Assembly (NCBI GenBank): GCA_018902385.1
Contig: JABSSW010000005.1
Coordinates: 1-64,000 of the forward strand
Length of the DNA: 64,000 nt
Source: Physcia stellaris
Lineage: Eukaryota > Ascomycota > Lecanoromycetes > Caliciales > Physciaceae
Reading direction: 5' to 3'
Shown here: piece by piece, positions 1-64,000 of the stretch
Layout: each line of letters begins with the position of its first letter
How positions within the stretch are numbered: the first letter of the stretch is position 1
Translations under genes and position numbers: made by a program
Notes under the pieces: model-generated
What the model was told of the DNA's origin: nothing
Databases searched by the model: none
What the model saw: the letters and a program-made list of their open reading frames with translations, nothing else

Positions 1-119
1 CGTGATTCGTAAATGCGTCAAAATCAAAATTAACATACAAAACGAAAACAAAATTTGAAACGAATCGAAAACAATATTCGATACAAAGACGAAAATTAAT
101 TTGATAAATCATATTTATG

Positions 120-2050
120 CGAAAAATTGAATTTTCGTCGTTTTGAAATTTTAAATTGTGATGCGATAACAATTGACAATTATCGTTTGAAAACGTATGA
201 CGTTTATTTCGTACAATTCGAAATGTCAAACGTCAAAAAAATTAATCGTTTTTTCGAGAAATCGTTTTTGATCGTGAATTTGAATTGAAATTTAACGTTA
301 AACATGTTTTGAATACAATTTCGAAAATCAAAATGAATTGAAACGACGACAATATCAAAATTTGACGTTGCAAAAAAAAATTTCATTTTCATCGAATCGT
401 ATCGAAAACATCGAATCAAAACAATTGATTATAAACGTTATCGATAACGAAGTCGAAACGTACAAAATGTTCGTACGAGTGTATATTGACAAACAATTCG
501 ACATGCATGAAATGCACGTTTCAAAACGAATTCAAATAAAATTTGTTTTGATTGAAATGAAAAAAATTCGATATCAAAATCATTTTTTCGATATTTTGAA
601 AACGTATGAAGAATTCGATAACGAAAATAAAATTTACGAATTGTCGAATCATGATTCAAACGATCATGTTATTGATTTAAAAAATTGAAAAATCGTCGCA
701 TTGAATCAATTTATTTTTATTTCGAAAATGAGTTTCGAATATTACGTATTTATATCGAGAAACATTTAATTAACGATTTTATTCGATTTTCACAATTTTT
801 TGCAAAAACGTTATTTTGTTCGTCAAAAAAACGATAATTTACGATTATGCGTGAATTACAAAAATTTTAATGTTTTCACGATAAAGAATAAATATTTTTA
901 TCGTTAATCGATAAAAATTTAAATAAATTCAACAAAGTCGTCAAATATATCAACATTGATTTGATTGTTGTTTATCATCGATTGCGTATCAAACATGAAA
1001 ACGAATGAAAAACGATTTTTCGTATTCGATATAATCATTTCGAATATAACGTATTTTTTTCGATTTCATTAACGTTTCGACGACGTTTCAAAATTTTATC
1101 AATAAAATTTTAACGATTCGTCTCGATATTAACGTCATTGTATATTTGAACGATATAATAATTTATTCGATAAACGTCGAAATTTATGTCGACGATATCA
1201 AATAAATTTTGATCGTTTTAAAAGAATAAATTATACATTGTTTTTGAGAAATGCAAATGATTGTTGACGAAATAAATTTTTGAATTCGTCGTTTTTTCAA
1301 AAAATTGAAAATGCAAAACAAGAAAATCGAAATTATTCAACAAAATCGATATTTCGCAACGTTTTCGACATCACGCAATTTTTCGATATCGTTAATTTTT
1401 ATCGACGATTCATTAAACATTTCAATAAAATTGTTAAATTTCTGATCGTTATGTTAAAAAAAATCACAAAAATTTCGAAAAATATTCGTAAACGTAAACG
1501 AAATCAAAATTGAAATCGCAACAAATTATCGAATATTCACATGTTTTTCGATCAACGAAAAACATCAAAAATTTTCAAACAATTTTGCAAAACATTTATC
1601 GAAATTCAAATTTTACGTTATTTCGATTTTTCGAGCGTTTTATTCGAATCGAAATCGACGCATTCGAAAAAATTTTTGAAATCATTTTATGTCAACATTT
1701 CGACGAAAATCAAAAGCATTTTGTTACGTATTTTTCGCGCAAATTGATTTCGATCGAATATCATTACGAAATTATGACAAAAAATTGTTGATTATTTGAT
1801 TTCGTTCAAACAATGAAAACATTATTTCGAAAACGCAAAAAGCAAATTTTTGTTTTTATTGATCATCGCAATTTGAAACAATTTATCAAAAAAACAATTA
1901 AATTTGTCGTCACGTCAAATTCGATAAAATTCAAAAATTGAATCGATATAATTTTTTAATCGATTATCGTTTCGATAACAAAATTTTGTTGACGAATTTT
2001 CAAAACAATTTGATCACATGATGATTATTGAAAAAAACGTAACGAATCGT
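120..2050 (+). pseudogene. Element A1 pol fossil: protease, reverse transcriptase, RNase H
   Basis: The order is that of Ty3/gypsy pol. A protease-like stretch lies at about 120-360. The reverse transcriptase follows at about 600-1,450: a piece reading LRLCVNYKNFN near 840 is the family's 'lRlCVDYR.LN' block, and FYRRFIKHFNK near 1,400 is its 'NFYRRFI..F' block. RNase H is at about 1,600-2,000, with the family's DA..K...VLcQ and SRKL..IEYHYEI blocks still visible. The matching pieces of A2 lie at about 23,830-21,950 on the other strand. Recognition rests on family motifs in separate open pieces; the gene is heavily broken. Confidence 0.82.
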
Positions 2051-2370
2051 CAAATTTTGAAACAATTGCAAAAATCAATCGCAAAATTCGAAACGTTTCG
2101 AAAAAATACGAATAAACGCGATCAAAATCAAAAACGCCGATATATTAAACGATTAAATGAATGCGAAACATAGCATGAAACGTCGAATTTAAATGATTTA
2201 ACAATCGAATCAATCAACGTTGTTTCGAGAACATTTGATTCAAAAATTCAAAACGATTCGAAATTTCAATCGGCGTTGTTTCAAAAACATTCGATTCAAA
2301 AAATTCAAAAATTGAAAATCGATCAATTGAACGAAAAAAACGTTAAATAACAAAAATTTTTGTGTTAAAT

Positions 2371-2589
2371 TGTTTTAAAAAATGTCTGAAGATAGATTTG
2401 ACAGATAAATAGTTGATAAAAATTATGTAATCGAACAAAAATTATCGTTTTAATTTTACGTCGAAATTAACGTGATTGATTTTTTTTGATTCGCAAATTT
2501 TGTTAAAAATTCAACATTTTGTTTTCTATTTGTTTCTGCAAACTTATTGTTTTCGTTTTTAATCAATAATACGTTCTATTCAAACACGA
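2371..2589 (+). repeat. Element B 5' LTR
   Basis: Direct repeat of 8,769-8,982. Shared landmarks are the ATAGTTGAT stretch near the start, GCAAACTTATTG in the last third and CAATAATACGT near the end. The 3' edge is approximate. Confidence 0.75.
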
Positions 2590-5320
2590 TTCAGTGAATT
2601 ACAATAAATTTTCAATTTTTATCGTTCGTCGTGATACGCGAGCGTTCAAAAATAAAATTAAAAAATCGATCAAATTTTCGTGAAAACAAACGAAACGAAA
2701 AGTTCTTTGACGAGACAAACGACGATTTTTCGTGTAATTACAAATCGAATTTACACGAACGACGAAATTTTCGACGATAAAAACGACGAAACGACGACGA
2801 CTTTTTATTTTTTTTTTTTACTTTTTCGAGATGATATTGAAATTTCGATTAATTTCATTTAAATCAATTTGAAAATTATTCGTCAAAATTTGAATAAACG
2901 ATAAACAAAAACGTTGAAAAATGCTGAACAATTCACGAAATCGTAATGAAAAAAACAATTCGTTTTCAAAAATTTTTTTTTATTTGAAAAAACGTTTTCG
3001 AATCAAACGACGATATCACGCATTTTTGAAAAAAAATTGTTCGTCAGTTGAAAATTGAATTCAGCATCATTTCGAAAATTTTTTTGAACGTGTTTGATGA
3101 TTTAAACATCGATCGAAACAAATATTTGATCGTTTTAAAATTTTTTCACGAGTTCGTCAAGTTGTTCAAAATTTCAAAAAAAAATTTATTCGATATCGAT
3201 AATATTTTTGAAAGATACGCGACAAATTTAAAACGTTCGAAACAAAAAAAAAAAACGAAATGAATCGATTCGTTGACAAACGTATTGAATATGACGATTT
3301 GATCAAATTCAAATGAAATTCGTCGTTTTGAACGTGTTTTCAATTTCGATTCAAATGAAAATTCAACAATATCGACGAAACGAAAAAATTTGTTGTTGAC
3401 GATTTTTCGTTACAAAATTCTATCAAATTTTCGAAAAAAAAAAACGAACAAAATTCAATTTCGATAAATTCACGAACGATGTTTGAATTTTGATTGAAAA
3501 AATCGTAAAAGATCAACGTTCACGATAAATTCACGATCAACAATGATTGATTACGAAATTTTCAAATTTAAATGATCAAAATCACGAACAATAATTGAAA
3601 AATTGAAAAAAAACAACTAAACATATTCAATTTCGTCGATACAAAAATCTGAACTATTTCGAAAATGAAATAATTGATCAATTTTTTCGAGAACATTTAT
3701 GAAGATTCAAATCATCAAAAAACATCGTCGAAAAAAAATTTCAATCATGTTCGAAAGAATTTTAAATTCTTTTATTCGAACTAAAAATCGTTTGAAATTC
3801 AAATCAATTTCGATCAATTATTTTGATGAAAAATTTAATGACAAATTCATCATCAAATCGTTGAAACAAATTTTGAACAATTCGTTTCGTCATCAATTTT
3901 CTATTTTGCTCGCGTGAAAGAATGACATTCAAGCAAAATGTACAACGATTTGATCAAATTCGAAAAAAAAAAAAATTCGAATTCGAATTTCAAAAAAAAA
4001 TGTTTTTCAAAACGACTTTTGTTGTTTCGATTGCAAACTTCGTTCAATCAAATCAAACGTCGATTTTCGTCAAATTTCAAAAACGATTATAAACATGATT
4101 CGATCGATCGATCAATTGATTTCGCGAACAAACTTCACGTCGAAAAATTCGATCACGATTGAAAATTCTGTCTCAACGTCAACAAATTTCAAAAACGTCA
4201 ATGACAAAATTACAAAATTCATCAATTGAATTTTGATATCGATTCGAGAAAATTTGATTCGAAAATTGACAATTCACGTCAAAGACGCGATTGATAAACG
4301 AATAAATTTAAAAATTTTCTTTATTCATTTGATAATATGTTTGATTTTTTTCATCAAACGATTTTTAGTCATCATTTGTACGTTATCATTCAACGATAAT
4401 AAACATAGATTAAAAACTTTAATAAAAATTGATGCAAATCGATTATGCGTTCATTGATAAAAAAATCGCGCAATTTGTATTTGCAAATGCTGAACATGAA
4501 ATTCGTATTTTTATTGAAATCGAAATTATTGATTGAATTTTGATTTTAATTTTTTTATAATTCACGCGATATATTTCAAATTGACGATAAAATTACATTT
4601 CGAATTGATCGTTTTTTGTTAATCATTGATTTCGATAAATTCGATAATTTTAGAAAAATCGTGAATGAACAAACATGAAATTATATTGAACATGATTTAC
4701 GATAAATTGATTTTTAAATCGTTCAAATGCAATCATCACGACAACATATTCAGTCAAACGACGCAAACTCGTCGTTTAAAACTTTCAAATCAAATCGTCG
4801 ATGAAATATATTTAAAAATTTTCGCGATGCAAAATTATCGAAAAATAATACAGAACACATACGACGATAAATTCTCGACAAAATAATTTTGTTTCGTTTC
4901 AAAATCAAATCTTTATTTTTATTGTTGAAAACGAATCAAATATAATCGATTCGAAATGCTCCGAATGTTCAATTCATTTTCAAAGTCGATATCGACGACG
5001 AGTCGTCAACAATCGAAAGTCAAATAATTCAAAAATTGATATTACGATTGTTACGAAGACGACATTCGTCAGAAAAAAAAATTGAAAAATCAACGTAATA
5101 AACGATGAAAAACGAAAAAAACAACAATCAAAATTTCGTTATTCTCAAAATTGAATTTTGACGATTCGATGAATATCGCAATGATTGATGCAATTTTTTT
5201 GCTTGTTGATCGATGTCAAAATCGAAAAAGCAAAACGTTCAATTTTTTCATTACGATCAATCAAATCGATTTCGCGTTCAAAACATTACAAACGAATTTT
5301 GAATCGTTAGAATCGTCGTC

Positions 5321-6620
5321 ATGATCAAAGAAATTTTTAAAACACGAACAAATCAAATCGATATTCGAACGCATAATGAAAAAATGTCAAAATATTTTCG
5401 TCATTTATCAAAAGTATTTGATTTTCAGAAAATCATCAAATTGTTTTTTCATAAATCATACGATCATAAAATCGAATTGTTAAACGATAACATTTTTTGT
5501 TTCGCAATCGAATGTATTTTCTATTCGAATCAAACTCAAATTTTTCAAAAATTTGAAAAAAATTTGCAAAAAAATTTATCGTATTTAATCAAACGATATA
5601 TGTTTCATTTGTTTTATTTGCGATCAAATTCAACGATCAATTACGTTTGTGTGTGAATTATCGTCGATTCAATCACATTACGAAACGCAATCGATATTTC
5701 ATTTTCTTGATTGAAAAAACTTTGATCAAAATTCAGAATTGCAAATATTTGATCAAATTGAATATCATATCAATTTTCAATAAATTTCGAATGAGTGAAA
5801 AAATGAAAAATTCATCACGTTCGTCACTTTTGAGATCGTATAAATATCGAATATTATCTTTTGAATTAATCAACGATTTCGACAAATTGACAACATACAT
5901 TGAATGATTTTTTTGTTCAATTTTTGAACGAATTTTGTCAAATTTATTTGAATGACATATTCATTTACAGCAAATTCAAGAAGAAACATATCGTGCACGT
6001 TCGAACAATATTGAAAAAATTCAAAAAAATCGATTTACAAATGAATATCGAGAAATGCGAATTTTTCAAAAAAAAATGATTTTTTTAGACGTTATATTTT
6101 CGATGAATGATTTTCGCATGAATTCAAAAAAATACAAATCATAATTGATTGAACACGTTTTATCAATTTCAAAAAGTACAAATTTTCGTGAATTTCGTCA
6201 ATTTTTATCGACGTTTCATTCGTGACTTTTCGAAGAAAATCAGAATTTTCATTCGAATGATCAAAAACTCGTAAAATTCGAATGAACTACGAAAACAAAA
6301 AAATTTTCAATTTATTAAAAAAACGATGATCGAAATTTTCATATTTCGTCATTACGATAAATCAAACAAGTCATTATTTTGAAAATCGATTTTTCAAATT
6401 ACGTTAATGCGAAAATTTTATCGCAATACGATGACGAAAAAATTTTGCATTTCGTTGTCTTTTACAATCGAAACATGATTTCAATCGAATGCAATTACGA
6501 AATTTCTATGACAAAAATTATTGATCATCATTCGTTGTTTGAAACATTGACGTTCAAAACTCGAAAAAAATTGACGAATCGATTAAAATTTTCATCGATC
6601 ACAAAAATTTGAAAATTTTC
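5321..6620 (+). pseudogene. Element B pol fossil: reverse transcriptase and RNase H
   Basis: The stretch entering the RT carries FRHLSKVFDF and KSYDHKIELL, matching the chromoviral pre-RT block. RT landmarks MCVNYRRFN, NRYFIFLIEKTL and LIKLNIISIFNKFRM follow at about 5,645-5,800. RNase H is at about 6,380-6,610, with [15 protein letters not shown] and ISIECNYEI. The same blocks occur in element D at about 58,190-58,580 and 59,210-59,300. It is broken in several places. Confidence 0.82.
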
Positions 6621-6949
6621 ATGATTTCGAAAAATTAATTTTCGTCAAGTTCGTTGAGCAGAAATTCTATCGAAATTCAATATCGTCATTCAGTTTCAAT
6701 CAAAATTCAAAACGTTAAAACAAACGTTTTGATTCGCATGTCGATTTCACGATTTAAAAACGATAGCGATGAACGACATCAATATAAAAAGCAGATGTTG
6801 TTCATTTCAAAACGATTCGAAATTCATGTCGTCGAATTTGACGAATCAATTTACGAACGAATTTCGTCGCAAACAAAGCAAACGACGATTGTCGAACATA
6901 TCGTGAAACATTCAATCAAAATTTCATTTTCGTGAATGAAATCAATTTA

Positions 6950-8345
6950 CGCGATTGTCAAAAAAAAGAACGATGTTTTATATTACAAGAATCGATTATG
7001 AATGCTTGTCGATGTCTTTTTTGCTCGTTGATTTTTTCAAAAAAATTCATGAATTTTTCGCATCGAGTCATTTTGAATTTAATCGTATGAAAAATTTTTT
7101 ACGTCGTGATTATTATTGATTCAACATGCGCAAAACAATTCGTCGATACGTACGTAATTGTCACGAATGTCAGCGAATTAAAATTTTCAAAAATCGTAAA
7201 AACGATTTATTCAATTCTTTGATCATATTTTTGCAACGTTGAACGAATATATTCATTGATTTCATCACGAAACTATTTGACGTTCACGATCATAATGTCA
7301 TTTGCACGATAATCGACAAATTTAATAAAAAACGTCATTATGCATTTTGTACAACGAAAAACGAAAACACGAATGTTGAAATCATAACAAAGATATTCAT
7401 TCAATACGTGTTTCGTATTCATGATTTGTTTTTTTTTATAACATTTGATCGAGATTTTCAATTCGTGTTTTTCGTATGACAAACATTTTGCAGAATTCTC
7501 GACATCAAATATAAATTTTTCACGATTTTTCATTCAGAAATTGATGATCAAATCGAGAAAATCAATCAAAACATCGAAAAACAATTGCGACAATATTGCA
7601 ACTACATGCAAAACGATTGAAATGTTTGATTATTTATGATCGAATTTGTAAACAACAACGCGATTTTTGCATTTATTGAATTGTCATCGTTTTTCGTCAA
7701 CAAAAACTTTCATTCACGTTCGAAGTTTTTCATCGAATTTTATCTCGTATGTACGACAAAAAAACGATTGTTGATCGTCAAAGCGAAAAATATCACAAAC
7801 ATCATGCAAAACATTTTCAACTACGTGCGAAATCACGTCGACGTAATTCAAAAACGCATGACAATTCAAATCAACAAACATCGCAAAATTGTGAAATACG
7901 TCGAAAAAAATTACGTTTTTCTGAATCGACGAAACATCAAAATCGCTAAATCATTTGACAAGTTCGATGACAAAAAATTGAGTTCGTTCAAAATGCTAAA
8001 ACGTCGAAACAATTTTTATCAGCTCGAGTTATTTGAAACAATGCGAATTTACGATGTGTTTCATTGTTGATTTTTCGCAAAATTTTTGTGATTTTTCGAA
8101 AATCAAATCAACGAATCATTCGATTCTGTTATAATCAACGAGAATTTCGAGTGAAAAATGAACGATATTCTGAAGTTTCGATATCATTACAATCGTTTTC
8201 AATATCGTGTCAATTGATCAAGATTTGATCACATAATCGAACGTGATATTACGTCGATAACGATGAGTTCGATAACGTTCGCGACGTGATAAAAGATTTT
8301 CATCGAAATCATTTCATCGTCGCAAATTCAAAATCGTTTAAATCA
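6950..8345 (+). pseudogene. Element B integrase and chromodomain fossil
   Basis: At about 7,080-7,200 there is an integrase zinc-finger region, with a piece reading RRYVRNCHECQRIK that fits the C-terminal CxxC half of the HHCC motif. The core integrase is very eroded. At about 8,155-8,340 a segment reading ILKFRYHYNRFQYRVN has the look of a chromodomain start ('ILd.R....lqYlVkW'). A chromodomain after the integrase defines chromoviruses, whose integration it can steer to heterochromatin. The same layout occurs in D. Confidence 0.65.
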
Positions 8346-8768
8346 AATATTTTCGTCGTCGATATTCAAAATTTTTTTGCAAATCGTCGTCGTTTTCGAA
8401 AAAAAAATCGTCGTTTTGATTTTTATTGAAATTACATTCGATTAGAATTTGAAAATTTCAAATTCGATTTTCATTTAATTTACGTTTTCATTTTTCGACT
8501 TTTTCGATTTTCAGTTTTTATTATCGTTTCGATGTTGTTTACAGTCAAAATTTACATCGCATAAAGAGTTGAATCGTGTCAAAAACATTTTCAAAGATTG
8601 TTGTCAAATTTTATCGAACGTTGAGACGATAACAAAGCATCAGAAAATAAAATGATGATCGTGAAATTTTTGAATCTTGCAACATTCAAATCAATCAACA
8701 AGATTTTCAAAATTTCGAAACAACAACGAATCGTCGAAACGACGTTCGCGAAAAAGAAGAAAGAATAG

Positions 8769-8982
8769 TGTTACGAACATGTTTGACAAATAAATCTGAC
8801 AAATAGATAGTTGATATGATATGTGATCGAGCAACGAATTATGTCTTAATTTTACGTCGAAACTAGCGTGATTTGAAATTTGACGTCGCACATTGTTTGC
8901 AATTTCAACATTTTGTATCTATTTGTTTTTGCAAACTTATTGTCTTCGTCTAGTTAGTCAATAATACGTCTATTTTTCATGA
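8769..8982 (+). repeat. Element B 3' LTR
   Basis: Begins TGTTACGAACATG, nearly the same terminus as C2 (TGTTACGAACGTG) and D (TGTGACGAACGTG). It pairs with 2,371-2,589 and retains more unmutated sites, such as CTAG and AGTTAG, than its partner. Confidence 0.75.
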
Positions 8983-9179
8983 TAAAATCAACGATTGTAT
9001 TTGAATGCGCAATGCATAAAATTCGAATACAAATTGTTTTACGAAAAAACGACATATAACGACGAATCAACATTTTCATTGTTGAATTTCGTTCGTGATT
9101 TGATCGTTAAAAATCAATTCGTTTTTGAAATATGTCGAAAATTAATTATTTCGAAAACAAAAACAAACAATTGACAACA

Positions 9180-10820
9180 CAAAAATGAATTTTTGTATTA
9201 CGACGATGTCGTTTACATTTCAAAAAATTTGCATGAAAACGTTATTCGTGCACATCACGATAATTCGTTCGTTGATTATTTCGATATCGAACGAACGTTA
9301 AAATTGATACGTCGAAAATATTATTGATCGAATCAAAATTTTATCGAAATTTTTGAAATGCGACAACAAATTAAAAAACATTGTAAAACATGCGTCGTTT
9401 GCAAACGAAACAAAATTGCACGATACAAATCATACGACGAATTTTTTTTTTTTGATTTTTGAATTTAAATGAATTGATTTTTTCATGAATTTCGTGACAG
9501 AATTTTTTTCAAATAAAACATGAAATGAAACGATTTACGATTCGATTTTAGTGATTGTGAATCGTTTAACGAAAATGATTCATTACATATCAATAATTAA
9601 AACGATTTTCGCAAAAATTTGATCGAAATTTTATTTCGCGAAATCATTCGATTTCACGATTTTTTTTCGTCAATCGTCATCGACAGAAATTTCATTTTCA
9701 TGTTCAAATACAACGACGATTGTGTTACGTTTTGAAAATCAAACGTAAATTGTCAATCGTTTTTTATTTTCAAATTGATTTAACAAATCGAGCGAATAAA
9801 CAACGTCATGAAATAATTTTTTCGTGTTTTCGTCAATTTCGAGCAAAATGATTGAATAAAATTGTTGTTAATCATGATCGAGTTCGTTTATAACAACAGC
9901 AAACATGCATTTACAAACATTTTTTCGTTCGAAATTATGTTTGAATATTCATTTCGCATGTTTTTCGAGAAAACATGAAACAAAAAAATTAAATTCAAAT
10001 TCGCAAAAAAAAAACACGCTGAACATTTAGTTGAATTATTTCGAATATTGAAAGACAATTTATTCGTGACACAACAACAACAAACGATGTATAAAAAACG
10101 AAACGCACAAAATCAATGTCATATAACGTCGAAAATTACGTGAATTTGAACGATAAAAACATCAAAATTAAACGAAACAAAAAATTGAAATGAAAATTTT
10201 TTGAATCATTTCAAATTTTAAAAATTATAAAAAATCAAATTTATCGTTTAGATTTATTCAAACGTTGACGCATTCACGACGTTTTTCACGTTTTTTTTTT
10301 GAAAAAGTTCAATTTTAAAAAAAAGAAAAACGCGCATACGTCACATTTTTTTGAATTTTTTTATCAAATTGAAAATATCGAATTCGACGAAAACATGAAA
10401 ATAAAAATCACGAAAAAATTTTATGAAATCGAAATCATCAAAAACAACAAAATTTTCAAAACAAATGAAATTTCAAACAAATTTTACAACGAATTCGATT
10501 TTTATTATTTCGTGAAATGAAAAAATTATGAAAACGCGATTTGAAAATTTGTATCGTTTGTCAAATATTTTCGAAAAATTTTGCGACAATTTCATAAAAA
10601 AAATTCAAAAAAATTTGATGTTAATAAAGAAACAAATCATCGAAAATCAAAAAAAAAATGAATTGAAATATTTATTGCATGTTAACACATTTTCGTTTTC
10701 AAAAATTTTGTGTGTTATTTATTGTTTAGAATTTACGACGCATGAAAAATTGAATTGTGTCAAAAATATTTTCAAAAATTGTTGTTCGATTTGATCGAAC
10801 GATAAATCGTTGAATAAAAA
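9180..10820 (+). pseudogene. Element A1 integrase, chromodomain and conserved tail fossil
   Basis: At about 9,235-9,420 open pieces carry AHHDNS, RTLKLIRRKYY and KTCVVCKRNKIARYKSYD. These fit the HHCC finger of gypsy integrase and the 'CQ.sK..R..PyG' stretch that follows. A 'LNDKNIK...KKL' stretch at about 10,140-10,190 and the segment YRLDLFKR near 10,240-10,265 match the C-terminal integrase region. At about 10,370-10,620 a chromodomain-like segment follows, with the partial FYEIEIIKNNK and FDFYYFVK. A tail piece at 10,736-10,795 is shared with B and D (see findings). A2 has the equivalent at about 21,420-19,800 on the minus strand. Confidence 0.72.
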
Positions 10821-11299
10821 ATGTGAAATGAAATAAAAAAAAATTTCGAAAATTTGAATATCAATGCGATCGCGATTAATGAACGTTTATCGCGTTACAC
10901 ATTTTTTCATGATATCGATGTTGATATTCGAAATAAAAAAATAAAAAAATAAAAAAATGTTCGAATTCAAAATTTTTTGTCAACAAGTCAATTGTCAATT
11001 ATCATATCGAAAATTGTGAATGATACGAAATCAAACATTCGATTATGAAAACAGCAAACAATTGATTCATCAAATTATATTTTTTTGAGTCATTCAAGAA
11101 AATGTTTTTTCAAATTTTTAAGATAAACTGATTATTGAATTCGAACAAAAATATTTCGAAATGCGAAAATCACGATCATAATGATTTTTCAAATCAATGC
11201 AAAATCAAAACAAACAGAACACGTCAAAACAAACAAAATACGTCAAAATTTTTGTTAACATGTTGATTTCAAGAAATTTCGATGCTTAAAAAAAACGTA

Positions 11300-11619
11300 T
11301 GTAAAAAATAAAAATTCAAAATTTTCGAAAATGCGATTCGCATTTCGTCAAACAATTCGATTATCGAAATTCGAATGATTTCGAAAAGAATCAATTTCAA
11401 TCATTTTACAATTCGATCAACGATAAATTCAACAACGTTCATATTGTCAATCGAAGTCGTTCGAATTCGTACGATTGAATAGATAGAATGTGAATAAAAA
11501 GCAATTGCAAAACGTAGTTTGTTCTGTAACGATTAATAAATCAATATATTACATTTCAAATTATACATCTTTGATGTCAATAATTCATTAAACTATATTA
11601 TTTCTAGTACGAGTTTTAC
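11300..11619 (+). repeat. Element A1 3' LTR (320 bp)
   Basis: Starts TGTAAAAAATAAAAATTC and ends AGTTTTACA. It is the reverse complement of 18,970-19,289 and 25,660-25,978 with only scattered C/T or G/A changes. Its AGATAGAATG and CTAGTACGAG stretches show it is a little less mutated than the A2 LTRs. Confidence 0.88.
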
Positions 11620-14560
11620 AATATCGAATTTCGCAATTTTATCAAATTCAATTTTAATTCTGAAATCGTTTCGAAAAGAATTTTTTTTAAAAAATTTCGA
11701 GTTTGTTTGTGTTTTTATATCAAAATTCAACATAATGTTTTCGATTCACGATTGATTCGATTGATTAATTCAATAATTTCAAACAAATGAAATCGAATTA
11801 AAAACGCGAAAATCGACAATGCGAAATTTCACGTACAACATTCACAATCGATATTCGAAATTGTTTTTTACGATGATCAATATTGCAATTAATTGTTCAT
11901 GATTTAAATTGTTCAATCAAATAATATTGTTGATTTAAAAACGAATTTATTATTTGCACGTACATAACAAAATACATTTAAATACAACAACAACAAAAAC
12001 GTACAAAAATTATTCAAAAAACGCAAAATTATTGTAAATAATTTCAAAAATATATCGAACGACGAAATCGATACAAAAAACGACAATAACAATAAAAATT
12101 CAAAGAAAAACATAAATATTACATTAAAACGACGTTTGACAATTATTGTAAATCAAATTATTCGTGAATGATTCAACAACGTATTGAATCATTTACAATT
12201 TAAAATTTCGATATCAATCGATATTTTCAACACTTTTTTTATCAATTATGAAAAAACAATCGATATTAAATCGAAAAAAATCAAACGATTTCATTTTTTT
12301 ATCAAAAACGAACAATCGAAAATATCGACGTGATATAAATCGACATTTTTTCGACAAAATTTTTTGTTACATAAACGTTCGAAAAAATATCGATTACACG
12401 ATAATATTGAAAAATTTATTAAACAACGAAAAAAAAAATAATTTTTTTTAATAATGAATATGCATATTTGATAAAACGATTTTTTTTTTTTTCAAACATT
12501 AATATTCAATGAATATATTAAAATCAAATTAAATATTTGAACAAAATATAATTTCGATACGATCAACGATTTTATTTTGAAAATATAAAAAATACAAACG
12601 AATGTTTGAACGCAACATAAAACAATATTCGAAAATTATAAATGTATTGCAAAATTTCGAAACGCGAATCGTAAAATTATTTACATAAAAAATATACAAA
12701 TACATTAACGTCAACACAAATGTACGATTCAATTGACATTTTTCGATTTAATACAATTTACAAAATCAAAAACATAATAATTTCGTATTATAAATTCGAA
12801 ATTATTGTCAATTTTTATCAATTGATTGCGAAATTTTTACACATTTATGTTTTCATTCGTTTTAATTACGAAAATTTTGAATCGAAAATAAAGAAATACA
12901 TGTCAATTATCACAATAAAAATTAACATATATTGTGTAATTTATTTTATTTATTGTCGATATTATAATTATCGCGATTTACGATATATTTTTCAAAAATT
13001 TCAAAAATGATTTCGATTTTCAAATGTACATCAAAAACATATTCAATAAATTTTGTTTTGTTATGATATTTTTTGTAATCACAATCATACATCATGCGAT
13101 TAAAAAAATTCGCGAATAATAAAAAACAAACATGATAATCGAAAATTTAACAATGAAAAATATGTTATATGTCATTTCAATTTTTTACATTATTAACATG
13201 CAACAAACAATTACGAATTTTACATGTTAATTTAAAAAAAATTGAATTTTCGTGTTCAAAACGAAATTTGCAAATATTTTCAAAACAAAATCAAAAATCG
13301 AATTACAATCAATGCAAAAAACAATAAAATTACAAAATTTATTTCATTAAAATATGATTATTTTATCGAAACGATCAAAATTTTGCGAAACAACAAAAAA
13401 ATTGTTTTACGCGTTTTTATATCAAACAATTTTCAAATTGATATTAATAATTCGAATATAATCGATGAATTCGTTAATCGAAACATTAATGTCAATTATA
13501 ACAATATTATATCATATTTTTTGAAAAGACAAATTTGACACGATTTCGAATTTTCGTTTTGTTTTCAATTTTTTTACAAACAATGATCGTGTGATATCAT
13601 TTGTTGAAAATTCGAATATCGATTTATTAAAAACAAAAAAAAAACGAAAAATAAAAAAACGAATTTAATACGAAAACGAAAAAAATTGAAAAACGTGTCG
13701 AAAAATTGATAAATCGAATTTACACATACGATGTCAATATATTTATTGTTTAATTATAAATAACAAAATATAAAAAACGCAAATTTTAAAATCGAATCGT
13801 CGAAAAAAATAAAATTTATTATTTTATTGAACAACAAAACGTTCAAAAATAAACGTTCACGTACGATTTGAATTGACAAACATAATGTAAAAAAATGAAT
13901 ATACAAAACGAAACAATATTTGAATATATTTTGCATCGAAAATTTTGATTTATCAAAACGAATAAAAATTACAATTCAATAAAAAAAAATTGCAAATAAA
14001 TTATAAAAAACGTTTCGAAAAATCAATAATTATACAAAAAAACGTGATTACGAAAACGATTTAATATAAATTAAATACAAATTTTGTATTTCGTGTTTGA
14101 TAAAAACAATCAATCAAAATTTAATTGATAATTTAACACGAATCGATAAATTCAATGATAAAAAAACGTTAATAATCATTTTAAAAAAAAAAAATCGAAA
14201 CAATCGCAAAAAAAATTTGATATCACAAAAAAAATACAAAATTTCAATAATTCAAATAAATAAAAAACATGAACATTAAAAACATAAAAAACGAAATAAA
14301 TGAAAAAATCGTTAAAATTAACAATGATATAATTGATTCGTGATACGCACGAAACAACAACAAAAAAACAATAAAACGATCAATCGAAAAAAAATTTAAA
14401 TGTTTTCGAAAAACTTGATGAGTTTCGAAACATTTTGAAACAATTAAACGTTTCAAAAATAAATTTTGAATCAACAATCAACGATTTAAAACGAATTTCA
14501 ATTGTTTGAAAATTGTTTTTAACGAGTCATTGTTGATTTGAAACAATGAAAAGCAATAAT
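11620..14560. other. Unidentified AT-rich block between A1 and the ordinary island
   Basis: Nearly 3 kb with the same lack of CC, CT, GG and AG as the transposons, and an even higher A+T content. Open frames exist (for example 12,720-13,010 and 13,242-13,538 on +), but their products lack Gly and Pro, and I recognise no domain. I found no second copy in this window and no LTR. The mutation pattern implies it was once repeated in the genome, so an old transposon is likely. Confidence 0.5.
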
Positions 14561-14579
14561 TTGACTATTTGATTAAACG

Positions 14580-15276
14580 ACTCGAGACGAATCTCAAGCG
14601 TCAAAATCAGTCGAACACTTTTCGCGACGCGATATAAAAGGAAGTCACGCTAACTAAATACAGAAGAAAGCTAGCCGGTCAGAAGTCAAGCAGATGGCAG
14701 GAGTTCCCAAGCACCAACCAGCCCACATACCGTGACATTTTTGCGATTAAGCGCCGTAATCTTAAAAGGCTTAAAAATGGCATATTTCGCTTCTTCGTAC
14801 GTGTGGTTAGGCAAGGATCATTTCCGTAAAGTAACAAAACGTTAGCACACAGTTCCCATCAGCTCTCATTATCGAGTTTCTTGCCTTATTGCCAACCAAT
14901 CGATCGCTAAAAGTAGAACTAACCGGTGTAGCTTATGTCTTCTAGGCGATGCTGGTCGAGCAGCAGTAGGAATCAATCGACGGAATGAAGACCGGATCTG
15001 GGTCTCCTGCAGGCGCTTGACTGAAACGCGAAGGATGCCAAAGAACAGGAGCATTGTTATGTCGGCTGCATTAGTTCAAGAGAGACAGCTCCCCAAGGAC
15101 TGCATTGTATTAAACTGTGCCCTATGAACGCATCCTGTGAAACCTTCGCCGCCTGGGCTGAAATCGAGGATTGAATCTATAAGCACTCATTCCACTCTTC
15201 ACTTCATACGTGCACCTGGTGCGTGACCACACTGCCGAAAGCTATTGTATTGCTCATGTGCTGGCCGCTAAGAAGC
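14580..15276 (+). promoter_or_regulatory. Upstream region of the membrane-protein gene
   Basis: Composition changes abruptly near 14,580 from eroded DNA to ordinary fungal DNA with all dinucleotides present. A TATA-like TATAAAAG lies at 14,633-14,640, about 640 bp before the chosen ATG, so it would imply a long leader or an unseen upstream exon. I see no convincing ORF here; a 61-codon minus-strand frame at 14,869-15,054 has no recognisable content. This stretch probably holds the promoter and 5' leader of the 15,277 gene. Confidence 0.35.
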
Positions 15277-16135
15277 ATGTTGTCGAATTTTGCCAACCTC
15301 ATTTTGTGCCTTGGCATCCAGTCTGTCGTTCAAGCTCGGTCGGGCAGCTCTCAATCTGGTTCTACCATCTCGCAAGCCATAACTTGCTATGATTTCACCG
15401 GCTTGTCCTTCGTGAATAACACGCAATGCTCGGGCTCGCAAGTATGCTGCAAAACCCAGGCCCAATGTTTGCCCAACAAGATGTGCCTCGGAGAAAATGG
15501 AGAACTCATCCGTCCCACCTGCGCAACACAGCAGTGGAGCAATGAAACATGTTCACCGCTGTGCCCATACTGTATGTAGCAATGATACCATACGGGATTT
15601 CCTATCATGAGAAAAGGGACAGAAGAGCTGACGGGATGAAGCAAACGACTCGGGATTCCTTCCACGACTGCGGATGTGTACCGATGGAAGCTATTGCTGC
15701 AATAATGACGCGACGTGTTGTTCCAAGAAGGAAGGCAAATTCTTAGATCCAAGCGGCAACATCATCTCTGATCCCTATACAACGAGAACACCGGCAACCA
15801 AGGTTTCGCTCGCTACCGTCACAGCAACGTCCGTTGCCGCTACAACGGTGCATGCTGCACCAGTAGCGAGTAGGTCCCAGGGCTTATCAGCAGCCGCCGA
15901 AGGCGTGATAGGGGCTCTGGCTGGAGTTCTTGCACTCACCTTGGTTGCGGCCGGCCTTTTGGTCTGGAGGAAACGACGGCAGATCCACAGCCTGAATTCT
16001 AAGTCGACGAGTATGCAAGTATCTCCGCAGGTACACTACTCCTACCCGCTCGATGAAAATGCAAAAGGGGTTTTTGTTGAATTGCGAGGTGGTGGGGCGA
16101 CGAACTCACAGACGCGACGGGAGCTCGAGTCCTAG
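15277..16135 (+). CDS. Secreted-ectodomain, single-pass membrane protein, two exons, function unknown
   Basis: Exons 15,277-15,571 and 15,642-16,135 give 262 residues. Residues 1-20 are a signal peptide ending VVQA. The ectodomain (about 21-140) is cysteine-rich, with CYDFTG, SQVCCKTQAQC, NKMCLGENG and CTDGSYCCNNDATCC, and N-glycosylation sequons NNT, NET and NDS. A Ser/Thr/Ala-rich stalk runs to about 184, one membrane helix (GVIGALAGVLALTLVAAGLL) spans about 186-207, and a basic WRKRRQ stop-transfer precedes a 55-residue tail. The layout matches a common Pezizomycotina class of uncharacterised cysteine-rich surface proteins; a receptor or wall-sensor role is only a guess. The intron 15,572-15,641 (70 bp) has GTATGT, a CTGAC branch-like site about 10 nt before its AG end, and keeps the phase. 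An in-frame ATG at 15,256 is an alternative start, but 15,277 gives the cleaner signal peptide. It is the only ordinary gene between two eroded repeat blocks, and I see no mutation damage in it. Confidence 0.78.
15572..15641 (+). other. Intron of the membrane-protein gene
   Basis: GTATGT donor directly after CCCATACT, GCTGAC branch-like motif at 15,627-15,632, acceptor AAG at 15,639-15,641. Seventy bases is typical for filamentous fungi. Removing it joins the upstream CSPLCPY frame to the downstream NDSGFLPRLRMCTDG frame without a stop; without splicing the first frame ends at once. Confidence 0.75.
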
Positions 16136-16640
16136 CTTGAGCTTTCGAGATTATTGTCTGGATGACTATGGACGATGGCCGTGGCCTCCGGACGGTTTAC
16201 TGTGGCCTTTTCGACGACGATAAACCTGTCTTAGCAAGATTCTATGGATCTTAGATACGATATCTAGGCGAAATTATATGCACCCTGGCTACATTACCGT
16301 AATAGTTCCGTGCCATTACCGGGAAGCATTCAACGTATCTCCTAAAAACTCATGCTTGTACGGAGTTTCTTTAACATTACGTACAAGCAGGCCCTGGATT
16401 TTTTTAAAATTCCCTTTTACTTGGATTCTAGCGAGGTTTTGCGGCCCGCGGGTTAACTTTTCAGCTGTGCTTAAAAGTCTTGCGAGCATTATTCTGTTTC
16501 AGGCAGGTAGTAGTACCTAACGGCGCGACATCGACCGAGCAACTAAGCTCTACTTGTTGATGTTCAGCAGAGATTTGATTCTTGAGCGGCTTGAGCCGCT
16601 AGAGAGACTAATCACCTGCTGTGGTAAGGTAGGGGACTGT
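16136..16640. other. Intergenic sequence downstream of the membrane-protein gene
   Basis: Ordinary composition. An 80-codon open frame at 16,278-16,520 has no recognisable feature. A short inverted repeat (CTTGTACGG at 16,355-16,363 and CGTACAAG at 16,380-16,387) could form a hairpin and may mark a 3' processing region, which is speculative. No gene called. Confidence 0.4.
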
Positions 16641-16649
16641 ACGGAGTAG

Positions 16650-16806
16650 TACGGAGACCTGCACCAAAAAAGCAGCAGCTGCCCCCAGCAGCCCACCTTT
16701 GGCAGCTCAGGCACAGCATTATTTTAGGTGCTTACTGTACTGCTGGCCCCTCCCGATTACCGCCTGTTTTTAGCGCATATCAGGACTTTTGGTGCGGGTC
16801 TCCGTA
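16650..16806. mobile_element. MITE-like element with about 20-bp terminal inverted repeats
   Basis: The left arm at 16,650-16,669 (TACGGAGACCTGCACCAAAA) and the reverse complement of the right arm at 16,787-16,806 differ at one base. The arms enclose about 117 bp rich in CAGCAGC and CCCC, with no coding capacity. The outermost TA on each side could be a TA target duplication, as in Tc1/mariner-derived MITEs, which would make the core 16,652-16,804. Extra TACGGAG copies flank it at about 16,640-16,646 and 16,831-16,837. It is not eroded like the surrounding repeats. Confidence 0.6.
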
Positions 16807-16929
16807 GTATGTACTACTACGTACGGAGACTGAACCATTGGTTTCTAACCCTACGGGGACATCAATTGGAAGCAAATATCGCAATTTTCGCAATACGAGT
16901 GCATTACATTCTCGCATACTACGAATCAG

Positions 16930-18964
16930 ATCAAATCGTTGAATTTCGATGTGCGAACTTTTGCTTTTCGTCTTGTATAAATCAATTTTCTTTTTTCTGA
17001 ATTGTAAAAACGTACATGATTTTTGTTTGAAAACTTCTTGATTTCATCGTGTTCGTTGATTTTTACAATGTTCGATTTTTGCATTGTAATTGAAAATGAA
17101 ATCATTTTTATTCAAATTGAAAATATTTTACATACAAAAAAAAATAAATCATTCGAAATTTTTTAAAACATGCACGTTTCGTTCGAAAAAAATAATAAAA
17201 TAACAAATAAATGAAATTTTAATTATTTGATATCGAATTCTAATTGTAAAAAATTTATGCAAAATTTTATTATAAAATTAAAACGTGAACAAAATTAATG
17301 ATGTCAATTTTTGTACGTTTTTGTTGTATTACGTATTCGACATGTTATATGTTAATGCGTCAAAATCGCAAAAAGTAAAAATTTTTTTGAAATCAAACGA
17401 AAATTGAAAAAAAAATCTTCAAATTAATTTGTTTGATTATTATACGAATCATTATACAAATCATGATGTAAAAATCAAAACGTTGACGAAATAATGTTTA
17501 AACGCAAATTACGTGATTAAATTTTATATACACAAATCATGTTTTTACACAATAAAAAATTAATTTATCGTTGTTCAAATCGCAAAATTTCGACAGAATT
17601 TTTACGTCGAATTAGATTTTGATTGAATCACACATCGCAATGATTCGATTTTCGACGAATATTCATGATTTATAAATAACGATTTTTTTTGCGTTTTTTT
17701 TTTTTTTATCACAATTTCAAATTCTATTCGAAATTTCGATTATCGTTTGACAAAACATTTTCAAAATCACAACGTGAATTGTAATATGAATTTTTGTGAC
17801 ATCGTTAACATTTTTTGATTAAAAAATTCGCAACGATGAACATGACGTTTCAACAAACGATCGATACGTTGTCGTTTTCAATTCAAACGTTGAATTTCAA
17901 AACGATGTATCGTCAAAATCACGAAATTTACAAACAAATCATTGTTCATTGCGAAATGAAACAATTCGTTCAATTAAATTTCAAACAACAATGCAAAATA
18001 TTGATTATAATAATCATTATTTTGTTTGAATGTTCGAAGTCGAAACAATCAAAATTGCAACGAAATCAAATCAAACGTCATGAGTTGAACAAAGCACGAA
18101 CAATTTTCAAAATTTTCGAAAAAACGAACTCGTTGAAAAATGAAAATAAAAAAATTTTGAATTATGTTTTGAGATTGCGCGCGACGTAAATAAAAATAAC
18201 GTTTCGAATTGTTTTGTAATCATGTTGCGAAAAAAAAAATTTGACGAAAAAAATGAATTGAAAATACACGAACGTTGATATAAAATAGAAATTGCAAATT
18301 GTAATAAAAAAAAATAACAAATATAAAAATTGATCGTCGTTTTGATTTATGAAAATTCTGAATTCGAAAATTGTTTTGTTATGAAATGTATTCGCAATAA
18401 TTGTTATACACAATATAATTGTTATTTTTTTTCAGATTCGAATTTTATACAAATCATGTAATTGAATCAAAAATATTATTTAAAATTTAATATGTTTTTT
18501 ATTTGCAATCATAATCGTCAAACATTTATTATATAATAATTTAATCAAATCGTTCAATCGATATTATTCAATTAAATTTCACGTCGTTTTTATTGTTTCA
18601 CGTAAACGATCGTAATTCATTTTTTCGTCATAATGATTTTGTATGTAATTTTTCATTCAATTTTATACGATTTCAATTAAATTCAAATCGAAAAAATATA
18701 AAAATCATTGTATGAATTGTATGTTTCGATCATCGAATTTCGTTATTGTAATTCGAACAATGTGTTTTTTGATTTCGATTTGTATAAAACGAAATTTTGA
18801 ATGCATGCGAATTCAATTTGTATTTCGAATTATTATTTGTTCATTTAACAATTAAAACAATTATATCATCAATAAACGAAAAAATACGTTGACAATATAA
18901 TTTCGATATAATAATTTTTCATTTTTTTTCTCAAAACAAACAGAAATTTTTATTCAAATTATCG
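16930..18964. other. Unidentified AT-rich eroded block between the island and A2
   Basis: The mutation signature resumes gradually between about 16,870 and 17,040. A 124-codon frame at 17,815-18,189 (+) has no recognisable domain and lacks Gly, Pro and Trp. I see no LTR and no second copy in the window. Pre-insertion this block was contiguous with 39,250 onwards, because A2 and G are inserted between them. Confidence 0.45.
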
Positions 18965-18969
18965 AAAAT

Positions 18970-19289
18970 TGTAAAATTCGTATTAAAAATAATATAATTT
19001 AATGAATTATTGACATCAGAAATGTATAATTTGAAATGTAATATATTAATTTATTAATCGTTACAAAACAAATTACATTTTGCAATTGTTTTTTATTTAT
19101 ATTTTATTTATTCAATCGTACGAATTCGATCGATTTCGATTAAAAATATAAATTTGTTGAATTTATCGTTGATCGAATTGTAAAATAATTGAAATTGATT
19201 TTTTTCGAAATCATTCGAATTTCGATAATCGAATTGTTTGACGAAATGCGAATCGCATTTTCGAAAATTTTGAGTTTTTATTTCTTACA
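18970..19289 (-). repeat. Element A2 3' LTR
   Basis: On the plus strand it runs from TGTAAAATTCG to TTTCTTACA, so it has TG...CA ends. It is a direct repeat of 25,660-25,978. Confidence 0.92.
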
Positions 19290-22200
19290 TACGTTTTTTT
19301 TAATATCGAAATTTTTTAAAATCAACATATTAACAGAAATTTTGACGTATTTTGTTTGTTTTGATTTTGTATTGATTTGAAAAATCATTATAATCGTAAT
19401 TTTCGCATTTCGAAATATTTTTGTTCGAATTCAATAATCAATTTGCGTTCAAAATTTGAAAAAACTTTTTCTTGAATAATAAAAAAAAATTATAATTTAA
19501 TGAATCAATTGTTTGTTGTTTTCATGATCGAATGTTTAATTTCGTACAATTCACAAATTTCGATATAATAATGAACAATTGATTTGTTGACAGAAAATTT
19601 TAAATTTGAACATTTTTTCACTTTTTTATTTTTTCATTTCGAATATTAATATCGATATCATGAAAATGTATAACGCGATAATCGTTTATTAATCGCGATC
19701 GCATTTGATATTCAAATTTCGAATTTTTTTTTATTTTTTTTATATTTTTTATTCAACGATTTATCGTTTAATCAAATCGAACAATAATTTATGAAAATGT
19801 TTTTAACACGATTTAGTTTTTTATTCGTCGTAAATTTTTAACAATAAATAACACACAAAATTTTTAAAAACGAAAATGTGTTAATATGCAATAAATATTT
19901 CAATTTATTTTTTTCGTGATTTTCGATGATTTGTTTTTTTATTGACATCAATTTTTTTTTGAATTTTCGTTATGAAATTGTTACAAATTTTTTCGAAAAT
20001 ATTTAACAAACGATGCAAATTTTCAAATCGCGTTTTTATAAATTTTTCATTTTATCAAATAATAAAAATCGAATTCGTTATAAAATTTGTTTGAAATTTT
20101 ATTTGTTTTAAAAATTTTGTTATTTTTGATGATTTCGATTTCGTAAATTTTTTTTGATGATTTTCATTTTTATGTTTTCGTCGAATTCGATATTTTAATT
20201 TGATATCAAAATTCAAAAAATTGTAACGTTTGCGCGTTTTTTTTAAAATTGAATTTTTTCAAAAAAAAACATGAAAAACGTTATGAATGTTTCAACGTTT
20301 GAATAAATTTAAACGATAAATTTGATTTTTTATAATTTTCAAAATTTTGAATGATTCGAAAAATTTTCGATTCAATTTTTTGTTTCGTTTATTTTTTATG
20401 TTTTTATCGTTTAAATTCAAATAATTTTCGACGTTGTATGACATTGATTTTGTACGTTCGTTTTTGTACATTGTTTGTTGTTGTTGTGTCACGAATAAAT
20501 TGTTTTTCAATATTCGAAATAATTTAATTAAATGTTCAACGTGTTTTTTTGCGAATTTGAATTTAATTTTTTTGTTTTATGTTTTTTTTCGAAAAACATG
20601 CGAAACGAATATTCAAACATAATTTCGAACGAAAAAATATTTGTGAATGCGTGTTTATTGTTGTTGTAAACGAATTCGATCATAAACAACAATTTTATTC
20701 AATTATTTTATTCGAAATTGACGAAAACGCGAAAAAATTGTTTTATAACGTTGTTCATTCGTTCGATTTGTTTATTAATTTAAAAATAAAAAACGATTAA
20801 CAATTTACGTTTGATTTTCAAAACGTAACACAACGCATCGTTGTATTTAAATTGAAAATAAAATTTTTGTCGATGACAATTGACGAAAAAAAAAATCGTA
20901 AAATGAAATAATTTCGATCAAATTTTTCGCAAAAATCGTTTTAATCATTGATATATAATAAATCATTTTCGTTAAACGATTCACAATCATTAAAATCGAA
21001 TCGTAAATCGTTTTATTTCACGTTTTATTTAAAAAAAAATTCTGTCACGAAATTTATGAAAAAATCAATTCATTTAAATTCAAAAATCGAAAAAAAAATC
21101 GTCATATAATTTGTGTCGTAAAATTTTGTTTTGTTTACAAACGACGTATGTTTCATAATGTTTTTTGAATTGTTGTCGCATTTTAAAAATTTCGATAAAA
21201 TTTCGATTCGATTAATAATATTTTCGATATATCAATTTTAATATTCGTTCGATATCGAAATGATCAACGAACGAATTATCGTGATTGATACGAATAACGT
21301 TTTCACGCAAATTTTTTGAAATATAAACGACGTCGTCGTAATACAAAAATTTATTTTTGTGTTTTCAATAATTTGTTTTTGTTTTCGAAATAATTAATTT
21401 TCGACATATTTTAAAAACGAATTGATTTTTAACGATTAAATCACGAACGAAATTTAACAATGAAAATGTTAGTTTGTCGTTATATGTCGTTTTTTTCGTA
21501 AAGCAATTTGTATTCGAATTTTATGTATTGCGCATTCAAATACGATCGTTGATTTTAATACAAAAATTTTTCATTTTATGAATGTCACGTTTGATTTTTG
21601 TTCAATCGAATGTTTCGAATTTTTTGAATTTTTTGAATCGAATGTTTTCGAAACAACGTTGATTGAAATTCGATTTCGTTTTGAATTTTTTGAATTAAAT
21701 GTTTTTGAAACAACGTTGATTGATTGATATTTTTGAATCATTTAAATGCGATCGACGTTTTATATTATACATCGCATTTATGAATCGTTTCATGACATAC
21801 ATCGCATTAATGATTTTGATCGCATTTATTCGCATTTTTTCGAAACGTTTCGAATTTGCGATCAATAATTTTTGCAATTGTTTCAAAATTTGACGATTGT
21901 TTTCGACGTTTTTTTCAATAATCATCATAAAATCAAATCGTTTTGAAAATTCGTCAACAAAATTTTTGTTATCGAAACGATAATCGATTAAAAAATTATA
22001 TCGATTCAATTTTTGAATTCATCGAATTTGACGTGACGACAATTTAATTGTAATCATAAATTGTTTCAAATTGCGATAATCAATAAAAACAAAAATTTGT
22101 TTTTTTGCGTTTTCGAAATAATGTTTTCATTGTTTGAACGAAATCACAATAATTAACAGTTTTTTGTTATGAATTTCGTAATTGCATTCGATCGAAATCA

Positions 22201-25200
22201 TTTTACGCGAAAAATACGCAACAAAATGTCAATGATTTTCGTCGTTTTGTTGACATAAAATGATTTCGATGATTTTGTCGAATGCGTCGATTTCGATTCG
22301 AATAACACGTTCGAAATCGAAATGACGTAAAATTGATGTTTCGATAAATATTTTGCGAAATTGTTTGAAAATTTTCAATGTTTCGTTGATCAAAAAAATG
22401 TAAATATTCGATAATTTATTACGATTTCGATTTTGATTTCGTTTGCGTTTATGAATATTTTTTCACATAACGATCAAAAATTCAACAATTTTATTGAAAT
22501 GTTTAATGAATCGTCGATAAAAATTAACGATATCGAAAAATTGCATGATATCAAAAACGTTACGAAATACAAATCATTGTTGAATAATTTCGATTTTTTT
22601 GTTTTGCATTCGTATTTTTTTGAATGAAACAACGAATTCAAAAAAATTTATTTCGTCAACGAATCATTTGCATTTTTCAAAAACAATATATAATTTATTT
22701 TTTTAAAACGATCAAAAATTCATTTGATATCGTCGACATGAATTTCGATATTTATCGAATAAATTATTATATCGTTCAAATATATTATAACGTTAATATC
22801 GAAACGAATCGTCAAAATTCGATTGATAAAATTTTGAAACGTCGTCGAAACGTTAATGAAATCGAAAAAAAATACGTTATATTCGAAATGATCATATCGA
22901 ATACGAAAAATTGTTTTTCATTCGTTTTCATGTTTGATACGCAATCGATAATAAACAACAATCAAATCGATGTTGATATATTTGACGATTTTGTTGAATT
23001 TATTTAAATTTTCATCGATTAACGATAAAAATATTTATTTTTTATCGTGAAAACATTAAAATTTTTGTAATTCACGCATAATCGTAAATTATCGTTTTTT
23101 TTTTTTTGACGAACAAAATGAACGTTTTTGCAAAAAATTGTGAAAATCGAATAAAATCGTTAATTAAATGTTTTTCGATGTAAACACGTAATATTCGAAA
23201 TTCATTTTCAAATAGAAAATAAATTGATTCATGCGACGATTTTTTGTTTTTTTTTAAATCAATAACATGATCGTTTGAATTTTAATTTGATAATTCGTAA
23301 ATTTTATTTTCGTTATCGAATTTTTCATACGTTTTCAGAATTTCGAAAAACGTGATTTTGATATCGAATTTTTTTTTTTCATTTTCAATCAAAATAAATT
23401 TAATTTGAATTCGTTTTGAAACATGCATTTTATACATGTCGAATTGTTTGTCAATATACATTCGTACGAACATAAAATACGTTTCGATTTCGTTATCGAT
23501 GACGTTTTTTGTTAATTGTTTTGATTCGATGTTTTCGATACGATTCGTGATAAAAATGAAATGTTTTTTTTTGCAACGTCAAATTTTGATATTGTCGTCG
23601 TTTCAATTTATTTTGATTTTCGAAAATTGTATTCAAAATATGTTTAACGTTAAATTTCAATTCAAATTCACGATCAAAAACGATTTTTCGAAAAAACGAT
23701 TAATTTTTTTGACGTTTGACATTTCGAATTGTACGAAATAAACGTCATATGTTTTCAAACGATAATTGTCAATTGTTATTGCATCACAATTTAAAATTTC
23801 AAAACGACGAAAATCGAATTTTTTCGCATAAACATGATTTATCAAATTAATTTTCGTTTTTGTATCGAATATTGTTTTCGATTCGTTTCAAATTTGATTT
23901 TTGTTTTGTATGTTAATTTTGATTTTAACGCATTTACGAATTACAAATTTTTTAAATTTTTTGCGTCGTTTTTTTTTTTTGTTAACATGATTTTTGTTCA
24001 TGTTTGAAAAAAACGACGTATCGAAATCGAAATTCGAAAAAATTTTTTTTTTTAACGATTTGAACGAAAATCATCAAATCGATTAATTTTTTGATTGTTC
24101 AAAAATTTGATCAACGAAAATGATTTTGTTTTTTTTGTTTGTGCAAATTTCGATTTGATGATTTGATTTGTCACAATTTATACAATTATTTTTGTTTTGA
24201 ATTTTTTTGAATTCGTTAACGAATCAACGATACATTCGAATATTTTTCGATTTGATTGATTCGTGATTCGAATTGATTTTGTTAATATTTTTAATTTATT
24301 TATTTTTGAATTTCGCAATTTTAAATTTTTCGTTTTTATTTTCAAAGTTGTCAATATCGAACGAAATTTGACGTTTTTTGAAATTCTTGAATTTTTTTTT
24401 TACAATTTGAAAATTTTTTATGCGTTTGAATCGTTCAAACAATTTCGTTTTTGTAAAATTTTTTTTTTGAAAAACATGCAACGAAATTTCAAACGTAATT
24501 CGTCACGAAAATCGTTAAATTTCATTGTTTTCGTGAATTTGAATTCGAATTTTAATTCAACAAACATATTTATTCGTTCGACATTGTAATTTTTAATCGA
24601 TTGATTGTGATTTTGTTTGTGTTTGCGATATTTTTCAAAAAAATTTTGTTGCAACGTGATTGTTCGTTCAATGTCGTTTTTAAAAAAAAAATTTGCGCGA
24701 TTTTTTGAATTCGCAATTTTTCAAAAATTTTTTTTCGAAAATCGATAAAAATCGATTTTTGAATTTTTCGAAAATCAATTGTCATCGTTTCATTTTTTTT
24801 TTTTTTTGATTTTAAAATTTAAAATCGAATATCTTTATTTTGAAACGTCGAATGAATTTATTAACGAATTCGAAAAAATGCAATTTGAAAATGACGTCGT
24901 TTTTTGAAAATTTAAATTTTAAAAAAATTTTTCATACAAAAAAAAAATTGAATTGATTTTTTTGTAATAATTTCGTTCAAAATCGAAAACGACAAATATT
25001 TATTCAAATTGATTTAATAAAATTGATGAAATTGTGAAATTTTGTTCAAAATTTTCGATTTTTTTTCAAAAAAATTTTTAATTTCAACGATTTTTTGACA
25101 AATTCGATTCGATTTTTGAAAAAAATTTTTTTCGAATTCGTTTCAAATGTATTGTTTTTTGAATAAAAATCGATTTTTGCGTTTCAAAATTTTTTAATTG

Positions 25201-25659
25201 TTATTTAATTTAAAATAAAATTTTAACATATGCGATTTTGATTAAATTCGAAAATTAAATTATATGATTTACGTTGTTTTCGTAAATTGATTTTTCATTT
25301 GTTTGCAATATTTTTTTATTTTTTGTAATTTTTTTTATATTGATTCGATGTTGTTTCGATAATTTTCATAACGAAAAAATTTTCAAACAAAATCAAAAAC
25401 AAAAAAAAAAAAAAAACAAATAAAATAAAATTGCAAATTTCGAACGTTCGATAATTCGAATTTGAAATTTTTTTTTTTTTGTGATTTTTTTCGATTTGTT
25501 GTTTGTAATAAATCAATCAAAAAAATAAATCAACATTTTCGACAAATTTAAAAAAACAAATTATTATCAAAATTCGACATGATGTATGCGAAACAACAAA
25601 ATTGTATTTTGTTAAATATACACGAATAATATTATTTTGAAATATAATAACGATTAAAA

Positions 25660-25978
25660 TGTAAAATTCGTATTAAAAATAATATAATTTAATGAATTAT
25701 TGACATCAAAAATGTATAATTTGAAATGTAATATATTGATTTATTAATCGTTACAAAACAAATTACGTTTTGCAATTGTTTTTTATTTATATTTTATTTA
25801 TTTAATTGTACGAATTCGATCGATTTCGACTGAAAATATGAATTCGTTGAATTTATCGTTGATCGAATTAGAAAATGATTGAAATTAATTTTTTCGAAAT
25901 TATTCGAATTTCGATAATCAAATTGCTTAACGAAATGCGAATTGCATTTTCGAAAATTTTAAATTTTTGTTTTTTACA
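25660..25978 (-). repeat. Element A2 5' LTR
   Basis: Direct repeat of 18,970-19,289, ending TTTTTTACA on the plus strand. The right-hand target duplication AAAAT follows immediately, and element G begins nine bases further on. Confidence 0.92.
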
Positions 25979-25987
25979 AAAATGCAA

Positions 25988-26181
25988 TGTTATGCGTAAA
26001 GTCTAAATTGATTGATTTAAAAACTATGAACGACAAAATGTCAATTTATGTACAATAATTTCGAATCAATTATCTGATCATCATTCATTTAATATGAAAT
26101 GACGACAAAATTTTTGTCAAAAATCATGTCAAAATATTTGATTTAAATTCATATCATCTAATTTAATTTTGTGTCATAACA
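25988..26181 (-). repeat. Element G 3' LTR
   Basis: Direct repeat of 39,060-39,249. The central TTATGTACAATAATT and TTTAATATGAAAT stretches and both termini are shared. Confidence 0.92.
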
Positions 26182-26403
26182 ATTTGTCAATCAAAAAAAA
26201 AAAAACTCAATGTTTTTATTGAATTTCATGTTTTATTATCATGCGTAATCATATCATGTATCAATTTATTTTTTTTCGTTTTTTTTGTCGTTGCAATCAT
26301 CAAAATTTTGCGAATGATTGAATTCGTATTGTTCAATGAAATTTTGAAAATTCTGTAATTCGAAAATAAATCGTCATTCGTCATATTTCGATTCATAATC
26401 GAT

Positions 26404-28490
26404 TCATTTGATTAAATATTGAATTACGAAAATTTTGTTGTATTTTTTGATACGTTTGTCGATTAATTTTTCAATTTCATAAAATTTGTATTGATTCGTA
26501 TCGTTTTCGATTTCAATGAAATCAAAATAATGAAAACGAAAACGATTGTAAAAATCAATTTCGACAAATGTTGATTCGAATTGTGCAATAAACACGACGA
26601 AATGAATTCGTCACGTTGATGACAATTTCAATCTATACGCAAAACGTTCGATGCGTTCAAAAATTCGAAATGATTCGCAACGTTGTTGAAATAATTTCGA
26701 ATTTGATTTGTCAAACAATTTGTAATTTTTGTTGAATTGTAAATAAATTTTTTCATTTTGTTTTAATCGAATAAAAATATGACGTGAATCATAATATATT
26801 TTGATTTTGACAATTGCAAAATTCGTGATATCGACAATTTTTCGTTGATATTTCATGCGTTGAATTGACAAATTTTGTACATTTGTTGTGTTAAATTCGA
26901 TTAAACTTGATATCGCGTTTTTGATTTTGAATTCGTATATAATTTCATTGAATGATAAATTTGTAACGATGTTAAACGTGTTGTTTAATTAAATTTGAAT
27001 TGCAAAAAAAAATTAAAATGTAATCGATGTTCGAAAATTCGATGACGAAATATTTGATAACAATTTCAACAATTTGATTAATTCGTTTTGACGAATCGTT
27101 TGTTTGCAAATGATATGTCATTAAAATTAACAATTTCGTGTTTAATTTGATGAAAAACATTTGTCAAAAATTCGACATGAATTTTGAATTTCGATTGAAA
27201 TTATAGTTTCAAACATTTTTCAATCGATTATTAACAATTTGTTCAATAATGCGTTGATTCATTTTTTCGTTTCATAAATTTTTTGTCGAAAATCAATGAA
27301 ATTCGACGAAAATGTTTACATGTTGCGAACATAACAATGTTCATTTCGTCGAACATAATTAAAATGAAATCAATCGCAATGATATGAAATGAACGCGAAA
27401 CGAATGTGATAAACATGAATTTTTCGTAAAATCGATGACGTTTGATTTGTGTTAATTGACAAATAAAACAATATTCGATGTATTTTTTGATTTTTCGCGA
27501 AAATCGAAATATGTATAACGTATTGAAAATTTTGTTATAATATCGATGAATTTTCGAATGATGATTTTGATCGTGAATTAAACGAAATATTTCGCGTTTT
27601 ATTGTGATCGATATACACGATCGACGCGAATCAATGTCAACATGATATATAATATCATTCGTATTTATCGCGAAATTGATTTTTGTTTTGAATTTTTTTG
27701 ATATAAATTTCGTATCGTCATTTTTTTGTTCATTGACGTTTCGTTTCGTTACGTTGTTTTCGAACGACGATGAAATTTGAAAATTTCGAATCGACAAATT
27801 TTGTTTTTTTTCGTGCATTCGAATCGTCAACGATTTTAACATCGTGATCATGTTTCGTCACGTTTTTTCGTTTTGATATTCGTTTTTGATTTTTTTTTTT
27901 AAATTTTTCGACATTGCGATAAAAATGTTTTGAAAAACGTAACAATCGAAATTATTCGAAAAATTGATTATTTCGTCATGATATGTGTTCAAATCAAATT
28001 TATTTTTTGAATTTTTGTCGATTTGTTCATTTTCAAAAATTAATTTTGATAACGCATTCGAAACGACATGATTTTTTTTTGATTTATATTTCATTTTCAA
28101 TTTAAATTGTGACAAATAAATTGAAACACGAACAAAACGAAAATTGAATTTATCGATATTGTTCGAATTCATCGAAATTTGTTTAACGATAAAAATATTG
28201 ACGACATGATTCGTGAACACAACAATGATATTTTTGATTGTTTTTATCATATGTCGAATTTTTTTGACAATTCATATTAAATCACACATTTCGAATTCGA
28301 TAAATCAATATTTGATTTCGATTTCGTTCAACATTCGATTTAAAAATAAAATGAATTCGATATCGTTACGTTTGAATTTGTTTGAATTATTGTTTGTTTT
28401 GAAATGATAAATTATCGCGTCGAATTCGCGTCGTTTAAACGCGTCGATGTCGATGTACAATTTTCGATCGAAATTGAAATGTATCAAAAA
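26404..28490 (-). pseudogene. Element G RNase H end, integrase and chromodomain fossil
   Basis: Near 28,090-28,000 the family block 'LvR.S.yL.qF.L...yk..K.h.v..ALS.L' is clear, marking the RNase H end. At 27,243-27,851 a 202-codon open frame carries the integrase: HDQNHHSKIHRYY and YIEYCFICQLTQIKRHR form the HHCC finger, and IIAIDFILIMFDEMN starts the catalytic core with its first Asp. At 26,404-26,595 a piece ending YEIEKLIDKRIKKYNK and FVIQYLIK is a clear chromodomain start. Together they identify a chromovirus. Confidence 0.85.
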
Positions 28491-28681
28491 TGAAATTTTG
28501 TTAAAATTTTTTGCAATAATCGATATGATTTTAATTTTTCAATTGAAAAATTATTCATTACAATTTTTGCGAATAGATTTTGCGAATGATTTTTTGTTGA
28601 ACGATGATTGACGTAAAAATAAAATTTTGCGACGTTATAACGCGTTCGTTTTTGAACATAAAACGCGACAAAATTTCGTAA

Positions 28682-30560
28682 TCATTTTGTTAAATTTAAA
28701 TAAATTTTCAAATTTTTCAAAATATAAAAAAAATTCAATTTGATTATTGTTTTCAATTTATCGATTGCGATAATGAAATCAAAAACGTCAATTTTTTGAT
28801 CAAAAAATGCGATCGTAAAATAATCGAAAAATGATTTTTTCGACGACAAATTAATTTCATAAATATTCAATCGTTCGAATATCGAATGTAAATGAATCAT
28901 ATGTTTTTCAAAAATATTGAAAAAAACGACAATGTCGTTTACGTAAACACGAACAAATTCGCGAAAATTTCGAAAAATGAAATCGATTCGTCGTTGTACG
29001 TACGAAAATAAATTTTTGAATTTTATCATCGCAACGTTAAACTGTTTTTGTTTTTTGTGTGAAACGACGATAAATTTATGTTTGTTTGCAAACTTTATTA
29101 ATTATTGATAAAAAAAATTCGCAACGTCAAAAACGAATATGAATTTGCATTCGACGACAGTTGAAATAATGTTTGATTGAAAAAACATAAAATAAAAATC
29201 GATTAAAATGATTTTGTTTAATTCGCGTATATTCACGACGATTCGATTTTTGCGTTTTGAATCGTTTAATTCAAATATTGTTTTTCATATTACGAAAACA
29301 AAATAGTTATGCGAAATGAATTGATTGATATATTTCATGCGATTTTGTGCATATAATTTGTCAAAAATTTCGTTTACAAATTTTTTGTTTGCGAAATCAA
29401 ACGAATACATTTTTGTTGTTTCGATTTTGACGTCAAATTTCAATTCGATTGACATTCATTTATTTTTCGAAATTTTCATCGTAAATTCATTGTCGTTTCA
29501 CAGTTCTGAATAATTCAACGCAACGTTTGCAAATTTAATTCGAACGTTAACGTTATCGTAAACAATAATTTCAATTGGCAAAATTTTTTCACATTAATAT
29601 TAGAATTTATAACAGTAAAATCGTTAGAATTGTTTGCAAAATTGAACGCAAAATTGATCAAATTTGCGACGAAATTAATCGCGATCGCATCGTGCAAATT
29701 TTCATAATTAATCGCGATAATCGCGTCAATTGTCATGATCGAAACATCAAATTTCAAAATTTGTTTGAATCAATTTTTAGAAACAAATTTATGAACATTA
29801 ACAATTAAATGAACGTATTTCGAATTAATTAAATAACATTTTTTTTTTCGTATTTTTGTACGAATTTCAAACGCGTATTTTTGAAAATGTAAACATTTTC
29901 AAAATTGATATTGTAAATTTGAACGATTTCTGTATAAACATCGATAATATGAAAAAAACGTTTTCATTTTGATTTAATCGTTCAATTCGTGAAAACGTGA
30001 ACATAAAATCGCGTTCAATAAATAAACTATTTTTTCACGTAATTTGAAAAAAATTGTAAAAATGATTTAATTGAAATTTTAATAGTTTCGTTGACACGAA
30101 CAACGCGTTTGATTTGTGATTCAACATTAATGATATTTAATTTAATTTTATATTTTTGCAATTTTTTATAATGACGATTTGTTTGTTTACATTTATATTC
30201 ATTTGTTTTGAATTCAGTATATCATTGTTTAAAAAAAATTTTGTTTTCAGTTTTTTCATTATGTAAATTTGTCGCGTAAATGTGACGATCGTATCGTCGT
30301 TATCAATCGAAATTTCAAAAACACGAAAAATTAATGAAATATGATCAGTTGTTGTGACGACGACATTTTCGATATCGCGAATTTTGAGAAATTTCATGAT
30401 TTGTCGCGCATGTGTTTTGTAATTAAATATTTTTGTATCAGAAATTTACGATCGATTAAAAACGCATTGCATTCGATATCGACGTACATATCAATAAAAA
30501 ATTGTTTTATGTTTGTTTTTATCGTGACGTAACGTCACGAACGAAATTCGAAATTGAATC
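28682..30560 (-). pseudogene. Element G protease and reverse transcriptase fossil
   Basis: At 28,682-29,029 one open piece holds the end of the RT: FREFVRVYVNDIVVFFNIFEKHMIHLHSIF matches in register the chromoviral 'refarvYvDDIviFS.t.eeHl.HL..vf' block, including the YxDD region, and KSFFDYFTIAFFDQKIDVF matches the block after it. At about 30,140-30,530 the fossil protease shows CNAFLIDRKFL and ILNSKQMNINV. Confidence 0.82.
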
Positions 30561-33027
30561 GTGTATTTGTTTTGACATTTGATTGTATAATAAATGTTTG
30601 ATAATTATGAGCATTTTTCGTCGACGATATGTCAAATTTAATCGAAATTGTTTGACAAAAGCGCAAATGTCGATAAAATTTGTTATTAAAATAAAATTTC
30701 GATTAACAACGTTTGCATTCATAAATTTTTGTTTGTTTAATTGAAATATTCACAAAATATTCGAATGATTCATGAATCACATAATTTTCATTAAATTTTT
30801 GAATTTCGAAATGTTTTTCGTCATGATATTCATTATTTATCATAAATATTTTTGACGCGTTTTCAGTATTCATGTTGTGATCATTTTGATAGTTTTTTTC
30901 ATCGATTGAATAATTGTTTTTTGTTTTTCTTTCGCAAAATACGCTCGTCGATATAATGTTTCATTTTGATTAAACGTTTCATTTTGATTAAAATAAATAT
31001 TTTGCTTAAATTAAAACGAAAATGAATTTGAAAAATCAACAAAATAATTATTAAAACGTAAAAATTGCGAATATTGAAATCGCAAATCGAACGTATTTCG
31101 ATTTTTTTGAATTTCGTTTTGTTGCGTTTGTTGAAATCGATATTGTTGATTTGCGTATGAACGTTTTTGCATATTTTGTGTCGATTGTTGTCGATTTGAA
31201 TAATTTGATTGATACGAACGTTGTTGTTATTAAAAAACGTAAACGTTATTTTGTTTGTCAAATTGATACGAAATTGAATATTGCGTTTGTCGTGATTGCG
31301 AAAAAAAATTCATTGAAATTTTCGTAATCATTACGTTCATTAATAAAAAAAAATATTATACGAATCGAATGAAATTGAAACTTGAAAACGATAAATGAAT
31401 TGAAAACGACGATCGTTTTCGAATGAATAATAAAAACGATATCGATTTTCAATGTTTCATTATATTTTTTTATTATCAAGTTGTTGAAAAAACTCATTCA
31501 TGATAATTTTTTTGTCGATTTAATTAAATCTCGTCGAAATTCTAATTTCAATTTATTATAAATTAAATAAAATTGTGAATAAATTGACATTATAATCGAT
31601 TTAACATTTTTGATTATTATTTTAACGAAATCGAATAATTTTTTATGTTTACGAACATTTTTTATAATGTATTTTTTTTTCGTAATCATCGTTAACGTCG
31701 TGAACGACGATTTTTTATAACGTTTTAACAACAAACGTTTTCATTTTTTTACGTTTTTTTTTAATTTGATCAATTTTTTTGATCGTCATCGACGATTTCA
31801 ATATATTATCGTAATGCGTGATCACGCATGCAATTATAAAAATTTGCTCGAATCACATCAACATCTTTGAACAATATCATATTTTTAATTTTTTCAATAT
31901 AGAAATGAACATTTCGAAAATAAATATTTTTGCTCGAATGCTCGATCGAATTGTCGATAATAACGTTTTTTTTTTTGTATCACGAATCGAAAAATTTTGT
32001 CTTTTGAGCATTTTATTTGACGTTATCGTCATTGTCAAAAAATTCGATTTAATTTGATAATTCGACAGAATTTTGAAATTTTGTTTGAACATTGTTTCGA
32101 ACATCTGTAATCAATGTTTGAAAAATTTGTCATTATTGTTGCGTGAATTTCGTGTTTTGTCAATTGTTATTTTCGTTCGTCATATTTGAATTGAATGCGA
32201 AAATAAATTCGATATTTTTGTGTTTCGAAAAATGATGTTCAGCGAAATTATGATATTGTTTCGTCGTTGAAAAACGACGTCGACGAAATGATTTGAAATT
32301 TACGACGTAAATTTTTCGAAAAATGAACGTAAAAATATCAAAAAAATATTTGCAATCGTCGATTTTAAATCAAAAATGAATGACGTAATTCGATCATTAA
32401 TTCAATCGAAAAATTGTTGATTGTTTCGATAAATTTCTGTGACGATCACGAAATTTTTAAAATTTTTGCGAAAACGAATTTTGTCGACGATTCATTTTGA
32501 TAAATAAACAATGTTTGTCGAAATCGAATGAACAATGACAAATAACGATAATGATTTAAAAAAATTGATTACGATATTGTTCACAATAATTTTTGTCGAT
32601 ATATTGACAAAATAAATTCGATCAATTGAATCGATATAATCGAATAATTCAAACGCAATGCGAATGATTTTTGATGTGAAAACAATCAACGTGATTTAAA
32701 TGAAAATGACGAACAATGTTAAGTTTTGAGATAAAAAATGATTAACAAAAAAAAACGAATTGAAATTTTCAAGATAATTGAACAAATTTTTTGTTGTTGA
32801 AAAAACAAATGAAATCGTTGAATTGAAATTGCTCGAATTAAACAAAAATTCAAATGTGAATTGACATTCAAATACGTCGTCATTGAACGATGACAATGCG
32901 AATTTTCACGAAAAATCGAGATGTTTTGAATATTTGAATGAAAAATCAGTCGTTTTTGTTGAAAATTGTAAAAAATTGAGAAAATTTGATTGAAATTTTC
33001 ATTTTCAATTAAATGTTTGTTGTTGAT

Positions 33028-33224
33028 TATTGAACGAATGTGAATGACTGTCATTGCATTACATGCAATACTATCGAAGTTACGTACAGGAGTAAGTACA
33101 ATTTGATTGCGCAAATGTTTTTAGTAATGATCGATTTTGACACGTCTCGCTTAGTCAATCAATCAGAAACTTTTGATCACATTCGTGTCTATTTTTCAGT
33201 CTCCTGTCATCGTACTTTCCAACA
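33028..33224 (-). repeat. Element K 3' LTR
   Basis: 197 bp, in element orientation starting TGTTGGAAAGTACG, a Ty1-like terminus. It differs from its partner at 25 positions, all transitions; at 24 of them this copy carries the A or T. Confidence 0.94.
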
Positions 33225-33330
33225 CTCTCACTCGGTGACAATTATGTTCATTGCACATTTAAATGCGGCTCTCACTGAGCTGATCCTTACACTGATGTAA
33301 TCTTTACTGACTGCTGGTTTCTGCATCGGC

Positions 33331-33750
33331 GTAGCTTTCACTAAGCTCGAGTTTTTTAATCATTGATGAGAGAAACACTGAATCCCCCAGGTCAGAAAAT
33401 CGAGCTCGAATGATCTCGAAGAGAGCCATTCTGAATCACTATTCAATTTCAGTTTGAGACGATCAACGAGCTCATGCCTTCAATCATAGCTTGTCAGATT
33501 CGTACAATCGAGTCATCATCGCTTCAAAATGAAAGAAATGACGTAATTTTCACTAAGCTCGAACTTCCTTGATCATTGATGAGAGAAACACTGACTTTCT
33601 TTAGTCAAAAAATTAGACTCGAACGATTTCAGAGAGAACCATTTTGAATCATCATGCAGCTCGAATCTGAGCACGATCAACGAGCTTCTGTCTTCGGTCA
33701 TAACTCGTCAAATGTGTACGATTCAACCATCAGCATTTTAATATGAAAGA
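33331..33750 (-). repeat. Tandem duplication (about 212-bp unit) in the 3' non-coding part of element K
   Basis: Two units, 33,331-33,542 and 33,543-about 33,750. Both contain TTTCACTAAGCTCGA, CATTGATGAGAGAAACACTGA, ACGATCAACGAGCT and ATGAAAGAAA in the same order. They lie between the RNase H end and the 3' LTR. Confidence 0.85.
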
Positions 33751-33774
33751 AACAGTTCTGACGATTGAAAAAAT

Positions 33775-35234
33775 CTAATTGGTTCTCGATTTCTTCAGTC
33801 CCAATTGCTTCACGAATCCCTTGAATTTATTTTTTGGCAGCGGCTTAGTCAGGCCATCGACTATCATGTCTGCACTTGAAACGTAATTCAATTGAATCAA
33901 ATTCTTTTGATGCAAGTTTTTGATGTTGTGATAGATCACATCAATGTGCTTTGATCGTTCATGAATATGTGCGTCTTTGATCAACAGATTAGCGATCTGA
34001 TTATTTTTCAAGAGTTGCATTTTGATGAGCAGGTTTTTCGCTTATCGTTCTGGGTGATTGCTATCTGGTTTAGTTCGGTTTCGAGATATTTGATGAGATT
34101 CAGATTTCGAAAAAGTTGTGCTATTCATAGTCTTTCTTTAGCGCATGTCGATAGGGCCATGTATTCGACTTCAGTGATTGAGATAGCGATCGATTTCTGA
34201 TTTACGATTCATTCATGATATTGATTTCTCAACGAACATATAAACGTATTCGAGAATCGACTTTTTGTTCAATTTATCGACTGCGTAGTCAGAATTCGAA
34301 TAAGTCTTGATTTTGAAACTTTCACTGTTGTTCAGTCTCAAATCGTATACAAGATTTAGATCGATGATCGATCGAATGTAACGAAGCAGAGTTTTCAATT
34401 GCTTTGCTAAATGATGTTTCGCAAAATCATTGAGATATTGACTTAATCGTTCTAATGCGAAGACGATATTTGAACGAGTGTGTATGAAAGCATACAAAAG
34501 CTTTCCAATCTTGTGTTGATAATTCTTTGAGTCAATTCGCTCGTCGTTCGATTCATTCGATCTGAGTGAGTCGTAATCGTTCATGAATAGCTTCGTACGT
34601 TCGTGCTTATCGGTGTTCATATGCAGCTCATTCAATATCTCGTTCAGGTAATGAGTTTGATTCAATCGAATAGTTCGTCTTTTACGATCGCGAGTGATTT
34701 TAATGTCAAGGATTTTTGCATTTTCTCAGGTTTTTGACTTTGAATATCTTCTTAAATTCATTTTTGAATCAGTTGACTTGCTCGTTGGATTTGGCGGCAA
34801 CAGGAATGTCATTCACGTAAAGAAGTAGTATGATTTCTCGTTCCTTATGACGAAGCATACATGGATCAGTCGGAGTCTGTTCGAAATTCAGTTTGTGCAA
34901 ACTCTTTTACGCAGCGCTCGTGTCAATCTCTAGTTGTTTGTTTCAATTCATAAAGACTTCGACGAACCAGAAGTGCTTGTCCGGGAGGTAAATTCACGCC
35001 GGGTGACGGTTTCATGTAAATTACCTTCTTTAGAAATGATTTCGTGAAAGCATTGTTGACGTTCATTTGATGACATTCGAGATTTTTCAACGCGACGATG
35101 ACGAGAAACAAGCGAAAAGTATCGAATTTAACAATTGAAACAAAGGTATTTGTATAGTTTACTTCATATATTTGCGAGAAGTCTTTTGCAACGAATTTGA
35201 TTTTCAACTTGTTCAACGTATCATTCACATGCAT
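33775..35234 (-). pseudogene. Element K reverse transcriptase and RNase H fossil
   Basis: At 34,923-35,234 the piece has KIKFVAKDFSQIYEVNYTNTF, CHQMNVNNAF, VIYMKPSPGV and RSLYELKQT, the copia RT blocks 'k.RlVAkGf.Q..g.Dy..tF', 'hQmDV..AFL', 'iYM.qP.G' and 'k.LYGLKQ'. At 34,213-34,665 follow NQTHYLNEIL, KIGKLLYAFIHTRSNIVFA and SDYAVDKLNKKSILEYV. At 33,775-34,020 the RNase H end has HERSKHIDVIYHNIK and ADMIVDGLTKPLPKNKF. Identification as copia is secure; the gene is broken. Confidence 0.93.
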
Positions 35235-36199
35235 TTTGACCTTGAATATTCACTTACTGATGACGATATTGGCGTTTTTCGGTGGAATGACGACGTCTCA
35301 AGTCTCATTAACTATTAACGTCGTCAATTCGGCCTGGATAGTTTCGAGCCAGAGTTTATTTCAAGTGAAATCATTGACAGCCTTCTGATAATTCTCGAGC
35401 ACAGATATGATCAGCTTTTCAACGAATTGTCGATTTGTATTTTTTGTTGTTGCGGACAGAGCTCACTCATCGTGCTCGCACGTATCAAAATTTTCGGTCA
35501 GGAGTGTCGATTAAATGGCGCGTGCAATCTTGTTGCGATATTCATTTCGCTCTTTCTCGTTCGTAATATCTCGCTTACGCTTAGGAATTGTCACGTGGAG
35601 AAATTGCTGCATCATGCGTGAAGATTTCGTGAGGGATGCTAGTTTAGCACGCGTTTGAATTGTTGATTTCGTCGTAAACTCGTTGATTTCATTCTTTTCA
35701 TTTGATGTATCGAAAATTCATCGTTTTTTTTCATGTGCATTGACTGAATCTTTTTTCGTTTTCCGAAATCATAGGCGCAACAAAAATCGAGGATTTCGCA
35801 GAAATTGGTGCAGCAAAAATTGATGTAGACGTCGATGTCATCGAAGCGACTGCAAATGCAAAAACTATCTTGCGTGATTTTTCGACAGGTCGTTTTTCAA
35901 ATAATTCGTTCATCGTAATCGTGAACAAATTGATGTTCGTTTTTTCATTTTTCATGCTCAAAAAACACTATCTTGTGATGCTTGATGACATCACGACGAT
36001 CGGGAGTTCATATTTTGTATTGAGTCGTGATGTTTTCGTCATAGTTCATAAACACATTTGATTTTTTTGTATTGACGAATTTGTTCTTTCTACTTTTTTT
36101 CAGGCAATGACTTAGTATCGACGGGCGAGTAGCATTTGCATTCTCAAACGCGTATGTGATTTATCGACGACTTAATATCTGTTCAAATTTCAATAGGAT

Positions 36200-38254
36200 T
36201 TGTTGAATTGTCGTCGATTATTGATTTCGTGTTCATACGATTGCGAACGTACGCATTTGCCTTTTCTGCTTCAAATCAAAATTTTATGAGCAGCTCTGCG
36301 TTTTGAGTCATTGCTCGAATTTGATTTTCGAACGTTCTTATGACACGCTCTATTACGTCGTTTTGAATGAAGTTGTACGAGACGATGTATTGTGAAACAA
36401 TGTCGATAGATTCGCATCAAAAGTCAGTATAGATTTCAATTCTTTGACGTTGTCACAACGTACTGTTTGTAGTTTTCGTTGAGTTTCTAGTTTCATTTTC
36501 AACTTCCATTTGTTGAGGGCTTCAGGAGCATCGACTCGTTTGCGAAGAAATAGAATTCACGTTCGTCGAAAATGATTATTCACGATTTCTAAAAAGTATT
36601 CGTAGCCGAGTTTTGAAGCAGATAAGAATTCGCAAATATCAATAAACATCAATTTCAATATATGAGTTTTGCGTTCGGCTAGACGACGATTATGTGCATT
36701 AGTCATTTTCGTAATCGCACATATCTTACATGAATCGCTGCGATTTTCGACGATGGGAATCGACTTGCGTAAAGTTGTGATTTTGTGCAAATTTCGAAAT
36801 TTTGCAAATTTCATATGATCAGAACGTCGATGTCATAACTCGTATAGGTCACGTCTTTTTTGATCAGCATTTGGGTCAATATTTGAGTCAACATTTGGGT
36901 CAATACTTGAGCCAACATCCGATGATTGAGAATCGGTCTCGATATCACTTCGAGAATCAATATTTGCATCGGGCAAGATATCGTTCGAGTTCACGATTGT
37001 TGACATTGCAAATGAGACAGACAAAGCTTTAAAAGGTTCAATTGCAAACATCGTGTTGCTCGTTAACAATGCGTACTTTCTAAGCTCTGGTGTGATCTTG
37101 TCTATTATGTAGACATTTTTTTGAACGAATGCTCGAAGTATTTTAACGTCTTGCTTATTGCGCATGAACAAACTATCGTCATTGAAGTTTTTTATTAATC
37201 TTTTTTGATAAAGTGTTTGTCAAATAGAAGATTGACGTCGAGATCGGTACATAAAACTTTCGTTAACGTCTCTCATCATTTTTGACTCGCATCGTCATTG
37301 AATCACATTGATTTGAATACAATCTTTTCTCTTCGATCTTGATCGTGCGTCTTTTAATCGATTTGAGAGGCCCACTAAAAAGTCGAAAATCGTCAGTCAT
37401 GTGACGACGAGACATCGATATTTGCAACTCATACAGACTTGAAAAATTTATTGATCAGCTCTTTGAATAAGACGGCGATTTCCTTCATGTGCTTTTCATT
37501 GTTTGAATCGATGTCGATGTCGAAGCTTGAATTGCTGCTGGACGAAAAAGAATCGACGACGTTGTACGCTTTGTGCTTTTTATTCTTGCGTAAAAGCTTC
37601 TTGATCTTTTTTTTTTTCGTTTTTTAACTTTTTCAGAAAATCACACTTTGCGATTCGGTGTGGATTATCGCAAAGAAAACATCTCGTCTTTTTGCTTTAA
37701 TTTTGGGACGACGAGGACTTTCGTCGAAACTGAAGAATCGTCGTTGAGATATGCGATAAGATTGGCGACGATTGTTCTTGATCATCAATGTCGACTCGAC
37801 GATCTTGCTTGCAATGAATTGTGTCTTTTTCTTTTGCAACTTCTGAATAGATTTATCGACATCGGGATTGTTTTGTGCGTCGATTGAAAATCACGAATGA
37901 CATCGTATTCGACAGACAAAAATGTTAAAAGTGTTTGAAGACGACGTTTTGATTTGGACAAATTCGTCATGTCTGATTGCATGTTTGCAACTTTGCGACT
38001 CTTCTTGATGATATCGGTATAGACGACCTCAATGATCGCGTTTGAAGATTTTTTGTAGAATTAAAGTTTTTGCAACAACTGTCGTCCAGTTGTAGCGACT
38101 TTTGTTTGTATTTGTTGACAAGAGTTTTCCAAATCTCTCTGACAGTTTTCAGTTTCGTCATCAATTTTTGATTATCGTCATCGATACATTCGATGAGTTG
38201 ATATTGTGCTTTTGCGTCGAACTTCTTTTCAGTCTCTTTTTCATCAAAGCTCAA
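36200..38254 (-). pseudogene. Element K gag, protease and integrase fossil
   Basis: The piece at 37,967-38,254 resembles the copia gag (UBN2) core: QYQLIECIDD and LKTVREIWKTLVNKYKQKS. A knuckle-like CFLCDNPHRIAKC lies near 37,660. The pre-integrase and integrase stretch at 36,557-36,814 shows CKICAITKMTNAHNRR, the integrase-finger end, then LKLMFIDICEF with a catalytic-core Asp and YEYFLEIVNNHFRR. An acidic, 15-bp-periodic segment at about 36,865-36,921 codes for repeated DPN/DSNI residues. Confidence 0.85.
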
Positions 38255-38669
38255 ATCGACATTTCATTTTGATTTTCGAAGATCATTCGGCAACAGTCTC
38301 GACACATAATTTGAGTCGACGATCATTCAGATTTCTTCGTCGATGAATCGTTCGCTTCATTAACTTGAATCATTTCTCGCAATTCTGACGAGTAAGGATA
38401 TCGCAAATTCGACGCGCGTTGAATTTGCTGACCTCGAAATCGTTCATGATGCGTGATGTGATATGTAAGTATGTATTCGAATGTAAATTCTCTCTATTGT
38501 CGTGTGCTTTCTCGTGAAGCTGTCGATCGAGTCGTGTAGATTTTTTTACTGCTTTAACGCGATCGAACGATGAGTCCTTTTCACAGCTGTTTGATCCTCG
38601 TGATTTCGTGGTCGAACGATTGACGCTGATTATTTTCAGAAAGCTTATGCTAATCCGAATCTCATAATT

Positions 38670-38866
38670 TATTGAACGAATGTGAGTGACTGCCATTGCA
38701 TTACATGCAATACTACCGAAGTTACGTACAGAAGTAAGTACAATTTGGTTGCGCAGATGTTTCTAGTAGTGGCCGGTCTTGGCACGTCTCGCTTAGCCGA
38801 CCAATCAGGAGCCTTTGGTCACATTCGTGCCTATCCTTCAGTCTCCTGCCACCGTACTTTCCAACA
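38670..38866 (-). repeat. Element K 5' LTR
   Basis: 197 bp, the less mutated member of the pair; it retains GTGGCCGGTCTTGG and GCCGACCAATCAGG. The target duplication TTGAT follows at 38,867-38,871. Confidence 0.94.
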
Positions 38867-39059
38867 TTGATGATTGATTTCGATCGACACGTCGAATCGA
38901 ACGAACAATAAAGTTTTCGACAACGACAACGAAAAAAATATTGATGAGCAGATGATTTGCGTACAAAATGCAAAACTGTTCGAAAATTGATACGTTAAAA
39001 AACAAAAAATGATGTCGTTTTGTTTACGTACAAATCATCGTTTGAATGATATTATCAAT

Positions 39060-39249
39060 TGTTATGCGTAAAGTTTGAATTGATTGATTTAAAAATTATG
39101 ACAAAATGTCAATTTATGTACAATAATTGCGAGTCAGTTGTTTGATCATCACTCATTTAATATGAAATAACGACAAAATTCTTGTCAAAAATCATGTCAG
39201 AATATTTGATCTAAATTCATATCATTTAATTTGATTTTGTGTCATAACA
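39060..39249 (-). repeat. Element G 5' LTR
   Basis: 190 bp, direct repeat of 25,988-26,181, slightly less mutated (GCGAGTCAG, CACTCATT, GTCAGAATATTTGATC). The target duplication TGCAA follows at 39,250-39,254. Confidence 0.92.
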
Positions 39250-39254
39250 TGCAA

Positions 39255-40040
39255 TTTCAAAACATTCAATCAAATTAATTTTTTTCATTATGCAATCGAT
39301 TTTATATTTTTCGTCAACACGTCGAAATATTCAAATTTTGAATAAATCAATTTGAAAATTTGAACATGTTTTCAAAACGTATCGTGTATATTTGTTGTTT
39401 GTTATTCAAATTTTATTCGTTCACAATATAACGTTTCATTGTAATTGATTTCAATTGAAACGTTCGTGAACAAAAATCAATCGTAAAAATTTGTTTTTTT
39501 CAAGATAAATGATTTTTTTCTACTTAATTTTCGAAATATTTTTCTTTTTACATGAATTTTCGCATAATTTTTTTAAAAACGAAAAGATGAAATTTTTCGT
39601 TGATTTAAATAAACGACATTCGTCGTGTACGTTTTGAATTTGTAATGAAATCGATTATTCGTCGTTTCGTAAACGTGTTCAACAAAATTTTTGAATCACA
39701 ACGTTGTTTTTTCGAAATAAATTTGTGTGTTTTCGCATATTGTATTTGTTTCGCAATACAATCAACGTTTATTAAACGAAAATGTTGAACAATTTTTTCG
39801 TAATTTTAATTGAATATTCGAAACGTTTGCATTTGTAATTTTTGAATTCGCGTCAAAGAAATAATACGTTGACGTGACGATGAAACAAATCTCGTTAAAA
39901 TAATAAATCTCGTTGAAATAACAAATTTCGTTGATAATAAAAATTGAAAATTCAATCAAAATGTAATATTTATTTCTGTTAATGATATTGTTGTTGAATA
40001 AATTGTGAAATATTATTTTGCAATACAAATTATTATAAAA
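39255..40040. other. Unidentified eroded AT-rich stretch between G and R1
   Basis: Carries the same mutation signature. A minus-strand frame at 39,762-40,028 has a short repeated NEI(C/Y)YF motif from locally repetitive DNA but no domain. Nothing identified. Confidence 0.4.
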
Positions 40041-42500
40041 AACAAATAAATTCGAAAGTTTTTTTAAAAAAAACTTTGTCGAAAATTCTTAAAATTAAAA
40101 TCAAATCTGATAAAATTACGAAATCAAAATTTTTTGCGATTTCATCGATTTCGCATTTTAATAATTTTTTAATTCAATAAATAAATCATACATTCGAAGA
40201 TTTGTTTTGAAACACGAAATGAATATTATTCAAAAAATCAAAAATATCGAAAATCGAACGAATGCGCATTGAATTATGATGAATATAACATTGTTGTTTC
40301 GCAAACGTTGTTGCGAAATTGTTTTACAAACACATTTTTAACATGATTTTTCAAATTTCAAAACTATTGCGATAATGAATCGATTTTTGTTATTTTTGCA
40401 ATATTGAAATGCGTTCATTTTGTTTTACAATTTTGATTAAATAAATGAAAATTATATTTGATTGTTGATTGATGTGCAAATTGCAAATCAATTGCAACAA
40501 CAAATTACATTTTTGATGATTGATCGTCAAATAAATTTTGAATTAATTAAATCGAAAAAAATGTCGCAAATTTGAAATTCATAATTGAAAAATTTCAATG
40601 TCAAACATGAAATTTGAATTGCAAAAATTGCAATCATTTGATTATATTTTCGAAACATATCATGATTTTCGATTGAATATAACGCAATAAAATATCAAAA
40701 TGTATTTGTTTTGATATTGATCATTTTGAATATTATGTACATATGTTGATTTCAAAATTTTGATTGATTTAATCATTTGCGACAAAAATATCGAAAATAT
40801 GTTATACAAATCGAATTTGTTTTTTCAACGAAATTTTTTGATTTATTAAAATTTCAAAAATTCGAATTTGCAATTTTTATATCGATGTATGTTTGCGAAA
40901 ATGATTCGCGTATAAAAATATTCGATAAAATATTCGACAAAATATTCGATAAAACATTTGTTGAAACATTTGATAAAACATTCGATAAAATATTTAATAA
41001 AACATTTGATAAAAATCGATTCGATTTAAAAAAAACAATTCGTGAAAATTATATCGATTATAATATATTCGAATGAAATTTTTTTTTGTTTTCATTTATG
41101 TTTGTTTGTTTCGATTTTCAATTCAATCAATTTGTTTTATTGCATTTTTTCGTCGTCGTTAAAACGATTATCAAAATCGATCGATTCGTCGATCATATAT
41201 ATATCGTTCGATTTATCAAAATCATTCGATTCGTTTGATCAAATTGAATGTTTTTTTTTTATTTTTGTTGTTTTCGTTTTCATTTTTCGTTCGTTTTTTT
41301 CGTTCGTTTGATATTTTTTGCAAATTGAATTTTTTCGAAAATTGAAATATTGTGTGAAAAATCAAATTTTTTTTTTTTGCATCGCATTGCAAACGTATTT
41401 CGTCAACGATTTGAAAAAAAAACGATTGTTATATTTGATTTTTTTTTTCATATGCAAACGAATTTTTTTTTCATCGTTAATTCGAACAATCGTAAAAAAA
41501 AATAATACGTTTTGAATTTGCAATGAACATAATCATTTCATACAAAACGTTTCGTTTAAAATTGAAAACGAAAATGTTTTTGAAACAAAATTTTTTCAAA
41601 CAATTTTAATCGATATTCGAAATTCGAAAATTTTTTTTATTGATTCGTATGATTTCAAATCGTTTCAATCGTCAAAAATATTGAAAAATTTGATTTTTTC
41701 AAATTTTTTGATTTTTTTGCAATAATTTTGTTGTGATTTCATTTGAAAACGCGTATATGTTTTAATTTTTAAAACATCAAATGCAACGTCAAACATAAAA
41801 CGTGTTTTAATCATTGAATTTTGAATAATAATTGATTGTGAAATCGAATAAATTTCAAATTTTTGTTTATTCAACGTCATTTCATTTCGATCATTAATTG
41901 TGTAATGAAATTTTCGAAACTCGACGAATGTTTGAAATATAACAATCATTGAATAACATTCGTAAAAAACGTTGATTTCGATCGATACAACAACAAAAAT
42001 AAAAATAAAAATAAAAATAAAAATAAAAATAAATTTTTAAAAAACATTTCGTTTTTTTCGTTTTTTAACATAACGATTTGTTGTATCACGCGAACGCGTC
42101 GTAATAAAAAAATTTAAATTCAACGTCAATTGCATGATTTGTTGAAATTCGTTGAAATTTTCGTGATTGAATTAATATAAAATTAAAATTGATATTGTTG
42201 TTAATGTTTAAATCATCGAATTTCGAATTCATCAATTTGTATGCGATCAAAATTTCGCATTTTAATAATTCGATGCGTTCACGTCAAAATTTAACAAACG
42301 TTACAATATTGAATTTTTTTATTAAATTTTACAATTTTGATTACATAAACAAAAATTATATCAAATTTTTGATTGATGTGCAATGTGCGAAAAAATTGCA
42401 TCAAAATTTTGATGTTTTTCGTCAAAATTGATTTAATTCAATAAAAAATAAACTTTTTGTAAAAAAAACGATAAATATTTTTTTATAAATTGTGTTTTAT
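40041..42500. repeat. R1: copy 1 of an unclassified 2.46-kb repeat
   Basis: Direct repeat of R2 (44,143-46,930), alike throughout with scattered C/T and G/A differences. It begins AACAAATAAATTCGAAA with a T-tract/A-tract palindrome and ends TAAATTGTGTTTTAT. Landmarks: a 12-bp minisatellite at 40,921-41,012 and an (AAAAAT)n run near 42,000-42,030. The minus strand between about 41,950 and 40,050 has long open pieces (94 codons at 41,665-41,949 is conserved in R2) and may be the coding side. I recognise no transposase, RT or helicase, and see no LTR, terminal inverted repeat or target duplication. Confidence 0.8.
40921..41012 (+). repeat. 12-bp minisatellite in R1
   Basis: About seven to eight tandem copies of TTCGATAAAATA-like units, read as repeated Phe-Asp-Lys-Ile/Thr on + or repeated Phe-Ile-(Glu/Lys)-(Cys/Tyr) on -. 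The same array with slightly different units is in R2. Confidence 0.85.
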
Positions 42501-44142
42501 AACATGAAAATTGTTAAAAACAAAAACAAATTTTATTTTTACGAAAAATTATGTGTCAATTTTATCGTAAAATTGCGATTATTTTAAAATTGTCAAATAA
42601 TTACGTAATCAAAAAATTTGATTGTTTTAAAATCGTGTCAAATCTGTTACGTTTTTTTCGTATTATCGTAAAAAAATCAAAAATGTTTACACATGTTGAC
42701 AATGTTTTTGATTCGTCACGTATTCGATATATAACGTTGCAAATGTCAAAAACGTTATTGAATTGACACGTTGCAACGATATTTTTCAATATCAAAATTC
42801 AAACATCATATCGAAATTCGAAATAGAAAATGCGTCAATGCGCAACGCGATGTATGCAAATCAATTACAATGCGCAACATTAACGTCATTTATTCATTAA
42901 ATTTGAATAACGTTTTCGCGTAAATTTTGTTTGAATCGTTTAATTTTAATGTTCAAATTCATAAATCGTAATTGTTCACGCAATTACGTCGAAAAAATGT
43001 TTCATTGTTTATCGACATAAAATTTACAATTGAATTATGCAAATTGTATAAACGTTATAAATCGACTTTTTAGTCATTAAACAATGAATAACAATATTTA
43101 AATCGATTTCGAATCATTTAATCAACAATAACAAATATTTAAATTAACATAAAACGTCAAAAGTCGAAAATCAATTGTAGAAATTCGATATCAATTGTGA
43201 AAATCTTAATTAAATTAAACGTTTTCGCTTTTTTTGATATTGATTGTCAAAAAAAAATTACGAAAAACGCGTAACGACGTCGTTATTAACGTTATGAAAA
43301 AATAATTTCATTTTTGAAAAATTGACGTATTTTTCACATAAAAAGATGTAATTTATAATATAATACGTGTATTATACATTATATAACAATTAAATAAAAA
43401 AATGTTTTTAGTCATTAAATGATTTTAATACGTAAATGATTTGTTTAATTGATTAAAATTTTGTTATTCATTGCTCAAAATTGATTCAAATAATTCAAAA
43501 TCGATTTAAATACAGTCAGTTTTGATTTAATATTACGAAAAAACAAAATTTTTGACTAATTGATTAATCGATTCGAAATCGAATTGAAACGCACAAATTA
43601 ATAAAAACATTTTCTCGACGCACGATGTATTTAAATTGTAAATTTGACAAATTTGACGTAAATAAACGATTATTTGACGATTATCGATGAACAACGAAAA
43701 TGTTATCGTGTATTTATCGTGACATTAAAATGATTATAATATCACGATTATTACATTAAAATATGTAAATTTAATTACATTTATGAATTGATTCGTTTTT
43801 TCAATAAAACGTTTCAAAATTTAATTACGTTAACAAAATCAAACGATTTTTGCACAATCAAATTCAATAACGATAATTATACAAAAACGTTTTGAACAAA
43901 TTATCGTTGTTGAAAATTTACGCTAAATAATCGTTCAAAAACGATTATTTATTAAAATAATTTTGCATTTTTTGCATCATCGCGTTTACATTTTTTTTCA
44001 AATTTAAATGATCAACAAATATTAATTGTAAATAAAAACAATTTCGTTTTGCAAAAAAAAATTGCTAAATTGTGTGTCAATTAATTGATATTGCATTATA
44101 CATTTTTAATATTATTACAATGACGTTGTTTATATTTGTTCG
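42501..44142. other. Eroded spacer between R1 and R2, with a possible Tc1-like helix-turn-helix remnant
   Basis: Mostly unidentified AT-rich DNA. A 71-codon plus-strand frame at 42,551-42,766 reads YVIKKFDCFKIVSNLLRFFR, then SSRIRYITLQMSKTLLN. The spacing resembles the helix-turn-helix and 'GRPR.iT.r....L' linker of Tc1/mariner-type transposases, allowing for this region's base loss. No catalytic domain is seen downstream, so this is weak. The rest, to 44,142, shows nothing. Confidence 0.3.
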
Positions 44143-45022
44143 AACAAATAAATTCGAAAATTTTTTTAAAAAAAACTTTGTCGAAAATTTTTAAAATTAA
44201 AATCAAATTTGATAAAATTACGAAATCAAAATTTTTTGCGATTTCATCGATTTCGCATTTTAATAATTTTTTAATTCAATAAATAAATTATACATTCGAA
44301 AATTTGTTTTGAAACACGAAATGAATATTATTCAAAAAATCAAAAATATCGAAAATCGAACGAATGCGCATTGAATTATGATGAATATAACATTGTTGTT
44401 TCGCAAACGTTGTTGCGAAATTGTTTTACAAACACATTTTTAACATGATTTTTCAAATTTCAAAATTATTGCGATAATGAATCGATTTTTATTATTTTTG
44501 CAACGTTGAAATGCGTTCATTTTGTTTTACAATTTTGAATAAATAAATGAAAATTATATTTGATTGTTGATTGATGTGCAAATTGCAAATCAATTGCAAC
44601 AACAAATTACATTTTTGATGATTGATCGTCAAATAAATTTTGAATTAATTAAATCGAAAAAAAATGTCGCAAATTTGAAATTCATAATTGAAAAATTTCA
44701 ATGTTAAACATAAAATTTGAATTGCAAAAATTGCAATCATTTAATTATATTTTCGAAACATATCATGATTTTCGATTGAATATAACGCAATAAAATATCA
44801 AAATGTATTTGTTTTGATATTGATTATTTTGAATATTATGTACATATATTGATTTCAAAATTTTGATTGATTTGATTATTTGCGACAAAAATATCGAAAA
44901 TATGTTATACAAATCGAATTTGTTTTTTCAACGAAATTTTTTGATTTATTAAAATTTCAAAAATTCGAATTTGCAATTTTTGCATCGATGTATGTTTGCG
45001 AAAATGATTCGCGCATAAAAAC

Positions 45023-45117
45023 ATTCGATAAAATATTCGATAAAACATTCGATAAAACATTTGTTAAAACATTTGATAAAACATTCGATAAAACATTTGA
45101 TAAAACATTTGATAAAA
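45023..45117 (+). repeat. 12-bp minisatellite in R2
   Basis: Counterpart of 40,921-41,012, about eight units of the TTCGATAAAACA type. Confidence 0.85.
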
Positions 45118-45529
45118 ATCGATTCGATTTGAAAAAAACAATTCGTGAAAATTATATCGATCATGACATATTCGAATAAAAAATTTTTTTGTTTTCATTT
45201 ATGTTCGTTTGTTTCGATTTTCAATTCAATCAATTCGTTTTATTGCATTTTTTCGTTGTCGTTAAAACGATTGTCAAAATCGATCGATTCGTCGATTATA
45301 TATATATCGTTCGATTTATCAAAATTATTCGATTCGTTTGATCAAATTAAATGTGTTATTTTTTTTTGTTATTTTCGTTTTTATTTGTTTTTCGTTTTTT
45401 TCGTTCGTTTTTTTCGCTCGTTTGATATTTTTTGCAAATTGAATTTTTTCGAAAATTGAAATATCGTGTGAAAAATCAAATTTTTATTTTTTTTTGCATC
45501 GTATTGCAAACGTATTTCGTCAACGATTT

Positions 45530-45843
45530 TGTAAAATATTCAAAATTCAAATCAACAGAACATTGCGAATCGAATTTCGATAAAATTATATTAAACAATT
45601 CGATCATCGAAATTCGATAAATCATAAAAACGATCAATTTGATCACGTCAATATCAGATTTTCGATTGAATTCAACAAATTCATATTTTCGAATAATTTT
45701 CGAAGTGTGTGTACGATTGAGCAAATTGACTGATTATATAAGCAAAAATCTGTAAAATAATTAATTTTGCAATTATTAATTTAATTTAATCATACAATCG
45801 TTTCTGCTATACATTTCTGATGTCACATTTCTTGAATCTTACA
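45530..45843 (+). mobile_element. Solo LTR inside R2
   Basis: 314 bp from TGTAAAATATTC to GAATCTTACA with no internal region, at a site uninterrupted in R1. Flanks are GATTT (45,525-45,529) and AATTT (45,844-45,848); the mismatch fits an ApG-to-ApA change in the right copy. The last 40 bases carry TATACATTTCTGATGTCA, also found at the 3' end of the A-family LTR, so it comes from a related but distinct family. It keeps AG and CT sites and is younger than R2. It arose by recombination between the LTRs of a lost element. Confidence 0.85.
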
Positions 45844-46930
45844 AATTTGAAAAAAAAAAAACGATTGTTATGTTTGATTTTTTTCATATGCAAACGAATT
45901 TTTTTTTATCGTTGATTCGAACAATTGTAAAAAAAAAAATACGTTTTGAATTTGCAATGAATATAATTATTTCATACAAAACGTTTCGTTCAAAATTGAA
46001 AACGAAAATATTTTTGAAACAAAATTTTTTCAAACAATTTCAATCGATATTCGAAATTCGAAAAAAGTTTTTCATTGATTCGTATGATTTCAAATCGTTT
46101 CAATCGTCAAAAATATTGAAAAATTTGATTTTTTCAAGTTTTTTGATTTTTTTGCAACAATTTTTGTTGTGATTTCATTTGAAAACGCGTATGTGTTTTA
46201 ATTTTTGAAATATCGAATGCAACGTCAAACATGAAACGTGTTTTAATCATTGAATTTTGAATAATAATTGATTGTGAAATCGAATAAATTTCAAATTTTT
46301 GTTTATTCAACGTCATTTCATTTCGATCATTGATTGTGTAATAAAATTTTCGAAATTCGACGAATGTTTGAAATATAACAATCATTGAATGACATTCGTA
46401 AAAACGTTAATTTCGATCGATGCAACAACAAAAATAAAAATAAAAATAAAAATAAAAATAAATTTTTGAAAAACATTTCGTTTTTTTCGTTTTTTGACAT
46501 GACGATTTGTTGCATTACGCGAACGCGTCGTAATAAAAAAATTTAAATTCAACGTTAATTGCATGATTTGTTGAAATTCGTTGAAATTTTCGTGATTAAA
46601 TTAATATGAAATTGAAATTGATATTGTTGTTGATGTTTAAATTATCGAATTTCGAATTTATTAATTTATATACGATCAAAATTTCGCATTTCAATAATTC
46701 GATGCGTTCACGTCAAAATTTAACAAACGTTACAATATTGAATTTTTTTCATTAAATTTTACAATTTTGATTACATAAACAAAAATCATATCAAATTTTT
46801 GATTGATGTGCAATGTGCGAAAAATTGTATCAAAATTTTGATATTTTTTGTCAAAATTGATTTAATTCAATAAAAAAGTAAATTTTTTGTAGAAAAAACG
46901 ATAAATATTTTTTTATAAATTGTGTTTTAT

Positions 46931-46988
46931 TTAAAAAGAATTTTTTTAAAATTCAAATGTTCGAAATTTCGAACAACGATTTTATTTC
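46931..46988 (+). mobile_element. Probable left edge of the PIF/Harbinger-type transposon H
   Basis: Short stretch between the R2 end and the C1 insertion. It ends in the target duplication ATTTC, so it is contiguous with 49,942 once C1 is discounted. I could not identify a terminal inverted repeat. Confidence 0.35.
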
Positions 46989-49936
46989 TGTAAAATGTCA
47001 TGCAATGATATAAATAAACAACAAAATTTTAAATTGCAAAATTAATTATGAAAATCTGACAAAACATATGTAAAAGATTTGATCATAACGAAATTCGAAT
47101 TCGAATTTCGATGTGATAAAATAAAAATTCAAACATTTATCAAAATTTTAACACATAATACGCTCGTCACATTATTTTTCGTTTTTTTTCAATTTCGTTT
47201 CGAAACGATTAATTATTTTTTTTATTTTTTTCATCGATCGACGATTCGAAAAATATGATTGATTAAAACGTCGATAATTGAACGAATCATTGCGAAAATT
47301 GAAATGATCGAAACAAATGCAACAAACGTGATTTGAAATCAAAAATCGAAAAAACGACGAAAACGTAAATCGAAATCATGCGAATGAAAATTTTGATTGC
47401 AAAAATGAAAATCTTGATGAAAATCTTGATTGCAACGAAATGTAAAAAATGTTTGTTTTTTTGTATGATGAAATGATCGATTTTTTTAACAAAATAAAAC
47501 GACAAAACGATATCGATTTCGCGAACGTGTGTTGTTGAAAATTTTTCGAATTCGAATTTTTCAAATTTTGATTAATCGATGTTTTCTGATTAATTGCAAA
47601 CAAAAAATAAACGATAATTCGTGATTGATGCATGAAAAAAAAACGTGATTGACTAAATGAACGAATGTCAAAAGTTCGCGAAAAAACAAAATTTTTTCGA
47701 TGTTGACGTAAATCAAATGATTTAGATTTTTCACGAAACATGCGAATCAAATCATCAATAATGAGATAAAATTTCTGATGTTTTGATACAGATGTTCGAA
47801 AAAATGAAATCGAAAATGTAAATAAACAATTGATTGATAATTTTTTCATCGATTTTGATATGATTTTATGTGTCGCAAACGAAAAATTCGAATCATTTGA
47901 TGAAACAGATCGCGAAACAATTTTCGTTGAAAATATTTGATTTCGTGATGTTGCAAAGAAAATAAATGAAAAAATAAACGAACAATTGAACGTTGCAATT
48001 TCGACGCGTTTTAATGTAAAATTTCGTGTGATTAACATTGTTGCGATTTTCGTTTGTTTTGATGTAATATTGAATGTCGCAATAAAAAAATGCGAACACG
48101 TTGATGATATTAATTTAAATATCGATGCAAAATAAAATATCGATTTTGATGTTGCAAAAAAAATAAACGAAACAAACGAAACAAACGAAACAAACGAAAC
48201 AAACGAACAAACGATTGCTAATTTTTTCATGATTTTGTACGTGAATTTTGATGTAAAAAGTCGAAAATTCGAATTGATATTCGATTTTTGAATATGTTGC
48301 TCGCGAATATGTTCGTGAAATTTGTTCTTGAAATTGAAATTTTGTTCGTAATGTTTGCAAATCACTTTCGAACAATTGATTTGTTTCGTATGTTTTAGAA
48401 GTCAAATTATCGACGAGAATTGAACAAAACATTCGACGCATAAATGATATTGCGACGAAAATTGTGAAACGAGCGAAACAAATGTTTTCGCTGTAAATTC
48501 GATTGAAATAATAGAAAATGCACATGTTAAATCGCGATCGAAATTTTGTATGATGATGAAAATTTGATTTTTGAATCATACGAATACAAAATTTCGAAAA
48601 CATTTGAACAACAAATCGAACACATTTTGTTTTCGATATTGATGTTGAGTTTGCTGAAAATGTTGCAAAAAATTTATCATTTTGTTGTATAAATCAAATT
48701 TCAGAATATCGCATATGAAAATTGAATCGAAAATATCGATATCAACGAAAATTGATGTTGATTTTGATAATTGAACTTTTTGTTAAATTTGTTCGATCAA
48801 TTCAACGTGCTTTTTCGTTTTTCATTTGATTTGACATTCAATCAATGTGATTTCACGTTGTGTTTGTTTCTGAATTTTCTGTTCAATCAATTAAATTTTT
48901 TTTTGTTTGAAAAATTCGATCGTCAAAATTTTTGTTTTCGCTTGTATATGAAATTGTAATTTTGTTAATTCGATTTCGAATTTGATTTTTTCAATTATTA
49001 AACAGTCGAAATTGTGATATGATTTGTAATTCATCAAAACAACAATATGAAAATTAACGCGACAATTTGAACATTTTATCAAATTATTTTTCTGATAAAA
49101 TTCAGCGTCGATTAATTCTTGTTGTGTAAAATATCTTGAAAATCAATTCTCGATATCGAAAATGCGCAATCGTTTTGCAAAAATATCGTATTTGCTCATT
49201 GCGAAAACAAAAAATGACGATCGATTTGTTAAATAAATAAATAAAATATCGAAAAATTCTTCAATAGAAATGATGATGTAGATATTGAATATTGATTGAA
49301 TGTTTTGACTCGTAAATTGTGACTCGAAATGATATTGAAATTATCATCGAGACAGAAAACAAATGTTGATTTGCTAGATAAATAAATATAATTGTGAAGA
49401 ATTTTCGAAACAAATAGATGATTCGAATGTTGATGTTGATTGATTAAATATTGAAATTTCGAAAAAAATTCTGAAATTTGAATTTGATGTTTCGAAATCG
49501 ATTTTCTGAAAAAAAATGTGAATATTTGTTTTATTTCGCGTATCACTAACGAGCGATAAATAAATGTAATGATTTGAATAAACGTGTAAAAAAAAAAATC
49601 GAAATTCGTTGATTTGATGATTTAGAAATTAAAATCTGATCGACGAAATTTTGTTGCGAAATACGCAATGCTCGATTCAATTGTTTGTTACAAATTATGA
49701 TTGAAACATGTACGAAAACATGTCTCGAATGAGTTTGTAAAAATCTAAAATAATGTAAAATGTCATGCAATGATATGAATAAACAACAAAATTTTAAATT
49801 GCAAAATTAATTATGAAAATTTGACAAAACATATGTAAAAAATTTGATCATAACGAAATTCGAATTCGAATTTCGATGTGATAAGATAAAAATTCAAACA
49901 TTTATCAAAATTTCAACACATAATACGTTCGTCACA
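46989..49936 (-). mobile_element. Element C1: small non-autonomous LTR element with a C2H2-finger ORF
   Basis: 2,948 bp with two 183-bp LTRs (46,989-47,171 and 49,754-49,936) and a perfect target duplication ATTTC (46,984-46,988 and 49,937-49,941). No RT or integrase motif is visible, and the interior is too short for pol. In minus orientation the LTR starts TGTGACGAGCG and ends ATTTTACA, much like element D (TGTGACGAACG...CATTTTACA), so D-type elements could have supplied its enzymes. It is mutated and broken, though one 329-codon frame remains open. Confidence 0.85.
47376..48365 (-). pseudogene. C1 internal ORF with zinc-finger-like N-terminus
   Basis: 329 codons with no Gly, Pro or Trp at all, so a mutated remnant. 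It starts with a C2H2-like segment (FKNKFHEHIREQH). A later part has IIDDLIRMFREK, RIIVYFLFAINQKT and INQNLKNSNSK; almost the same stretch occurs in C2 at 52,817-53,010. These resemble blocks I associate with transposon-linked proteins of filamentous fungi, possibly gag-like. A 9-bp minisatellite at about 48,163-48,212 gives repeated Ser-Phe-Val. Confidence 0.6.
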
Positions 49937-49941
49937 ATTTC

Positions 49942-50735
49942 GTCAATAACAATGAAATTTTATTTTATCGCATTGATCGTTATTGCAACGTTTACAATTG
50001 TTTCAATTACAATCGTTTGTAACGTCGTCATGACGATTATTATCGACGACGACGACGAATTATTTTCGAAATCGTTTCGTCAATGTTACGTTTTTTTCAT
50101 TTCATATTTATCAAAAATTCTCAATTTCACGACAACACAAAATATATTCATACGAAAAATGTGTCGATTTACGAAAAAGAAAATGTTTCAAATATTATCA
50201 CATTTTGATTTGCAAAACATACGATTTCGTGCTCGTTATGCAACGAATTCGAAAATTGCATTGACGATGTTTTGTGCTCGATTTTCGTATCTCGATCGAT
50301 TAAAATCATTGATGCATAATTTCGATCACAACAAAACATAATTGTTTGTTATATTCAACGATATTGTTTTTTATTTGATTCGAAAATACGAAAAAATGTT
50401 GTGATAATTCAAACGTTTAATTTACGATTTGATCATGAAATTTGCAATGACTTTATACGAATTTGAAAAATTTCATTATTTTTGAAATATTATCGATAAT
50501 ATCGATAAATTTATTTGCAAATTTACGAATCGAAACATGAACAAACAACGAGAATTTTATTTTAAACACAAACATTTTTATTGTTTCAATAATCAAACGA
50601 TTGTTACATTCGATGACATCGTCATTAATTTAATAAATTTATTCGTAAATCGTCGCAACGATTTCGACATGTTCATCGAAACAAAAATCGAAAAAATATT
50701 TACGAATATTCAACGTCGATAAAAAACATTACGAA
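49942..50735 (+). pseudogene. Element H: PIF/Harbinger-type (DDE_Tnp_4-like) transposase, N-terminal and central part
   Basis: DNA-transposon transposase of the PIF/Harbinger superfamily, which cuts and pastes the element using a DDE nuclease. From about 50,024 one frame gives a piece with FRQCYVFF, then TMFCARFSYLDRLKSLMHNF ('alC.lLaRlsYP.Rl..l...F'), VIFNDIVFYLIRKYEKML ('siFn.vv.fl...y...L'), NIIDNIDKFICKF ('fiDGT.r.icrP'), NKQREFYFKHKHFYCFNNQT ('nQr..Y.GHKr.H.lK.Q.') and RRNDFDMF ('GRRhD..m'). The family's Gly and Pro residues are the ones missing. About five in-frame stops interrupt it (for example after HNFDHNKT and KYEKML). Element C2 splits it at 50,736-50,740. Confidence 0.8.
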
Positions 50736-50740
50736 CGTTT

Positions 50741-53545
50741 TGTTACGAACGTGTTTCGAAAACATCGTCGCAAAATTGAAAAAAACACGTAATTAAAATT
50801 TTGACATTCGCAAATTTTACATCAAACATTTCGATTTTCATTTGTATATTTTTTCTTTTTAATTTTAAAATTTTCGTTTAATAAATATCGATTATCATGC
50901 ACGATTGTAACATTATTTTAAAATTTCATTTCTATTCAACAAAAAACGTATATTTGTTGTATGCGTTTGTTTAATCATCAATGATCGAAAAAAACAACAC
51001 GATTGAATGAAATCATCAATCAACGATTTTATCGAATCAATCAATCAAAATCAAAATTTGATTTATCAATTGCAAAATTAATTGCATCATCAATACGAAT
51101 ACGTTCTGTTACGACTGTTTGTACGTTCATTGATCGTCTTTTTATCATTTGTTCGACATATTTTTTCGATAATTGCACGAATCAACATTTATTTACTATT
51201 TATTTTGCAATTTTTTCAACGATTGCACGAACATTTTACTCATTACAATTCGAAAAAAAGTTTGAAATATACGCGTTTGCAAATCAAATCAACGTATTTT
51301 TTTCAATTTCGTTCGAAAAGTTTATCGATTCGTTCGTCAACATTATTTTTTATTTATTTATCTGTTTCGCATCGCATTTTCATTGAAATTCGAAATATTT
51401 GACGCAAATATACGAATTTGCACGTCAAATCGACGCGTTTTTTTTTGTTTTATTTAGAAAATTTTTCAAATCGTTTGACTTCGATTTCATTTCGTTCGTT
51501 ATGAATTTTTTTACGAAACGTTCATCGAAAACAATTTTCATTCGTACGTCGAAATCGTCGAATACAAAATACGAAAAAATAATAAAATCGCATCGAATCA
51601 AATGAATCAAAAAAGTCGAATTAAAAAAAATCGTTCACGAAAAAATCGTTGAAAATTTGAAATTGAAATTTCAAATCATTTATCTAAAACGATTAAAAAG
51701 TTTACAAATCGATAATTGAAATTGAAATCGTTTTAAAAATTTTAACAACGAAAACATGATCGTTGTCAAATTCAATAATGATAATTGATATGAAATTATT
51801 GCAAAATGTAATCATTGTTCGTTAAAATTGTTTTGCAATGATTGCAAAAAATTATTGATCAAACATTTTCAAAAATCATTTCAATGTTCGTTCGTTTTAC
51901 AATTCGAAAAACAAATTTCAAAAATCATCAAACGAATTAAATTGAAAATTCTAAAAATTTCGAAATTCATTTTCGTTGTTGCGAATATCGATTATTTCGA
52001 TTCAATTCTTTTGTGTGATATTCAAAAATTCGATTTACATCACGAAACAACAAGTTTTTGTCAACATTTGCAAAATATTCAAATCAATTATCGCGAAAAA
52101 AAATTATTCGCGTTGTTATTTGAATGTTTTCGTGATTTTGCATTGATTTGATACAAACAACAACGCGAAAAGAAACGCGAAATCGACAAGAAAAATTTAA
52201 ACGAGTGATTAAAAATTTTGATCAATGCATTTTCATCGAAATTTTCTGCGAAATTTTCGATTCAGATTTTCGTTTCGTTTGCTTTTTCTTCGTCGCAATA
52301 TCATTCGTGTTTGAATTGTTTCGCGTTTTTTTCGTCATTGACACGTTTGTTACAATATATTCAAACAATTTGTCGAAAAATCGTTTGTAAACATTGCGGA
52401 AAAATTTTCGAATCGAAAAATAAATTTCACGAACACATTCGTCAACATCACGTCATGACAGCGAAAAAAATAAATAAATTCGTTTCGAAACGAAATTTCA
52501 ATAAAAAGAAAAATAAAATTTTAACAACAATTTCATCAATTTCATCAACAATTTTAATAACAATTTTATCAAAAACAATTTCCAAATTTTCGATTTCTAA
52601 ATCAATCACATTTTCAAAACGATCAAGAAATTCATTTATTTTATTCGTCATTTTTGCAACAATTGATCATTAACAACGTCAAAACGTTCGCATTTTTCAT
52701 TATTTACATTCGAATTTATATCAAAACGTGTAAAAATTGTATCAACAATTTGTTCGTCAATTTCGTTCGCAACATTTTTATCAAAATTTCAAAAATTTCA
52801 TTTTACAATCGATGATTTGATTCGTATATTTCGTGAAAAATTCAAATTTTTTTATTTATCGCAACATCAAAAACGTCGTTTTTTTTCGCAAAATTTCGAC
52901 GTTTGTCAATCATATCAATTACGAATTATCGTTTATTTCTTGTTTGCAATCAATCAAAAAACATCGATTAATCAAAATTTGAAAAATTCAAATTCGAAAA
53001 GTTTTCAACAATTTACGTTCGCGAAATTGTTTTCGTTTTGTCGTTTTGTTTTTGTTTTGTCAGAAAAATCGATTTTTTCGTTATACAAAAAATCAAATTT
53101 TTTTACATTTCGTTGCAATCAAAATTTTCAACAAGATTTTCATTTTTGCAATCAAAATTTTCATTTTGATTTTCTTTTACATTTTCGTCGTTTTTTGAAT
53201 TTTCGTTTTCAAATTTTCACGTTTGTTGCATTTGTTTCGATCGTTTCAATTTTCGCAATGATTTGTTCGATTATCGACGTTTCAATCAACGATATTTTTG
53301 AATCGTCGATCGATTGAAAAAATATAAAAAAAATAATCGTTTCGAAACGAAATTTGCAAAAAGAAAAAAATAATATTACGAACGTGTTTCGAAAACATCG
53401 TCGCAAAATTGAAAAAAACACGTAATTAAAATTTTGACATTCGCAAACTTTACATCAAACATTTCGATTTTCATTTGTACATTTTTTTTTTTTAATTTTA
53501 AAATTTTCGTTTAATGAATATCGATTATCATGCACGACTGTAACA
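50741..53545 (+). mobile_element. Element C2: small non-autonomous LTR element, relative of C1
   Basis: 2,805 bp with two 172-bp LTRs (50,741-50,912 and 53,374-53,545) and a perfect target duplication CGTTT (50,736-50,740 and 53,546-53,550). The LTRs differ at only about six sites. The LTR starts TGTTACGAACGTG, like element B, and the bases before the 3' LTR (ATCGTTTCGAAACGAAATT) recur before the 3' LTR of D. Internal pieces carry a C2H2 finger and the same C-terminal blocks as C1, in the opposite orientation. No pol. Broken in several places. Confidence 0.87.
51828..53317 (+). pseudogene. C2 internal coding fossil with C2H2 zinc finger
   Basis: At 51,828-52,151 a piece with CNDCKKLL and LLCDIQKFDLHHETTSFCQH vaguely resembles cysteine/histidine regions of fungal DUF3505-type proteins (weak). 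At about 52,385-52,450 a complete C2H2 finger is visible (VCKHCGKIFESKNKFHEH). At 52,817-53,317 a piece has IRIFREKFKFFYLSQHQK, RIIVYFLFAINQKT and INQNLKNSNSKSFQQ, near-identical to C1. The three pieces are in order but not continuous. Confidence 0.6.
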
Positions 53546-53550
53546 CGTTT

Positions 53551-53880
53551 ATGAATATACGAAAATTCAATTTATCAAAATTGTTGAAATACGATAAAAA
53601 TTATTAAAACGTACAATGATTATTCAATAACAACAAAAAAACGAAATTTCAATCGTCATATGACACAATAACGTATTGAAATAAAACACGTTTTCGATTT
53701 TCACATCAACAATTGACAATTGTTTACAAAAAAAACGTCATGAAAATGAAAATATCATTGATAATCGTTTAATATCAAATATCGATATTAATGATCAACA
53801 TTATGTGTTGTTTGCGAAATAATCAAACGATCAAACGATTTGACGTTGTTTCGTCTGAATTGAATGAATATTTAATCGAA
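53551..53880 (+). pseudogene. Element H: transposase C-terminal part, beyond C2
   Basis: Continuation of the 49,942-50,735 transposase once C2 and one target copy are discounted. A piece at about 53,635-53,700 has RNFNRHMTQ, a stop, then RIEIKHVFDFHINN. This fits the PIF/Harbinger block 'FNr.mS..RieVEh.FG.....W' that contains the catalytic Glu; here the Glu position reads Lys (IKHVF for 'VEh.F'). It lies in a different frame from the upstream part, so at least one frameshift separates them. A later piece reading NIMCCLRNNQTIKRFDVV may be the C-terminal 'LLtN...Cl.gNQts' block. The right end and inverted repeat were not found. Confidence 0.7.
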
Positions 53881-54783
53881 TTCGAAATTTTTGAAATGAA
53901 AATTGAAATTCACGAATTGATCGAATTCGAAATTTTCGAAAAAAAAATTGAAACGAAAATTTGAATGTTTGTAAATCGATGTGTTATACATACATATGAT
54001 TTTTCACAATATATACATACAATTTTTTTTATTTTACATGAGTTTGAATGTATTTTGTGCGAAACTTTTCAACAATTGAAACATTTTTGTATTTTGCATT
54101 TTTAACGTTTTCACGTTTTTTTAAACGATCAATTCGTGAATTCATTGCAAATTTCGAAATTTCGACGATTTTCGTCAATGTATTATTTATTGCAATCAAA
54201 TTATCAATCATTGTTGATTTCAAATTTTTCATATTTTCGCGAAAATTTTTGAATTTTGTTTTATCATTTTTTGACGTTTTTTTTCTGTTTGTTTGAAAAA
54301 ACAACGATGACAACGTTATCAAATATAAAAATACGTTTTTTATTTTCAATTCAATCGAGTTTTTCGTTGTTTCGTATTTGCATGTCGTAACGAAATTGCT
54401 TTTGCATAATCACATTTTTTCGAAATTCGAAAATCTTTTCGTTTTGAAATTTCTTTTCGAATTCATCGACTTTTTTAATTTTTGTCAACGTTGTACAAAT
54501 TTCTATAAACGATTTCAAAATTCGTTGATTTGTTCGACGATTTCGAAATTCATTTTTTTATAATAAAGTTCATTTTTTGTTTACATCAATTTTTTATTCG
54601 TTTTTTGCACGAAACGAATTCGCGAACATTGACGATCGTAAACATCGTTTGAATTTGATTTTAAAAATTCATAATATATTTTTTTTGTATTCATTCATAT
54701 GATTGACGCAAATCGTTATAAAAAACAATTTTTCAATCGCAAAAATTGAAATCATTTTTTTTTTCATTTTTTTGTTTGCGTCA
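53881..54783. other. Unidentified eroded stretch between H and D
   Basis: Mutated AT-rich DNA, possibly the right end of H followed by unknown sequence. Overlapping open frames exist on both strands (54,029-54,349 - and 54,048-54,296 +), as expected when TAG stops are rare. Nothing identified. Confidence 0.4.
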
Positions 54784-54788
54784 AATGT

Positions 54789-55005
54789 TGTGACGAACGT
54801 GCATCGAATTCAACATTTAAACAAAATTAACATGATATTAATATCGTTATTTTATTATCGAATGTTAAAGTCGAAATTCGTTTTGACGTATTCAAGAAAT
54901 TAAATTTTTTACATATGTTTTTGCAAATTTTTATGTATTTGTTTTTTATTTAAAAATTCTCGTGTAATTATGTATTAATATTATATCAATGCATAACATT
55001 TTACA
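54789..55005 (+). repeat. Element D 5' LTR
   Basis: 217 bp from TGTGACGAACGTGCATCG to AACATTTTACA. It differs from 62,065-62,281 at scattered C/T and G/A sites and a small indel-like patch near ACATGATATTAATATCG. Confidence 0.9.
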
Positions 55006-57049
55006 TTATTTTTAAATTATTTTAATTTTTTCAAATTGTTCGAAATACGACAATTTATTCAATAAACAAAATTTCAATCAAACGCGAAAATTTAAAACGT
55101 CAACAATCAAATTTTAAACGTGCAACGAAAACGAAAAAGTTTTGTTCACGTGAAATCAAAAATTTCAACGATTCGAATGAAAATATCGAAATTTTATTTC
55201 ACGCAAATCATTTTTTAAAAAACAACGATTTCGAATGTGAATTTTTACGAAAAAATCATTTCGATATTTTAACAAAACGACGACGAAATCGTACGTTACA
55301 AATCGAAATGACGAATTAACATTATTTTCGATTATTGAACGAAAACGACAAATTGTATAAACGACGTTCGATTTCATCAAAAATCAATATCAATAACAAA
55401 ACATCACGAATCAAACATCAATTATTTATTTTGTTTATTACATTTTTAAACAACACGTTACATATCATTCGTTGTTTTTCGCAATTGATAATGATCAAAT
55501 AATAATTTTTTTTATTTTTTATTGCAAACGTTTTTCGATTTCGATTCATTTTTTTGCAAATCAATTTTTTTTTTTACAAACAATTATGTCATTCAACATA
55601 TTCGCATTCATGAAACGCAAACGCATTATTCAAATCGATCGTATTGTCATTTTTAAAACAAAACAAAAATTATTTGATTTCATTGTTTTGTTTTTGAATT
55701 CGAACATTTTCTGTTGTCATTTCGAAAACGTTCATCAATTTTCGATAAAGAAAAACGATTGTGAAAATTTTTTCAACATTTGTATTGAAACATAATTAAT
55801 CAATTGAATTCGTCATGATTTAACATCAATGTTCAAAATTTTCGAAAAATTACGCGTCGATAAAAACATCGACGTAATTTGCATTGTTCAATGAAACGAA
55901 CACGTCGATAATTACAATAAATTTGTTAATATTGTTCAAATTATTCGAAATCAACAAATCGATTTTAGATTTAAAAACAATGATTTTTTTATCAAAAATT
56001 TTCAATTCACGATCGAAAACGTCATTTTTCAAATCAATTTGAAAAAAATCGATATAATCGTTTTCGTTTCATTTTCGAATACAATCGTTAAAAAAAATAA
56101 AAAACGTAATGTTAAAATTTCGAATTTTTTCAAATTTTCACACAATATTTCGAAATTCTTTTATGAAATTTGAAAACAATTGATTCGCGACAAATTCATT
56201 ATCAACAATAATTATTACTTTACGAATCAAATAAGAATTTTGATCGTATCATTGTCATTGAACGAAATCGTTCGTGATCATGTTTTTGTTCGACGCAAAC
56301 GTAATTTTTTATTTTTCAAAACGATTGACGAAATGTTTATTTTATTGATTACAATTTTTGTCGAAAAGAACGTCGATCGTATCGTTCGAAATAAATTTAA
56401 AAATTTCAAAATGAACATCAATCAACGTTTTTCGAAATTTTTTTTCAGAATTCGTTTTTTTATTTAGTCAATTGTTTGATTATTTTCAACAAATTTTAGT
56501 TAAAGAATTTCGTGAAAAATTAACATTTATTTTTCAGCGAATTATCGTTAATAATGAAAAATTCAACGATGTCAATTCGTTGAAAAAATTGATTGAAAAT
56601 GTAAATCAAAAATTTTACAATTTCAAAAATTATCAAATCATTAAATTTGAAATATTCATTCGAATTGATCAATCAACGAATAAAAAAATCAACGTTAAAT
56701 TTTTTATTCGCGTTTTTATTTCGTCAATTTTCAAAAAGTTTTCGATTTCGAAATTGATCGCGTTTAAAAAATTTCAAATAAAAAAAAACGTCAACGAATT
56801 GTTACAAATGCGAAACGTTGAATCATTAATAAAAAAACTGTTCAAAATCAAAATTCGTTGTTTTTTATATTCAAAAAATATTACGCAAAAAAAACGTTTT
56901 GAAAATTTACAACATAATCGATTTTTTGTTCAAAAATTCGATTCAATTAAATCAAATTATCACGAACGATGAAATCAACGAAATTAACGACGATTTTTCA
57001 TTCGAACATGAATCGAAAAACGTTCAAATTTTTTCAAAATCGCGAAAAA

Positions 57050-57300
57050 AATGTTGTCGATTTCAACAATGTTCAAAACATTCAACACGTTCAATAAATT
57101 TACAAACAATTTATTAATCATTCAATGTACATTAATTTTCGATAAATACGAACACAACGTGCAAACATTAATGAACACAAATGTTATTGAATTTGTTTTC
57201 ATTGATGAAAAAATTGCGCAATTGATTTGTGAAAAATTTCAAATAAATTTTGTAATTTTTTTTAATTCAAACACGTCAACGAATTTGACGATCGTTTGAT
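57050..57300 (+). pseudogene. Element D protease fossil
   Basis: The open piece has LMNTNVIEFVFIDEKIAQLI, matching the aspartic-protease block of this chromovirus lineage ('LvDTGAte.aFID...A'), at the right distance before the RT. The product of this domain would have cut the Gag-Pol polyprotein. Confidence 0.65.
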
Positions 57301-58121
57301 TAAATTTATTATTCATGTCATTTATTTCATATTCACAATGCAAAATCATTTTGAATTATTTATTTTCATGTTCATTACGAAAATAAACGTTCATTTTTTG
57401 ATTTTGAATAAATTTTGAATAAATACGCACGAAATGATGTTAAACATGCAAATTGATAAAATTATTTTTAAATCAAATCGTTGTATTCATTTCGAAACGT
57501 TTAAAAATTTGAAAACGTTCAAAAACATCGACATTCATCAAAGCATATTTATTTATCATTTTTCACATCGTTCGAATTTTTTTCAATATCGATAAATTCG
57601 CAAAAATATACAATTTTCAAAAACGTTCATCGTCGAAAACGATTAAAATTAAATTCTTTCGTTTTACAATCGAAAATTACGATGAAAAAAATGAATTTTT
57701 TTCGAAAATCGTGTTAAATTTCAATTCTCGATATGTCATTGAAAAAATTGATAAAAAATATTTTTTCGTCAAATTTTTTAAAAAAAAACAACGTATTAAA
57801 ATTATACGAAAATTTCAACAATTTACATTTATGACATTTTTTATTCGAAAATCGAATTTAATCAAAAAATTTATTCGACGATTTAATCGACGATTTAAAA
57901 TCACGATTTTCGACAACGAAAAATATGAAAACGATTTAAATTTCGATATATTTTTAAATGTTTTTTTTTCGACGCGATCGTTTTTCAATTTTTGATCGAA
58001 TTTAAAAAAAAACGTTTTCGTTGATTATGAAAAAATTAAATAAAATTTATTGACAACGTCAAAAAAATTTAATCAAACGAAATTCGATTTCGATATGAAT
58101 TAAAAAAAAACGTTTAAAATT

Positions 58122-59480
58122 ATGAAAACAATCATTGAAAAATTGAAACGTAAAATTTTTGATTTTTTTAAACGATTCGAAAACGTATTCAATTTCAAAA
58201 AAATCGATAAATTATTTTTTTACAAATTTTACGATCACAAAATCGAATTGATTGAAAAATCGATTCAATTGTTTCGAAATCGAATTTATTTTTTATCGTT
58301 TAAAAAATTTCAAATTTTACAAAAGTATTTTCATGAAAATTTTCAAAAAAAATTTATCAATTCAAACAAAACATTTTACGTTTCGTTCATTTTATTCGTT
58401 GTCAAATCAAACGATCAATTTCGTTTGTGTATAAATTATCGAAAATTGAACGTCATAATCAAACGCAATAATTATTTTATTTCATTGATTGAAAAAATTT
58501 TCGTTAAAATTATCGATTGTAAATTTTTGTTCAAATTAAACATCATATCGATTTTCAACAAATTTCGAATGAATTCACAAAACGAAAATTTTACAATTTT
58601 TATATGTTCATTGAACATTTACAAATATCACGTATTGTTTTTCGAATTAATCAATGATTCGATTAATTAACAACATTACATGAACGATTTGTTGTTCGAA
58701 TATATCAATCATTTTTGTCAAATGTATTTGAATGATATTTTCATTTATAATAAAATTCGAAAAAAAACACGAACGACATTTCATTCAAATATTTCAAAAA
58801 TTGAAAAAAATCGAATTTCAAATCGATATCAAGAAATGCGAATTTTTTAAAACGAAAATTTCATTTTTAAAAATCATATTGTCAACGAAAAGTTTACGCA
58901 TAAATTTTAAAAAAATATCAAATATTGTCGATTGAATTCGTTCAACGTGCATCAAAAAAATGCAAACATTTGTAAATTTTTGCAATTTTTATTGACGTTT
59001 TATCAAAACATTTTCGAAATTCGTCAAATTTTTGATTCGAATAATCAAAAAAAAAATTGATTTCGAATGAATTAATTTCGCTAATGAAATATTCGAAATT
59101 TTGAAAAAACAAATGATCGAAATTTCAATTTTTCGACATTACGATCGCAATCGTAAAACAATTTTAAAAACAAATTTTTCGAATTGATGTTTAAATAATG
59201 TTTTATCACAATACGACGATGAAAAAAATTTTCATTCGATTGTTTTTTTCAACAAAAAAATGATTTTCGTCGAATGCAATTACGAAATATACGACAAAAA
59301 ATTTTTAATTATTATTCGATGTTTGAAACATTGAAAATTTAAATTTGAAAATATCAACGAATTTGTCGAAATTTACATCGATTATAAAAATTTGAAAATT
59401 TTCATGACAAACAAAAAATTCATTTTTCGTCAAATACGTTGAATCGAAATTTTGATCGATTACAATATCAAAATTTAATA
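58122..59480 (+). pseudogene. Element D reverse transcriptase and RNase H fossil
   Basis: A 182-codon open piece (58,122-58,670) holds KFYDHKIELIEKS, FRLCINYRKLNVIIKRNNYF, SLIEKIFVKI and FKLNIISIFNKFRM, the first half of the RT. A second piece (58,732-58,935) has the family's 'Q.Lr..ef..d..Kc.F....v.FLG.i.s' spacing. RNase H follows, with [12 protein letters not shown] and [13 protein letters not shown] near 59,205-59,310. Nearly every block has its counterpart in B. Confidence 0.85.
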
Positions 59481-59829
59481 TCAATTCGAAATCAAAAATG
59501 TTAAAACGAACGTTTTGATTCGAATGTTTGAATTTCGTTTTGTCGATAACGACGAACGAAAATTTTATAAAAAAAACAAATTTTGTTGTCGTTTTTTCGA
59601 TTGCAATTATGTTCGATTGACGTTCAAAACGATTTGTACGAACGAATCATGCAAATCAATCGAAAAAATGAAAATTGCATTAATTATTGTTAAATTTTGA
59701 TCGATGAACAAAACATCAACGAAAAAATAAATTTACAAAAATGTTCAAATCGAAACGACGTTTTTTTCAAAAACGAAAATTTATGAATATCAAATCGATT
59801 AAATTTCATGATTGAAATAATTCGCGATA

Positions 59830-61340
59830 TTCACAATCAATTTTTTTGTGTTCATTCAAACATGAATCGCATTGAAAAATTCATTAAACGTTATTATTAT
59901 TGATTTAATATGTGATTATTTATCAAACGTTACATTCGTAATTGTCACAAATGTCAACGATTTAAATTTTCACACGATGATCGTCATGAATTGTTAATAT
60001 CATTGTCGATTTCTAATCAACGATAAATAAATATTTCGATAAATTTCATAATCGAATTATTTTAATTCAAAAAAAACAACGTTATTTGCATTATTATCGA
60101 TTGATTAATCAAAAAACGACATTATGTTTTTTGCGTGATTGATGATGACGATTTGACAATCGAAATTTGTGTCAAAATATTATTTCATTACGTATTTCGC
60201 ACGTATAATTTATTTATTTTTATCGTTTCGAATCGAAATGATCAATTTGTAAATCGCGCAAAAAATTTTTTTTGTAAACGTTTGAAAATCAAATATAAAT
60301 TGTTCACGACGTTTTAATTTCAAATCGATAATCAAATCGAACGAATTAATCAAAACATTGAAATTCGTTTACGTTTGTATTGCAATTATCGTCAAAACGA
60401 TTGAATTGATTGAATCGACATCATGAAATTCGTTAACAACAATGACGTTTTCGCAATCACGAATTTCATTTCGTTTTTCATCAATAAAAGTTATCATTTT
60501 CGAATGATTTTTGATTCGAATTTGAATAATTACGAAATCATTAAAAAGCGTTTATTAATCAAACAAAACGAATTCATCGTCGAAAAAACGAATCGCATTA
60601 TCGAATGAATCAAAATCAATATTATTGATGTTAAACAAAAAATGATTGTTCGAATTAACAAATTTCGTTTTTCGATCAATTTTGAAATAAAAAATTATGT
60701 ATGATTAAATCGTCGTCACATCAAAACAATTCGTTCATTTGACAAATTGAATGACAAAAAATTAAATTCATATTTCGTTGTCAAAAAACGAAATATTGTT
60801 TACGAATTCAAATTGTTCGATGACATGCACATTCATTTAGTTTTTCATTTTTGATTGTTGAAAAAAAAATTCAACGATTCATTGAAAAAACAACACAACG
60901 ATTTTTCGAAATTCGTTGTTGCAAATGAAACGTTCGAATAAAAATTGAACGACATATTGCAATTTCGATATCATTATCATCGTTTGCAATATCGTTGTAA
61001 ATGATCGAATTGAAATTTTTACGATCGCATTTGATATTATGTCGACGACGACGAATTTCAAAATGTTCAAAATATCGTGAATGTTTTTCACGAAATTAAT
61101 TCAAAAACAACAAAATTTGCTTTGCGAAACGATTAAATATTTATAATTAATCAACATTTATTTCGTCAATTTTCGATTCAATGTACATTCATTTTCGTGT
61201 TGATTTTCAATAATTTCATATTCAATTTTTGTTTCGATTTTGCGTTGTTTACAATCAAAATTTACGACACATGAAAAATTGAATCGTGTCAAAAATATTT
61301 TCAAAAATTGTCGTTCGATTTTATTGAACAATGAAAAAAT
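59830..61340 (+). pseudogene. Element D integrase, chromodomain and tail fossil
   Basis: At about 59,860-59,980 the integrase finger region is visible, with IRNCHKCQRFKF-like spacing. A chromodomain-like segment near 60,940-61,080 aligns at DNA level with 8,160-8,340 of B (TTTCGATATCATTA and CAATATCGT landmarks). The tail near 61,257-61,335 is the shared motif described in the findings. Confidence 0.6.
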
Positions 61341-61414
61341 AAATGTTGAATGCAAATAAACAACAAATTGTTCGAAATGTTACATACAAATAAATCGACA
61401 AGATTTTCAACAAG

Positions 61415-61890
61415 ATTTTCAATTGTTTATTAATGATCGACGAAGTTATTTATCAAATTCGCAAAAACTATTTATTTTTCAAAAATTTATTATTTATTCG
61501 TTTTATTGAATGAATCGTACATATCGATTATCGCAAACGTTCAAATATCGATGCGTTAATCGTTATTACGTTGATTTTATTAATGAAATCAAATTGTTTG
61601 TTTCATGATATAATTGATTTGAAATTTGAAAAATGTTGACGCGCAAAACAAAATTTTCAATTGTTTGTTTATTAATAATCATCAAAATTGTTCGCAAAAA
61701 ATCGTATAAATTAATTATTTTTCAAAAAAGTCGTTATTTTCATGTTTTGTTGAATACAATGTACACATCACTTTTTTCACATGCATGAATATCAATAAAT
61801 TAAACGTTATTGCGATGATTTTATTAACACGATTAAATTGTTGTTTTTATCGTGAATTTCGATTTGAGTTTTTCAGAATTTTTGACGAAT
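61415..61890 (+). repeat. Diverged tandem duplication (about 238-bp unit) before the 3' LTR of D
   Basis: Two units starting ATTTTCAATTG at 61,415 and 61,653. Shared in order: TTCGCAAAAA, ATTATTTTTCAAAAA-like, TGTTTTGTTGAAT/CGTTTTATTGAAT, AACGTTATTGCG/ATCGTTATTACG, GATTTTATTAA. They sit in the non-coding stretch between the pol tail and the 3' LTR, as in element K. Confidence 0.65.
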
Positions 61891-62064
61891 CGATTTCGCG
61901 AACGAAATTTATTTCACAAAATTTCGAATTTATTTTTTCGTTTTTACAATCATTTTATCGAACAATCATTTAACGACGCATCAAAATCGCGCACAAATCG
62001 TTCATCGTTAAAAAAAAAATCGATTAATCGTTTCGAAACGAAATTGACGAAAAACGAAAAATAA

Positions 62065-62281
62065 TGTGACGAACGTGCATCGAATTCAACATTTAAACAA
62101 AATTAACATCGTGTTAACATCGTTATTTTATTATCGAATGTTAAAATCGAAATTCGTTTTGACGCATTCAAAAAATCAAATTTTCTACATATGTTTTTGC
62201 AAATTTTCATGTATTTGCTTTTTATTTAGAAATTTTCGTGTAATTATGTATTAATATTATATCAATGCATGACATTTCACA
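62065..62281 (+). repeat. Element D 3' LTR
   Basis: 217 bp, starting TGTGACGAACGTG and ending GACATTTCACA. It follows a purine-rich ACGAAAAATAA tract that probably served as polypurine tract. Confidence 0.9.
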
Positions 62282-62286
62282 AATGC

Positions 62287-62755
62287 AAAAATTTCAAAAT
62301 CAAATATTATCGATTTATCGCGTGTTGACGTGTTTAAATCGAATATAAAAATATCAAAAAAAATATCGAAACGACGAACAGAAATTTGAAATTCAAAAAA
62401 TTCAATGTTTCGCATAATTGTTTTTTGACACAACGACACAAATTGATCGATATGTGAACGTTTGTTCGAAAATTTAAAAATAACGAGCAAATTTTCGTAG
62501 TTATTGTATTGACGTTCAAATGTTTTCACGAAAAAAACAAACGATAAATTTCGATCGATTCAATCAATTTGCGAACGAGTTGTTTCGAACGCGAACGACG
62601 ACGATCAAATATATTGCGTAAATGTTGACGAGAACGAGAATTCGTAATCATGATTAAAAAAATAATAAAACATGATTATTGAACGATTAATGCAAATGTA
62701 ACAATTGCAAATAACAAATGCAAAAAATGCAACAATTCAAGTCAAAACATCAAAA
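62287..62755. other. Eroded flank between D and the right-hand ordinary region
   Basis: AT-rich and mutated. Overlapping minus-strand frames at 62,257-62,529 and 62,334-62,519 show nothing recognisable. The eroded pattern stops sharply near 62,756. Confidence 0.45.
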
Positions 62756-62999
62756 ATCAGATCTCGAGATCATTGACGTCATTGAGATCAGCAATAGATC
62801 TCATACAGTAAATGTAATACGGAGCTGCAGTAGCGAAAACAACTGTAAAACGTCACCGTGCAGGGGATGCAAAACTGCCCTATTATTTACGGTCACTCTA
62901 CGGTAAAGATAAAACATAGCATTCCGTTAAGGTAGAGATCCATGCAGCCTTGGCGCACTAACATATAACATGCCTGATACGTAGTATGATCGGGCCACG
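62756..62999. other. Start of the right-hand ordinary region, no gene seen
   Basis: All dinucleotides are present again from about 62,756 (CAGATCTCGAGATC). I see no supported ORF. It may hold promoter sequence for the genes to its right. Confidence 0.4.
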
Positions 63000-63156
63000 A
63001 TGCATCGAGTCCTATGTATAGATCCCACTAAGGTAAGGCGGGCTGAACTGTCTTTTTGGGAGACTGGCGTGACGGCGTCTATTACATTTGTATCATCTCG
63101 CTCACCCTCCCTCCATGGCTACCACGCCGTCTGTTCCTTAATTGTTCTGCCGACAG

Positions 63157-63354
63157 ATGGCCTCCTGGCACCTAAGCGCTTGCTGCTCCAAAAACAATCC
63201 GCCTGGCATCACTCAAGGCTCCTGTAAAGGCAACGCTGGAAACAACTGCGTCTTAGGCAGCCTCCTGTGCTGTTTGTCAAGTAAGGGTAACAAATCGTCG
63301 CATGCCAGAGGCTATTGTTCCATGATCTGTATATGCCACGCTTTGCAACTGTGA
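63157..63354 (+). CDS. Possible small cysteine-rich protein
   Basis: 65 codons from ATG at 63,157 to TGA, ordinary composition, nine cysteines (ACCSKN, GSCKGN, NNCVLG, LLCCLSS, RGYC, ICIC). The ATG directly follows a splice-acceptor-like CGACAG. An upstream ATG at 63,000 has an 11-codon frame ending AAG before GTAAGG, and a 124-bp intron (63,033-63,156) would join it in phase; I found no good branch site, and no signal peptide results either way. Paired cysteines and small size recall secreted fungal proteins, but I recognise no family and cannot assign a function. It ends about 50 bp before the next ATG, so it could also be a leader-region artefact. Confidence 0.3.
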   Translation: MASWHLSACCSKNNPPGITQGSCKGNAGNNCVLGSLLCCLSSKGNKSSHARGYCSMICICHALQL

Positions 63355-63406
63355 GGTCTCTTGGTGCTGCGGTGATTGGAGCATGCTAGCTGGACTAGGT
63401 GTCAAC

Positions 63407-64000
63407 ATGTCAGCGCTCACCCAGACGCGATACCGGTTCATCTTTGGCGCTCTGGCTTTGGTCTTAATTTTGACTATAATTTATCATCAAAGCAACCTGC
63501 GCGATGTAATAGCGCCTCGTGTTGGCAATTACCCCGATGAGCCGTCGCAGGCTATACCTTATGATCCTACTCCAAGCTCGTCAAGCAACAAACCCAGTCA
63601 CAGCGACGCGACACTCACGCAGCTCTTACATACTGTTTCTACTACGTCTACCTACTTCAACGACTACAATGTCGAGGCATCTGGGTTTGCGATGATGGGA
63701 AAAAGGTTACAAGTTCTACGAGATTGGATGGAAGCAAGCCAAGACCTTTCGGATCGAATGAATGCTGAGAATGCAAACACCCTCCACGAGCGCATCGATC
63801 AGACGGCACTGTCACTCTTCCCGTGGTTGCGCGATCCGTCAGAAAATTCCAGTACCTCCCTAACCCACCTGCGGCAGAGATTCAAGCCTGGGTCGAAGGG
63901 TATCATCATTCCCACTGGGCAAAAGACCTTCAGGTACGCCTGCCATCTAATTAAGAATCTTCGCGATGTGCTGGGATCGAAACTTCCCATAGAGATAGTA
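63407..64000 (+). CDS. Alpha-1,3-mannosyltransferase-like protein (GT71, MNN1 family), 3' end outside window
   Basis: 198 codons open to the window edge from ATG at 63,407. Residues 8-28 (YRFIFGALALVLILTIIYHQ) are one membrane helix after a short basic N-terminus, the type II topology of Golgi glycosyltransferases. A Ser/Pro/Thr-rich stem follows (about 35-75), then a helical region with VLRDWMEASQDL. Residues about 162-198 (KGIIIPTGQKTFRYACHLI and NLRDVLGSKLPIEIV) match the conserved entry to the GT71 catalytic domain ('GivipTG...fryA.hLI..LR.vl.s.LPiei'). MNN1-type enzymes add mannose to N- or O-linked glycans of cell-wall proteins. The catalytic DxD motif would lie downstream, out of view. 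No intron is needed in this part. Codon use is ordinary, with no sign of mutation despite eroded DNA 0.65 kb upstream. Confidence 0.85.
   Translation, partial: MSALTQTRYRFIFGALALVLILTIIYHQSNLRDVIAPRVGNYPDEPSQAIPYDPTPSSSSNKPSHSDATLTQLLHTVSTTSTYFNDYNVEASGFAMMGKRLQVLRDWMEASQDLSDRMNAENANTLHERIDQTALSLFPWLRDPSENSSTSLTHLRQRFKPGSKGIIIPTGQKTFRYACHLIKNLRDVLGSKLPIEIV

Follow-up and report, generated by a model that had tools for sequence, protein, structure and literature searches.

Cytosine loss before pyrimidines in the window

The eroded blocks of the window (the whole stretch of DNA analysed, 64,000 nt of Physcia stellaris contig JABSSW010000005.1; Table 1) probably consist of retrotransposons, along with other DNA, that a RIP-like genome defence has mutated through an enzyme reading a pyrimidine 3′ of the cytosine. 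The changes, transitions alone in two LTR pairs, lie on both strands, show 3′-pyrimidine specificity and an order of rates, approach saturation and spare the islands. Erosion had been placed by a sequence-only reading at 1–14,560; it is present there but continues far past this tract, to ~62,755, interrupted by an island (~14,580–16,930) and by C2, a copia element that is younger and half eroded (33,028–38,866). In a window scan, borders between eroded and ordinary DNA are 100–200 bp wide and sharp at the islands. Within the 64-kb window, retroelements are mutated and gene-like islands spared. Between islands nearly all DNA is eroded, whether transposon or not. Of ten single ORFs searched against Pfam, three showed domains, and read-through frames gave better detection. 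Neither ORF of the 14,580–16,930 island matched Pfam, the window had no Rfam match, one gypsy pol frame had no match in a PDB sequence search at E up to 1, and a pattern derived from the C2 LTR had none in viral contigs or in prokaryote genome contigs.

Table 1 Eroded blocks, islands and LTR elements in the window.
Feature	Position	Strand	Details
B1, old eroded block	1–14,560 (analysed as 1–14,500)	.	GC 0.25; degraded gypsy domains (RNase H, H2C2 integrase, Tf2-1-like SH3; Pfam)
Ordinary island	14,580–16,930	.	GC 0.49; all dinucleotides near expectation; gene-like ORF pair, GTATGT intron donor at 15,572
B2, old eroded block	16,990–33,000	.	GC 0.23; degraded gypsy element with chromodomain, minus strand, domains ~26,320–28,470 (Pfam)
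C2, copia-type LTR retrotransposon	33,028–38,866	-	Partial erosion; nested within old eroded sequence; Pfam Retrotran_gag_2, gag_pre-integrs, RVT_2
C2 target-site duplication, left	33,023–33,027	.	TTGAT
C2 LTR, window-left copy	33,028–33,224	-	197 bp
C2 LTR, window-right copy	38,670–38,866	-	197 bp
C2 target-site duplication, right	38,867–38,871	.	TTGAT
B3, old eroded block	38,960–62,700	.	GC 0.24
Second LTR element, older	46,989–49,936	.	Within B3 coordinates
Second element LTRs	46,989–47,171 and 49,754–49,936		183 bp each; TG...CA ends
Second element target-site duplication	46,984–46,988 and 49,937–49,941		ATTTC
Ordinary island	62,760–64,000	.	GC 0.49; cut by window end; Mannosyl_trans3-like ORF starts at 63,407

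Bases 1–300 contain no CC, GG or CT, two AG and 23 CG, matching the earlier count (more than 20 CpG). Across 1–14,560, 95.6% of C are followed by A or G and 91.1% of G are preceded by T or C, much as had been described; observed/expected ratios are 0.01 for CC (2 found), 0.00 for GG (1 found), 0.13 for CT and 0.22 for AG, with 1.22 for CA, 1.18 for TG and 3.84 for CG. All contexts are kept in the ordinary island at 15,277–16,135 (CC 0.85, CT 1.07, CA 1.18, CG 0.92), again as first read.

The three old blocks were analysed together as 54 kb (1–14,500; 16,990–33,000; 38,960–62,700). Among C/T positions, C is retained at 6 of the 7,022 followed by C (B1, 3/2,029; B2, 1/2,008; B3, 2/2,985), at 560 of 21,491 before T (B1, 234/5,675; B2, 100/6,396; B3, 226/9,420), at 47% before A and at 50% before G; in the two gene-like islands C occupies 45–55% of such positions whichever base is next. 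Against an island baseline of 3.5 kb, which is partly coding and may differ from the elements' own starting composition, depletion is 12- to 31-fold for CpT and ~300-fold or more for CpC, far from island values, while CpA, at 82–89% of island level, is not depleted as CpY (CpC and CpT) is, and CpG survival is 1.07–1.15 of that level; both CpA and CpG therefore persist, as had been proposed. In mononucleotide shuffles of the concatenated blocks (54,252 bases), CC+GG number 1,576 ± 33 versus 7 present (6 if listed by window position; z −48), and CT+AG 4,959 ± 49 versus 560 (z −90). The longest run free of CC and GG is 13.5 kb (38,861–52,398). CpG per thousand dinucleotides is nearly equal in the old blocks (61, 58 and 55) and islands (57), so arithmetic accounts for most of the high observed/expected ratio of CpG. 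The context bias of the eroded blocks is real, and stronger than originally claimed.

LTR pairs and old copies

The LTR pairs of C2 and of the second element share target-site duplications and were identical at insertion. The C2 pair differs by 25 transitions and no transversions. Sites lost/intact are CpC 16/2, CpT 8/16, CpG 1/18 and CpA 0/31, the intact counts omitting two C sites with differing 3′ neighbours and the base at either LTR end (Fisher's test: pyrimidine versus purine 3′ base, 8e-10; CpC versus CpT, 4e-4). The left LTR carries 24 of the 25 losses of C (or G), 13 on the plus and 11 on the minus strand, placing the changes on both strands, and the right LTR one. Relative to the islands, the C2 interior keeps 26% of CpC and 58% of CpT, with CpA and CpG not reduced. 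The second pair shows six transitions (four CpT, two CpA; three per copy) and no transversions, so that both pairs differ by transitions alone (25/25 and 6/6), as in RIP. Within the contig, erosion forms an age series.

Slower loss at CpA and CpG had been read from R1 and R2 and from the C2 LTRs. It stands between the old copies R1 and R2 (30 CpA and 4 CpG differences), but the C2 pair, with a single CpG difference and no CpA difference, hardly shows it. Old copies differ at 169/719 CpA and 59/714 CpG (p 1e-15) and by 175 transversions; these counts omit gapped sites, sites with a poor neighbourhood within 4 bases and sites with differing 3′ neighbours. C2 also contains an internal, diverged repeat pair (33,330 and 33,542; 74% identity, 43 transitions, 10 transversions), with C/T differences at CpY in 27/43 and at CpA or CpG in 16/43; it was not pooled with them. 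The old-copy CpA and CpG differences, the transversions, this internal pair and the LTR imbalance (24 versus 1) all count against a RIP-like reading, as does the lack of a visible RID or DIM-2 gene in the window.

Rates, simulation and coding consequences

Fitted rates follow the order CpC > CpT >> CpA > CpG, with CpT ~20 to 45 times CpA and CpG slowest. CpC and CpT, first taken as joint targets, are indeed both lost, with the refinement that CpC goes ~3x faster than CpT. Simulated CpY saturation of island sequence matches the old blocks with an RMSD of 5–7 per thousand, versus 35–65 for other models: CpA-type erosion is off by 51–65 and context-free loss by 35. Seven gypsy domain stretches (438 codons, one overlapping stretch excluded) contain seven stops, all TGA, no W, P or G, and 17 Q; in C2, reading TGA as Trp lifts the RVT_2 score from 68.9 to 86.3 bits. 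LTR pairs, old copies, fit and codons thus agree with the C-to-T process originally proposed, acting at CpC and CpT on both strands and slowly at CpA and CpG.

Detection by RIP indices

A CpA preference with a TpA-rich product is usual, but not universal, in RIP. Neither is seen in the eroded windows, where TpA/ApT averages 0.46, and RIPper thresholds flag none of the 108, bearing out the expectation that indices based on CpA and TpA would miss this erosion. The usual tests are blind here because the target preference is nearly the reverse of that of classical RIP. A CpY index, (CpC+GpG+CpT+ApG)/(TpC+GpA+TpT+ApA), was scanned over 127 windows, 124 of which were assigned to three GC classes and three to none; its means are 0.025 in eroded DNA (108 windows), 0.285 in C2 (11 windows) and 0.885 in islands (5 windows). 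This simple index separates eroded windows from islands, with C2 intermediate.

Discussion

A defence that directs C-to-T changes at repeats, through an enzyme recognising a pyrimidine 3′ of the cytosine (CpC > CpT >> CpA > CpG), would nearly invert RIP specificity and is a reasonably likely source of these blocks. The enzyme would be a DNA cytosine-5 methyltransferase, most likely of the RID/Masc1 or DIM-2 class, acting on repeats, presumably in the sexual cycle. It would work on both strands, yielding C:G to T:A transitions wherever a pyrimidine lies 3′ of the cytosine, and repeated rounds would lead to an end state almost without CpY, with half of G+C gone, TpA not enriched, and CpA and CpG kept. 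Trp codons would become TGA stops and Gln codons would remain unchanged.

Comparison with known systems draws on excerpts of the cited papers. As in Neurospora crassa RIP (RID, with DIM-2 for heterochromatic repeats), transposons carry C:G to T:A transitions on both strands in an AT-rich mosaic, gene islands are spared and the 3′ base sets the preference. The Neurospora order, in contrast, is CpA>CpT>CpG>CpC (PMC5496416), with low CpA and TpA/ApT above 1.1 in RIP regions (PMC6714961), the reverse of the kept CpA and low TpA/ApT seen here. Trichoderma reesei RIP likewise has a species-specific dinucleotide preference, there shown in crosses, but CpA and CpG are its best targets and CpC its worst (PMC5496416). 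Magnaporthe, Botrytis, Sclerotinia, Colletotrichum truncatum and Anisogramma share CpT-to-TpT changes in transposons with the window, yet the excerpts always report CpA loss alongside and never name CpC as main target: CpT-biased C. truncatum families have TpA/ApT ~1.6 (PMC6180176), CpA and CpT are both dominant in Anisogramma (PMC10998396), and Amselem et al. give CpT together with CpA (PMC4352252). The signatures of Microbotryum, rusts and Tuber are also context-fixed C-to-T biases in transposons, but at CpG, the context best preserved here, and are tied to Dnmt1-family enzymes (PMC4352252).

Among the matches listed in the literature searched, excerpts named no fungus with CpC or CpY as main target, though Clutterbuck 2011, the main survey, or the OcculterCut paper may contain an earlier description; those from PMC3441728, PMC8545091, PMC5555474 and PMC11969663 contained no CpY precedent. 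The excerpted near precedents are CpT dominance in aligned sequences from control fungi capable of RIP (PMC7882544) and in Tad1 of Neurospora (PMC2621366), and CpC-to-TpT double changes alongside classical CpA RIP in Monilinia (PMC8959702). In Rhizoctonia solani AG8, the single-dinucleotide SNP class of highest density is CpC, which is less dense in repeats than across the genome (PMC4014442). A survey published in 2025 concluded from 1,239 fungal genomes that a CpA preference is common to RIP-like defences (PMC12543289), and standard RIP tools look for a loss of CpA with a gain of TpA (PMC6714961).

Action directed by heterochromatin is an unlikely alternative, in which silent chromatin is methylated by a DIM-2-like enzyme preferring non-CG sites, and gradual deamination of 5mC before C or T then affects the whole compartment. 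A 2026 review states that Neurospora DIM-2 methylates mainly non-CG sites, with CpT preferred, and that older heterochromatic repeats depend on it for RIP (PMC13297926); the erosion of inter-island DNA irrespective of transposon content also fits. The fastest context here, however, is CpC and not CpT, and the right C2 LTR adjoins eroded DNA yet took a single hit. The window data do not cleanly separate this mode from repeat-directed action.

A distorted CpA-type RIP, with early CpA loss masked later or a CpT component added, is very improbable. CpT-dominated alignments are indeed known from RIP fungi, and old copies differ more at CpA than at CpG, but CpA is largely kept, TpA/ApT is low, no CpA was lost in the young C2 LTRs and simulated CpA erosion misses the profile; CpA-type RIP is accordingly rejected for the window.

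Dipyrimidine UV damage, an AID/APOBEC-type deaminase, methyl-CpG decay and context-free AT drift would all produce C-to-T changes, and CpC and CpT are dipyrimidines. UV and APOBEC-type action depend on a cytosine 3′ of a pyrimidine, or on 5′ context, and would be expected to deplete TpC. These two are rejected because TpC exceeds expectation (ratios 1.54 and 1.38) and the 5′ base has little effect on loss. Methyl-CpG decay, which removes CpG, is rejected on context, CpG being the best-kept dinucleotide, and context-free drift on its simulated misfit, so that causes of this group are highly unlikely in the window. An assembly, chemical-conversion or contamination artefact, which the extreme composition might suggest, is extremely unlikely, given that both strands changed inside one LTR, that islands on this contig are untouched, that the target-site duplications are intact and that erosion follows an age series.

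Near-total loss of C before pyrimidines thus scores as RIP-negative here. If the pattern is genome-wide, RIP would be under-counted and this species would have a natural variant of RIP-enzyme specificity, against which the residues that RID or DIM-2 use for target recognition could be mapped. If a repeat-directed, 3′-pyrimidine defence is indeed at work, its product would be AT-rich, TpA-poor and CpG-rich and unseen by surveys based on CpA and TpA; some "RIP-negative" fungi may therefore be efficient mutators, and TpA-rich DNA would not be the sole signal for silencing of mutated repeats.

Composition of the window and sequence context of cytosine loss

Across the 64-kb window, AT-rich blocks (GC 0.18–0.31 per kb) alternate with two gene-like islands, and the contents include gypsy elements with a chromodomain and a Tf2-1-like SH3, one copia element and a GTATGT intron donor. 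In the right island a short Cys-rich ORF-like stretch (63,100–63,420; read by eye) lies upstream of a Mannosyl_trans3-like ORF, whose match (E 6e-4) is below the curated cut-off. The elements, the intron donor and this ORF are in keeping with a filamentous ascomycete as host.

Main features of the window
Feature	Position	Strand	Characteristics
Old eroded block B1	1–14,500
Gene-like island 1	about 14,580–16,930		GC 0.49
Old eroded block B2	16,990–33,000
Copia element C2 (partly eroded)	33,028–38,866	minus	197-bp LTRs; TTGAT on both sides
Old eroded block B3	38,960–62,700
Second, older LTR element	46,989–49,936		183-bp LTRs; TG...CA ends; 5-bp target-site duplication ATTTC
Gene-like island 2	62,760 to window end		GC 0.49

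Cytosine before a pyrimidine (CpY) is nearly lost from the old blocks. The sequence-only reading had described C-to-T erosion at CpC and CpT with survival of CpA and CpG; its dinucleotide counts for bases 1–300 were reproduced exactly on recounting. Direct counting found CC twice and GG once in 1–14,560, with a similar near-absence in B2 and B3. In the 54,252 bases of B1, B2 and B3, CC+GG numbered 7 in the joined string (6 if listed by window position) against 1,576 ± 33 expected from shuffling. When C was counted against T on both strands and sorted by the 3′ base, C was kept before C at 3/2,029 (B1), 1/2,008 (B2) and 2/2,985 (B3) sites and before T at 234/5,675, 100/6,396 and 226/9,420, with 45–49% kept before A and 48–52% before G; the islands kept 47% before C, 49% before T, 55% before A and 45% before G. 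The 5′ base had little effect on survival before T (B1–B3: 0.015–0.039 after A, 0.017–0.051 after G, 0.015–0.041 after T), 5′ C being rare there because such a C is itself a CpC target. Variation with the 5′ base was modest in C2 (survival before T 0.18–0.40). The CpY sites that survive in the old blocks tend to cluster: counts per 250 bp have a mean of 2.58, a variance of 7.45 and a maximum of 18, and the clusters at 8,500–9,000 and 49,000–49,750 perhaps mark younger inserts.

A four-rate fit gave CpC:CpT rate ratios of 3.0 (C2), 3.3 (B1) and 2.6 (B3); the fitted CpC rate of B2 was unbounded because CpC is exhausted there. Fitted rates were 0.00–0.14 for CpA and 0.00–0.01 for CpG; within the old blocks the CpT rate thus exceeds that of CpA by a factor of about 20 to 45. 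When all CpC and CpT sites in the island sequence were mutated in silico, the product had GC 0.250 (old blocks, 0.234–0.252) and a dinucleotide profile within an RMSD of 5–7 per thousand of the old blocks. Models with unchanged islands, with saturated CpA, with saturated CpG, with a canonical-like mixture or without context were all off by 35–65 per thousand.

LTR pairs and old repeat copies

As TTGAT flanks both sides of C2, its LTRs derive from one insertion and were then identical. They now differ at 25 sites, all transitions, with no transversions or gaps; oriented as C loss, 16 are CpC, eight CpT, one CpG and none CpA, while two CpC, 16 CpT, 18 CpG and 31 CpA are unchanged in both copies (Fisher: pyrimidine vs purine, 8e-10; CpC vs CpT, 4e-4). 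The left LTR carries 24 of the mutated sites (13 plus-strand, 11 minus-strand) and the right only one, despite eroded DNA around both, indicating that exposure was patchy even inside a single element. The C2 interior keeps 26% of the island level of CpC and 58% of that of CpT, with CpA and CpG not reduced. Plus-strand GG exceeds CC in most 300-bp bins of 33,225–38,669, which would reflect codon composition or else mutations that favour one strand. A diverged repeat pair within C2 (33,330 and 33,542; 74% identity, 10 transversions) has a less pure pattern, with 27/43 C/T differences at CpY and 16/43 at CpA or CpG, which we take as probable old divergence of an internal repeat.

The LTRs of the second element differ by six transitions (four CpT, two CpA; three per copy) and no transversions, and retain no CpC and no shared CpT. 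The minus strand of this compact element (2.9 kb) carries long open frames with C..C...H....H, which we take to be a zinc-finger-like motif; its longest frame had no Pfam match, and a related frame lies at 52,209–53,317 on the plus strand. Across five old repeat pairs including this one (clean sites only), differing sites were 0/0 for CpC, 72/75 for CpT, 169/719 for CpA and 59/714 for CpG, with 175 transversions; CpA differed more often than CpG (p 1e-15). Within the duplication formed by the old copies R1 and R2, a 12-bp minisatellite (AAAACATTCGAT) occurs at 40,915–41,014 and 45,018–45,117, with 8.3 copies at each.

Coding consequences

GpG-to-GpA mutation converts TGG (Trp) to TGA, and CpA-type RIP converts CAA/CAG (Gln) to TAA/TAG. 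Seven gypsy domain stretches from the old blocks (438 codons) contain seven stops, all TGA; Gln is encoded 17 times, and Trp, Pro and Gly not at all. Counted in all frames together, TGA (3,222) is about as frequent as TAA (3,095; TAG, 111), so the one-sided chance of 7/7 is 0.008. The stretches were detected with TGA read as Trp, and the chromodomain is seen only with that reading; without the chromodomain stretch, 5/5 stops are TGA (chance 0.03).

Reading TGA as Trp instead of X raised scores for RVT_2 (68.9 to 86.3 bits) and gag_pre-integrs (16.2 to 23.4) of C2, H2C2 of the B1 gypsy (48.2 to 53.4) and zf-H2C2 (19.7 to 25.3), added 0.8 to 3.0 bits to five other domains, and newly revealed a chromodomain (27.4 bits) and an SH3 domain of retroviral type (20.2). 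Four domains scored lower: a second-frame RVT_2 stretch (24.8 to 23.6 bits), RT_RNaseH (44.9 to 41.8) and SH3_Tf2-1 (21.8 to 21.1) in the B1 gypsy and, in the B2 gypsy, an H2C2 that has no TGA (31.3 to 29.2). Control readings (TGA as Arg; TAA/TAG as Gln), applied to four of the five domain-bearing frames, gave no gain above 1.0 bit.

Comparison with known fungi and possible mechanism

The order of preference is given as CpA>CpT>CpG>CpC for Neurospora, and as CpA~CpG above CpT, with CpC last, for Trichoderma reesei (PMC5496416). Amselem et al. describe signatures at CpA, CpT and CpG in ten genomes, in a main text that does not use the term CpC (PMC4352252), and Badet and Croll report a CpA preference common to RIP-like defences across 1,239 genomes (PMC12543289). 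In alignments CpT is known to rank second among the targets and at times first (PMC2621366, PMC7882544, PMC6180176, PMC10998396); in the cases for which indices were examined, its loss is accompanied by high TpA or by loss of CpA. The literature searched, a scope outside which the Clutterbuck 2011 survey lies, showed no fungus with CpC or CpY as first target.

The erosion pattern itself is certain, and there is good support for a RIP-like process whose preference is nearly inverted. Shared with RIP are the restriction to transitions, action on both strands, mutated retroelements, spared islands and narrow borders. Candidate enzymes, as in ascomycetes, would be RID/Masc1 and DIM-2. We consider the likelier candidate to be a RID-class enzyme whose target recognition has changed; the main rival is DIM-2 or heterochromatin-directed action, and a review ascribes a CpT preference to DIM-2 (PMC13297926). 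Because the 3′ base governs the loss and the 5′ base matters little, a C5-methyltransferase reading CpN is favoured over an AID/APOBEC-type deaminase. Such deaminases are 5′ readers.

RIP indices

Indices built on CpA-to-TpA had been expected to miss this erosion, and did: RIPper thresholds flagged 0/108 eroded 1-kb windows. Taken singly, TpA/ApT ≥ 0.89 was reached by 0/108 (mean 0.46) and a substrate index ≤ 1.03 by 3/108 (mean 1.38); among five island windows, none passed the RIPper thresholds and one passed each single criterion. Surveys using such indices are blind to this erosion because CpY mutation yields TpC/TpT and GpA/ApA, not TpA.
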